Positions 1-64,000 of a DNA stretch of 64,000 nucleotides are shown piece after piece (position 1 is the first letter of the stretch; each line of letters starts with the position of its first letter). This DNA comes from Limonium bicolor (Eukaryota > Streptophyta > Magnoliopsida > Caryophyllales > Plumbaginaceae). The notes below the pieces were generated by a model. The model saw only the letters and a program-made list of their open reading frames with translations. It ran no database searches and had not been told where the DNA came from. Location: assembly GCA_023374045.1 (NCBI GenBank), contig CM041778.1, forward strand, positions 288,277,533 through 288,341,532, read 5' to 3'. Both the position numbers and the translations under genes were made by a program.

Positions 1-178
1 TGTGAGCTTAAAAAACTTCAAATTTGATATTGGACCAAAATATAACACTTTAGCATCGTCCATGTAAAGTTTCATCAATTTTGGACAACATTTAAGTATG
101 TTTAAAGTTGAATTACGAAAATCACAGGGGTATATTGTGAATTACGAAAGAAAACAGGGGTATATCGTGAATTTTCCC
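1..178. mobile_element. Foldback MITE, right half (cut by window edge)
   Basis: Nearly identical to the right arm of the complete element at 30861-31275, including the terminal TTTTCCC at 172-178. The left arm lies outside the window, so its target duplication cannot be checked. It is probably a non-autonomous Mutator-like MITE, by analogy with the complete copy, which has a 9-bp duplication. No coding capacity. Confidence 0.75.
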
Positions 179-408
179 AAATTTTTAATATATAATTGTA
201 AAATAAAAAAATTATATCATTGTTCACCTAAATCCAATCTTTTCAAAACAAGACCAGTCATGGATATGCTTTAACAACTTAAAAAAATATATATTTTTAC
301 ATGTATACGATGATAAACTAAATTGATAATATGATTTATTAATTTTGTATTATGAATCATTAAAATTTATATTATGATTCATTAAGTAATAAGTGGTGAA
401 TTCGACGT
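179..408. other. AT-rich spacer, nothing recognised
   Basis: AT-rich sequence with short direct repeats of TATTATGATTCATTAA around 350-385. No open frame, RNA gene or element end could be supported. Confidence 0.5.
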
Positions 409-1310
409 GTTTAACTTTCCTAGGGTGGGTTTTGGGTAAGATAATCTATTTGAAATTTGTTCTGTATTTTATACTGTAGCAATTAACTCGATAGGTTTTT
501 AGGGTTTGTGGTAGCGGGTTTAGATTGTTAGACCCTAAACCCGCCACTACAAACCCTAAAAATTTCTTCAACGTTTTTTAGCTTTCCCAGGGTGGGTTTT
601 AGGGGTAGGTTAATCTATTTGGAATTTGTTTCGCACTTTATATTGTAGCAACTAACTCGACAGATTTTTAGGGTTTGTGCGATAACGACCCTAAACCCGC
701 CACAGCAAACCCTAAAAATGCCTTTGACATTTTTAGCTATCCTATGGTGGGTTTTGGGGTGTTTTGGGGGTAGGGTATCTATTTGAAATTTGTTTCATAC
801 TTTATATTGTAGCAACTAACCCGACTGGGTTTTAGGGTGTGGTAGCGGGTTTAGAGCCGTTTAGACCCTAACCCGCCACTGCAAACCCTAAAAATACCTT
901 TGACATTTTTAGCTATCCTATGGTGGGTTTTGGGGTGCTTTGGGGGGTAGGGTAATCTATTTGGAATTTGTTTCGTACTTTGTATTGTAGCAACTAACTT
1001 GACAGATTTTTAGGTTTTGTGGTAGCGCCACTACAAACCCTAAAAATGTCTTCAACGTTTTTAGCTATCATAGGGTGGGTTTCGGGGTGTTTTGGGAGGT
1101 AGGATAATCTATTTGAAATTTGTTTGGACTTTATATGGTAGCAACTAACTCGACATGTTTTTAGGGTTTGTGATAGCAAGTTTAGGGTCGCTAGACCCTA
1201 AACCCGCCACTACAAACCCTAAAATACCTTTGACTTTTTTAGCTATCCTATGATGGGTTTTGAGGTGTTTTTTTTTGGGGGTAGGGTAATCTATTTTGGA
1301 GTTGTTCTAT
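409..1310. repeat. Tandem repeat, six units of 152-178 bp
   Basis: A landmark GGGTGGGTTT (with variants) recurs at about 423, 590, 745, 921, 1073 and 1251, giving periods of 167, 155, 176, 152 and 178 bp. Most units contain an internal inverted repeat, GGGTTTGTGGTAGCGGGTTTAG facing its complement CTAAACCCGCCACTACAAACCC, and so could fold into a hairpin. The AAACCCTAAA stretches resemble plant telomere repeats only locally. Unit lengths vary because the hairpin loop is shortened in units 3 and 5. Confidence 0.8.
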
Positions 1311-1319
1311 ATTTAGTAT

Positions 1320-1652
1320 TGTCGTCACTGACTCGACAGATTTCCACACCACAATTACAAATAACGTTTCCAACGTTTTACATAAAGGTGTCCACAAATT
1401 TAGATAAACGTTTCCACGTTTCTAAAATTCCATGATTATCTATAACGTTTCCACGCCACAGTTACATATAAACGTTTCCACTGCATGATTTATATATAAA
1501 CATTTTTATAATTATATGTGATGTTTGCATGACAATTATATATAATGTTTCCACCGTTATACATAAAGGAGTCCACGAGTTCAGATAATGTTTCCACCTT
1601 TTTATTTAAATGTTTCCACTTTTTATTTAAACGTTTCCACCTTTTTATTTAA
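1320..1652. repeat. Degenerate CGTTTCCAC-motif array, left part
   Basis: The motif AACGTTTCCAC and one- or two-base variants recur about every 25-50 bp. A longer unit, with CCACCGTTATACATAAA followed by GTCCACGAGTT, appears at about 1550 and again at about 3310 in the right part, so the array was once continuous and was split by the element at 1653-2995. It looks like an old, decayed tandem repeat; no coding potential. Confidence 0.65.
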
Positions 1653-2995
1653 GAGAAATTTCATGAAATGCCACTATATTTTTGCCTAATTCATGAAATG
1701 CCACTAAAAAAAAAGAAAGTCATGAAATGCCCTATATTTTCCGAAAAGTTTATGAAATGCCCCGCCCGCCTAACAGACGTTAAACTTTCCATCAAATGTC
1801 AGATTTTTTTTTGTAAAATGACCTTTTTGCCCCTAAAAATTTATGTCACTGTTCAATGGCTACTTTTGGGTTCCAACTGTCACTTTTTTGAAATTTTTAC
1901 GAAGTACATGAAATGCCACTACCACTTTTATGAAAGTACATGAAATGTCACTACTACTTTTACGAAGTTCATGAAATACCACTACAGATTTTACGAAGTA
2001 CATGAAATACCCCTGTAACAAAAAAACGGCTACGACAACTGTAATTGTAATTGATATCGCTGCACTGTATTCACTAACTGAAATAACTTTGTGCTTCTAC
2101 CTTAGTTCTTATTTTTTTTAATGAGGGCCAAATACATTCCAATTTCAACGGATTCCATCATCAGTTAGGTTTGAGCTAAATAGATTAAAAGCATGTCTTA
2201 TCCAACTATTGGTTAAAGGCTGGTTATTTGTGGTGAGTCATATCAATCTGGAAAGGTTAATATTCATATCGCAGCACTGTAGCGACTAACTGGAATACCT
2301 TTGTTCTTACTTTTCCCCACTTTTTTTGTGGTGTGGTCAACTGCAGACAGACCAAGGATGCCTTGAAGGTTACAAGAAGCGTCTCGGAAATAAAAATCCA
2401 AAGATCCAACTTCTTGCCCTTTCTGTTAGTATAATTACCTTTCTGAAATCTCTTTCTGAAGCCTTTTGCTTCCGATTTACGCTTGTGTGTTTGAACAAAA
2501 TTTCGATGTATTGTCGTAGCCTATGTTTCACCAAAATGTTGCGGGTTTCGGGAACGAAGATGTTTCCAAAACGAGGAAATGGCGATTTCAAAACTTGCTA
2601 AGAACAGGGACGATTGTCGTAGCCGTTTTTTGTTACAGGGGCATTTCATGTACTTCGTAAAATCTGTAGTGGCATTTCATGAACTTCGTAAAAGTAGTAG
2701 TGGCATTTCATGTACTTTCATAAAAGTGGTAGTGACATTTCATGTACTTCATAAAATTTTCAAAAAGTGACCGTTGGAACCCAAAAGTAGTCATTGACCA
2801 GTGACATAAATTTTTAGGGGGCAAAAGGTCATTTTACAAAAAAAAAATCTGACATTTGACGAAAGTTAACGTCTATTAGGGGGAGGGGCATTTCATGACT
2901 TTTCAGGAAAATATAGTTTCATTTCATGACTTTCTTTTTTTTAGTGGCATTTCATGAATTAGGCAAAAATATAGTGGCATTTCATGAAATTTCCC
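1653..2995. mobile_element. Non-autonomous Mutator-like element with long TIRs
   Basis: Terminal inverted repeats of about 385 bp occupy 1653-2040 and 2613-2995; the outer ends read GAGAAATTTCATG and, inverted, GGGAAATTTCATG. The element is flanked by a perfect 9-bp duplication TTTATTTAA at 1644-1652 and 2996-3004, the length typical of Mutator-like elements. The arms are themselves repetitive, with many ATGAAATGCCACTA-type motifs spaced 25-45 bp. No transposase is encoded. The 570-bp interior carries a captured VHS-domain exon (2335-2430) and a partial internal duplication (about 2045-2090 and 2262-2305), so it is Pack-MULE-like. Confidence 0.88.
2335..2430 (+). pseudogene. Captured VHS-domain exon fragment (TOM1-like)
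   Basis: In one frame the stretch encodes KKRLGNKNPKIQLLAL, the core helix of the VHS domain of plant TOM1-like (TOL) ESCRT-0-type ubiquitin adaptors. Immediately upstream, in another frame, QTKDALKV matches the preceding VHS residues, so a one- or two-base indel near 2368-2372 breaks the frame. The exon appears to be bounded by an AG acceptor (CAACTGCAG at 2339-2347) and a GT donor after CTTGCCCTTTCT, suggesting capture of genomic DNA with intron flanks. Cellular VHS proteins sort ubiquitinated membrane cargo at endosomes; this piece is far too short to work. The family assignment is from memory of the motif and the parent gene is not identified. Confidence 0.7.
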
Positions 2996-3004
2996 TTTAT
3001 TTAA

Positions 3005-3474
3005 ACATTTCCGTGTTGTTATATATGCGTTTCCACGTTGTTTTAAACGTTTTCCTCCTCCCCCGTTTCCCTCCTTCTTCTACAGTTTCATGATATATAA
3101 TAACGTTTCCTATGGCATGATTACATATAAACATTTCAGTAATTATATATGAATGTTTCTCTGCCACAATATGTTTCCACTATTTATATATAAACATAAA
3201 CACGCCATGATTACATATATATGTTTACGCAGTTATATATATTCCATGCCATAATTAAATATAACATTTCTACGACACATTTCCACGCCACAATCAAGTA
3301 TAACGTTTCCACCGTTATGCATAAACATATCCACGAGTTTATATAAACGTTTTCATGTTTTTAAATAAACGTTTCCACGTGTTTATATAAACATTCCACG
3401 CTTCTACGATTCCATTATTATATATAAACTTTTCCCCATCATGATTATTTTATATATGCACTACACGATAACTT
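3005..3474. repeat. Degenerate CGTTTCCAC-motif array, right part
   Basis: Continuation of the motif array seen at 1320-1652, with AACGTTTCC, AACATTTCC and AACGTTTCCACGTG variants at irregular short spacing. Confidence 0.6.
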
Positions 3475-4172
3475 ATAACATGAAGGTTAAAAAATTAACG
3501 TGCAATACTTTTAAAAAAAATATTATACATCACTTTTTTTAATTGTGAAAATAATATAAATATTGGTTTGGTATTTTCAATATTAGCAACTTTCTTAATT
3601 TAAAAAAACAGTTAATCGTGTATTTTTGATTGTTATACTCCATTTTTTACATATATGTATGCGACAAACATATTATAAGATTAGAAACTATAATAATCAT
3701 AGCGGTGTCATTAGTATTTTTCTTTTAAAAAGTATAAATATTTAACTGGTATTTTTTGCCATTAATTCAACTGTTTTAAAAATTCAATCAGGATATATGT
3801 ACATCAACACAATTTATCAAATTAAAATAAATAATATTTAATATCATACATATATGAATATAGTCAAATAATTTTTTTATCATAATTAGTGAATTATTTT
3901 ATTAACAACTATATTATTACGGAATGTATTATTTTAATTTTTTTACACTTAACATTTTTAAAATAAAAAAACAAAAACAAATTTGTATAAAAGATGAGAC
4001 ATCAATAACAAACAAAAACATTGATGGGATATACCCATGAATCACACTCTCATTGTAAAAGAAAACAAAGTTTACAAAAAGGTTGTCTTTCTCCTAAACA
4101 AAAGAAAATGAACAAAAAAGTTTTCGTCGTCGGGACGGAGAATGGAGTTCGGTCACCTAACCCACACCCATC
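3475..4172. other. AT-rich intergenic stretch, nothing recognised
   Basis: Very AT-rich, with many short homopolymers and no open frame longer than background on either strand. No RNA gene or element termini are supported. Confidence 0.5.
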
Positions 4173-5610
4173 GGCCCTGTTCGGTATGGCTTTTTTGTAG
4201 TTGTTTTGTAGCTGTTTTGGTCTGGTTGCTTTGGTTGGTTGTTTTGTGGTGTTTTGCTGGTTGTTTTGTGCTGGTTGTTTTGAAAACTGGAGTTCGGCAT
4301 GTGGTGGTCTCGTCTTACGTATTTGAATAAGTTAATTACGTGTAGTGCGTTTATCATTTTCTATGTTACAACTAAAATTTTGTATTACATTTAAAACAAC
4401 TTTTGTTAAGATGAATATAAGAACCTATTAGCAATATAGGATTAGTATATACATAATTTATTAATTACGAATCAACACTTTTTTATTACATTCAATTTTT
4501 GTTAACATTTATATTAGGTCTATATAAATAACTTCACTATTTCAACCACAATTCTATCATGGATAACAACAATTGTAACTATACATGTTTTAACACAAAC
4601 CAAACTACTTGTTCACTTTGAATACAAAAATATAATATTATTAGTGACTTTATTAATGTTTTACATCATACAAAAATAACACTTAGTTGTTAAAAATATG
4701 ACCTACATATTACTATATGTACATATAATTAAATATTCAGATTTTATACCTTATTTTAGCAATATAGTCAAAAGTAAAATGGATTATTATGTCCAGTGGC
4801 GGACCCAGAGATTGAAAATTATGGGGTCACTGACAAATAGAAATTTCTATAATTAAATTTTTATGACATTTATGGGGTCACTAAGACATAAAATATCTAC
4901 TATTTTATAAAAAACTACATTAAAACTTACTATAATTAATTTTTTTTACAAAAGTCATGGGGTCACGTGACCCCACGTGACCCCACCTAGGTCCGCCCTT
5001 ATGTCATTCTTAGTATCATGTACCCCTTCTATCCATAATAAAAATATTTTTTTAGTTTTTTATTACAAATTCTATAAATTAAAAAAATATTAGAATTACT
5101 CAAAATAATTTTTAGTGTAAGTTTTTAGAAAAACGCTACTAGTTTAAAACTATTGTTCTATATTATTGTCATTAACTTATAATTTAATATACCAATCTTT
5201 ATAAATAAACTAAAAATAAAAAAGGGAAAAACTTTTTTATATATTAATATATATGTTTCAATTTTAATTTAATCTTTGTGTCAAATTTAATATATAATAT
5301 CATTTTTAAAATATAATTATAACTATTGAAAATTTAAATTTAAATTTATTAAAATTAATTTTTAAATATTAATTAATAGTATTAAATTATTCTTGCCTTT
5401 AATTATAGTTTTTTGGCCCCGCCTCTGTTTATGGTATTCATTCTCTTTGAAGCAGAAATTGCTGGCTGTTTTGTGGTTGTTTTATGCTGGTATATTTGTG
5501 GCTATTTTGAAAATTATTGTTCGGCAGTGACGGTTTGATATTTTTATCAAAAATACTAAACTCAAAAATACCACATTTATACCACAAAAGAGACAACACC
5601 GAACGGAGCC
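4173..5610. mobile_element. DNA transposon A, TIR GGCYCYGTTCGGT
   Basis: Left end GGCCCTGTTCGGT at 4173 and right end ACCGAACGGAGCC ending at 5610 form short inverted termini. Sub-terminal regions are packed with TGTTTTG-type repeats, such as GTTGTTTTGTAGCTGTTTTG near the left end. The same ends, sub-terminal repeats and interior occur inverted at 32363-34097 (copy B), which fixes the element limits. I could not find a convincing target duplication, so the superfamily is left open; hAT or PIF/Harbinger are possible. No transposase frame remains. A 204-bp MITE is nested at 4794-4997. Confidence 0.7.
4794..4997. mobile_element. hAT-like MITE nested in transposon A
   Basis: Termini CAGTGGCGGACC and, inverted, GGCGGACC; flanks ATTATGTC (4786-4793) and CTTATGTC (4998-5005) form an 8-bp duplication with one mismatch, typical of hAT. 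Copy B carries the uninterrupted site on the opposite strand (ATGACATAATAATC at 32941-32954), which directly demonstrates the insertion. The interior contains GGGGTCACGTGACCCC palindromes. No coding capacity. Confidence 0.82.
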
Positions 5611-5747
5611 ATAAACACCACAGTATATCAAACATTAATAAGAGGTATAAAGGCGGTTCAAATAAAAACCGTCTCAGTAGATACGTTTTTTGAGGTGGTT
5701 GTAACCGCCTCAAAAAGGCATTGTACCTTTTGCATTGATTTATGTGA
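5611..5747. other. Palindrome-rich flank of the gypsy array
   Basis: Contains GAGGTGGTTGTAACCGCCTC (a near-perfect palindrome) and AAAGGCGGTTC facing AAACCGTCTC. Such short palindromes are common in sub-terminal parts of CACTA elements, but no CACTA terminus is visible. The sequence continues at 30494 on the other side of the gypsy array and was therefore split by it. Confidence 0.35.
5743..5747. repeat. Target duplication TGTGA, left copy
   Basis: TGTGA directly precedes LTR1 and is repeated exactly after LTR3 at 30489-30493. Five bases is the usual size for Ty3/gypsy integration, and the pair shows that the whole 24.7-kb array derives from a single insertion. Confidence 0.9.
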
Positions 5748-8700
5748 TGAAATACCTTGTAATTAAAAATAGTGATTAATTAGGCTAATAAGTAATTTAG
5801 AAGCTTAATTAAGTATAAATAATCATGAGGGAACAAATCCCGAAGAAAACGGATCCTTAAAACGGATTAAAATCATTAACGAACCTTAAAGCGCGTTTTT
5901 CGAGGTAACCGGGAAAACGTGACTTTAAGCGGGTCAAATAAACTCGTAACAATTTTGGCCAACTAAATAATCATTAATAAATATTAGTGAAGCTTTAGAC
6001 CCAATAAAATCAATAAAACGAGGAATTAGTAAAAACTGTCAAAAACGGGAAGTTGTGGGGTAGAAACATAAATAACCAAAACTTATGTGTCCAATAATGT
6101 AAAAAGAATTTTAAAAACCCATAAGGGTTGTGTGTTGTCCGATTGGGAGCCCCCTCACACTCCCTCACACTCTCTTCTTATTAGCAAAAGACAAAAACAA
6201 TAAAGTAAAACTCATCTTACTTTATTCACTCTCACATTCTCTCTCTCCTATCCCTATTCTCTCTTCTCTCACGTGAACCCATCCCCCCACTCTCTCTTTT
6301 CTTTCTTCTTCTTCCCCCATTCGATTTCTATGGAGGTTTGAAGACCCACTCACAAACTCCATCTTCCTTCCTCTTGAAACTCCCTTGAATCTCTTCCAAA
6401 AATTATAAAAAGTATACCATTGGAATCCTCTCATCAAGAGCTACATTTCCATCCTTCCAAAATTCGAAAACAACAACTTTCATCTCCATGGGTATGGGGC
6501 ATTTGGAGCTTCAAGACCACCACTAGAACCACATTCTTCTCCTTGTTCTATTGAGGTAAAAATTTTCTTGAAACTCCATCTTTTTCTAGCCTTTGTGGGC
6601 AAAACGAATTTGGACTAAACCCTTGTTTGGTCCCTTGTGTTCTAGCCGATTTTGGGCACTCTTGAAGGAGTTGGAATCTTGTTCTTGAACCACTCCAAGC
6701 TTTGCTTGCACTCTTGGAAGGTAATGAATTTTCTAAACCCTAAAACCCTCATTAAGAGCTTAAATAATGTTAGGGTTAGTTTTTAGTATTGAAGTGTGTA
6801 TATATATGTGGGCTGTAGTGTTAGAATTTTGGTTGCTAAACCGGTGGAAAGAGGAAGAGGAAGGAAAGAGAGAAGGAAGAAGCAAGAAGAGAAAAACAAC
6901 TAGAAGAAGAACAAGGTAAAATGATGCTCTCTTGTGTAGTTTAGTAATGCATTATGTAACATATTTTTAGAAGTAAAAATATGTATTGTAAATGGTAGTG
7001 TAGTAGTAGTGTAATGTGTAGGAGAATATAAGTATTTTGAACCATTAAAAGACATTTAAAACTTGTTGAAACATGGATCAGAATTAATGTTTGAGTGCAG
7101 GAATTTAATGTTGCTAGTGGGGTGCTTTGTGTATGAGAGATGGGAATATTGATATTGATTATAAACAGGTAGTGTGGATCATTTATGTGAGTAAACAATG
7201 TGGTGAGTGTAAAATTAGGGGAGACTATGGCATTTACTTAGAAACTAGTGGACTTAAGAGATTAGAAACTAAGTGAATGGCATAGGTTGTAACAGATTTT
7301 AATAGAGAAAGATAGAGGGTGTATTAGGAGAGATAGTTAATGTAGTTGTAAGGCATTAGAGGTGCTAGAAATGACATTAGAAGAGGGAGCCATTGATGGA
7401 GAGTGATAGAGCAAAAATCTGTAGCAAAATACATTAAGGAGGAAAACAATGTGAGTGTTGAATTGGAACTTAGGAAATTGTGTATAAGTTAGTATAGAAT
7501 GGTGTAAAGAATTAGGAAATGAATTAGCATGATTTAGAGTGTTTAAATTGTACAAAAACATGTTAGGGGATATGTAGGAATTGGGGAAACAATGGGTGGA
7601 ATTGGGAAAAGAAAATAAGGGCTGTAGCAAAGTTCTGCTACCGTCCGACCCAGAGTCTGGATCGGACGGTGGGTCGGACGGGGCTTAAGAAACGATAATC
7701 AACCTTTCTGGAATGGTCCGACCCAGGACCGTGGATCGGACGTGGGTCGGACAGGCAAAAACAAATAGTGGTCGAAGTTTCTGACTTCGTCCGACCCAAA
7801 GTCTGGGTCAGACAGTGGGTCGGACGGAGCTTGGACACGGGACCAAAACCTTCTGGAACGGGCCGACCCAGAGGGTATGGGTCGGACGAAAATAGTGCTG
7901 GGTCGGACGGGGAGAATTTCAGAGGACGTAAACCTACTGGAATGGTCCGACCCAGGGCTTGGGTCGGACGCTGAGTCGGACGACCCATTACTTACAAAAA
8001 AAAAAACTGTAAGCTTATAACTAGTATATATATATGTATACCCACCTATACATATATATGTATATATGTAAGTAAACCATGGATGAGTAACGAAAGGTAA
8101 GTAAATGAAATACAAGTGTAAGGAATGTAAAGACTTAGTAGGTATGAGTTAGGAAACGTAAGAGTAATCGAATTAAGTTAATGATAGTTAGATTAATCAT
8201 TCGATTGTATGTATATCATAGGATTTGATTTGTGACACCGGAGGACGTTCAGAAACACGTACAACGGTGAACGGTATGAATTCCTCATGCCCCGTATGCT
8301 ATCTTGGTTACTCTGATTTGTGTGTTGTGTGCTAATTGATCACCAAATAAGATAAATGCACGAATCGGAGTTACTATGCATACTTGTGAATATGTAGTGC
8401 TGTATGTTGCGAATATTTTCTTAAATCTCAGTTTGTATAATTCATGAAATGTATGGATGAATATGAATGCATGTATGTATGTTGTATTGTACTGTGACCG
8501 ATTGTGATTGTGCTTGGACTTCTAACTTATTCCTAACAAGCTAACCAATCTAACTTAAATTGGTAATTAAATTGGAATGAGTAGAAGTCCGATATAGTTT
8601 CGGCCACGCGTGAGGATGAGGAGACACAAGAGGTTGGATCCGATTCCTGACTCTTAAACTGGTCCGCGGCCCAAATCCCTTAAGTGGGTAGCATCCCGGA

Positions 8701-9610
8701 TTGGTGAGTCAAGTAAATCCCGGAGGTGGGACGGAGTAGTCCCCAGGGCCGGAGGTCATACCGACTTAACTTGAGTATAAGTAAGTAAGTAAGAATGAGT
8801 AAGTAAAGTAATTGAAAGTAAGTAAGTGCAAGTAAGAGAAAGTGAGTGAAATGAGTAAAAGAGTAAACAGCATTCCGATTAACCCGGATGTGTAACTTGG
8901 CTAACACCGTGAAGGTAAGTATTGTATGCACTATTGTATTGATGCCTTGAATTGTGTAATGAATTGTAAATGCATGTATGTTGTATGTAAAGCATGTATG
9001 GATGAAATTAATGAATCGCATGTTTAGTGGACGTCAAATAGTCGGCGTGCCCTAGCTAGCACGCGGTATATGCGGAGTTCATGCGCAGCTTTTGCTGAGC
9101 CCCTAGGGGCACTGTTTTTACTACACGCAGGTACAAGAGAAGGATGAAGGCTGTGAAGAGACGTAGCTAGTCCTTTTGATTCTTTTTGGTTGTAAGCAAT
9201 GAATTATGATTGGTGTACTTAGTAGTACACGGCTGTAAGTTTTTGGTAGCCGGTGTACCATGGGGTGCACCTTTTTGGATAGTGGAAGTATTGGACTGGG
9301 GTATAGATGAGTGGCTTGTAGAAAACTCATTCTTTTGGGAAGTTTGAATTGGGATGTAATTGAATACACTTAAATACTCGGTGATCCATTAATGTAAGTA
9401 TTTGGTATGTGGTATTTGGTAAGTAATATAGTAGCTCGGTATATTATGTTCATCAGACCGTTACTGTAAGTAAGGTAAGCCTAGCTAGCCGTATGGGCGG
9501 TTAGCGGCGTTGTATCACCCGCCGTAGTAATGGTAGTATTTCCCCTGCGAACTGATAGGATTAACGGGACGATTAGACGGTAAGCATAGGATTAACGGTA
9601 GGGTGTTACA
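5748..9610 (+). repeat. LTR1 of gypsy array (3,863 bp)
   Basis: Starts TGAAATACC and ends GTGTTACA, five bases before the primer site. Very long for a gypsy LTR but within the range known for Tekay/Del chromoviruses. A CT-rich leader-like stretch (about 6160-6320) resembles plant 5' untranslated sequence, and a GCCCCTAGGGGC palindrome lies near 9099. The distinctive palindromic block at 7641-7982 is listed separately. Short open frames inside the LTR are not conserved in frame among the three LTRs and are not considered genes. Confidence 0.92.
7641..7982. repeat. Forward-reverse-reverse GTCCGACCCA array in LTR1
   Basis: Fifteen copies of GTCCGACCCA or its complement TGGGTCGGAC (up to one mismatch) form five modules, each with one forward copy followed by two reverse copies. 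The first two copies of each module can pair into a short hairpin. The block is GC-rich inside an otherwise AT-rich LTR and is kept at the corresponding place in LTR2 and LTR3. It could be a protein-binding or RNA-folding element; function unknown. Confidence 0.8.
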
Positions 9611-9615
9611 AAAAG

Positions 9616-9627
9616 TGGTATCAGAGC
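9616..9627 (+). other. Primer-binding site (tRNA-Met type), E1
   Basis: TGGTATCAGAGC lies five bases after the LTR1 end and matches the primer site used by most plant LTR elements, complementary to the 3' end of initiator tRNA-Met. Confidence 0.88.
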
Positions 9628-9837
9628 GTAGTTACGCTCTGATGTCCATAGTACCGAGCATAGGGGATTACCGAGTTAGGATTTCAACCGTCTTAAGACG
9701 GATACTTAGAAACCTAACTAGGAACTACCGTTGTTAACGACGGATACCCTTGACGTTCTCAGGAACGATACCTTGTTTAAATTCCATGACCTTTGAGTCA
9801 TATCTTGCGGAGCCTAATGTAACTGCTAAATGTTCAG

Positions 9838-11327
9838 ATGTCAGGAAGAGGTTCAGGTCGCCCTAGAGGAGGGGGCAATGACGGACCCGGCACGCAGACG
9901 ATAGCTGAAATCGTCGCTGCCACGGTAGCACAGATGCTACCACAAGTAATCCAAGCTATGCAACAGAACCAGCAAAACCAACAGAACCAAGCGGGGCCAA
10001 TCCCTCCCCCTCCACCCAGAGAAGCTAACTGGGTAAAAGCTGTAGCGGAACTCCGCCCTCCTTGCTTTAGGGGCGAGAGTGATCCGGCTAAGCTAGAAGC
10101 CTATATCTCCGAGATGGAGACGGCATTCGAAACCCTCGAAGCTCCTGCTAGAGTTCGAGTCAGGGTTGCTACTTATTATCTGAAAGATGCTGCTATGGAT
10201 TGGTGGAAGCTTGTCAAACATGAGCACGTCAATGACCCCACCTTCGATTGGGAGTCTTTTGCATCTCTCCTCTGATCCAAGTACTATCCGGAGCATGTAA
10301 AGACTAAGAAAAGGCTAGAGCTAGATGCCTTGAAGATGACAGACAAGATGTCTGTCGACGAATACTACCGCACCTTTACCTCCATTCTCCGTCTTCTACC
10401 CGACCTTGGGTACACCGGCCAGGTGTTGGTCGATCGCTTCTATGGCGGTCTGAGCCATCGCCTTCGGTACGGTATGGGCTACACTCGATTTACCTCCCTT
10501 CAGGTAAATATCGGTTAACCCTTAGTACCATTTCAATTCCTTAATTTCCTTGAATTCCTTGAATCTTCTCTTTATCCTTTCTTAAATGAGAATCCCGGCT
10601 AATACCTGAAACTTCAGGAGTGTTATCACGCGGCTTCTCGCGTTGAGATCACTTGCCAGCTAAGGGATGAAGAAACCGCGCTGAAACGCAAGGCTAATAG
10701 CAAGAACACAAGTGCCGAGGAGCAGAACTAGGGGAAAAGCTGGAAGAAGAAGAAGGGAAAGTTCTTCGGTCAGACCTCCAAGAACTTCCCAAGTGAGAGC
10801 AGTGCCCATGCTGAGCAGGGCAAACCAGTTGAGCTTCTTCAGCTTGGTTCATCTGCACCGGTGGCTGCAAAGCCACTGAGATCACACCCACCAAAGGGTA
10901 AACTTCTATTCCTAAATCATATTCTTACAAGTACCATATCTAGTATATCCACGCACACATGTGCTAACCCTCTAAACTTCAGGCTCTGGCTCCGGGTTCA
11001 CCAAAACCTTCTCAGACGGCCGCACCTATGTGTGCAGGAAGTGCAACCAAGACCATCCCGGCAAAGACTGTTATGGGAGAGAAATCAAATGCTACAACTG
11101 CCAGAAACCAGGACACACGGCCAATAGATGCCCAGAAAATGCTAAGCAAAAAGGGAACTTCCAAGGCTACAAGCAGAGGGAAGGCAAGGAGGTTGCATCT
11201 GGTGATGCACCAGCCCAGCAGGCACCACAGGGACAGGGATCCCGGGGACCTCAGAGGGGTGCACCTCAGAGGCAGCCTGTCCTTCATGTCATAGACCGTG
11301 ACGGGTCCGGTTCTAAATCCGGCCCAG
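9838..11327 (+). pseudogene. gag: gag, E1 copy, three spliced exons
   Basis: Capsid/nucleocapsid precursor of the gypsy element. Predicted exons: 9838-10503, 10618-10897 and 10983-11327, separated by short GT-AG introns (10504-10617 and 10898-10982). The exons join in a consistent frame. Exon 1 encodes a low-complexity Q/P-rich start and the retrotransposon gag domain (DWWKLV, then SKYYPEHVKTKK). Exon 3 encodes two CCHC-type knuckles, CRKCNQDHPGKDC and CYNCQKPGHTANRC. The start is the ATG 210 bp after the primer site. Two in-frame stops break it: TGA at 10273-10275 (probably from CGA) and TAG at 10728-10730; both are also in E2. Introns inside gag are not usual for Ty3/gypsy, and their positions are matched in E3. 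Confidence 0.85.
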
Positions 11328-11483
11328 GTAATTAATCTAAACCTTTAATCCTTGAAGAAGCATGTCTGAGTATTAGAGTAACTGTATGAGTGAATGCATG
11401 AGTAGATGAAATGAAGTGTATATTAAGCATGAAATAAAGTAGCTGAAACTAGTACTCACCGTAGATGAAATTTGTAACCATAG

Positions 11484-12224
11484 GAAGCTTTAGTATTTGT
11501 TATCCAATACCGGTAAACCGGAATCAAGAAGAGATCGACATCACCAATCACTACTACACACAATGAACAGTGTCAGGTCATCCGACCAGGTATGATCTTA
11601 TTAAGGGGATACCTGACACCCGAAGCGCAAATTTCAATCATCCGACGATGCAACAAGCTAGGAACGGGTCAAGGAGGATTTTATACACCCGAATTCCCCG
11701 GTGGAGCGAAGATGAAACTGAAGATGATGTTCTTGGGAAAGGATTGGAATCCTTATACCAAGACATACCAGGAGACATGAACACAAGATGGAGCAACGCC
11801 ACCGACAATACCTCCAGAGTTTCAGACACTCGTCACACAAGCAGTAGAACTTGCACAACAATGTGAACATGAACCGATTCCCGCACTTGAAGCGGACCTT
11901 TGTATCGTCAACTTCTATGAGAAAGAAGGACGACTTGGGTTACACCAAGACAGGGACGAGACCACGGAATCTCTTGAACAAGGAGTGCCCGTAGTGTCTT
12001 GGTCCATTGGTGATGACGCCGTATTCCTGTATAGCGAGCAGAAGCGTGTGGACCTCGCACAGAAACTGGTATTGAGATCAGGAGATGTCCTAATCATGGG
12101 TGGAAACTCTAGGATGCTGTATCACGGGATCAACAAGATCAAGTTGAATACGGCACCACCGGCAATAATCAATGCCACACACATGAAACCAGGATGCCTG
12201 AACCTTACCTTTAGGAAGTATTAA
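11484..12224 (+). pseudogene. AlkB-like 2OG-Fe(II) dioxygenase exon, E1 copy
   Basis: Resembles the plant ALKBH1-type branch of the AlkB family, enzymes that oxidatively remove methyl groups from nucleic acids. Visible blocks: RPGMILLRGYLTPEAQ, FYTPEF, KMKLKMMFLGKDWNPYT, NFYEKEGRLGLHQDRDE, SGDVLIMGG, YHGINKIKLNTAP and LNLTFRKY. Iron ligands would be His 11943-11945, Asp 11949-11951 and His 12123-12125. The exon is entered through an AG acceptor ending at 11483, in phase with the gag donor after 11327, and ends in its own TAA. It is broken by a one-base insertion near 11560 (absent from E2) and by an in-frame TGA at 11778-11780 (shared with E2). Located between gag and protease, where gypsy elements normally have no gene. 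Confidence 0.88.
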
Positions 12225-12363
12225 ATCCATAGTATCATGTAATGTATTAGTAACGTGTATTAGAGACACGGTTTGTATGATGGTTGGTTTATCAATAAGA
12301 GCAGTGTTGATTTAATTCCACTTGTGTCCACCATCAATACTTATCCAATTGTGAATTCAATAG

Positions 12364-15300
12364 GTTGTGGACTCGGTACCGAAGGTATCCTGAGTATCGT
12401 CACCGAAGCACAAGCCGGCAAGAGCGGCACCATTCTAACGGGAACCTTCCCAGTGAACGGCATTGACGCCAATGTGTTATTCGACTCCGGCGCCTCTCAC
12501 ACCTTCGTATCACCATCCTTTGTGAAGAGGTTGAAGCTAGATGCGGATGAGCTACCGAATTTTGTGGTTACTCTCCCATCAAAGGAGCGAGTAAAGTGCA
12601 CCAAATATTATCAATTAGCCACCATCGAAATAAAAATGAGACGTTTCCCATTTCCTTCATCGAATTTAATGGATTGGGATTCGACTTAATCATTGGAATG
12701 AGTTGGTTGGAGCGGCACAAGGGTAGAATCCTCTGCGCCGAGCATCGTTGCTGCTCAAGAGTCCTTGGGGTTACAGTATCTTACCGCCAGAGACCGAGGG
12801 AGCCTTCGACCACACTCATATCTGCTATGGCTATGTACCGGGAGCTCAGAAAGGGCCACAAGTATATCTGTGTTATGTACAAGACCTGGAGAGAGATCCA
12901 GAGTTCAGTGAAGATGTACCGATTGTATCCGAATTCCCCGATGTATTCCCTAAGGAGCTACCCGGCATGCCACCACCGAGAGCAGTGGAATTTGAAATTG
13001 ATCTTTTGCCAGGTACCGGTCCCATTGCTAGGGCACCGTACCGTATGGCACCTGCTGAAATGACCGAATTGAAAGAACAGTTGCGCGATCTTCTCGACAA
13101 AGGGTTTATACGCCCGAGCGTATCACCCTGGGGAGCACCGGTTCTCTTCGTGAAAAAAGGACGGTAGTCTCCGACTTTGCATTGACTACCGCAGTTGAAT
13201 GCGGTCACAGTAAAAATAAATACCCATTGCCACGCATCGACGACCTATTTGATCAGCTGAAAGGAGCATCAGTCTTCTCCAAGATTGACCTCCATTCTGG
13301 GTATCATCAAATTGCAATTAAGGAACAAGACATTGAGAAAACGGCATTCCGTACCAGATATGGCCACTACGAATTCACGGTGATGCCATTCGGTTTGTCA
13401 AATGCACCAGCTAAATTCATGGACCTCATGAATCGACTATTCAGTGACAGTTGGACACTTCAGTTGTGGTATTTTTGATGACATCCTTGTATATTCAAAT
13501 CAGTAGAGGAACATGAAACTCATTTGAGGAAAGTGCTTGAGACACTGCGCGAGAATCAGCTGTATGCGAAGTTCTCCAAATGCGAGTTCTGGCTAGATCA
13601 GGTATCATTCCTCGGTCATGTCATCTCGAGCGCAGGCATCTCAGTTGACCCTTCTAAGATAGAAGCTGTACGATCATGGCCTAGACCTAAGACTGTTACC
13701 GACATTGGAGCTTTCTTGGTCTAGCCGGTTACTACCGGAGATTCGTAAAGGACTTCTCGAAAATCGCTAAGCCCATGACTACATTGATGAAGAAAGATGC
13801 ACCGTTTGTATGGACAGACGAGTGCGAGTTATCATTTCAGAAACTAAAAGACTCATTGACCTCAGCGCCCATCCTTACTCTTCCAGAGGGCACATAGGGA
13901 TTTGAGGTATACTGTGATGCATCAGGCAAAGAAATGGGATGCGTACTCATGCAGCATGGCAAGGTTGTTGCTTATGCCTCCCGCCAGCTGAAAAAGCATG
14001 AGGAGAATTACCTGACACACGATTTAGAGTTAGGAGCCATTGTCTTCGCCATGAAGATATGGAGACACTATCTCTATGGGGTAAGCATCACCATCTACTC
14101 CGGCCATAAGAGCTTACAGTATGTATTCACAAAGAAAGAATTGAACTTAGACAGAGAAGATGGATGGAGTTTCTTTCAGATTACGACATCGACTTACAGT
14201 ATAAGGAAGGGAAGGCAAACATCGTAGCCGACGCCCTGAGCCGTCGAGCACACACTCCATTCGCTACTCGCTTCTTCTAGCTTGGTTGACGAGGTGCGAG
14301 ACGCTCAGTTGAGCGACCCTTACCTAACCGAAATCAGACAAAAGATTGAAATGGTACATTTGAGAAGAAGAAGTATGACTTCAAGCTACATGACGATGGT
14401 TTGATTCGGTTGAATGGCAGGCTATGCGTCCCCCGAAGCAATGCTGAGCTAAGGGATCGCATCCTGCGAGAGTCACACAGTTCCACATTGTCAGTCCATC
14501 CGGAGCCTCCAAGATGTACAAAGACATGAAGAGGTACTTCTGGTGGTCTGGAATGAAATCAGATGTGACAGAATTTGTATTGAGATGCTTAACATGCCAG
14601 AAGGTAAAATTTGAACATCGTAACCGGGCGGAATGGTACAATCGATGCCAGTTCCGGAATGGAAATTTCATGATATCTCCATGGATTTTGTTGTAGGACT
14701 CCCACCTGCTAGGGGAGGACTCAACATGATCTGGGTTGTAGTCGATCGCCTTACCAAGGTTGCCAGATTCATACCGATGAAGGACACCTGGAAGGTAGTG
14801 AAGCTAGCTGAGCTGTTCGACAAGGAGATTATCAGACATCACGGAGTCCCGAAAACAATAGTATCTGACCGCGACACCAGATTTCTTTCGAGATACTGGA
14901 GAGCTACACGGGAAGCGCTGGGTACAGAATTGAAGTTGAGTACCGCCTTCTATCCTCAGACCGACGGTCAGACAGAAAGGACCATCCAAACACTGGAGGA
15001 CATGCTTCGGGCATGTGCCTTGGACTTTCAGGGGAATTGGTTAGACAAGCTTCATCTTATCGAATTTTCATACAATAATAGTTATCATGCCTCGATTAAG
15101 ATGTCGCCTTTCCAAGCTCTATACGGTAGACCCTGCCGTACACCCTTGTGTTGGGATGAGTCAAGCGAAGCGGTCGTCATAGGACCGGAGTACCTAGAAC
15201 AAGTCCAAGCGGAAGTGCAACAAATCCGAGCCAATATGAAGGCAGCCCAAGATAGACAGAAATCCTATGCGGATGTGAGACGACGCGACCTTGAGTTCGC

Positions 15301-15724
15301 CGTGGGCGACCAAGTGTTCTTGCGCGTTTCACCTATGAAGGGCGTATTCCGTTTTGGTCAGAAGGGCAAGCTAAGCCCAAAATTTGTAGGACCGTACACT
15401 ATTACCGAAAGAGTTGGATCCGTAGCCTACAGGTTGGCACTACCTGAGGACTTGGGACGTGTCCATGATGTATTTCATGTGTTACAACTCAAGAAGTATA
15501 TTGCTGATCCTTCTCATGTCTTAGAGCCCGAGAGATTATCCATTGAGCCGACAATGAGATATGTTGAAACCCCAGTGAGAATCCTTGATAGGAAGACCAG
15601 AGACATTCGCCATAAGTCTATACGGATGGTGAAGGTCCTATGGTCAAACCATGATGTCGAAGAAGCGACATGGGAGTTGGGAGATGCCATGAAGGCTAAG
15701 TACCCACAGTTGTTCATAGACTAG
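12364..15724 (+). pseudogene. pol: pol, E1 copy (PR-RT-RH-INT-chromodomain), many frameshifts
   Basis: Aligns throughout with E2 pol. The predicted exon begins after an AG at 12362-12363, in phase with the gag donor at 11327. Protease has [10 protein letters not shown] has [13 protein letters not shown], but the catalytic FIDD box has lost a base. RNaseH starts [10 protein letters not shown] after a TAG stop at 13896-13898. Integrase is intact from 14633 ([14 protein letters not shown]), and the chromodomain ([14 protein letters not shown]) is complete to the stop at 15722-15724, unlike in E2. Between about 12630 and 14640 I count about 17 single-base indels relative to E2, nearly all losses in short base runs, but only a handful of substitutions. 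That imbalance could reflect assembly error. Confidence 0.88.
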
Positions 15725-16130
15725 AGAGTCTAGCATCTAGTAATACGGGTACGGGTCGTACCCCTTTTAAGGGGGGTAGAGCCCTTTTGCTTTTGCATTG
15801 CTTCGGGGTAAGCATTGCATAGTGTGTAGGTATTGTAATAGGTTTTGTATGGCACATGTAGTGCGGAGCGTATGTGTATGTATGTGTAATGTATGTGTAT
15901 GGATGTGTATGTGTAACATGTAATGTATTGTGTAATGTGAATGTGATGGTATGTATGGAAATGATGAATTGCGTATGTGAATTCGTATTGTGCATGAATT
16001 GTGTATGTTTGCAATGTGGAATGAAGTAAACACCTCATAGGTGTAGTAAGACACATTAGAGCAATTGGTTGCCTAATGAGTAGATTTACTAAACTATTAA
16101 CCTTGAGCAACTTTGAGGGCAAAGTTTCTT
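15725..16130 (+). other. 3' untranslated region of E1, TG-rich
   Basis: Between the pol stop and the purine tract. Begins with a 15-bp inverted pair GGTACGGGTCGTACC and an AAGGGG run, then a GTATGTGTATG-rich stretch (about 15865-15990). The same block follows E2 pol at 26192-26597. No open frame of interest. Confidence 0.6.
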
Positions 16131-16142
16131 AAGGGGGGTAGA
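16131..16142 (+). other. Polypurine tract, E1
   Basis: AAGGGGGGTAGA lies immediately before the TGAAATACC start of LTR2, the normal position of the plus-strand primer. Confidence 0.85.
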
Positions 16143-16143
16143 T

Positions 16144-19100
16144 TGAAATACCCCGTAATTAAAAATAGTGATTAATTAGGCTAATAAGTAATTTAGAAGC
16201 TTAATTAAGTATAAATAATCATGAGGGAACAAATCCCGAAGAAAACAGATCCTTAAAACGGATTAAAATCATTAACGAACCTTAAAGCGCGTTTTTCGAG
16301 GTAACCAGGAAAACGTGAATTTAAGCGGGTCAAATACACTCGTAACAATTTTGGCCAACTAAATAATCATTAATAAATATTAGTGAAGCTTTAGAGCCAA
16401 TAAAATCAATAAAACGAGAATTTGTAAAAACTGTCAAAAACGGGAAGTTGTGGGGTAGAAACATAAATAACCAAAACTTATGTGTCCAATAATGTAAAAA
16501 AATTTTAAAAACCCATAAGGGCTGTGTGTTGTCCGATTGGGAGCCCCCTCACACTCCCTCACACTCTCTTCTTATTAGCAAAAGACAAAAACAATAAAGT
16601 AAAACTCACCTTACTTTATTCACTCTCACATTCTCTCTCTCCAATCCCTATTCTCTCTTCTCTCACGTGAACCCATCCCCCTCACTCTCTCTTATCTTTC
16701 TTCTTCCCCCATGCGATTTCTATGGAGGTTTGAAGACCCACTCACAAACTCCATCTTCCTTCCTCTTGAAACTCCCTTGAATCTCTTCCAAAAATTATAA
16801 AATACCATTGGAATCCTCTCATCAAGAGCTACATTTCCATCCTTCCAAAATTCGAAAACAACAACTTTCATCTCCATGGGTATGGAGCATTTGGAGCTTC
16901 AAGACCACCACTAGAACCCCTTCTTCTCCTTGTTCTATTGAGGTAAAAATTTTCTTGAAACTCCATCTTTTTCTAGCCTTTGTGGGCAAAACGAATTTGG
17001 ACTAAACCCTTGTTTGGTCCCTTGTATTCTAGCCGATTTTGGGCACTCTTGAAGGAGTTGGAATCTTGTTCTTGAACCACTCCAAGCTTTGCTTGCACTC
17101 TTGGAAGGTAATGCATTTTCTAAACCCTAAAACCCTTATTAAGAGCTTAAATAATGTTAGGGTTAGTTTTTAGTATTGAATGTGTATATATGTGGGCTGT
17201 AGTGTTAGAATTTTGGTTGCTAAACCGGTGGAAAGAGGAAGAGGAAGAGAAGAAAAGAGAAGGAAGAAGCAAAGAGAAAAACAACTAGAAGAAGAACAAG
17301 GTAAAATGATGCTCTCTTGTGTAGTTTAGTAATGCATTATCTAACAGATTTTTAGAAGTAAAAATATGTATTGTAAATGGTAGTGTAGTAGTAGTGTAAT
17401 GTGTAGGAGAATATAAGTATTTTGAACCATTAAAAGACATTTAAAACTTGTTGAAACATGGATGGGAATTAATGTTTGAGTGCAGGAATTTAATGTTGCT
17501 AGTGTGCTTTGTGTATGAGAGATGGGAATATTGATATTGATTATAAACAGGTAGTGTGGATCATTTATGTGAGTAAAACAATGTGGTGAGAGTGTAAAAT
17601 TATAGGGGAGACTATGGCAAAATTTACTTAGAAACTAGTGGACTTAAGAGATTAGAAACTAAGTGAATGGCATAGGTTGTAACAGATTTTAATGGAGAAA
17701 GATAGAGGGTGTATTAGGAGAGATAGTTAATGTAGTTGTAAGGCATTAGAGGTGCTAGAAATGACATTAGAAGAGGGAGCCATTGATGGAGAGTGATAGA
17801 GCAAAATCTGTAGCAAAATACATTAAGGGGGAAAACAATGTGAGTGTTGAATTTGAACTTAGGAAATTGTGTATAAGTTAGTATAGAATGGTGTAAAGAA
17901 TTAGGAAATGAATTAGCATGATTTAGAGTGTTTAAATTGTACTAAAACATGTTAGGATGTATGTAGGAAGATTGGGGAAACAATGGGTGGAATTGGGAAA
18001 AGAAAATAAGGGCTGTAGCAAAGTTCTGCTACCATCCGACCCAGAGTCTGGATCGGACGGTGGGTCGGACGGGGCTTAAGAAACGATAATCAACCTTTCT
18101 GGAATGGTCCGACCCAGGACCGTGGATCGGACGTGGGTCGGACAGGCAAAAAAAATAGTGGTCGAAGTTTCTGACTTCGTCCGACCCAAAGTCTGGGTCG
18201 GACAGTGGGTCGGACAGAGCTTGGACACGGGACCGAAACCTTCTAGAACGGTCTAACCCAGAGTGTATGGGTCGAACGGAAATAGTGCTGGGTCGGACGA
18301 GGAGAATTTCAGAGGACGTAAACCTACTGGAATGGTCCGACCCAGGGCTTGGGTCGGACGCTGGGTCGGACGACCCATTACTTACAAAAAAAAAACTGTA
18401 AGCTTATAACTAGTATATATATATGTATACCCACCTATACATATGTATGTATATATGTAAGTAAACCATGGATGAGTAACGAAAGGTAAGTAAATGAAAT
18501 ACAAGTGTAAGGAATGTAAAGACTTAGTAAGTATGAGTTAGGAAACGTAAGAGTAATCAAATTAAGTTAATGATAGTTAGATTAATCATTCGATTGTATG
18601 TATATCATAGGATTTGATTTGTGACACCGCAGGACATTCGGAAACACTTACAACGGTGAACGTATGAATTCCTCATGCCCCGTATGCTATCTTGGTTACT
18701 CTGATTTGTGTGTTGTGTGCTAATTGATCACCAAATAAGATAAATGCACGAATCGGAGTTACTATGCATACTTGTGAATATGTAGTGTGTATGTTGCGAA
18801 TATTTTCTTAAATCTCAGTTTGTATAATTCATGAAATGTATGGATGAATATGAATGCATGTATGTATGTTGTATTGTACTGTGACCGATTGTGATTGTGC
18901 TTGGACTTCTAACTTATTCCTAACAAGCTAACCAATCTAACTTAAATTGGTAATTAAATTGGAATGTGTAGAAGTCCGATATAGTTTCGGCCACGCGTGA
19001 GGATGAGGAGACACAAGAGGTTGGATCCGATTCCTGACTCTTAAACTGGTCCGCGGCCCAAATCCCTTAAGTGGGTAGCATCCCGGATTGGTGAATCAAG

Positions 19101-19991
19101 TAAATCCCGGAGGTGGGACGGAGTAGTCCCCAGGGCCGGAGGTCATACCGACTTAACTTGAGTATAAGTAAGTAAGAATGAGTAAGTAAAGTAATTGAAA
19201 GTAAGTAAGTGCAAGTAAGAGAAAGTGAGTGAAATGAGTAAAAGAGTAAACAGCATTCCGATTAACCCGGATGCGTAACTTCGCTAACACCGTGGAGGTA
19301 AGTATTGTATGCACTATTGTATTGATGCCTTGAATTGTGTAATGAATTGTAAATGCATGTATGTTGTATGTAAACATGTATGTATGAAATTAATGAATCG
19401 CATGTTTAGTGGACGTCAAATAGTCGGCGTGCCCTAGCTAGCACGCGGTATATGCGGAGTTCATGCGCAGCTTTTGCTGAGCTCCTAGGGGCACCGTTTT
19501 TACTACGCGCAGGTACAAGAGAAGGATGAAGGCCGTGAAGAGACGTAGCTAGTCCTTTTGATTCTTTTGGTTGTAAGCAATGATTATGATTGGTGTACTT
19601 AGTAGTACACGGCTGTAAGTTTTTGGTAGCCGGTGTACCATGGGGTGCACCTTTTTGGATAGTGGAAGTATTGGACTGGGGTATAGATGAGTGGCTTGTA
19701 GAAAACTCATTCTTTTGGGAAGTTTGAATTGGGATGTAATTGAATACACTTAAATACTCGGTGATCCATTAATGTAAGTATTTGGTATGTGGTATTTGGT
19801 AAGTAATATAGTAGCTCGGTATATTATGTTCATCAGACCGTTACTGTAAGTAAGGTAAGCCTAGCTAGCCGTATGGGCGGTTAGCGGCGTTGTATCACCC
19901 GCCGTAGTAATGGTAGTATTTCCCCTGCGAACTGATAGGATTAACGGGACGATTAGACGGTAAGCATAGGATTAACGGTAGGGGTGTTACA
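16144..19991 (+). repeat. LTR2, shared middle LTR, chimeric
   Basis: Serves as the 3' LTR of E1 and the 5' LTR of E2. Diagnostic bases up to about 19534 agree with LTR3 and differ from LTR1, for example GGTGAATCAAG, CTTCGCTAACACCGTGGAGG and GAGCTCCTAGGGGCACCG. From about 19600 onward it agrees with LTR1 and differs from LTR3, for example GTACTTAGTAG, GGGGTGCACC and TCCCCTGCGAACTG. A crossover therefore lies between 19534 and 19600. Confidence 0.92.
18032..18372. repeat. Forward-reverse-reverse GTCCGACCCA array in LTR2
   Basis: Same five-module block as in LTR1. The first copy is changed to ATCCGACCCA and module four reads GTCTAACCCA, a change shared with LTR3. Confidence 0.78.
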
Positions 19992-19996
19992 AAAAG

Positions 19997-20008
19997 TGGT
20001 ATCAGAGC
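19997..20008 (+). other. Primer-binding site (tRNA-Met type), E2
   Basis: TGGTATCAGAGC, five bases after the end of LTR2, the same arrangement as in E1. Confidence 0.88.
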
Positions 20009-20218
20009 GTAGTTACGCTCTGATGTCCATAGTACCGAGCATAGGGGATTACCGAGTTAGGATTTCAACCGTCTTAAGACGGATACTTAGAAACCTAACT
20101 AGGAACTACCGTTGTTAACGACGGATACCCTTGACGTTCTCAGGAACGATACCTTGTTTAAATTCCATGACCTTTGAGTCATATCTTGCGGAGCCTAATG
20201 TAACTGCTAAATGTTCAG

Positions 20219-21708
20219 ATGTCAGGAAGAGGTTCAGGTCGCCCTAGAGGAGGGGGCAATGACGGACCCGGCACGCAGACGATAGCTGAAATCGTCGCTG
20301 CCACGGTAGCACAGATGCTACCACAAGTAATCCAAGCTATGCAACAGAACCAGCAAAACCAACAGAACCAAGCGGGGCCAATCCCTCCCCCTCCACCCAG
20401 AGAAGCTAACTGGGTAAAAGCTGTAGCGGAACTCCGCCCTCCTTGCTTTAGGGGCGAGAGTGATCCGGCTAAGCTAGAAGCCTATATCTCCGAGATGGAG
20501 ACGGCATTCGAAACCCTCGAAGCTCCTGCTAGAGTTCGAGTCAGGGTTGCTACTTATTATCTGAAAGATGCTGCTATGGATTGGTGGAAGCTTGTCAAAC
20601 ATGAGCACGTCAATGACCCCACCTTCGATTGGGAGTCTTTTGCATCTCTCCTCTGATCCAAGTACTATCCGGAGCATGTAAAGACTAAGAAAAGGCTAGA
20701 GCTAGATGCCTTGAAGATGACAGACAAGATGTCTGTCGACGAATACTACCGCACCTTTACCTCCATTCTCCGTCTTCTACCCGACCTTGGGTACACCGGC
20801 CAGGTGTTGGTCGATCGCTTCTATGGCGGTCTGAGCCATCGCCTTCGGTACGGTATGGGCTACACTCGATTTACCTCCCTTCAGGTAAATATCGGTTAAC
20901 CCTTAGTACCATTTCAATTCCTTAATTTCCTTGAATTCCTTGAATCTTCTCTTTATCCTTTCTTAAATGAGAATCCCGGCTAATACCTGAAACTTCAGGA
21001 GTGTTATCACGCGGCTTCTCGCGTTGAGATCACTTGCCAGCTAAGGGATGAAGAAACCGCGCTGAAACGCAAGGCTAATAGCAAGAACACAAGTGCCGAG
21101 GAGCAGAACTAGGGGAAAAGCTGGAAGAAGAAGAAGGGAAAGTTCTTCGGTCAGACCTCCAAGAACTTCCCAAGTGAGAGCAGTGCCCATGCTGAGCAGG
21201 GCAAACCAGTTGAGCTTCTTCAGCTTGGTTCATCTGCACCGGTGGCTGCAAAGCCACTGAGATCACACCCACCAAAGGGTAAACTTCTATTCCTAAATCA
21301 TATTCTTACAAGTACCATATCTAGTATATCCACGCACACATGTGCTAACCCTCTAAACTTCAGGCTCTGGCTCCGGGTTCACCAAAACCTTCTCAGACGG
21401 CCGCACCTATGTGTGCAGGAAGTGCAACCAAGACCATCCCGGCAAAGACTGTTATGGGAGAGAAATCAAATGCTACAACTGCCAGAAACCAGGACACACG
21501 GCCAATAGATGCCCAGAAAATGCTAAGCAAAAAGGGAACTTCCAAGGCTACAAGCAGAGGGAAGGCAAGGAGGTTGCATCTGGTGATGCACCAGCCCAGC
21601 AGGCACCACAGGGACAGGGATCCCGGGGACCTCAGAGGGGTGCACCTCAGAGGCAGCCTGTCCTTCATGTCATAGACCGTGACGGGTCCGGTTCTAAATC
21701 CGGCCCAG
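20219..21708 (+). pseudogene. gag: gag, E2 copy, three spliced exons
   Basis: Exons 20219-20884 (666 nt), 20999-21278 (280 nt) and 21364-21708 (345 nt), with introns 20885-20998 and 21279-21363. I see no difference from E1 gag. Only two in-frame stops interrupt it (TGA 20654-20656, TAG 21109-21111), both shared with E1. The coding length ends in phase 1, which fits both downstream acceptors: exons plus the AlkB exon (740 nt) give 2,031 nt, and exons plus the pol exon to its stop (3,284 nt) give 4,575 nt. Both totals are exact multiples of three. Confidence 0.88.
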
Positions 21709-22743
21709 GTAATTAATCTAAACCTTTAATCCTTGAAGAAGCATGTCTGAGTATTAGAGTAACTGTATGAGTGAATGCATGAGTAGATGAAATGAAGTGT
21801 ATATTAAGCATGAAATAAAGTAGCTGAAACTAGTACTCACCGTAGATGAAATTTGTAACCATAGGAAGCTTTAGTATTTGTTATCCAATACCGGTAAACC
21901 GGAATCAAGAAGAGATCGACATCACCAATCACTACTACACCAATGAACAGTGTCAGGTCATCCGACCAGGTATGATCTTATTAAGGGGATACCTGACACC
22001 CGAAGCGCAAATTTCAATCATCCGACGATGCAACAAGCTAGGAACGGGTCAAGGAGGATTTTATACACCCGAATTCCCCGGTGGAGCGAAGATGAAACTG
22101 AAGATGATGTTCTTGGGAAAGGATTGGAATCCTTATACCAAGACATACCAGGAGACATGAACACAAGATGGAGCAACGCCACCGACAATACCTCCAGAGT
22201 TTCAGACACTCGTCACACAAGCAGTAGAACTTGCACAACAATGTGAACATGAACCGATTCCCGCACTTGAAGCGGACCTTTGTATCGTCAACTTCTATGA
22301 GAAAGAAGGACGACTTGGGTTACACCAAGACAGGGACGAGACCACGGAATCTCTTGAACAAGGAGTGCCCGTAGTGTCTTGGTCCATTGGTGATGACGCC
22401 GTATTCCTGTATAGCGAGCAGAAGCGTGTGGACCTCGCACAGAAACTGGTATTGAGATCAGGAGATGTCCTAATCATGGGTGGAAACTCTAGGATGCTGT
22501 ATCACGGGATCAACAAGATCAAGTTGAATACGGCACCACCGGCAATAATCAATGCCACACACATGAAACCAGGATGCCTGAACCTTACCTTTAGGAAGTA
22601 TTAAATCCATAGTATCATGTAATGTATTAGTAACGTGTATTAGAGACACGGTTTGTATGATGGTTGGTTTATCAATAAGAGCAGTGTTGATTTAATTCCA
22701 CTTGTGTCCACCATCAATACTTATCCAATTGTGAATTCAATAG
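21709..22743 (+). promoter_or_regulatory. Alternatively spliced interval, gag donor to pol acceptor
   Basis: The GT donor at 21709 (GGCCCAG^GTAATT) can join the AG at 21863-21864 (AACCATAG^GA), giving Gag-AlkB, or the AG at 22742-22743 (AATTCAATAG^GT), giving Gag-Pol. Both junctions are phase 1 and open across the join. The AlkB stop (TAA 22602-22604) lies before the second acceptor, so the products are mutually exclusive. The equivalent in E1 is 11328-12363 and in E3 46655-47640. This is inference from sequence; no transcript was examined. Confidence 0.68.
21865..22604 (+). pseudogene. AlkB-like 2OG-Fe(II) dioxygenase exon, E2 copy (best preserved)
   Basis: About 246 codons with one defect: TGA at 22158-22160, most simply a CGA arginine codon changed by C-to-T. 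After a linker (SFSICYPIPVNRN) comes the AlkB fold: RPGMILLRGYLTPEAQ, then KMKLKMMFLGKDWNP, then the catalytic half. Fe(II) ligands are His 22323-22325 and Asp 22329-22331 in GLHQDRDE and His 22503-22505 in YHGINKI. The 2-oxoglutarate-binding arginine is at 22593-22595 in LNLTFRKY. The preceding arginine of the family's R-x5-R motif is cysteine here (TGC 22575-22577). Closest remembered relatives are plant ALKBH1-type proteins. A role in demethylating or repairing element RNA or cDNA is plausible by analogy with AlkB domains in some plant RNA virus replicases, but is not shown. Confidence 0.9.
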
Positions 22744-25700
22744 GTTGTGGACTCGGTACCGAAGGTATCCTGAGTATCGTCACCGAAGCACAAGCCGGCA
22801 AGAGCGGCACCATTCTAACGGGAACCTTCCCAGTGAACGGCATTGACGCCAATGTGTTATTCGACTCCGGCGCCTCTCACACCTTCGTATCACCATCCTT
22901 TGTGAAGAGGTTGAAGCTAGATGCGGATGAGCTACCGAATTTTGTGGTTACTCTCCCATCAAAGGAGCGAGTAAAGTGCACCAAATATTATCAATTAGCC
23001 ACCATCGAAATAAAAAATGAGACGTTTCCCATTTCCTTCATCGAATTTAATGGATTGGGATTCGACTTAATCATTGGAATGAGTTGGTTGGAGCGGCACA
23101 AGGGTAGAATCCTCTGCGCCGAGCATCGTTTGCTGCTCAAGAGTCCTTCTGGGGTTACAGTATCTTACCGCCAGAGACCGAGGGAGCCTTCGACCACACT
23201 CATATCTGCTATGGCTATGTACCGGGAGCTCCGAAAGGGCCACAAAGTATATCTGTGTTATGTACAAGACCTGGAGAGAGATCCAGAGTTCAGTGAAGAT
23301 GTACCGATTGTATCCGAATTCCCCGATGTATTCCCTAAGGAGCTACCCGGCATGCCACCACCGAGAGCAGTGGAATTTGAAATTGATCTTTTGCCAGGTA
23401 CCGGTCCCATTGCTAGGGCACCGTACCGTATGGCACCTGCTGAAATGACCGAATTGAAAGAACAGTTGCGCGATCTTCTCGACAAAGGGTTTATACGCCC
23501 GAGCGTATCACCCTGGGGAGCACCGGTTCTCTTCGTGAAAAAGAAGGACGGTAGTCTCCGACTTTGCATTGACTACCGCAAGTTGAATGCGGTCACAGTA
23601 AAAAATAAATACCCATTGCCACGCATCGACGACCTATTTGATCAGCTGAAAGGAGCATCAGTCTTCTCCAAGATTGACCTCCATTCTGGGTATCATCAAA
23701 TTGCAATTAAGGAACAAGACATTGAGAAAACGGCATTCCGTACCAGATATGGCCACTACGAATTCACGGTGATGCCATTCGGTTTGTCAAATGCACCAGC
23801 TAAATTCATGGACCTCATGAATCGACTATTCAGTGACCAGTTGGACACTTCAGTTGTGGTATTTATTGATGACATCCTTGTATATTCAAAATCAGTAGAG
23901 GAACATGAAACTCATTTGAGGAAAGTGCTTGAGACACTGCGCGAGAATCAGCTGTATGCGAAGTTCTCCAAATGCGAGTTCTGGCTAGATCAGGTATCAT
24001 TCCTCGGTCATGTCATCTCGAGCGCAGGCATCTCAGTTGACCCTTCTAAGATAGAAGCTGTACGATCATGGCCTAGACCTAAGACTGTTACCGACATTGG
24101 GAGCTTTCTTGGTCTAGCCGGTTACTACCGGAGATTCATTAAGGACTTCTCGAAAATCGCTAAGCCCATGACTACATTGATGAAGAAAGATGCACCGTTT
24201 GTATGGACAGACGAGTGCGAGTTATCATTTCAGAAACTAAAAGACTCATTGACCTCAGCGCCCATCCTTACTCTTCCAGAGGGCACATAGGGATTTGAGG
24301 TATACTGTGATGCATCAGGCAAAGAAATGGGATGCGTACTCATGCAGCATGGCAAGGTTGTTGCTTATGCCTCCCGCCAGCTGAAAAAGCATGAGGAGAA
24401 TTACCCGACACACGATTTAGAGTTAGGAGCCATTGTCTTCGCCATGAAGATATGGAGACACTATCTCTATGGGGTAAGCATCACCATCTACTCCGGCCAT
24501 AAGAGCTTACAGTATGTATTCACAAAGAAAGAATTGAACTTAAGACAGAGAAGATGGATGGAGTTTCTTTCAGATTACGACATCGACTTACAGTATAAGG
24601 AAGGGAAGGCAAACATCGTAGCCGACGCCCTGAGCCGTCGAGCACACTCACTCCATTCGCTACTCGCTTCTTCTAGCTTGGTTGACGAGGTGCGAGACGC
24701 TCAGTTGAGCGACCCTTACCTAACCGAAATCAGACAAAAGATTGAAGATGGTACATTTGAGAAGAAGAAGTATGACTTCAAGCTACATGACGATGGTTTG
24801 ATTCGGTTGAATGGCAGGCTATGCGTCCCCCGAAGCAATGCTGAGCTAAGGGATCGCATCCTGCGAGAGTCACACAGTTCCACATTGTCAGTCCATCCGG
24901 GAGCCTCCAAGATGTACAAAGACATGAAGAGGTACTTCTGGTGGTCTGGAATGAAATCAGATGTGACAGAATTTGTATTGAGATGCTTAACATGCCAGAA
25001 GGTAAAATTTGAACATCGTAAACCGGGCGGAATGGTACAATCGATGCCAGTTCCGGAATGGAAATTTCATGATATCTCCATGGATTTTGTTGTAGGACTC
25101 CCACCTGCTAGGGGAGGACTCAACATGATCTGGGTTGTAGTCGATCGCCTTACCAAGGTTGCCAGATTCATACCGATGAAGGACACCTGGAAGGTAGTGA
25201 AGCTAGCTGAGCTGTTCGACAAGGAGATTATCAGACATCACGGAGTCCCGAAAACAATAGTATCTGACCGCGACACCAGATTTCTTTCGAGATACTGGAG
25301 AGCTACACGGGAAGCGCTGGGTACAGAATTGAAGTTGAGTACCGCCTTCTATCCTCAGACCGACGGTCAGACAGAAAGGACCATCCAAACACTGGAGGAC
25401 ATGCTTCGGGCATGTGCCTTGGACTTTCAGGGGAATTGGTTAGACAAGCTTCATCTTATCGAATTTTCATACAATAATAGTTATCATGCCTCGATTAAGA
25501 TGTCGCCTTTCCAAGCTCTATACGGTACACCCTGCCGTACACCCTTGTGTTGGGATGAGTCAAGCGAAGCGGTCGTCATAGGACCGGAGTACCTAGAACA
25601 AGTCCAAGCGGAAGTGCAACAAATCCGAGCCAATATGAAGACAGCCCAAGATAGACAGAAATCCTATGCGGATGTGAGACGACGCGACCTTGAGTTCGCC

Positions 25701-26027
25701 GTGGGCGACCAAGTGTTCTTGCGCGTTTCACCTATGAAGGGCGTATTCCGTTTTGGTCAGAAGGGCAAGCTAAGCCCAAAATTTGTAGGACCGTACACTA
25801 TTACCGAAAGAGTTGGATCCGTAGCCTACAGGTTGGCACTACCTGAGGACTTGGGACGTGTCCATGATGTATTTCATGTGTTACAACAACTCAAGAAGTA
25901 TATTGCTGATCCTTCTCATGTCTTAGAGCCCGAGAGATTATCCATTGAGCCGACAATGAGATATGTTGAAACAGCTGATCCTTCTCATGTCTTAGACCCG
26001 AGAGATTATCCATTGAGCCGACAATGA
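22744..26027 (+). pseudogene. pol: pol, E2 copy, one internal stop, chromodomain lost
   Basis: One open frame apart from TAG at 24288-24290. Order: aspartic protease ([10 protein letters not shown]), RT ([28 protein letters not shown], catalytic FIDDILVYS), RNaseH ([15 protein letters not shown]), integrase zinc-binding region ([13 protein letters not shown]) and catalytic core ([22 protein letters not shown]). A direct duplication at about 25905-26040 shifts the frame, so the protein ends at 26027 before the chromodomain, which survives only as out-of-frame remnants to about 26190. Chromodomain and order place it among chromoviruses, closest to Tekay/Del. The frame continues upstream to 22653, but the predicted entry is the AG acceptor at 22742-22743. 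Confidence 0.93.
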
Positions 26028-26040
26028 GATATGTTGAAAC
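25905..26040 (+). repeat. Tandem duplication of about 67 bp disrupting the E2 chromodomain
   Basis: The segment starting GCTGATCCTTCTCATG at 25905 is repeated from 25974 with a one-base loss (TTAGACCCG for TTAGAGCCCG). E1 has a single copy at about 15504-15570. The duplication is private to E2 and therefore younger than the E1/E2 tandem, unless it is an assembly error. Confidence 0.85.
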
Positions 26041-26191
26041 CCCAGTGAGAATCCTTGATAGGAAGACCAGACATTCGCCATAAGTCTATACGGATGGTGA
26101 AGGTCCTATGGTCAAACCATGATGTCGAAGAAGCGACATGGGAGTTGGGAGATGCCATGAAGGCTAAGTACCCACAGTTGTTCATAGACTA

Positions 26192-26597
26192 GAGAGTCTA
26201 GCATCTAGTAATACGGGTACGGGTCGTACCCCTTTTAAGGGGGGTAGAGCCCTTTTGCTTTTGCATTGCTTCGGGGTAAGCATTGCATAGTGTGTAGGTA
26301 TTGTAATAGGTTTTGTATGGCACATGTAGTGCGAGCGTATGTGTATGTATGTGTAATGTATGTGTATGGATGTGTATGTGTAACATGTAATGTATTGTGT
26401 AATGTGAATGTGATGGTATGTATGGAAATGATGAATTGCGTATGTGAATTCGTATTGTGCATGAATTGTGTATGTTTGCAATGTGGAATGAAGTAAACAC
26501 CTCATAGGTGTAGTAAGACACATTAGAACAATTGGTTGCCTAATGAGTAGATTTACTAAACTATTAACCTTGAGCAACTTTGAGGGCAAAGTTTCTT
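26192..26597 (+). other. 3' untranslated region of E2, TG-rich
   Basis: Counterpart of 15725-16130, with the same inverted pair and GTATGTGTATG-rich stretch; no gene. Confidence 0.55.
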
Positions 26598-26609
26598 AAG
26601 GGGGGTAGA
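26598..26609 (+). other. Polypurine tract, E2
   Basis: AAGGGGGGTAGA immediately before LTR3. Confidence 0.85.
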
Positions 26610-26610
26610 T

Positions 26611-29600
26611 TGAAATACCCCGTAATTAAAAATAGTGATTAATTAGGCTAATAAGTAATTTAGAAGCTTAATTAAGTATAAATAATCATGAGGGAACAAA
26701 TCCCGAAGAAAACAGATCCTTAAAACGGATTAAAATCATTAACGAACCTTAAAGCGCGTTTTTCGAGGTAACCAGGAAAACGTGACTTTAAGCGGGTCAA
26801 ATACACTCGTAACAATTTTGGCCAACTAAATAATCATTAATAAATATTAGTGAAGCTTTAGAGCCAATAAAATCAATAAAACGAGGAATTTGTAAAAACT
26901 GTCAAAAACGGGAAGTTGTGGGGTAGAAACATAAATAACCAAAACTTATGTGTCCAATAATGTAAAAAGAATTTTAAAAACCCATAAGGGCTGTGTGTTG
27001 TCCGATTGGGAGCCCCCTCACACTCCCTCACACTCTCTTCTTATTAGCAAAAGACAAAAACAATAAAGTAAAACTCACCTTACTTTATTCACTCTCACAT
27101 TCTCTCTCTCCAATCCCTATTCTCTCTTCTCTCACGTGAACCCATCCCCCTCACTCTCTCTTATCTTTCTTCTTCTTCCCCCATGCGATTTCTATGGAGG
27201 TTTGAAGACCCACTCACAAACTCCATCTTCCTTCCTCTTGAAACTCCCTTGAATCTCTTCCAAAAATTATAAAAAGTATACCATTGGAATCCTCTCATCA
27301 AGAGCTACATTTCCATCCTTCCAAAATTCGAAAACAACAACTTTCATCTCCATGGGTATGGAGCATTTGGAGCTTCAAGACCACCACTAGAACCTCCTTC
27401 TTCTCCTTGTTCTATTGAGGTAAAAATTTTCTTGAAACTCCATCTTTTTCTAGCCTTTGTGGGCAAAACGAATTTGGACTAAACCCTTGTTTGGTCCCTT
27501 GTATTCTAGCCGATTTTGGGCACTCTTGAAGGAGTTGGAATCTTGTTCTTGAACCACTCCAAGCTTTGCTTGCACTCTTGGAAGGTAATGCATTTTCTAA
27601 ACCCTAAAACCCTTATTAAGAGCTTAAATAATGTTAGGGTTAGTTTTTAGTATTGAAGTGTGTATATATATGTGGGCTGTAGTGTTAGAATTTTGGTTGC
27701 TAAACCGGTGGAAAGAGGAAGAGGAAGAGGAAGGAAAAAGAGAAGGAAGAAGCAAGAAGAGAAAAACAACTAGAAGAAGAACAAGGTAAAATGATGCTCT
27801 CTTGTGTAGTTTAGTAATGCATTATCTAACAGATTTTTAGAAGTAAAAATATGTATTGTAAATGGTAGTGTAGTAGTAGTGTAATGTGTAGGAGAATATA
27901 AGTATTTTGAACCATTAAAAGACATTTAAAACTTGTTGAAACATGGATGGGAATTAATGTTTGAGTGCAGGAATTTAATGTTGCTAGTGGGGTGCTTTGT
28001 GTATGAGAGATGGGAATATTGATATTGATTATAAACAGGTAGTGTGGATCATTTATGTGAGTAAAACAATGTGGTGAGAGTGTAAAATTATAGGGGAGAC
28101 TATGGCAAAATTTACTTAGAAACTAGTGGACTTAAGAGATTAGAAACTAAGTGAATGGCATAGGTTGTAACAGATTTTAATGGAGAAAGATAGAGGGTGT
28201 ATTAGGAGAGATAGTTAATGTAGTTGTAAGGCATTAGAGGTGCTAGAAATGACATTAGAAGAGGGAGCCATTGATGGAGAGTGATAGAGCAAAAATCTGT
28301 AGCAAAATACATTAAGGGGGAAAACAATGTGAGTGTTGAATTTGAACTTAGGAAATTGTGTATAAGTTAGTATAGAATGGTGTAAAAAGAATTAGGAATG
28401 AATTAGCATGATTTAGAGTGTTTAAATTGTACTAAAACATGTTAGGATGTATGTAGGAAGATTGGGGAAACAATGGGTGGAATTGGGAAAAGAAAATAAG
28501 GGCTGTAGCAAAGTTCTGCTACTGTCCGACCCAGAGTCTGGATCGGACGGTGGGTCGGACGGGGCTTAAGAAACGATAATCAACCTTTCTGGAATGGTCC
28601 GACCCAGGACCGTGGATCGGACGTGGGTCGGACAGGCAAAAAAAAATAGTGGTCGAAGTTTCTGACTTCGTCCGACCCAAAGTCTGGGTCGGACAGTGGG
28701 TCGGACGGAGCTTGGACACGGGACCGAAACCTTCTAGAACGGTCTAACCCAGAGGGTATGGGTCGAACGGAAATAGTGCTGGGTCGGACGGGGAGAATTT
28801 CAAAGGACGTAAACCTACTGGAATGGTCCGACCCAGGGCTTGGGTCGGACGCTGGGTCGGACGACCCATTACTTACAAAAAAAAAAACTGTAAGCTTATA
28901 ACTAGTATATATATATGTATACCCACCTATACATATGCATGTATATATGTAAGTAAACCATGGATGAGTAACGAAAGGTAAGTAAATGAAATACAAGTGT
29001 AAGGAATGTAAAGACTTAGTAAGTATGAGTTAGGAAACGTAAGAGTAATCAAATTAAGTTAATGATAGTTAGATTAATCATTCGATTGTATGTATATCAT
29101 AGGATTTGATTTGTGACACCGCAGGACATTCGGAAACACTTACAACGGTGAACGGTATGAATTCCTCATGCCCCGTATGCTATCTTGGTTACTCTGATTT
29201 GTGTGTTGTGTGCTAATTGATCACCAAATAAGATAAATGCACGAATCGGAGTTACTATGCATACTTGTGAATATGTAGTGCTGTATGTTGCGAATATTTT
29301 CTTAAATCTCAGTTTGTATAATTCATGAAATGTATGGATGAATATGAATGCATGTATGTATGTTGTATTGTACTGTGACCGATTGTGATTGTGCTTGGAC
29401 TTCTAACTTATTCCTAACAAGCTAACCAATCTAACTTAAATTGGTAATTAAATTGGAATGTGTAGAAGTCCGATATAGTTTCGGCCACGCGTGAGGATGA
29501 GGAGACACAAGAGGTTGGATCCGATTCCTGACTCTTAAACTGGTCCGCGGCCCAAATCCCTTAAGTGGGTAGCATCCCGGATTGGTGAATCAAGTAAATC

Positions 29601-30488
29601 CCGGAGGTGGGACGGAGTAGTCCCCAGGGCCGGAGGTCATACCGACTTAACTTGAGTATAAGTAAGTAAGAATGAGTAAGTAAAGTAATTGAAAGTAAGT
29701 AAGTGCAAGTAAGAGAAAGTGAGTGAAATGAGTAAAAGAGTAAACAGCATTCCGATTAACCCGGATGCGTAACTTCGCTAACACCGTGGAGGTAAGTATT
29801 GTATGCACTATTGTATTGATGCCTTGAATTGTGTAATGAATTGTAAATGCATGTATGTTGTATGTAAAACATGTATGTATGAAATTAATGAATCGCATGT
29901 TTAGTGGACGTCAAATAGTCGGCGTGCCCTAGCTAGCACGCGGTATATGCGGAGTTCATGCGCAGCTTTTGCTGAGCTCCTAGGGGCACCGTTTTTACTA
30001 CGCGCAGGTACAAGAGAAGGATGAAGGCCGTGAAGAGACGTAGCTAGTCCTTTTGATTCTTTTGGGTTGTAAGCAATGAATTATGATTGGTGTACTAAGT
30101 AGTACACGGCTGTAAGTTTTTGTTAGCCGGTGTACCATGGGGTACAACGTTTTGGATAGTGGAAGTATTGGACTGGGGTATAGATGAGTGGCTTGTAGAA
30201 AACTCATTCTTTTGGGAAGTTTGAATTGGGATGTAATTGAATACACTTAAATACTCGGTGATCCATTGATGTAAGTATTTGGCATGTGGTATTTGGTAAG
30301 TAATATAGTAGCTCGGTATATTATGTTCATCAGACCGTTACTGTAAGTAAGGTAAGCCTAGCTAGCCGTATGGGCGGTTAGCGGCGTTGTATCACCCGCC
30401 GTAGTAATGGTAGTATTTCCGCTGCGAACTGATAGGATTAACGGGACGATTAGACGGTAAGTGTAGGATTAACGGTAGGGGTGTTACA
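26611..30488 (+). repeat. LTR3 of gypsy array (3,878 bp)
   Basis: Starts TGAAATACCCC and ends GTGTTACA, followed by the target duplication TGTGA at 30489-30493. Distinguished from LTR1 and LTR2 near its end by GGGGTACAACG, CATTGATGTAAG, TCCGCTGCGAAC and GGTAAGTGTAGG. Confidence 0.92.
28522..28863. repeat. Forward-reverse-reverse GTCCGACCCA array in LTR3
   Basis: Same five-module block as in LTR1 and LTR2, with the GTCTAACCCA variant in module four. Confidence 0.78.
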
Positions 30489-30493
30489 TGTGA
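30489..30493. repeat. Target duplication TGTGA, right copy
   Basis: Exact repeat of 5743-5747, marking the right edge of the gypsy array. Confidence 0.9.
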
Positions 30494-30543
30494 GGAGGTT
30501 AAGAAGCCTCTTAAAAAAAACGACCATTCAAAAAAACGTTTTT

Positions 30544-30745
30544 TTCCCTTCGTCCTGAATTGACTGTCCTGTTTACTATTTGAACATGTCGTTTGACTTC
30601 AATTTTTAACATATAAGATAAATTAATTTTGAAAATTTAAGTTTTGCATATGATTCCTTACATGATAAACTATATGTTATAAAATTTAGTTTTATAAAAT
30701 TATTTTATCTTATATGCTTAATATTAAAGTGGAAAGGAGGGAGTA
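30544..30745. mobile_element. Stowaway-like MITE, degenerate
   Basis: Left end TTCCCTTCGTCCTGAATTGACTG and right end GGAAAGGAGGGAGTA are inverted variants of the CTCCCTCCGTCC terminus of Stowaway (Tc1/mariner) MITEs. The length of about 200 bp and AT-rich interior fit. The ends have diverged and the TA duplication is not clear. Confidence 0.5.
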
Positions 30746-30860
30746 TTAGTGAACATAATTCTACGGAAGGTTAATAATGACTCGCACTACTGTTTGCGTA
30801 CAATTCATGTACATCTCCTAACTTTCAAAATCCTGATACCGGCCTTCCTTTTAATTATAA

Positions 30861-31275
30861 GGGAAAATTCACGATATACCCCTATTTTTTTTTGTAATTC
30901 ACAATATACCCCTGTTGGTTTTCATAATTCAACTTTAAACATGCTTAAATGTTCTCCAAAATTGATGAAACTTTATGTGGACGATGCTAAAGTGTGATAT
31001 TTTGGTCAAATATCAAATTTGAAGTTTTTTAAGCTCACATGTGACCTGTGGGACCCAATCAAAATTGTGACATGTTCATTGGGTCCCACATGTCACATAT
31101 GAGCTTAAAAAACTCAAATTTGATATTGGACCAAAATATAACATTTTAGCATCATCCATGTAAAGTTTCATCAATTTTGGACAACATTTAAGCATGTTTA
31201 AAGTTGAATTACGAAAACCAACAGGGGTATATTGTGAATTACGATAGAAAACATGGGTATATCGTAAATTATCCC
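30861..31275. mobile_element. Foldback MITE, complete (Mutator-like, 9-bp duplication)
   Basis: Two inverted arms of about 190 bp surround a short centre; arms begin GGGAAAATTCACGATATACC and end TATATCGTAAATTATCCC. Flanked by perfect 9-bp duplications TAATTATAA at 30852-30860 and 31276-31284. Its right arm matches the partial copy at 1-178. No open frame of its own; the small frames on both strands are arms read through. Confidence 0.88.
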
Positions 31276-31284
31276 TAATTATAA

Positions 31285-32085
31285 TTATGAAGATTCCCTT
31301 TTGCCTCTTTTTCCCAACCCTACACATCAACACTAGTATATTTTAAATTTATGGATGAGGATTCATTTTCATTTTTTTAAAAGCAGAACAAGAAAAGAAT
31401 AGTGGCCAAGAACTCTAGTCATGGAAGTGACTTCATGAGGTGATGTATTTGGTAATGTGTCTTAGCGCTCTATTGATTTGATTTTGTCCGTTCACGAATA
31501 TGTAATTAAACTATTCCAGCCAAAACGACAAATCTGTGTAGGAAATAGGGCATGTCACCTATTGATGAGAGCCTAGACTCGCTTACAAGAGGGACGTTTC
31601 TTTCTAGAGAAAGGCTATCTAGTAGTTCTGAGTTTTCGAGTGAGTAGATGGGGCCTTTACAAATGTGATTTTTCACGTACGAGTGCGTAAATAATTGACC
31701 TTGACGTACAGTGGCTATCGATCGTGGGGAGCAACAAAAGGAAAGGAGAAGGTAAACACTTTACATCTATTGCGAGGGTGATTTTTTTGATAAAAGGTGG
31801 GCGGTTTTTTGGTATTGAGTAAAACTTAAGTTAATTTGAATGAGGGGGAACTAAAAAAATATGGTGAGTTATATGGTACAATAGTATGTTGATATATATA
31901 TATATATATATATATATTATGCATAAATTTATTGAGTGTTTATGCATTTCTATTCAGCTCATTGATAATATGATTTACATAGTTTTAAGCTGGGTAAGTA
32001 CTAGGTACTACTATTGTTTAATTTTTTATCTCAAAATAATATTGCAGTTATTTTTAATAGTCGGATTCTCCTCGTCTATATCAGT
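31285..32085. other. Unannotated stretch with a TA microsatellite
   Basis: Mostly non-repetitive sequence with no recognisable gene. A (TA)n run lies at about 31893-31917. Confidence 0.5.
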
Positions 32086-32335
32086 TCTGAACCAACTGTT
32101 CACCAGCACGCTACAATGCGCTCTTGTCGCGGGAGCAACTGAAGCAATTCACCAACAACCAATGGGTTTGGGATTGGGACCCATGCCCAGCTCTCAGAGC
32201 CCATCTTTTCACGAAGTTACGTACGGATCCATTTTACTAACTTCCATTGCCCAATTGTTCCATCCTGAAAAGGCTGTTCACCTTGGAGACTTGATACAGA
32301 CACCCATTTTCAAAATTATGTACCATAATTGGTAG
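32086..32335 (+). other. Unassigned open stretch, possible exon remnant
   Basis: Less AT-rich than its surroundings and open for about 80 codons in the frame reading LNQLFTSTLQCALVAG. It directly follows a TTATTTTTAATAG that could be an intron acceptor. I do not recognise the product, and alternative frames are also partly open, so coding status is uncertain. Confidence 0.25.
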
Positions 32336-32362
32336 GTGCGGTCGTAGGAAGGGGGCAGTTGG

Positions 32363-34097
32363 GGCTCTGTTCGGTGTTGGTATGTTTGTGGTATGAATGT
32401 GGTAATTTTAAGTTTGGCATTTTTGACAAAAAATGTCAAACCACCACCTACGAACAACAATTTTCAAAACAGCCACAAATATACCAGCACAAAATAACCA
32501 CAAAACAACCAACAATTTATGCTGCAAAGAGAATGAATACCATAATCAGAGGCAGAGCCAGAAAACTGTAATTAAGGGGGCGAGAATATTTTAATAATAT
32601 TTATAAATTAATTTAAATTTTCAATATTTATAATTATATTTTAAAAATGATATTATATATTAAATTTGACACAAAATTAAATTAAATTTGAAATATATAG
32701 ATTAATATATAAAAAGTTTATTTTCCCTTTTTTATTTTTTAGTTTTCTTATAAAGATTGGGATAATAAATTATAAATTAATGAAAATAATATAGAACAAT
32801 ACTTTTAAACTAGTAGTGTTTTTCTAAAAACTTATACTAAAAATTATTTTGAGTAACTCTAATATTTTTTAAATTATTAGAATCTGTAATAAAAAACAAA
32901 AAAATGTATTATGGGTAGAAGGGGTACATGATTACTATGAATGACATAATAATCAGTTTTACTTTTGACTATATTGCTAAAATAAAGTATAGAATCTGAA
33001 TATTTAATTATATCTATATATTAATATAGTAATATATAGATATAATTAACACTATTACTATCTATCAAATTTAATAAAATATTCTACAAGGAAAAGAGCA
33101 AACTAATAAAAATTATGATGTAAACTTTCAATCATATCAAAATTATTAGAGTACAAAATATTTGTAGTATATTTCAGAAATATCAATTATAAGTAATCAA
33201 CTTGTTAAGTAATGATTAATTACAAAACTATTTGTACAAACTATTATGGTTTGTCAGTGTATCAAAGTTATTATATATTTTATATCGTACTTAATAATTA
33301 AACAATAATTTTATATGCTAATATACTTTATTTTTCATTTCTTGCATATCCAGTATTAAATTTAAATTTATGTTTTTGAATTTCATTAAGTAATATTTAA
33401 TTGAATAGAATATATTGTTTTAACTACAAAAATATGTAACAATTAAACAATATATAATAATAAAATAGTAAGTGATAGCTGTATATATATATTATATATA
33501 TATATATATTTGCTTACAGCCAATAATTTTATTATTAGAAATAATTGCCTTTTCATTTCAATGATATTATTTATTCCTCTAAAAATTAAAATAATCTTAA
33601 CTATTAATAAATTTGAAATTTTATATTAACTACTAATATTAATCCATAAAATTTTATTTAATATATATAACATCTAATATATTTGCTCTAAATAACATGG
33701 TTTATTTCTTTATTTTTCAAATATGTAAAATATTTATTAATAAATTAATATGTATACATATTATAAATAAAATATTAATAAAGAATAACAATAATTAAAG
33801 GCTATAAATGAATATCTACATATATTTTAACTTTACTAACAAAAAAAGAAAAGAAAATTGTTTTTAATTATCTAAAATTTTTCTACTTGTCACGGTAAAA
33901 CGCACTACATAAAACTTACATAACTAACTTATTCAAAATAACCAGACGAAACCGTCGCCTGCCGAACACTAGTTTTCAAAACAGCCACAAAACAACCAGC
34001 ACAAAACAACCAGCAAAACACCACAAAACAGCCAGCCAAAACAACCAGACCAAAACAGCTACAAAATAATTGCAAAAAAACCATGCCGAATGGTGCC
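32363..34097. mobile_element. DNA transposon B, inverted relative of A
   Basis: Left end GGCTCTGTTCGGTG and right end CCATGCCGAATGGTGCC. Read on the reverse strand it follows copy A from end to end, including the TGTTTTG-rich sub-terminal region (33950-34080) and the block at 32570-33000. It lacks the MITE nested in A and carries extra very AT-rich interior sequence (about 33000-33900). No transposase and no clear target duplication. Confidence 0.7.
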
Positions 34098-34296
34098 TTA
34101 AAATTAGCTAATATGTTGTGTTCTAAATTTTTATGTAATATTTTTTCAAAAAATGATAATGTTAATCTTTTGCCCCTCCCCTGTAACATAATTCCTTAGT
34201 CCATTACTGACAATTTGTCTTTGTTGATGTTTTTTTTTTACCTTTTTGTCAATATGTTATGCCGATTTTCTGGCCCCTCCCCCTCTATATGCGGTT
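34098..34296. other. Short spacer, nothing recognised
   Basis: Host sequence between transposon B and the LINE target site; no gene or element ends seen. Confidence 0.5.
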
Positions 34297-34446
34297 GAAC
34301 CCTAACCTTATAAGGAAGCACCAATCCCCTTTGCCCGTTATCCTGGAGAATGCGCCCCACGCGCGTCTCCTTCCCCCCAATCCCGTCTCGTTCTGCATCC
34401 CTCTTCCCGTCCTGCTCAGCCCTCCGTTTCTCTGTTCCTGGGGGCC

Positions 34447-35951
34447 ATGGTGCGCCGGCGTCCGCCGTGGCAGCCTCCTCCGGCTCCCCCCTCCCTCGAC
34501 TCTCCCTCTGCAGACGGTAGGTCTCCAGCTGTGGCGTGCAACCCGGCTTCCTCCCTAGGTGTTCCTGTTCGTGCTATCGGCGGACCGTCGGCTTCCTCTT
34601 GTGGTGGAGTTCCGCCCCCTCTTGCTCCCCCTGTGTGTGAGTCGTGCGCGCCTTCCCCTGGTGGTGAGGATGTTGTTAGGTCATTCCCTCCTTCAAGCTC
34701 GACATGTATGGTGTCGAACAATCTGCTGGCTCCCAAGTCTGGGCAGGTGGCCCGCGTCGGTTGTGTTGTCTATAATTCTGCTGAGGCTTTTTCTGGTGCG
34801 GCTACAATGGGTAATCTGGTGGCACCTAGACGTTCCAGTAGGGTGGTCAACCACTCCCTGTCCCGGTCAACCTCTCTCCCCTCTGTAGTTGTCCATCCTT
34901 CCTATATCTCTAGTGCTTCTGGTTATGGTTCAGGCCCTTCGGAGGCGCTGTCCCAAGGTGGGGACCTCCCCTCCATCAATCTGGTGGTTGACTTAGAGTG
35001 CGCTGTTGGTGCTGCGTGTGAAAGGGGTGTCGCACCCCATGAGGCTTTCCCGTAGCTCTAATCTGTGGGTGTGCCTGGCTCAATTCGCCCTGCCCGGTAG
35101 CTGCTCCTAGGCATCCTCCTCCCCTTGCCGTGCTAGGTTCGTTGGCTCCCAAGCCTGATGCGTGGCGTGCCCAACGTATCTCCAAGCGTCCAATTTCAGG
35201 TATATCTTCTATCCCTCCATCCTTGGCTGCCTCTGGGTCCACAGATCTGGCTTCATTCTTAGATATTCGCTGGCTAAACAAAAAGGTTTTTCCGGTATGT
35301 CTTTGAGTTCTGACTTCGGCGATGCTCTGGAAGATGATAGCCCAATTGTGTCTTTAGTCAAAGAGGATTTGGCGCCTGAAATAGATTATTGGAAGCATTC
35401 CCTAGTTGGCACCTGTGGGGAAGAAAGTAAGGGTTTAATTTAGTGAGGGATTTTGTCAGACGGGCCTGGAGTTTTGTCCCAACCCTTCAAATCCTGCATC
35501 ATGTGGAGGGGTGGTACATGTTCAAATTTGATAAGGAAGAGGGCCTCGAGCTTGTCCTTTGCAAAGGCCCCTAGCTTTTAAACTCCTCCCCCCTCGTGTT
35601 TAAGAAGTGGTCCTCTGATATCTCCTTAAACCCCAAGGATCTGAATCGCGTCCCAGTGTGGATCCAGCTCCCCAGACTGCCTATTAGTCTTTGGCCAGCT
35701 CGAGCCTTAGTAAAATTTGCTCTAAACTTGGCGCTCCCCTTCACACTGACCAGCCCACAGTTGACCAATCCCGCATCTCCTTTTCCAGAGTCCTGGTGGA
35801 GGTGGATTTCAAACAAGAGTTGGTGAGAGAAGTGGAAATTCGTACTCCCATGGGTGTCCTCTCCCAGCCTGTGGCTTATGAGTGGGAACTAGTTACTTGC
35901 TCTTTCTGCAAGCTTCTTGGCCACCCCTCTCACTGCTGTCCCTTCTCTTAG
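34447..35951 (+). pseudogene. LINE ORF1 (DUF4283-like RNA-binding protein)
   Basis: Begins with the ATG at 34447 and a proline- and serine-rich segment open to a TAG at 35053-35055. After frame changes it continues with a block typical of plant LINE ORF1 proteins: DYWKHSLVG at about 35385, VPVWIQLPRLPISLW at about 35650, then a zinc knuckle CSFCKLLGHPSHCC at about 35900-35940. The family binds element RNA and forms the ribonucleoprotein. At least one stop and two frameshifts break it. Confidence 0.75.
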
Positions 35952-36400
35952 GCCCCCCAGTCCCCAAGCAGCCTCGCCCTCCTAAAGTTCGGAAAGTCCC
36001 CCCTCCTCCCTCCAATCCCCAGCCTCTGCTCCCAACCTCTGTCCATCCCCCTCACTCCTAAAGTCCCGCCGATAGCAAACCTTCCTCCGGTCTGGCACCC
36101 TGCTAAGGCCAGCCCTCAGTCCACTGACCCAAGGAACCTCTCCTCAGCCCCTTCCTCACCCTTGGAGCCTAAACCATCCATTAACAGATCTTCATCCTTG
36201 CCCTCCCTCTCCCCTATGTCCCCCTCGCTTCGACTCATTCTTGAGCCCTTTCAGACTGACTCCTGGCAACTCGTTCCTCCCAAGCTCAAGCCTTCTCCCC
36301 TTTCCGTGGAGGACCCCCTCATCCAACTCACAAACTTCTTCTCCGCTTTGGAGCTTGACCCTGATGTAGTTGACTCCTCCTCCTCCCCCTCCATCCCCCT

Positions 36401-39400
36401 ATGAAAATTGTCATTTGGAATATTAGGGGCTACAATGACCCCTCAAAACTTAGAGAGATTAAGCTGTTCGTTAGGACCCTGAATCTCTGTGTCATTGCCC
36501 TCGTGGAAACCCAAGTGTCCTCTCTTAACTCTACATCCATCTTTTCTCGCCACTTCCCCTCCTAGAGCGTCCTCCATAATTACCCTGCCCATCCTAATGG
36601 TCGCATTTGGATTCTCTTTGACCCCACCCGTATAAGCCTCTCTCCTATTCTCTCGTCAGCCCAAATGTTAACTTGCTTAGCCTCGCCCCATGGTACCCTC
36701 CCCTTCACCCTTTCCGTTGTGTATGGGCACAACAACCCTGCTCTTCAATCCCTCATGTGGACCGAAATTATGAATCTTAGCAATTCCACCCCTGGGCCAT
36801 GGATGGTGGCAGGTGATTTTAATAATATCCAGTTTGCCAGTGATAAGAAAAGCTGCCGCCTCACGCCACCAAGGGATTATGAAGAGTTTACGGACTGTGT
36901 TGCTAGGGTGGAGCTTAATGACCTCCGTTATTACGGGCGCTTCTTCACTTAGTGGAATAACCAGTATGGTCGTGATCATGTGCTTGGTAAAATTAACCGA
37001 GCGCTAGTGAGTAAAGCTTGGGTAGCAACCTTCCCTCTCAGCTACTGCACCTTCTCCCTCTCTCACCTCTCCCCCCCTGCTCATCTCTCTCCCCATAGCT
37101 CCTATAATCATTACCTTCCATCTTTCTGCCCCTGCCCCAAAAGTGCTTCAAATTCCTAATTATCTGGGAAAAGGACCCCTCTTTCCTCCCCATTGTCAGT
37201 GATATTTGGAAGGCCCCCATCGAGGGGAGCAGACTCTTTGCTTTTGTCAAGAGACTTCGCCTTCTCAAAGGTAAGCTCTCTGCCCTCCACAGGATGGAGT
37301 TCAACTCCCTTTTTCTTAAGGCTCAATCTATTAGAGTGGAGCTCAGTGACACCCAGTTGAGGCTTGATAGGGACCCCTGGAACTCTACTCTTATCTCCAA
37401 AGAGAAATCCCTATGGCATGCTCTCCATGTTGACGACCACCAAGAACTTATCTTCCTCCGTCAGCTCTCTAAGATCCGTTAGCTCCAGTTGGCTGACGCG
37501 AATACCGCCTTCTTCCATAGAGCCATGAAGGCTAGACGCAACAAGAACTCCATCGCCACTATCACCAATGATCTAGGTTTGGAGTTTTCTGCCCCTGATG
37601 ACATCGCTAACTGTCTTATTTCCCATTTCAAAGGCATTATAAGCACTAGGAATCCTCCCACTATCTCTCTCTCTCTGATTTCAACCTAGACAACTCCAGA
37701 ACCCTAGCCCTCTCCAGCTTGGCCCCCCTTCTTAGGGCTGTGGACAATGTTGAGATCAAGTCCGCCCTCTTCTTCATTGGGGACGATAAAGTACCAGGCC
37801 CTGATGGATACTCCTCCAAAATTTTCAAATCTGCGTGGCCTATCATTGGTGAAGATCTCAGTCTGGCAATCAAAAGTTTTTTCTATAGCGGTTCTTTGCA
37901 TAAGGATATCAACTCGACCCTTATCGCCCTAATCCCCAAAACTGACTCCGCTTCCGCTCCCAGTGACTATAGGCCCCTCTCTTGCTGTAATACTATCTAC
38001 AAGATCATAAGCAAGATTTTAGCTGTGAGGCTTAAAGGGGTTCTCCCCGAGATTGTTAAGGAGAGCCAGCGGGCCTTCATTAAGGGGCGTCTCATTACAG
38101 ATAATATTCAGCTGTGCTCTTGCTTAATGAAACACTACCAAAGAGCCCATATCTCCCCCCGTTGCATGATGAAGATGGACATCAGGAAAGCCTTTGATAC
38201 ATTTGATTGGGCTTTCCTCAGTGATACCATGTCTTTCCTAAATTTCCCGACCATTTTCACCAACTGGATTATGCAATGTGTCTCCACCACCTCTTTCTCC
38301 ATTAGCCTAATGGGTCCCCTACGGGGCTCTTCAAAGGTGAGAGGGGATTGCGCCAAGGGGACCCTATCTCCCTACCTCTTTGTCCTAGTCATGGATATGC
38401 TTTCCCGCCTACTCAACCAGCTTCCCCAAGATCCTGATTTCAGATATCACCCTTCCTGTAAAACCCTTAATGTTTCCTACCTGTTTTTCGCGGATGATGC
38501 TCTACTCTTTTGTAGAAGGGACCAAACCTCCATTTCCCGTATGCTCTGTAAGGTCAATCTTTTCTCCGAAGCCTCGGGTCTGATGCTCAACCCATCCAAA
38601 TGTGACATGTTCCTTGGAGGGGTCTGCCCATCCTCTACTGCCTCCATCATCTCCTCCACCGGGTTCAATCAGGGTTCCTTCCCTATTCTGCTACTTAGGC
38701 ATCCCCATTTTAGCTAGGAAGCCCAAATCCTCGGACTTTGCCCCTTTGATCGACAATGTTCAAAGGGCTATCTCCTCCTGGGGAGGTAAGCACCTTTCCT
38801 TTGCGGGGCGCCTCACTCTTATCCAAAGTACCTTGTTTGGTATCATTGGCTTCTGGGCCTCATCGGTTGCTATTCCAAAAATGTCATCCAATGTGTAGTT
38901 AGGAAGCTTCGTTCCTTTCTCTGGTCCGGGGACTCAGCCAGCAACCCCACACCACCAGTAGCGTGGAGCTCTGTCTGTTTTGACAAGAGGAAAGGAAGTC
39001 TTGGCATAAAGGATGTTTTCAAATGGTTTATGTGCTTTCTTCTTAAAACAATCTCTGCCATCATAAATAACTCAGAGAGACTTTGGATCCAATGGATCCA
39101 TAGTGTTTATCTGAAGAACTCCAACATCTGGGCCGCCACTCCTAAAGGAGGTGACTCGTGGATCTGGAAGTCCATCCTTAGGGCCAGGGATTGGTGGATT
39201 AAACAATGCAACTCTACTCAGGTTTCCACATCTCTATTCCTCACCTACCCCCTCCGTCTCCATGTCAACTCCATTTACCAGGATGTCTCTTCCCCTACTA
39301 GGCACTTTCCTTGGTATAATATCTGTTGGAAGACCTGTGCGCTCCCTAAAGCTAAGTTTATTTTTGGGTTACTCTAAAAGGTAGACTGAAAACATGTGAT

Positions 39401-39773
39401 AAGCTGTAATCATGGGGCATTAGCCTTGCTAACAGATGTTGGCTCTGTGAGCGAGCTCTAGAGACAAGTGGGCACCTATTTTTTTTTTTGCAGAACTTCT
39501 TGCAGGATCTAGTGGACTATATGTGACTGGCTGGGGATCCCCACCAATAGGTCCAACCTTCACAGCTACGCACACTAGCTATCCCACTACAGCAAGAGGA
39601 AAAGACCTAAGGACTTTGTCAGACGGGCGGTCATCGCTAACGTCGTCTACTTCATTTGGATTGAAAGATGTAGAAGAGCCATGACAGGTCAAGCTAGAGA
39701 CCCTGCCCTCATCATTGCGGATGTAAAAGAAGAAATCAAATCCACCATCTGGACCAATCTCTGTCCCAACTGA
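36401..39773 (+). pseudogene. LINE ORF2 (endonuclease-reverse transcriptase)
   Basis: Starts MKIVIWNIRG at 36401. Endonuclease landmarks: WNIRG, LVETQ, VVYGHNN and AGDFNN (about 36815). RT from about 37720: PGPDGYSSKIFK, LIALIPKTDSASAPSDYRPLS, a KAFDTFDWAFL block and the catalytic FADD in YLFFADDALLF at about 38485. A zf-RVT-like C-terminus (CWLCERALETSGHLFF) lies near 39430-39490. Stops at 36563-36565, 36950-36952 and about 37480, and frameshifts near 37680 and 38690, inactivate it. The protein nicks the target and copies the LINE RNA in place. Confidence 0.88.
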
Positions 39774-40039
39774 GATACTGCGTGGCTTAACCAGATTCTG
39801 GAGTCCTAATCTAGCTTACCCCCCTTTCTGTTTTGTATCCCCCTCCGTTGTCTATGATGTATTAGGTTAGCCCATCGCCACCTTTTTAGAACTAAAGTGC
39901 CCCCATTTAACTTGTATATCCCTGGGTATCTGATATATAGGGCTCCCTATGTATCTCCTTTTGTATAAACTCTATTATTCATTAAATATATTATTCACCT
40001 CTTATTAAAAAAAAGAACCCTAACCTTACATATAAAATT

Positions 40040-40305
40040 AGGGGCGGATCCAAGGTGGATCATGTGGGGTCACGTGACCCCATGTTTTTCCAAAAATTAA
40101 GAGATTCCTATATATAATAATTAGAGTTTAAATGAATATAGTACAATGACTCCATTTATTATAGAGTTATTGGTGGTATAGTGGTAAAGGATGGAAGCAT
40201 TGAGTGAGTGCCTTAGGTTCATATCCAACTATGATTAAATATTCTGAATTTATTTTTCTTCGAATAACAGTGACCCTATATAATTTATATCCTAACTCCG
40301 CCCCT
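40040..40305. mobile_element. hAT-like MITE with an internal tRNA-like stretch
   Basis: Ends AGGGGCGGATCC and CTCCGCCCCT are inverted. Flanks ATAAAATT (40032-40039) and ATAAAATG (40307-40314) give a probable 8-bp duplication with one mismatch. GGGGTCACGTGACCCC near the left end also occurs in the nested MITE at 4794-4997, so the two are related. An internal stretch, TGGTATAGTGGTAAAGG at 40174-40190 and GGTTCATATCC at 40216-40226, resembles the A and B boxes of a tRNA gene. Confidence 0.65.
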
Positions 40306-40368
40306 AATAAAATGATTATAGCCTATATTTATAGACGTCTTACACCGTGAACCCTAAGATTTGTTCTT

Positions 40369-40462
40369 CACAATTTGTGTATTATATATTGTATCGAGTT
40401 GTCGTCATTATATTATTTTTCTCACAATTTGTTTATTATATATATTGTATCTAGTTGTCGTC
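40369..40462. repeat. Two-copy tandem repeat, 54-bp period
   Basis: CACAATTTGTGTATTATATA followed by GAGTTGTCGTC at 40369 recurs at 40423 with small changes. Confidence 0.6.
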
Positions 40463-40713
40463 GATATATAATTTCTTCGTTAAAGATATAAGACCAGCAC
40501 GATCACGGAAGATCAATGGTATCATCCTTGAAACTTTTTTATAAGTAGGGCCGGCGGCATTAAAATATTATTAGTTAGGGGAAACTCGACCTATTTAGCC
40601 TCACAAAATTTTATTGAGAAAAATCATGGTAGGAAAATCCCAATGAGCAAAAAGAGTACTTAACCAATTTGAGAAGAATTACAACTTATAGACTATCATA
40701 CAAGATCATAAAA
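40463..40713. other. Unannotated spacer
   Basis: No repeat, RNA gene or recognisable coding sequence. Confidence 0.4.
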
Positions 40714-40889
40714 TTATACAAGATAGACAACAAAAAGCAGTAAACAAAAAGGAAATGTTGTCAAACCATAATATGGAACAATTCCATTCCTTCTTCTTTC
40801 TGTACCTAAAGAATTGGTTTGATCTTCTCTACACTTCATTGTAGTCACAATATTTGCAAGTCGGTCGACAAGGAAATCAGGTAACCATG
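40714..40889 (-). other. Possible 3' exon cut by gypsy element E3
   Basis: On the minus strand an open frame runs from the E3 insertion point (WLPDFLVDRLANIVTTMK) to a TAA at 40714-40716, about 58 codons. Its upstream part continues across the CCATG target duplication at 56276-56285, where an AG after a T-rich stretch could be an intron acceptor. I do not recognise the product. Chance openness cannot be excluded. Confidence 0.3.
40885..40889. repeat. Target duplication CCATG, left copy
   Basis: Precedes the 5' LTR of E3 and is repeated exactly at 56276-56280 after the 3' LTR. Confidence 0.9.
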
Positions 40890-42326
40890 TGAAATACCCA
40901 TAAATTAATTTAGGGGATTTCTTTTATTAAATATTAAATTATTATATGGAATTATGAATATTAAATTATTATATGGAATTGTGGAATTTATTTAGGGGTT
41001 TTCTCCTATTTAACCCTAATTATTATATAGTATTATGAATTTAATAATAAGATTTATAAGTCAATAAATCTTGAAAAAAATTCTAAACACTCCAACTATA
41101 TTATAAAGATTTTAGGAAGTGTTGGAACATTGTTTTGAAACATAAAAGTCAATATAAAATTCTAGAAACCTTACAGCTTATTAAGCCTTGCTAGGGTTGA
41201 CTTTTTGAGAATGGTCAAACCAGGCCATGAAACCTATACCAATAAATAGGTTATGGAAAACCATGGAGATCGATAAAAAGAACGTCAAAAATGGATCATC
41301 CTAGCCAAAGTTATGATCAAATGAAGTTTAGAGCCAAAATTTTGATAAAGGCTAACGTGGCATGGACTGCTGACTCATCGCCGCCTCGGTAATCGCGCCC
41401 CAACACTTAGACAGATTTATCTCCTATATTTCCGGAACCAAAAATCAGGTTTTTCCCTATCTTGTGACCTTCATAACTTTCTCATCTTAAGGAATTTTTG
41501 AGTGCCGTCTTCTTTGTTGTCTTCTCCTACCTTCCCTCTAAACAACCATAACTCGTTCTGAATCAACTGGAAAATCGAGTCAAAGTAGCCACCCTGCAAA
41601 ACCGAAACTGCAATTCCAGTTTTCCCCTTCGAAATAGGTAACTTAGACTAGCCATAACTTCTTCGTTTCTCATCCAAATTTCATGTTCTTTAGCTCGTTT
41701 TGAAGAGCTCTAATTCCTCTAAAACTTTCATGTTTATGGCCTAAGCCAATTCTCAACTGATTGGAAGGAAAAGGTGACTAAAGTCTCGGTTTCACCATCA
41801 CATAAAATCACAGTTTTCTTCCCAGAAAATGCAAGGTAAACTCGCAACTTCTAGCTTCAATTTCTTTCTGCGTGATGCGAGTTAGCATTAGTTCTTGTTA
41901 TAGATCCTCGAAGTTGGCCTCGTGAACTGCTCAAAGTTCGAATTTTTCCAGATTTTCGAATTCGATTTCACTCAATTCGCACAACTCCGGTAAGTTTCCG
42001 ATCAATTGCTCCGTTATGGTCATTCGAAATCTTGTTACCGGCCTAACCCATGTTCCAATTTAGTCAATTGCGAGATAGATTAGGAGAATTTGTTAGATTT
42101 GTTTCTGAATCGTATTCTGTATCCACTATAAACCCTAACCTCGAACTGAATTCGAAACTCGATGAATACTCCATTATAATTTGGGAAATTGGCATCAATA
42201 GAACCGAAATCTGATTTCGAAACTATAGAAACAAGAATCACTTGATTTCGTTCTGTAGATTAGGAGATAATGGAGATTTAGTACTCGGGATTGAATATGG
42301 GTTCATTGAAGAACTGGGAGTTCAGG

Positions 42327-42361
42327 GGCCGTCCGATCTCGTTTTAAGAGATTGGACGGCC
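42327..42361. repeat. GTCCGA-containing hairpin in E3 5' LTR
   Basis: Near-perfect 14-bp stem with a 7-base loop; the same hairpin is at 53579-53613 in the 3' LTR. Its GTCCGATC core resembles the GTCCGACC motif repeated in the E1/E2 LTRs. Confidence 0.7.
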
Positions 42362-44197
42362 GAGATTAGATCGGGTAATTTAAAAATGTTATAAGTTTCT
42401 ATAAATTTCAGTAAATAGCCATAACTTGTTGAGTTAATTTAAATACCTTCCCGAATGTGTTTTGACTTAAAATTTTAACCATAGATTCCTTATTTAATCT
42501 AGTTTATTTTGATGTAAGTTATTATGGTTTTGGAGTTTTTAAACGTAAGTTATGATTTTTGCAAGTTACGGGTTTTCTGGAATTATCTGGCTAAATTAAA
42601 AAGATATTTTTTATAAAACAAAAATTTTATAATATGTCTAAAATGTTATAGTTACTGTATATTAAATTTGGGAATTTTTGGGCAATGGTAAAAGGTTTTA
42701 AAAATTGTGTTTATGAGTTTTTCATAAGAATAACCTATAATATAAGGTTTTTAGTGTAACCAAAAATTAAAGTATGGTTTGTTAATTAACTTTTAAGCTG
42801 GGGAAAATAAGGGAAACTAAATTAACATTTTATAACAGTAAGTTTATAAATGTTTTGGTATTGGCTTTTAAGAGAAGTGAAATTATTTACATATATGTAT
42901 CTATACTTACTTAAGTAGAAACTTATGTAAATTAAGGAATTTAATTATCCTATATTGTATTTACTATATTATATGGGAGTTAATACTTTTAATTAAAAAG
43001 GGAATTAAGTAGTAACTTAGAGTAAAACAGGGAACTAATTAAATTAACACTTATAATAACTAAATATTATAAGAGCTAGAATCCTAAGATATAGTAAAAG
43101 AAATACTTTATGAAATATACTTGGGATACAGTTTAAGGTTGTAGTAATAAGATAGTTTAAATATAATAAGTTACATAGGGAATGTCTTAGTTAATTTCTA
43201 ATACGGGTATACATATATATATTAAATAAATAAAGGAAGCACTTTATTTTATAAACCATATGTCAGTTGTGTTAAGCCTAGAAGTTATTAAAATAAATAA
43301 CAGTAAAATTTCCTAAAAATGTTATGGATAAATCTTAATACATATATATATATATATAAATAGATGTGGGAAATAATATTCCTTGTGATAGTTATAATAA
43401 GTAGAATATATATAAATGTTAAACCTTAGGTTTTAATCGGTGTGTAATTAAATAGTCACTATTAACTTACGGGTTTAATTACACAACATAATCGTAACAC
43501 GGTCTTGGCTAACCTACTAAGCCCAAGTCTATGAACTCCAAAAGCCCACTTAAACAATTCAAAGAGAGTTTGGGCCACTCTCAGGAATAAATTCTAAGTC
43601 GTTCTAAACTAAACAAAATGGGCCTAGTAAAGGATTAAGTTGACAAGTCAAGCCCGAATCTTTGTGAGGGAACAATGGTAAACCTGGAACTGTTAATCAG
43701 TAAGAAAAGAAGGTTGTTTAGTTTATAAGTCCCTTAATTAATCGACACTTGGAATACCTTAATTATAGGTTACTATTGGGGAATCACTTATTCGAGTTAT
43801 TTACTGTTCTGCACATACCAGGTACGATTTCTCGTACTCCGATATTTTTGCTGATTGACTTGTGGAATGTTTTGGAAAACGCTAACTGAGCTTAAGAGGA
43901 ATTTTTAAAAGGAAATGGTTGTGTGACTAACTCAGCTTGTGTGACTAACTGAGCCTTGAATGTGAAACTCACTTGGGTATTAGTTCCTTCTATTTGGTTG
44001 TTCCATTAGACATTGACTGCTTAGGGTTTACGCTTCTGCACTCTGTAGGACTGAGTGTTTTGGTATTGCTCTGGGTAGTTAGTGATCTGGTGAGAATTTG
44101 GAAAAGGTCAACTTTGGTAAATTCTTCTTTTGACTCTGGATATCGTTTCATCCATGAGCTGGTTCTTGAGGTTTCGACGTGCGCGCGTCTTCAATGG

Positions 44198-44389
44198 TAA
44201 CAACAGGGGGCTGTATATCCCTCGCCCATAGGGGCATTTATATTTGACAACAGGGGGCTATATATCCCTCGTTCACCAGGACATTTTTAATATGACAGCA
44301 GGGGGCTGTATATCCCTCGTTCACCAGGACATTTTTAATATGACAGCAGGGGGCTGTATATCCCTCGTCCATACGGACATTTATATTTG
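44198..44389. repeat. 48-bp tandem repeat, four units, E3 5' LTR
   Basis: Units share GACAGCAGGGGGCTGTATAT followed by CCCTCG and a CCATT- or CACCAGGACATTT-type end. The 3' LTR has three units (55495-55637), so one unit was gained or lost after insertion. Confidence 0.85.
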
Positions 44390-45031
44390 GCGGTGGGGGC
44401 CATCTCTCCCAGTTGAATTATTCCATTCTTGAGTTATTGGTTCTTGGATCTATTTTATAATTCCTAGTCCTTTGTGACTATCTGAGTCTTTCTACTCCTA
44501 ACCGGATTTAGGTTTAACTAAGGAAATGGACGTTCACTAACACATGATGTGATTTCGTTTCACTAACTTTATCTTTCTGTTATTAACCTTTATTCTTATC
44601 TTGATATCTTGATTTGGTGATTCGTGAAATGCTTTGTTCCTCTGAGTGTTTTAAGTGTCTGTTTTCAAGCTATTATTTATTTAAGAGTTGTATTATAAGT
44701 TTGTTTTTGGAGGATCGTACCAGTTCCATTCCAGGGAACTGACCCACCCCACTCGGGGTGGGCTGCTAAGTTTTATCTTGCAGGTACGAGTTATTTTACA
44801 GGTGACCACGAAGAGAACGAGTGACTGGGATGGGATTAGGTTTTGAGAGTTTATATGTTTTATTACTATTTTACTTTCGTTAAGTTTTCTCGTGGTTCAA
44901 GCCGTGACAATTGTAATCATTAAGTTGTATTTTGGTGAGGTTTGGTACCGGGTGTTTGGAACCCGATGATCTGTACGCCTTTAGTATTTTATTTCCGCTA
45001 TAAATATGTTAAATAGGGGCGTTACAGAAAT

Positions 45032-45043
45032 TGGTATCAGAGC
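45032..45043 (+). other. Primer-binding site (tRNA-Met type), E3
   Basis: TGGTATCAGAGC five bases after the 5' LTR end. Confidence 0.88.
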
Positions 45044-45303
45044 GTAGTTACGCTCTGAACCCGAGAAAACAAGCCGAGTGGAATACTTAGATTATAGGTG
45101 CACTTAAAATTGGGAACTGGGGTAGAATTGGGAAGTGAGAATTCCAGAAAGGCGCGTGACCCTACCCCATACTTACTACTTATGTTTTACTTCACATACC
45201 TATGAACCGTCCTTAGGACGTTATAAATATTTCATTATATTAATACATAGATAGTTAGACTTTACAATACGCCTTATGAGTACAAAACCGTCATACCAGC
45301 TAG

Positions 45304-46654
45304 ATGTCTCGAAGAGGAGGAAGAGGAGGAGCTGGTCCCTCAGGAGGCTATGGACCCGACGCTGTCATCCCGGAGGTCATTGCGCAGATTGTGACAGCTG
45401 CATTGGCCCAGCAGCAGGCTCAGATCCCACAGCCACCACCGCCACCACCGAATGGTCCCCGGGAGTTTAACTGGCTGAAGGCGGTTAATGACCTTCGTCC
45501 TCCCATCTATGAAGGCCAACCAGAACCGAAGACTTTAGAGAAATACATAGACGAGATGCAGAAGGCCTTCACCTCTGTGCATGTTCCAGTGAATCGTCAG
45601 GTGGACATAGCGGCCTACTTTCTTTAGGGACCCGCGCATCGATGGTGGCAGACTGCTAGAGCCGAGCTGACGGCCCAGGCGAACTTTGACTTCCAGGCAT
45701 TTCTAGTGGCCTTGAGAGCTAAAATTTATCCATCCTATCTACAGAAGAGGATGAGGAGTGAGTTCGAGCAGCTAAAGCAAGGGAGTCTCTCGGTTGTTGA
45801 GTACTACAATAAATTTATGGAGTTACTTGCTGTCATTGGAGAGGGAGCTTACGCTCCAAGATATCTGGTGGACAAATTCCACACCGGCTTGAACTTCAGG
45901 ATCATGACTATGATCGGTTCCACCAGAGGGATGACCCTACAGGTATGGAACATGATTTAGAATTTCTGGTGCGCAAAGATTTCCCCACTAACACATCTTG
46001 CAACGACAGGAACTAGCTGATGATGCGAACGATTGTGAGACCACCATTGCCTATCAGGATTCTGTGCTAGGCAAGAGGAGGAATGACAATGGAGGAGGAA
46101 ATGGAAGAGGACCCCCTCAGACTCAGGAAAGGAGGGGAAAGTTTTTCAAGGGAGGGAACGAGAAGGCCATCGTTCCTTCTAATGCTAATGTTAAGCCTCT
46201 CCGCTACGAACCACCCAGGGGTGAGAAAAGTTAGAATCTATAATATGGCTACATTTATGCTATCACGTCACTAACCTTGCACTGAAACAGGAAACGGACC
46301 GGTGAGAAGATACTTCTGCAAGTGGTGCAAGCAGGACCACCCAGGCAAGGATTGTAAAGGAAATCTGGTGGAATGCAACTACTGTGGTAAGAAAGGGCAT
46401 AGGGGATTCGAATGCCACAAGAACCCGGATTCTTGGAACTACAAACCCGCCACCGGGACCACTGCTAGAGCCCCAGTTGCTACTACTACTGGAGGAGGTC
46501 GAGGTGCACAGGAGGTGTGGACCATCTACCAGCCGCCCTGCCCAGAGCCATCCACAGAGGCCGGGACAGAACTACCCCCAGAGGCCGGGCAAAGCACCAG
46601 TCCTTAACATGGTGGACCGCGTTGAGGCAGCCAGTGATGACCCGAGTTCACCTG
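45304..46654 (+). pseudogene. gag: gag, E3, three spliced exons
   Basis: Predicted exons 45304-45942, 46010-46220 and 46291-46654; introns 45943-46009 and 46221-46290. Exon 1 carries the gag domain (FNWLKAVNDLRPP, RMRSEFEQLKQGSLSVVEYY) and a TAG at 45625-45627. Exon 3 has two knuckles, CKWCKQDHPGKDC and CNYCGKKGHRGFEC. Intron positions and phases match E1/E2: after a Leu-Gln ending exon 1 (phase 0), after a Pro-x-Gly start (phase 1), and at the Ser-x-Pro donor (phase 1). Exon 3 has a frameshift near 46530. Conserved introns in a diverged relative show that they belong to the family and are not decay. Confidence 0.83.
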
Positions 46655-46833
46655 GTGAGGACTATTTTCCTCATGAAGAGGCTTAGACCCTTATTTCTTT
46701 ACATTCAGTTGGCTAGTTTTTCGTTGGCAATGTAAAAGGGATGAACTATAAACCCTTCATTTTGTTTTGTTACGAACCTTTCATTTCCAGTTGTGAACCT
46801 TGACTTATTTATTTAATGGCAATTGTTCCTTAG

Positions 46834-47546
46834 CTTTCGATATTTGCTTTCCTATTTTGCCCTATACCACACCCAACATTCCTTTTGAAGCCAAACCACA
46901 CCCACCAGAGAAGTGTGAGGTCTTGAGACCCGGGATGATCTTACTACGAGAGTACTTGACCCCGGCAGTCCAGTATGCATTGATCCTCAAGATCAGGGAG
47001 TTAGGTGTGAAGGAAGGAAATTTTTACACCCCTACCTTCAAGAATGGTTCAACCATGAAGGTGAAGATCATGTGCCTAGGTAAGAAGTGGAACCACACCA
47101 CCAAGACTATGAAGAAGTGGAGGTGCCACCAATCCCGGAGGAACTGCAGACCATCATTAGAGCTGCAGTTAAGGCAGCACAAGAATTGGAGGATGAGCCC
47201 GTCCCAGACCTAACCTCAGACGTCTCTGCATCATCAATTTTTATGGAAAAGAAGGTAAGCTAGGGTTGCATCAAGATAAGGATGAATCCCTAGAATCCAT
47301 CACCAAAGGAGTTCCAGTGGTTTCCATATCACTTGGAGACGACGCGGAGTTCCTATTCGGTGACCAGAAGAGGATGGACCTTGCCACCAAGATCCTCCTG
47401 AAGTCAGGTGATGTACTGATCTTTGGTGGGGCAGCTAGACTCATCTACCATGGAGTGAAGAGAATCAAGCCCAACACAGCCCCCACACCCATTATTAACC
47501 AGACTCACCTGAAACCTGATTAAACCTGACCTTTAGACAGATCTAG
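46834..47546 (+). pseudogene. AlkB-like 2OG-Fe(II) dioxygenase exon, E3
   Basis: Same domain and position as in E1/E2 but clearly diverged. The linker AFDICFPILP corresponds to SFSICYPIPV. Then come RPGMILLREYLTPAVQ, FYTPTFKNG, MKVKIMCLGKKWN, INFYGKEGKLGLHQDKDE, SGDVLIFGG, YHGVKRIKPNTAP and NLTFRQI before a TAG. Iron ligands: His 47269-47271, Asp 47275-47277 and His 47449-47451. The acceptor TTGTTCCTTAG at 46823-46833 is T-rich and in phase with the gag donor. Frameshifts near 47105, 47225 and 47520 inactivate this copy; the region of the first R-x5-R arginine is damaged. Confidence 0.88.
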
Positions 47547-47640
47547 CCATGTACTTTACAATTTCAGCTTTGTAATCATTAAACTGCTCATGAAGCTTTC
47601 AATAAGAATGGAAATTCTAAGAACTTATTTCTTCGTGTAG

Positions 47641-50600
47641 GAGCTGGGAATTTAGAGGTCAGGCTGAATGTGTTGGACCAGGCTCAAGCAAAGAGCAATG
47701 GAACGGTCATCACAGGTATACCAATTAACCTTGAACAACTACTTTGGAAGAGTTAACTAGAAACTTAAAACTTCACTCAATAATTACAGGCACATTCCAA
47801 ATTAATGGAGTGGAGGCTACCGTCCTGTTTGATTCTGGAGCCTCCCACTCCTTCATATCCCAAGCATTTCATACTAAGATAAATGCCCCCATAGAGGATA
47901 TCCATGATTCCTCCATTTTGTTGCCATCCAGAGAGTTGATCAAATGCAGTAAACAGTGCAAGAATCTGAGCATGCACATCAAGGGAGCAGACTTCCTTCT
48001 GATGCCATTGTCTTCCCTAGCATGGGATTTGACATAATTGTGGGCATGGACACACTACACGGTACAGAGGTAGACTACACTGCGCAGAGCATCGTCTCCT
48101 CTTGAAGTCAGCCACAGGGATCACAGTATCATACCGAATGCAGCCCAAGCAGCCGACTGTGAAGGTTGTATCGGCCTTATCCCTGATGAAGGAAGTGTCC
48201 AAGGGCACGACTGCCTACTACTGTTATGCCCAGGATCTGAGGATGGATCCGAAGTTCAGGAGACGTTCCCATTGTGTCGGAGTACCCCGATGTTTTTCCA
48301 GAGGAGCTACCTAGACTACCACCGCTGAGAGAGGTTGAATTCAACATCGACCTCGTACCGGGCACGGGACCGATTGCTAAGGCTCCCTACCGGATGGGCC
48401 CTGCAGAGATGGTCGAGTTGAAGAAGCAGTTGCAGGAGCTACTGATAAGGGCTTCATCAGACCCAGTGTCTCACCTTGGGGCGCTCCTGTGCTGTTCGTC
48501 AAGAAGAAGGACGGAAGCATGAGACTGTGTATAGACTACAGAGAGCTGAACAATGTCACGATCAAAAACAATACCCACTGCCCAGGATCGATGACTTGTT
48601 CGACCAGCTGAGGGGAGCAAAGGTGTTCTCTAAGATTGCTCTACGTTCCGGATGTCACCAGATAGCTGTAGCTGATCCAGACATTGAGAAGACAGCCTTC
48701 CGGACCAGATACGGCCACTATGAGTTCACAGTGATGCCGTTTGGACTAACCAATGCACCGGCGAGATTTATGGATTTGATGCAGAGAGTCTTCCAAGCCA
48801 GCTAGATAAGTCGGTAGTCGTATTATAGACGACATTCTAGTCTTCTCCAAGAGCAAAGAGGAACATGAGCAGCATTTGAGGAAAGTCTTAGAGACGCTGA
48901 GCGAGAAACAGTTTTATGCCAAGTTCAGCAAGTGTGAATTTTGGCTGGACAAGGTGTCATTTCTTGGACACGTGATCTCAGCTGAGGGAGTTTCAGTAGA
49001 CCCAGCTAAGATTGAGGCAGTGAAGAGCTGGCATAGACCTCGCACTGACAGAGGTTAGGAGTTTCCTTGGGTTGGCTGGCTACTATAGACGCTTTGTGAA
49101 GGACTTCTCCAGGCTAGCCAAGCCCTTGACCTCCTTGATGAAGAAGACAGCCCATTTGTGTGGACAGAGGCTTGTGAGGTCTCCTTCCAGGCGCTGAAGG
49201 ACGCCTTGACCACAGCTCCAGTGTTGATTATCCCAGAGGGGAACGAGGGATACGAGGTATATTGCGATTCTTCAGGTAGAGGGATTGGTGGGGTACTAAT
49301 GTAGCATGGCCGAGTAGTAGCGTATGCTTCTAGACAACTGAAGAAGCACGAAGAGAATTACCCCACCCACGACCTTGAGCTCCTCGCCATAGTCTTCGCC
49401 TTGAAGATCTGGCGACATTACTTGTATGGAGCCACGGTTCGGATTATGACAGTCCATAAGAGTCTGAAGTACATCTGGACTCAGAAGGAGCTGAATTTGA
49501 GACAGCGAAGATGGGTTGAGCTTCTGGCTGATTATGACATCAACCTCCAGTACACAGAAGGGAAAGGAAATGTTGTGGCAGATGCTCTGAGCAGGAAAGC
49601 TTATTCACTTCTTGCCTTGATAGAGACGACCACGATAGCTGAGGAGGTGTATGCAGCCCAGGACAGTGACGTTTATCTACAGGGCATCAGACAGAAGTTA
49701 GCAGACGGGTTGACCGACGGTCTGAAGTATGACTACGAGCAGGACAGCAAAGGACACCTTCGAGTCAGAGGCAGACTCTGCGTTCCTCAGGATGCGACAG
49801 AACTTCAGACCAGGATTCTTTCAGAGGCTCATTCCTCGACATTATCAGTACACCCTGGAGCCACCAAGATGTACAAGGACTTGAAGCAATTATTCTGGTG
49901 GAGCGGGATGAAGAGGGATGTAGCTGATTTCTTCGGTGCCTCACTTGTCAGAAGGTGAAGTTTGAGCATCGTCGGCCAGGAGGCCAGATTCAGTCACTAC
50001 CAGTACCGTGCTGGAAGTTTGACGACATCAGCATGGATTTTGTGGTCGGTCTCCCTCCAGCTAGAGGTGGACTGAACGCCATATGGGTTATAGTCGATAG
50101 GTTGACCAAGACAGCTAGGTTCATACCTATCAAGGACACATGGAAGGTGCCCAAACTGGCTGAGGTGTTCACCACGAGCATATCCGGTACCATGGGGTAC
50201 CGAAGACGATTGTCTCTGATCGTGACACTCGTTTCCTCAGTCGATATTGGCGTCAGGTGCAGGAGGCATTTGGGACTCAGCTACGACTTAGCACAGCTTT
50301 TCACCCGCAGACTGATGGGCAGACTGAGAGGACTATTCAGACATTGGAGGATATGTTGCGAGCAGTCGCTCTGGACTATCAGGGGAGTTGGGTAGAGCGT
50401 CTACACCTGGTAGAGTTCTCCTACAATAACTCTTACCATGCGTCTATCGGCATGGCACCATTCCAGGCTCTATATGGCAGGCCGTGCCGGACTCCCTTAT
50501 CATGGAGTGACCCTGCTGAGGCAGTCTTGATTGGGCCCGAGTATATTCAGACACTGCAGATGACGTCAGGGTTATTCAGCAGCACATGAGGGCAGCGCAG

Positions 50601-51069
50601 TCCAGACAGAAGTCTTATGGGGATCAGCGTACCAGAGAGCTCGAGTTTCAGTTGGGAGACATGGTCTTCTTACGAGTGTCTCCGATGAGAGGGATATTCA
50701 GATTCGGGATGAGGGGGAAGCTAAGCCCTAAGTATGTCGGCCGTACAGGATTACGGAGCGAGTGGGCCCAGTTGCTTACAGACTCGAGCTACCAGCGGAG
50801 TTGGGGAAGGTACACGATGTGTTTCACGTATCTCAGTTGAAGAAGTATATGCCTGACCCTTCTCACGTACTGCAGCCAGAGAGTTGGAGATTGAGCCTAC
50901 ACTGAGGTATGAGGAGACTCCTATACAGATCTTGGACACGAAGGTCCGAGAAACGAGAGGCAGATCAGTTAAATTAGTGAAGGTTCTTTGGGAACATCAT
51001 GGGGTTGAGGAAGCTACTTGGGAGACCGAGGACTCCATGAGAGTAAAGTACCCACATCTGTTTACATGA
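47641..51069 (+). pseudogene. pol: pol, E3 (PR-RT-RH-INT-chromodomain)
   Basis: The predicted pol exon starts after TTCTTCGTGTAG at 47640, in phase with the gag donor at 46654; its first residues (GAGNLEV) correspond to GCGLGTE in E1/E2. A further 74-nt GT-AG intron at 47716-47789 splits the protease lead-in and is absent from E1/E2. Landmarks: protease [27 protein letters not shown] and [15 protein letters not shown], RNaseH YEVYCDSSG, integrase [20 protein letters not shown] and [15 protein letters not shown], and chromodomain VKVLWEHHGVEEATWE. Many single-base indels and some stops break the frame. Ends at the TGA after PHLFT (51067-51069). Confidence 0.88.
47716..47789 (+). other. Extra intron in E3 protease lead-in
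   Basis: CACAG^GTATAC to TAATTACAG^GC, phase 1, leaving TG^TF, where E1/E2 read straight through. It contains in-frame stops, so it must be removed for Gag-Pol. Confidence 0.7.
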
Positions 51070-51468
51070 TACCCTGCTATCCTGATGTGATTCACGTTAG
51101 TGGCGGTATGAGGGCGTACCTTAGCTCTTTTAAGGGGGATATGCTGGCATACTCCTCCTTCGTTATCTCATCCGGATTATGCCTTGTTGCATTGTTAGTA
51201 GAGGGAGAGCAGTATTAGTAGTGTGAGAGGTGTATGTAAGTACGTAGTTTTACATTGTGGGACAGTAGGTTGTCACGGTTGTGTTTTGTTTCAGTTTATG
51301 TTTTGATTCACTTTGATTTGATTTCGGTACTCTCGAGTGGAATGTTGAAATGGAAATAACGGATTGGAATGGTACGGAATTTCATTGGAATTATTATTGT
51401 CTCAGCACACCCGAAGCGGTGTGAGTGCCTATTAGTTGATTGTTAAACTTCGAGGCGAAGTTTCTTTT

Positions 51469-51481
51469 AAGGGGGATATAC
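51469..51481 (+). other. Polypurine tract, E3
   Basis: AAGGGGGATATAC directly before the 3' LTR start. Confidence 0.78.
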
Positions 51482-51727
51482 TGAAATACCCCTAAATTAA
51501 TTTAAATTAATTTAGGGGATTTCTTTTATTAAATATTAAATTATTATATGGAATTATGAATATTAAATTATTATATGGAATTGTGGAATTTATTTAGGGG
51601 TTTTCTCCTATTTAACCCTAATTATTATATATTATTATATAGTATTATGAATTTAATAATAAGATTTATAAGTCAATAAATCTTGAAAAAAATTCTAAAC
51701 ACTCCAACTATATTATAAAGATTTTAG

Positions 51728-52269
51728 TAGAGCTGATCATAATGTGTCCGACCCGGCAGCCCGGTCCGACCCGGCCCGTAAAAAAGTCCGACGAGCCCGA
51801 ACCCGATAGGGTTTCTGGGCGGGCCTGGACAAAAAACTAGGCCCGAATGAAAAATCGGGCCGGGCCACGACACATTTTTGAGCCCGTGGGCAAGCCCGGC
51901 CCGGCCCGGCCCGATTTTATATTATTTATTATTAATTTTTGAAATGTAATATATACATATTTAATTTTTATATAATATATACAAAAATTTTTATAATATA
52001 TAAATTTTAAATAAGTTATATATATTTAATTTAAATCTATATTAAATATATTAATTTTAATTTTTTTTATTAATTTATTTTAAAAAAATTTTAAATCCGG
52101 GCCGGGCGGGCCGGGCGCTTCGGCAAAGTCTGGAAAAAACTGGGCCTTGCCCGGCCCGGCCCGAGCATGTAAAAAATCGGGTTTGGGTTTTGAAAATAGG
52201 CCCGACGGGCCTAAAAGTTTCCTCTGACCCAGCCCGAACCCGGCCCACCCGCCCGAATGATCACCTCTA
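51728..52269. mobile_element. hAT-type MITE nested in E3 3' LTR
   Basis: Ends TAGAGCTGATCAT and, inverted, TAGAGGTGATCATT. A perfect 8-bp duplication GATTTTAG lies at 51720-51727 and 52270-52277. The 5' LTR shows the empty site with a single GATTTTAG. The arms hold GCCCGGCCCG-rich blocks that can pair across an AT-rich centre. No genuine coding frame. Confidence 0.9.
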
Positions 52270-53578
52270 GATTTTAGGAAGTGTTGGAACATTGTTTTGA
52301 AACATAAAAGTCAATATAAAATTCTAGAAACCTTAAAGCTTATTAAGCCTTGCTAGGGTTGACTTTTTAAGAATGGTCAAACTAGGCCATGAAACCTATA
52401 CCAATAAATAGGTTATGGAAAACCATGAAGATCGATAAAAAGAATGTCAAAAACGGATCATCCTAGCCAAAGTTATGATCAAATGAAGTTTAGAGCCAAA
52501 ATTTTGATAAAGGCTGACGTGGCATGGACTGCTGACTCATCGCCGCCTCGGTAATCGCACCCTCAACACTTGGACAGATTTATCTCCTATATTTCCGGAA
52601 CCGAAAATCAGGTTTTTCCCTATCTTGTGACCATCATAACTTTCTCATCTTAAGGATGTTTTGAGTGCCGTCTTCTTTGTTGTCTTCTCCTACATTCCCT
52701 CTAAACAACCATAACTCACACAAACCCTAACTCGTTCTGAATCAACCGGAAAATCGAGTCAAAGTAGCCACCCTGCAAAACCGAAACTGCAATTCCAGTT
52801 TTTCCCTTCGAAACAGGTAACTTCGACTAGCCATAACTTCTTCGGTTTTCATCCAAATTTCATGTTCTTTAGCTCGTTTTGAAGAGATCTAATTCCTCTA
52901 AAACTTTCATGTTTATGGCCTAAGCCAATTCCCAACCGATTGGAAGGAAAAGGTGTCTAAAGTCTCGGTTTCACCATCACATAAAATCACTGTTTTCTTC
53001 CCAGAAAACGCAAGGTAAACTCGCAACTTCTAGCTTCAATTTCTTTCTGTGATGCGAGTTAGGATTAGTTCTTGTTATCAATATGTAGAGGTAAGTTTCT
53101 TCTTTAGATTAAGCCCTTATACATAGCCTAACTCGATCTGTACTGCAAGTTATAGATCCTCGAAGTTGGCCTCGTGAATTGCTCAAAGTTCAAATTTTTC
53201 CAGATTTTCGAATTCGATTTCACTCAATTCGCACAACTCTAGTAAGTTTCCGATCAGTTGCTCCGTTATGGTCATTCTAAATCTTGTTACCGGCCTAACC
53301 CATGTTCCATTTTAGTCAATTGCGTGATAGATTAGGAGAATTTGTTAGATTTGTTTCCGAATCGTATTCTGTATCCACTATAAACCCTAACCTCGAACTG
53401 AATTCGAAACTCGATGAATACTGCATTATAATTGGAGAAATTGGCATCAATAGAACCGAAATCTGATTTCGAAACTATAGAAACAAGAATCACTTGATTT
53501 CGTTCTGTAGATTAGGAGATAATGGAGATTTAGTACTCGGGATTGAATATGGGTTCGCTGAAGAACTGGGAGTTCAGG

Positions 53579-53613
53579 GGCCGTCCGATCTCGTTTTAAG
53601 AGATTGGACGGCC
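53579..53613. repeat. GTCCGA-containing hairpin in E3 3' LTR
   Basis: Second copy of the hairpin at 42327-42361, unchanged. Confidence 0.7.
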
Positions 53614-55494
53614 GAGATTAGATCGGGTAATTTAAAAATGTTATAAGTTTCTATAAATTTCAGTAAATAGCCATAACTTGTTGAGTTAATTTAAATACCT
53701 TCCCGAATGTGTTTTGACTTAAAATTTTAACCATATATTCCTTATTTAATGTAGTTTATTTTGATGTAAATTATTATGGTGTTGGAGTTTTTAAACGTAA
53801 GTTATGATTTTTGCAAGTTACGGGTTTTCTAGAATTATCTGGCTAAATTAAAAAGATATTTTTTATGAAACAGAAATTTTATAATATGTATAAAATGTTA
53901 TAGTTACTGTATATTAAATTTGGGATTTTTTGGGCAATGGTAAAAATTTTTAAAAATTGTGTTTATGAGTTTTTCATAAGAATAACCTATAATATAAGGT
54001 TTTTAGTGTAACCAAAAATTAAAGTATGATTTGTTAATTAACTTTTAAGCTGGGGAAAATAAGGGAAACTAAATTAATATTTTATAACAGTAAGTTTATA
54101 AATGTTTTGGTATTGGCTTTTAAGAGAAGTGAAATTATTTACATATATGTATCTATACTTACTTAAGTAGAAACTTATGTAAATTAAGGAATTTAATTAT
54201 CCTACATTGTATTTACTATATTATATGGGAGTTAATACTTTTAATTAAACTAAGGAATAAATATATATATATATTTATGCATTTATAAAAAGGGAATTAA
54301 GTAGTAACTTAGAGTAAAACAGGGAACTAATTAAATTAACACTTATAATAACTAAATATTATAAGAGCTAGAATCCTAAGATATAGTAAAAGAAATACTT
54401 TATGAAATATACTTGGGATACAGTTTAAGGTTGTAGTAATAAGATAGTTTAAATATAATAAGTTACATAGGGAATGTCTTAGTTAATTTCTAATACGGGT
54501 ATACTTATATATATTAAATAAATAAAGGAAGCACTTTATTTTATAAACCATATGTCAGTTGTGTTAAGCCTAGAAGTTATTAAACATAAATAAAAACAGT
54601 AAAATTTCCTAAAAATGTTATGGATAAATCTTAATACATATATATATATATATAAATAGATGTGGGAAATAATATTCCTTGTGATAGTTATAATAAGTAG
54701 AATATATATAAATGTTAAACCTTAGGTTTTAATCGGTGTGTAATTAAATAGTCACTATTAACTTACGGGTTTAATTACACAACATAATCGTAACACGGTC
54801 TTGGGCTAACCTACTAAGCCCAAGTCTATGAACTCCAAAAGCCCACTTAAACAATTCAAAGAGAGTTTGGGCCACTCTTAGGAATAAATTCTAAGTCGTT
54901 CTAAACTAAACAAAATGGGCCTAGTAAAGGATTTAGTTGACAAGTCAAGCCCGAATCTTTGTGAGGGAACAATGGTAAACCTGGAACTGTTAATCAGTAA
55001 GAAAAGAAGGTTGTTTAGTTTATAAGTCCCTTAATTAATCGACACTTGGAATACCTTAATTATAGGTTACTATTGGGGAATCACTTATTCGAGTTATTTA
55101 CTGTTCTGCACATACCAGGTATGATTTCTCGTAGTCCGATATTTTTGCTGATTGACTTGTGGAATGTTTTGGAAAACGCTAACTGAGCTTAAGAGGAATT
55201 TTTAAAAGGAAATGGTTGTGTGACTAACTCAGCTTGTGTGACTAACTGAGCCTTGAATGTGAAACTCACTTGGGTATTGGTTCCTTCTATTTGGTTGTTC
55301 CATTAGACATTGATTGCTTAGGGTTTACGCTTCTGCACTCTGTAGGACTGAGTGTTTTGGTATTGCTCTGGGTAGTTAGTGATCTGGTGAGAATTTGGAA
55401 AAGGTCAACTTTGGTAAATTCTTCTTTTGACTCTGGATATCGTTTCATCCATGAGCTGGTTCTTGAGGTTTCGACGTGCGCGCGTCTTCAATGG

Positions 55495-55637
55495 TAACAG
55501 CAGGGGGCTGTATATCCCTCGCCCATAGGGGCATTTATATTTGACAGCAGGGGGCTGTATATCCCTCGTCCACCAGGACATTTTTAATATGACAGCAGGG
55601 GGCTGTATATCCCTCGTCCATATGGACATTTATATTT
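55495..55637. repeat. 48-bp tandem repeat, three units, E3 3' LTR
   Basis: Counterpart of 44198-44389 with one unit fewer. Confidence 0.85.
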
Positions 55638-56275
55638 GGCGGTGGGGACCATCTCTCCCAGTTGAATTATTCCATTCTTGAGTTATTGGTTCTTGGATCT
55701 ATTTTATCATTCCTAGTCCTTTGTGACTATCTGAGTCTTTCTACTCCTAATGGGATTTGGGTTAAACTAAGGAAATGGACGTTCACTAACACATGATGTG
55801 ATTTCGTTTCACTAACTTTATCTTTCTGTTATTAACCTTTATTCTTATCTTGATATCTTGATTTGGTGATTCGTGAAATGCTTTGTTCCTCTGAGTGTTT
55901 TAAGTGTCTGTTTTCAAGCTATTATTTATTTAAGAGTTGTATTATAAGTTTGTTTTTGGAGGATCGTACCAGTTCCATTCCAGGGAACTGACCCACCCCA
56001 CTCGGGGTGGGCTGCTTGGTTTTATCTTGCAGGTATGAGTTATTTTACAGGTGACCACGAAGAGAACGAGTGACTGGGATGGGATTAGGTTTTGAGAGTT
56101 TATATGTTTTATTACTGTTTTACTTTCGTTAAGTTTTCTCGAGGTTCAGGCCGTGACAATTGTAATCATTAAGTTGTATTTTGGTGAGGTTTGGTACCGG
56201 GTGTTTGGAACCCGATGATCTGTACGCCTTTAGTATTTTATTTCCGCTATAAATATGTTAAATAGGGGCGTTACA

Positions 56276-56684
56276 CCATGGGGTCTCAAACGTGTATAAT
56301 TATAGTCAATGCAACAAAAATCAAGATAACAGGTTCAACAGGTTACTGGACGATTGAAAAATTTCATAACACATTGAGATGTGTGAGTCAGATCCTTGCT
56401 TATTAGTCGATTCTCAAATGCCCAACTTTATTGAGTCTAAAAGTTTTCCCATATCAACCTGAACTTCTTCAAAAATTACTTAGTTTATGATTTTCCATAT
56501 ATTCTAAATAGTAAAGAGCATTGTGGAAATCCATATTCGGTAAGTGGTTTTCTTCAAACGGATACCCGCATATATGTAGAACAATGATACAATTGATTCT
56601 AAAAGAATGAGAGTAATACCCCACTAGTTCATCAGATTTATCCATATTCCTCTTGAAAAGTTTCAATGAAGGAAGAGGTGATAG
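56276..56684 (-). other. Host sequence right of E3, possible gene remnant
   Basis: Starts with the right CCATG duplication (56276-56280) and continues the sequence interrupted at 40889. On the minus strand 56469-56666 is open for 65 codons (with LHICGYPFEENHLPNMDF), followed by a non-coding gap and then the short frame that continues into 40714-40889. Not recognised; it may be a pseudogene or chance. Confidence 0.3.
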
Positions 56685-56792
56685 AGAAATACCCCGAACT
56701 TAAATATAGTGATTAAAATTATCCTAATACGTATTTAAGGGCCTAATAATGCCTAAGTAATATTGGTGAGGAAAAATAAATCCAAAAGATAT
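56685..56792 (+). repeat. Truncated gypsy LTR start related to E1/E2
   Basis: GAAATACCCCGAACTTAAATATAGTGATTAAAATT follows the first bases of the E1/E2 LTRs with several changes. It is cut by the copia element at 56793, so the rest may lie beyond the window. Confidence 0.55.
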
Positions 56793-57601
56793 TGTTGGGA
56801 CATCGGAGTGTTTTAGAGATAGCCTTTCACCAAGACAGAGTCGATCATCATTGACAGACACAAAGAGGAGCTTCGTGATGGAGCGTCCGACCGCAACAAA
56901 GAAAACTCCATGGACCTACCATGCTGTTGCGAAAAATCAGGAGTCAACTGGAACACTTTAAGCGCCTCAACGGTCACGAAGCTCTCCTCAAAACACGAAG
57001 ATCGCGGCCCAACCCAAGTAGAAGACCAAGTAAGAGCCGTTGGAAGTTGCCACTAAGTTAGTTCCGGTATTTTCGGAACTAACTCCTTCGACCCGTTGTG
57101 AACTTAGAGTATAAATAAGACATGTAATAGACAGTTTTTAGTGTGCTTGTATCGAGGATTATTTCAGAGCTTAGAGAGAGAACGAGAATCGCATTGTAAG
57201 TCGAAAAGGAGAGAGAATACGTACCTAGTTAGTTAGCACCAAAGATAGACTCTTTAGGAAGTTCCTAGTTTCATACGCTTACCATGTTCTGATTAGAGAG
57301 TGTGTGTGGGTAAGTGAGTGAAAACCGCTAAGTAGATCTTTCTACTTAGTGGGCATTTGTAAGTTATTTTGTTGACCAGGAAATGTGAAATAGCTTATTT
57401 GTGTACCTTGTGAGTTCCATAGAGTCCTTCTCTTTTCCATTGTTTTGCTATATTACCGCAAAAAGTCTTCCGCTCCCTTAGTTTAGTTAATTCGATAGAG
57501 TGCTTCTAATCACAGAGGGTGCCCACTTACGAAGGTTGTTTGAGTCAAACCAATCCTTAGACTACCTTTGATTGGTTTGAGTTAGCCACCCGATCCTTAC
57601 A
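56793..57601 (+). repeat. Copia 5' LTR (about 809 bp)
   Basis: Starts TGTTGGGACATCGG and ends CCTTACA just before the primer site (it could extend two bases). Contains a TATA box (57110) and a 3' region with a CAAACCAATCC/GGTTTGAG inverted pair. Confidence 0.8.
57110..57117 (+). promoter_or_regulatory. TATA box in copia LTR
   Basis: TATAAATA, about 490 bp before the LTR end, is a plausible core promoter with a start site about 30 bp downstream. Confidence 0.55.
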
Positions 57602-57603
57602 CA

Positions 57604-57615
57604 TGGTATCAGAGC
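57604..57615 (+). other. Primer-binding site (tRNA-Met type), copia
   Basis: TGGTATCAGAGC directly after the LTR. Confidence 0.85.
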
Positions 57616-57647
57616 ATTGCTTAGGCTAACGGTCAATCAACGAAGCA

Positions 57648-59570
57648 ATGGCCAGACCTCTTCTCCAATCAAAACAACACAAAATGCACTTCGAGCATCC
57701 CAGACTCACCTCCACCAACTACGACCCATGGAAAAATGAGATCGAGCAACACATGAGTCTGTCAACTCCGAGCTTGGGAAATAGTCCTGGAGGAGATCTT
57801 GCAGTCAATCCAGCCGATCCAAGTGGACTGCTGCAGATCGCAAGAGGTACGAGATGATCGTCAAGATCACGCCAATATACACTTGCCTGCCATCCCAGAA
57901 CAAAGGAGAGTCAACCAGTAAGTCTGCTAATGAGATGCTGACACTCCTTCAAGCAACTCACGAAGGAGTCACTGAGATAAAGAAATGCAAAGCTCAAGAA
58001 CTTCGAATGGACTATGAAAACTTATACAGAAACCCGGTGAGTCTCTAGAAGAAGTGCTGATCGTTTCTAGTACTAACCACTACTATGCAGGAAGCGCATC
58101 TTGCAGATAGAGAGAGTGTCTTGCACAAGTGCTGGACAGTTGAGAGAAGAGTGGGCCAGAAACGGTAATCTCTACCAAAGCATGCAAGGATTATCCAAAT
58201 GGAGTGTCAAGACCTAGGTTCCATCTACCAATCTGTAGAAAAAAAAGAAGAAGTTCGAAAGAAGTGTGGTTATCTCTCCCTCTTTAGTAAGTCTACTACT
58301 TTGAATGACCAAGCCTTCAGGTTAATTCAACTCAGCTCACTCAAGAAGGAGCCTATGTCGCTGATACTCAAATCAGACAAGCTTAGGCGAGCTGGTAGAT
58401 ATTATGTTGAAGAAAGTGAGGCTGAGACTATGGAAGACTCGTCTTCATAGTCAAGAACTCCGGAAAATTCATGCGTAACCAACCAAATCGTCAGAGCGGT
58501 CTAGTTCTCAAACCCTCCAAACAATGCATTAGCTCCGAACTTGCTTTAACGCAACAACACGGTCATTCAAGAAGGAATGCCCCTACTCAAGAATCAGTAG
58601 GAAAACCTCAAGGGAGATCGCTGATGGGGGCTGTTGGTGGGGTGATTCAGACTCCGATGATCCAGCACAGAGTCCAGCGGCCTGGTATGTCTCATGGCAC
58701 ACGATACGACGGAGTCCATGATCCCTGATAATGAGGTAACTCGGTCTCATCTTGAAACAGACCTTTACCGTATTCTCCATGGGATTTATGACTTAATTGC
58801 TAAAATTGTCTCCGAGAACAACTCTCTCAAAGCAAGTCTACCAGCAAGATAAACGAGCTATCTGAGGAACTCAAATCTCAAAAGGTCTTATGTATGCCCT
58901 AAGGATGAAGCTGAGGAACACAAAACCATCTCTTGTTCTCTCAGGGTAGATCTGCAAGATTCAAGGCGTCATGTTGATTCCCTTCAAAAGGAACTTCATG
59001 ATACCTTAGAACAAACTCAGTTTGAACAGGGTGACCAGAAAGAGTCTCTCACCCTTGATCGACTCCCTCAAACAAGACCTCACATCTTTACTGATAAGTG
59101 TTGTTCTCTTCAAATGATCTTAATGCTTCTGAACCAAAAAACATATCCTTGAACACCACTATCAAAAATCTCACTCAAAAATTGAAAGAAAAGGAAACAC
59201 CCCTTTCCCTTAAGCCAGTCAAGTTTATCAAACAAGCACCGCCTCCGAAACTACCTGAGTGGGCCAATTCCAAATCAAAGAAATTAGCCAAGTCGAGATA
59301 CTCTTGCTCTAAAGTAGAACAACTCTCTCTGCAGATTGTGAATCTACAATCTGGAGTTCGATCCACTCAATCCACACCCAAGTGGCACAAAGGAAAGTTC
59401 GACATCCAAAAAATATGTCCAAATCCGACAACAGAGTCAAACTATATCAAGAAAAAGAAAAATCGACTCCTGGTGGAAAGGAAACGGAAATACGTCAATC
59501 TTCACCAACCAAGATTTGGGTACTGCGGGGTCTTGGACATACGTGGACAGTGCATGTGATAAACTGAATA
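57648..59570 (+). pseudogene. gag: Copia gag, heavily frameshifted
   Basis: Opens MARPLLQSK at the ATG 33 bp after the primer site, with LTSTNYDPWKNEIEQHM, the usual N-terminal copia gag block. The UBN2-like part follows in another frame (ANEMLTLLQATHEGVTEIKK at about 57930). Beyond 58050 frames change often, and I could not recognise a zinc knuckle. Long lysine/glutamine-rich segments (about 58840-59300) fit the coiled-coil-rich gag of SIRE elements. Inactive. Confidence 0.65.
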
Positions 59571-59703
59571 GAGAGATCTCTTTTAATGTCAAACGTGTTA
59601 AAACTGATACTTGAAGCAGAGAAAAATATGAAACAGTCTGGCTCGAAAAGGGAACCAAGTATATCTGGGTTCCCAAAATAACAAATGATCTGTTCTTTTG
59701 TAG

Positions 59704-62700
59704 GTGAAGGCGAATGGAGACAGCTGGTACTTGGATAGTGGATGCTCTCGTCACATGACTGGAGATCCAAATCAATTCAATTCGCTTTCATCCTACCAAG
59801 GAGGTAAGGTTACTTTTGGAAACAACAACCAGGGTGAAATCGTGGGAGTTGGATCCGTAGGTAACCCCTCAAGATTTAAAATTGATGGAGTCCATCTGGT
59901 CACTGGACTCCAGCATAGTTTATTAAGCATCTCTCAAATTTGTGATAGATTCAATTTGGTACTTTTCTCCTCTTCGGATTGTAAGGTTTATGATGAGCGT
60001 ACAGGTTCACTAAAAGCTGTGGGACGTAGAGAAGGCAATCTCTACAAAATGTGCTTAAACTCCATTAGAAACGACCAAGTCTGTCTCAATGTGCATTCCA
60101 AAAACTCACTGCTGTGGCACTCCAGACTTGGCCACGCAAATCATAGGCTGTTGAACAAACTCAAAAGCAAGGACTTGGTGATTGGTTTACCAGACACCAC
60201 CTTTGACACAGACTCTGTCTGTGAAGCATGTGTTAAAGGTAAACACACCCGGTCCTCATTCAAAAGTAAGCCTACTCTCTCTACTAACTCTCCACTGGAA
60301 CTACTACACATGGATCTTGTTGGCCCCATGCACACAAAGCAGAAGGGTAAGAGGTACATCTGGTCATAGTCGATGACTATTCCAGGTGGACCTGGGTCAT
60401 TTTCTTATTTACCAAAGATGAAACTTTTACGGAGTTTGTCAAACTCCATAAAATGCTGTCAACAAATTTTCATTCACTCTAAAAACCCTGAGAACGGACC
60501 AGGGTACTGAATTTTGCAACAAGTCGTTTGATGAGTTTTGCAGGGACAATGGAGTGGATCACCAAATCTCATCTGCACGCACTCCAGAACAAAACGGAGT
60601 GGTTGAACGCAAAAATAGAACCTTGGTAGAAATGGCTCGCACCATGCTCATCGACAGTCAACTCACTCCATCTTATTGGGCAGAAGCCGTTAACACAGCT
60701 TGCTATGTGTTAAATCGTGCGATGATTCATCCATTCCTTCACAAGACACCCTATGAACTACTCCGTCAACGTAAACCAAGTCTTCTACATCTCAGGCGTT
60801 TCGGATGTAAGTGTTTTATTCACAACAATGGTAAGGACAACTTGGGTAAGTTCTCTCCTAAAAGTGATGAAGGTATTTTTCTTGGCTATTCTTCTAAAAG
60901 CAAAGCTTATCGTGTTATCAATCTTAGAACTCAATGTTTAGAAGAAAGCCCACATGTCAAGTTCGATGAGTCCCACAATGTTGGCTCATCTTCTGATCAT
61001 CTTGACTTTGCCCCCGATGATTTTCTCACCGATCCACACTTCATCACTGTCCCAATAGGAAGACTCCCTGAGTCCCACTCCATCACTCCTCATGTTCCCC
61101 TGCAAACAAAAACAATTCATCAGAATCTACAGACTCAGACAATCACCCGGAGACACCCTTACACAAAACTGAATTTTGACTCCTCTGAAAAGAAACACCC
61201 CCTCCTGCTTCACGTCGCCAGTTCCAGCAAAGATCTGCTCACCCTCCTGAAAACATCATTACAGACCCAAACACCGGTGTCCAAACACGCCTACAAGCAT
61301 GCAAAATCTCTGTGCCTTTGGTGCGTTTCTGTCTAGTACTGAACCAAGAAATGTCAAAGAAGCACTCCTTGATAGTGATTGGGTTACTGCTATGCAGGAG
61401 GAACTCAATTCCCTCCAGCGCCATGCTGTCTGGGAGTTAGTTCCTCGCCCCACGCATCAACAAGCCATTGGTACTCGTTGGGTCTTTCGTAATAAACTTG
61501 ATACTGCAGGCCAAGTTTTCAGGAATAAAGCTCGATTAGTGTTCAGGGCTACAATCAAGAAGAAGGGATCGATTATGATGAAACCTTCGCTCCAGTAGCT
61601 CGTCTTGAAGCAATTCGCATGTTCATTGCGTTGCTGCTTACAAAGGTTTCCAATTATATCAAATGGATGTTAAGACAGCCTTCCTTCACGGCTACATTGA
61701 TAGAGAAGTCTACGTCGAAAACCAGGATTCACAGACTCCGTCCATCCCGACTACGTCTACAAATTATGTAAGGCCCTTTACGGACTGAAACAGGCTCCAC
61801 GTGCCTGGTATGAAAGACTGTCTACATATCTATTGCAAAATGGTTTCTCTCGAGGTAACGTAGATAAAACGCTCTTCATTCTACATTCATCACATGACTT
61901 ACTTCTAGTACAGATCTATGTTGATGATATATTTACGGTTCTACAAGTAACACCCTCTGTGACCATTTTGCTAACCTTATGAAGCAAGAGTTTTCCATGA
62001 ATGAGTTAGGTGAGCTCAAGTTCTTCTAGGATTACAAATTCAACAGGAAAAGGACGGGATCAAGATCCATCAACAAAAATATATCAAGGAACTCCTTGAT
62101 AAGTACAATCTAAAAATGCAAAGAGTATGTCCACACCAAGCTGTACATCTGCCAAACTGCATCCTGATGATGACGGAGTCGGCGTCAATGCCAGAATATA
62201 GAGGCATGATAGGGTCCCTCTTGTACCTGACTGCCAGTCGCCCAGACATTCTTCACGCAGTCTGTCTTTGTGCTCGCTTCCAAGCAGCACCAAAACAGTC
62301 TCACCTCAAAGCAGTCAAGCGTATCTTCGCTATCTCAAAGGTACAAGTACACTCTATCTATGGTATCCACGATCTCCTACTTTTACTTTATCTGGATATA
62401 GTGACTCTGATTGGGCTGGTTCTCTCCAAGATCGAAAGAGTACTTCAGGTAATGCACAGTTCTTGGGTCTTTGCCTTGTTTCATGGTCCTCCAAAAAACA
62501 AAACTCTGTAGCACTCTCTACAGCAGAGGCAGAGTATGTTCTGCTGCAGTGTTGCTCCCAACTCCTTTGGATGAAACAACAACTCAAGACTATCATCACC
62601 CAAGAACAGATCCCCATCTTTTGTGACAACAAAAGCACAATCAAAATATCAGAAAACCCAGTCCAACACTCAAGAACCAAACACATCGAAATTCGCTTTC

Positions 62701-62849
62701 ACTTCTTGAAAGACTGTGTCGAGAAAAAGCTTATCCAACTTGACTTTGTGCCCACAGAAGATCAACTTGCAGATATTTTTACTAAACCCTTGTCTACAGC
62801 AAGATTCGAAGCACTGCGATCGGCAATCGGATTGACTCCGTCTACCTAG
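59704..62849 (+). pseudogene. pol: Copia pol (PR-INT-RT-RH), broken
   Basis: Protease active site DSGCSRHMTGD (about 59735). Pre-integrase zinc region LLWHSRLGHANHRLLNKL and CEACVKGKHTRSSF. Integrase core TDQGTEFCN and PEQNGVVERKNRTLVEMARTML (about 60570-60650). [12 protein letters not shown] and ALYGLKQAPRAWYERL with catalytic YVDD (about 61918). RNaseH DSDWAGSLQDRKSTSG and ALSTAEAEY, ending ADIFTKPL before TAG at 62847-62849. A TAG at 60367-60369 and several frameshifts (near 60480, 61330, 61540, 61950 and 62310) inactivate it. Order and motifs are copia; the downstream extra frame favours SIRE. Confidence 0.88.
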
Positions 62850-63175
62850 ACGGTCGCATCTCCTTGCCCCTACCGCAATCTTCAGCAGGTACGCCCTCAT
62901 GTCTCATAGAGTTGTCTGTTGTTTGCACTTGCATCAGTAGAATGTGTTTTCTTACTTAGCACGCCTAGTACTCTAGCGCTGCTACTATCCACGTCATCCA
63001 TCCGCACCAGAACCCGCCTAAATCGTCGCCCTTCATCTCGCCTTATCCTGACGTCGCCACATTAATCGCACCTGACACACGCCATCTGCACATTCAGCCT
63101 TTATATCTATCACCCGTCCACTCCATCTCTCTCACTTCACACTCCCTTTACACCCGAGTATCCTTCAACTTCCAA

Positions 63176-64000
63176 ATGGCCGGCATCAACTTCTCTGGAA
63201 TTAACATCCCAGCCGAAATTTTCGCCGATCCCATTCGCCTTCAGGCGTATCTCCAGGCATGGCAAACCCTAATCCACCTACACTCACCACTACCACCACC
63301 ACATCGCCCACTAAAACCACCGCTACTTCTTCGCCCACACACTCCTCCAACACCACCTGACACCCGCGACCCATCCACCCATCAAACACCGCCATCTGCT
63401 GCAAGAACAGAGATTCTTGACGACATTGAAGAAGTTACCCATCCAAACCCTACCACCATCCCCAACCCCACAAGCTGACAATCCTCCCGCCGAAAATCAG
63501 CCAACTGATCAGCCACAAGCCCATGCCAGCAAATCACCGACCAAATCTCCTACCAACCCCACCAGCATCCCCCGCTAAATCCGCAACACCACCACAACAA
63601 CCTCCACCCAAAACCCGCAAGAGAAAAGGCCAAACCTCAACCCGACCCACCAAAAGAATCCTCCGTTCCTCTGTCAAGGCCCAACATGTCTCCTCCGGTT
63701 CCGGTGAATCGTCTCCCGTCCAAGAACTGCCCACCGCCAGTCATGATGCTCTACGGGTGCCACCTCCGCCAGAGATCAAAAACCTCCAAAACCCCACCGA
63801 CGGAGTGTGAAGGTCGACCCCTTCACTCAAGGTACATGCTCGGGGACCCTGCCTCCGACCGTAATATGTCAGGGGTAAGTTCCTCGACTTTTCTTGGGCT
63901 CTGTCTTCCAACTTAGGGGAGTTAGTCACTATGCTCGAAATTCAGGGGTGGAAACACCTCTTTGTGAATAACTGAGTGGTATCCCACAGAGTCTGTCGAC
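63176..64000 (+). pseudogene. SIRE-type extra 3' ORF (env-like), truncated by window
   Basis: ATG at 63176 begins MAGINFSGINIPAEIF, then a proline- and threonine-rich region with a stop at 63476-63478. After frame changes a block with FLDFSWALSSNLGELV and IQGWKHLF (about 63880-63955) resembles the 'putative plant transposon protein' domain often found downstream of pol in SIRE and related retroelements. Function unknown; such frames have been called envelope-like on the basis of position rather than demonstrated activity. No signal peptide is visible. Confidence 0.55.

Follow-up and report, generated by a model that had tools for sequence, protein, structure and literature searches.

Two Ty3/gypsy retrotransposon families in Limonium bicolor with a dioxygenase gene of the ALKBH1 type between gag and pol, predicted to be joined to gag by alternative splicing

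The DNA analysed here (the window) is a stretch of 64,000 nucleotides from the Limonium bicolor genome assembly GCA_023374045.1 (contig CM041778.1, positions 288,277,533 to 288,341,532), and window coordinates are used throughout. It holds two independent insertions of long terminal repeat (LTR) retrotransposons from two families, called A and B, each bounded by a perfect 5-bp target site duplication (TSD) and with all features on the forward strand. Family A has the layout LTR-interior-LTR-interior-LTR inside one outer TSD, TGTGA, at 5743-5747 with an exact match at 30489-30493. Its LTRs, delimited by self-blastn, lie at 5748-9610 (boundaries TGAAATACC...GTTACA), 16144-19991 (the shared middle LTR) and 26611-30488. 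Family B is flanked by CCATG at 40885-40889 and, as an exact match, at 56276-56280, with its 5' LTR at 40890-45026 (self-blastn) and its 3' LTR at 51482-56275. All three interiors open with the primer binding site (PBS) TGGTATCAGAGC, which we take to be of the initiator tRNA-Met type, at 9616-9627 and 19997-20008 in copies 1 and 2 of family A and at 45032-45043 in family B. One family A unit measures 14.2 kb and family B 15.4 kb. Scans of the 64-kb window for tRNA genes and Rfam families gave no match.

The two families are considered distinct because no match between them was found in the self-blastn of the window at E 1e-20. The outer LTRs of family A differ by a K2P distance of 0.022 and the LTRs of family B by 0.019, and between the two family A interiors, of 5886 sites aligned, 6 carry a substitution (indels disregarded). 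Between 5743 and 30493, near-identical interiors thus stand beside more divergent LTRs, and the array looks like an older single insertion that was later duplicated by a recent unequal exchange. As the interiors would have been duplicated within one insertion, AlkB copies 1 and 2 of family A are counted once. An earlier note, made from the sequence alone, had reported an AlkB-type domain in all three gypsy interiors; each interior does carry one, but with a single outer TSD around the family A array they represent only two independent insertions.

In copy 2 of family A, gag is spread over several frames from an approximate start at 20204 to a predicted splice donor at 21708 and comprises a capsid part, a predicted small intron and a zinc knuckle, the Ty3_capsid match (E 1.2e-4) being below the Pfam cut-off. 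The interrupted pol gene at 22744-26183, identified with Pfam and by tblastn with a related protein, P0129, encodes protease, reverse transcriptase (RT), RNase H, integrase, SH3_Tf2-1 and an SH3/chromodomain-like end. The broken pol of family B runs from a predicted acceptor at 47641 to its chromodomain-like end at 51063. The LTRs, the 5-bp TSDs, the PBS, the polypurine tract and the order gag-PR-RT-RH-INT place the carriers in Ty3/gypsy, as the earlier note had proposed. They are apparently plant chromoviruses, judging from the end of pol: the relative P0129 matches the Chromo family PF00385 there at E 0.0031, which is below the curated cut-off, and this chromodomain-like stretch is 67% identical to the end of family B pol. 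From motif and LTR style we guess that the clade is Tekay. Reports of Tekay, Reina and CRM are confined to seed plants (PMC6317226).

Between gag and protease/RT, all three interiors contain a domain that is confirmed as an AlkB-family dioxygenase of the ALKBH1 group. In copy 2 of family A it occupies 21865-22604, a single frame of 245 residues with one internal stop, the C-terminus LNLTFRKY and its own stop codon. A tblastn search with this frame found the three copies at 11486-12221, 21867-22601 and 46833-47517; the exons are placed at 11484-12224 in copy 1 (start predicted) and at 46834-47546 in family B, where four readable pieces remain and the iron ligands are kept. The earlier note had called an AlkB enzyme from an HxD...H motif, an SGDVLI-GG block and NLTFR, and had staked this call on a significant profile match. 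The copy 2 frame indeed has HxD (H153, D155), a distal H213, SGDVLIMGG and NLTFR, and it matches PF13532 at E 1.8e-42 over positions 1-194 of 194, beginning at residue 35. H153 and D155 are identical in 20 of 20 aligned AlkB sequences and H213 is present in at least 90%. The 2-oxoglutarate (2OG) motif of the AlkB family, RxNxTxR, is intact in the relatives P0001, P0002, P0004 and P0009, but has lost its first Arg to Cys in family A and is disrupted by a frame break in family B.

The affinity to ALKBH1 suggested in the earlier note was also borne out. Rice ALKBH1 (5xeg) was the top PDB sequence match to the family A protein (E 2.3e-69), followed by E. coli AlkB (~1e-20) and mammalian ALKBH1 (~2e-11), and none of the 21 distinct PDB sequences matched was ALKBH5 or FTO by name. 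The structure prediction recommended in that note was carried out with AlphaFold, entering the premature TGA as a residue, and gave a model with a mean pLDDT of 86.8 and a pTM of 0.86. Its two best fold matches were OsALKBH1 structures (5xoi and 5xeg, TM 0.85 and 0.83). By both sequence and fold search of solved structures, the family A protein is therefore nearer to ALKBH1 than to ALKBH5, FTO or ALKBH2, and E. coli AlkB ranks second among its solved relatives. Viral proteins (BFVD) matched the model more weakly than OsALKBH1, the plant-virus entries among the 50 matches listed reaching 10-17% identity and a TMq of about 0.5 or less. An origin of the domain from a virus was rejected on these far weaker matches.

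None of the three AlkB frames in the window is intact. The two family A copies share a premature stop (22158-22160 in copy 2) as well as the Cys in RxNxTxR, where the other sequences reaching this point in the alignment have Arg, and copy 1 has an additional one-base frame break. The internal stops are absent from the relatives P0001 and P0002, and the LTR divergence of about 2% is consistent with decay of AlkB after insertion. To assess selection, families A and B were compared at 237 codons that could be aligned, taken from four hand-chosen pieces. With pN at 0.30 and pS at 0.85 (saturated), pN/pS was 0.35 (bootstrap 0.28-0.43), and identity at codon positions 1, 2 and 3 was 0.61, 0.76 and 0.36, respectively. 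This pattern indicates that the frame coded for protein and was under purifying selection during the divergence of A and B.

In both families, Gag-AlkB and Gag-Pol are predicted to be produced from one transcript by alternative splicing. The predicted family A donor, CAG/GTAATT at 21708/21709, lies where the gag frame hits stops just 3' of it. It could be joined in phase to an acceptor at 21864/21865, removing a GT-AG intron of 156 nt (21709-21864) in front of AlkB, or to an acceptor at 22743/22744 (CAATAG/GTTG), removing 1035 nt (21709-22743) and skipping AlkB on the way to pol. In family B, the predicted donor CTG/GTGAGG at 46654/46655 could be joined to acceptors at 46833/46834 for AlkB (an in-phase intron of 179 nt, 46655-46833) and at 47640/47641 for pol (GTGTAG/GAGC). 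The reading frame is kept at all four predicted junctions, two per family. Of the AG sites scanned as acceptors for AlkB, just one of 17 in family A and one of 8 in family B is in phase and open, and in both families it sits directly 5' of a conserved [SD]IC[YF]P motif. The pol acceptors are less certain because several AG sites fit, 4 of 14 in family A (the first was chosen) and 5 of 13 in family B (the second was chosen).

Two other routes of expression were considered and rejected. Against ribosomal read-through from gag into AlkB stand the gag-frame stops between donor and AlkB, seven in family A and four in family B. Against a Gag-AlkB-Pol polyprotein stands the phase of the candidate donors: the final ~105 bases of AlkB contain two GT sites in family A and a single one in family B, each in the wrong phase. 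As AlkB has its own stop and no right-phase GT near its end, the product would end as Gag-AlkB.

Further intron-like stretches were observed in both families. A small gag intron may lie before the zinc knuckle at 21279-21363 in family A (85 nt) and at 46221-46290 in family B (70 nt), with a GT donor, an AG acceptor and the same phase in both. If this intron is real, wholly unspliced RNA would encode a capsid without the zinc knuckle. Family B has an additional short intron-like stretch inside the start of protease, at about 47716-47789, which is absent from family A; the first Met of P0129 is just past the point matching it.

Relatives of the domain were described from the best 120 of 839 matches in a protein search. 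Seven element-type AlkBs were found among the matches listed (P0001-P0004, P0009, P0011 and P0012), with 55-70% identity. P0004 is almost identical to P0011, therefore there are at least six distinct relatives of this type. Host-type ALKBH1 proteins among the same matches had 44-52% identity and the remainder were mainly bacterial-type AlkBs. Four element-type sequences extend far enough to include the [SD]IC[YF]P motif (A, B, P0002 and P0011), and each of them has it. A search of viral contigs with P0001 gave 0 loci; a search with alignment A2 gave 3 loci in viral contigs and 70 in genome contigs, bacterial by their titles, at 28-43% identity.

The phylogeny with host ALKBH1 proteins that the earlier note had called for was built from 27 sequences, including 9 from elements and 11 host-type ALKBH1. 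In each of 200 bootstrap trees (100%), a single change was enough to separate element from host-type sequences, and the branch dividing them had support of 81/89. An element clade nested inside a host ALKBH1 clade was not found in this 27-row tree, which mixes long branches and places its root and two algal-like sequences unsurely. The topology is compatible with a single capture and subsequent inheritance along with the element. As the earlier note had proposed, uptake of a host-like gene is supported as the best reading of the tree, and we infer that the gene was probably captured from a host in one event. In front of the catalytic core, element AlkBs have about 10 residues fewer than ten host-type sequences, and five bacterial AlkBs are shorter still. 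A derived loss in the elements was dropped as an explanation, since with bacterial AlkBs even shorter this feature is silent on the direction of change.

The association of AlkB with gypsy pol is apparently not confined to this locus, a point on which the earlier note had let its reading depend: seven relatives of the AlkB occur elsewhere, and one of them, P0002, apparently shares its contig with a gypsy pol. A query with the protease and early RT gave 239 matches, of which the best 120 are considered here. The best pol match among those listed was P0129, an uninterrupted pol of 1095 aa with 59% identity in the protease/early-RT piece and, by tblastn, 72.6% identity to family A pol over 22833-26183. 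The contigs that carry the AlkB P0002 and the pol P0129 are both 26,561 bp long (for P0129 according to ENA), and from this equal length they are apparently one and the same. Four contigs with element-type AlkBs could hold both genes (26621, 26561, 9956 and 23054 bp), and no pol partner for those of 26621, 9956 and 23054 bp was found among the best 120 of 239 matches. The next pol match among those listed, at 46%, was a predicted protein from Spinacia in which gag is joined to protease without AlkB, and this locus, known from the predicted protein alone, may have a skipped AlkB exon. By Pfam domains, a Gag-AlkB fusion was found in none of 11 proteins, with lengths up to ~1076 aa, drawn from 826 candidates. 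Two of the pol matches, P0157 and P0234, are plant-type gypsy polyproteins filed under Listeria welshimeri and Cyanistes caeruleus, and most likely represent plant DNA contamination of those assemblies.

AlkB domains in Gypsy elements have been published before. According to a 2022 study, Phalaenopsis Gypsy elements (Gypsy_Pa_2799) carry a paALKBH5-like ORF2 whose product is an m6A demethylase in vitro and binds RNA, and among consensus elements of 121 angiosperm genomes the AlkB domain was detected in two Phalaenopsis species only (PMC9289625). The elements in the window are therefore not the first AlkB-carrying Gypsy. The expectation in the earlier note of an undescribed system stands in part: an AlkB in Gypsy is already known (PMC9289625), but the ALKBH1 clade, the position and the predicted expression differ.

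The orchid element and the elements described here are alike in being plant Ty3/gypsy elements with a PF13532 dioxygenase domain kept over many copies. They differ in other respects (PMC9289625). The orchid element has a Tat/Ogre-like RT with dual RNase H, a tRNA-Arg PBS and a length of 25 kb, whereas the present elements have a chromovirus-type pol, whose chromodomain-like end speaks against Tat/Ogre, the PBS TGGTATCAGAGC and lengths of 14.2 and 15.4 kb. The orchid AlkB belongs to the ALKBH5 clade and is a separate ORF2 of 565 aa, whereas the window AlkB belongs to the ALKBH1 clade and is an exon between gag and protease with predicted splicing to gag. On the sequence evidence this is a second, different case of AlkB in Gypsy. 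The AlkB is of another clade and in another position, and the PBS, the element size and the predicted expression differ as well; the carrier lineage apparently does too. Among the titles listed from open-licence PMC literature, none points to a Gypsy element with a gene of the ALKBH1 kind.

Similarities to other known systems are more limited. Rice and other plant ALKBH1 proteins share with the element AlkBs 48-49% identity in the fold alignment, the fold, the iron ligands and the C-terminal NLTFR, and the longer host proteins also have an FDIC motif. Unlike them, the element AlkBs are without the long N-terminal region, have the shorter stretch before the core and form a separate tree group. 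Plant RNA viruses (Betaflexiviridae and others) likewise have AlkB on a mobile, RNA-based plant replicon, but there it is a domain of the replicase, whereas here a spliced fusion to Gag is predicted. Plant LTR elements are described as generally without introns, with Ogre and EVADE as named exceptions (PMC12786077). In these two, splicing also yields different products from one element RNA (PMC12786077, PMC6317226). In the excerpts available no captured gene is named in their introns, whereas in the present elements the alternatively spliced exon would code for an enzyme.

Taken together, we consider it somewhat more probable than its competitors combined that this Ty3/gypsy lineage carries an ALKBH1-like gene between gag and pol, probably from one host capture, which is predicted to be expressed as Gag-AlkB through alternative splicing and to act as a demethylase on the RNA or cDNA of the element itself. 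RNA left unspliced at the donor at the end of gag would yield Gag, use of this donor with the near acceptor would yield the Gag-AlkB fusion, and use with the far acceptor would skip AlkB and yield Gag-Pol. The Gag part could carry AlkB into the particles, where it would meet both the genomic RNA and the minus-strand cDNA. AlkB could then strip N6-methyl or similar groups from the genomic RNA or the single-stranded minus cDNA. Such demethylation could help the element evade m6A-dependent sequestration or silencing, or could mend alkylation damage.

A more specific version, which we put forward tentatively, is that each particle packages an ALKBH1-type eraser fused to Gag, which would clean N6-methyladenine from both the packaged RNA and the single-stranded minus cDNA and free the element from m6A-based sequestration and heterochromatin marking. 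For plant ALKBH1, demethylation of 6mA has been reported, notably in single-stranded DNA, and rice ALKBH1 possibly also acts on RNA (PMC12973404, PMC8118384). In Arabidopsis, m6A on retrotransposon RNA is reported to promote silencing (PMC12973404), and ALKBH9B is reported to release the RNA of ONSEN from stress granules. For mammalian L1, by contrast, m6A is reported to be beneficial and ALKBH5 to be suppressive (PMC7873242), and erasure of m6A need therefore not benefit an element.

The strongest competitor, which we regard as possible although clearly less probable than the Gag-AlkB fusion, is a separate AlkB protein, made from the internal Met36 (in PGM) or from its own Gag-less spliced RNA and exerting its effect in trans, on RNA or chromatin of the host. 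The Pfam domain begins at residue 35, beside Met36; a product starting there would have ~210 aa, a length close to that of E. coli AlkB; and the stop codon of AlkB sets it apart from pol. The orchid AlkB is also a separate ORF, for which action in trans was proposed (PMC9289625). However, the [SD]IC[YF]P motif is upstream of Met36 and conserved up to the predicted acceptor, and joining gag to this acceptor preserves the reading frame in A and B alike.

Unlikely, and somewhat less probable than the separate protein, is a role of the enzyme in repair of m1A and m3C, as alkylation damage to the RNA or cDNA of the element, instead of removal of regulatory marks. E. coli AlkB, the second-best solved relative, is a repair enzyme, and repair has been postulated for the AlkB of plant RNA viruses, as discussed in the orchid study (PMC9289625). 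The closest relative, however, is plant ALKBH1, whose reported substrate is 6mA (PMC8118384, PMC12973404).

We think it very improbable that AlkB is a neutral passenger, a functionless host ALKBH1 copy caught in an intron of the element. Although no copy in the window is intact, the low pN/pS between families A and B, the intact P0001 and P0002, the kept iron ligands, the occurrence of AlkB in several lineages and LTR divergence fitting decay after insertion all argue against it. Chance, an assembly fault or a host pseudogene nested after insertion of the element can practically be dismissed, given the identical position of AlkB in two independent insertions of different families, the TSDs, and the apparently linked AlkB/pol pair on another contig (P0002/P0129).

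A second and differently built capture of AlkB by a plant Gypsy element would turn the orchid case into a pattern. If the proposed demethylation of the element's own nucleic acids is correct, adenine methylation of element RNA or cDNA would be a pressure that repeatedly selects counter-measures, and Gypsy elements, those of the orchid included, would have converged on the capture of AlkB as a counter-defence. The ALKBH1 clade points towards DNA 6mA or cDNA as well as RNA m6A. Under the Gag-AlkB model the enzyme would be a component of the particle, which makes it directly testable.

The rest of the window contains further repeats. An RVT_1 domain was found by Pfam at 37650-38717 within 34306-39377, which by its look we take to be a plant element of the non-LTR (LINE) type. 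At 57604-62849 lies a broken element with a PBS-like TGGTATCAGAGC at 57604 and, by Pfam, an integrase core and SH3_retrovirus at 60452-61336; it is presumably Ty1/copia-like. A palindromic repeat at 30852-31287 is 89% identical to its own reverse complement, matches the opening 180 bases of the window (1-183) at 93-94%, and is perhaps an element of the foldback or MITE type.
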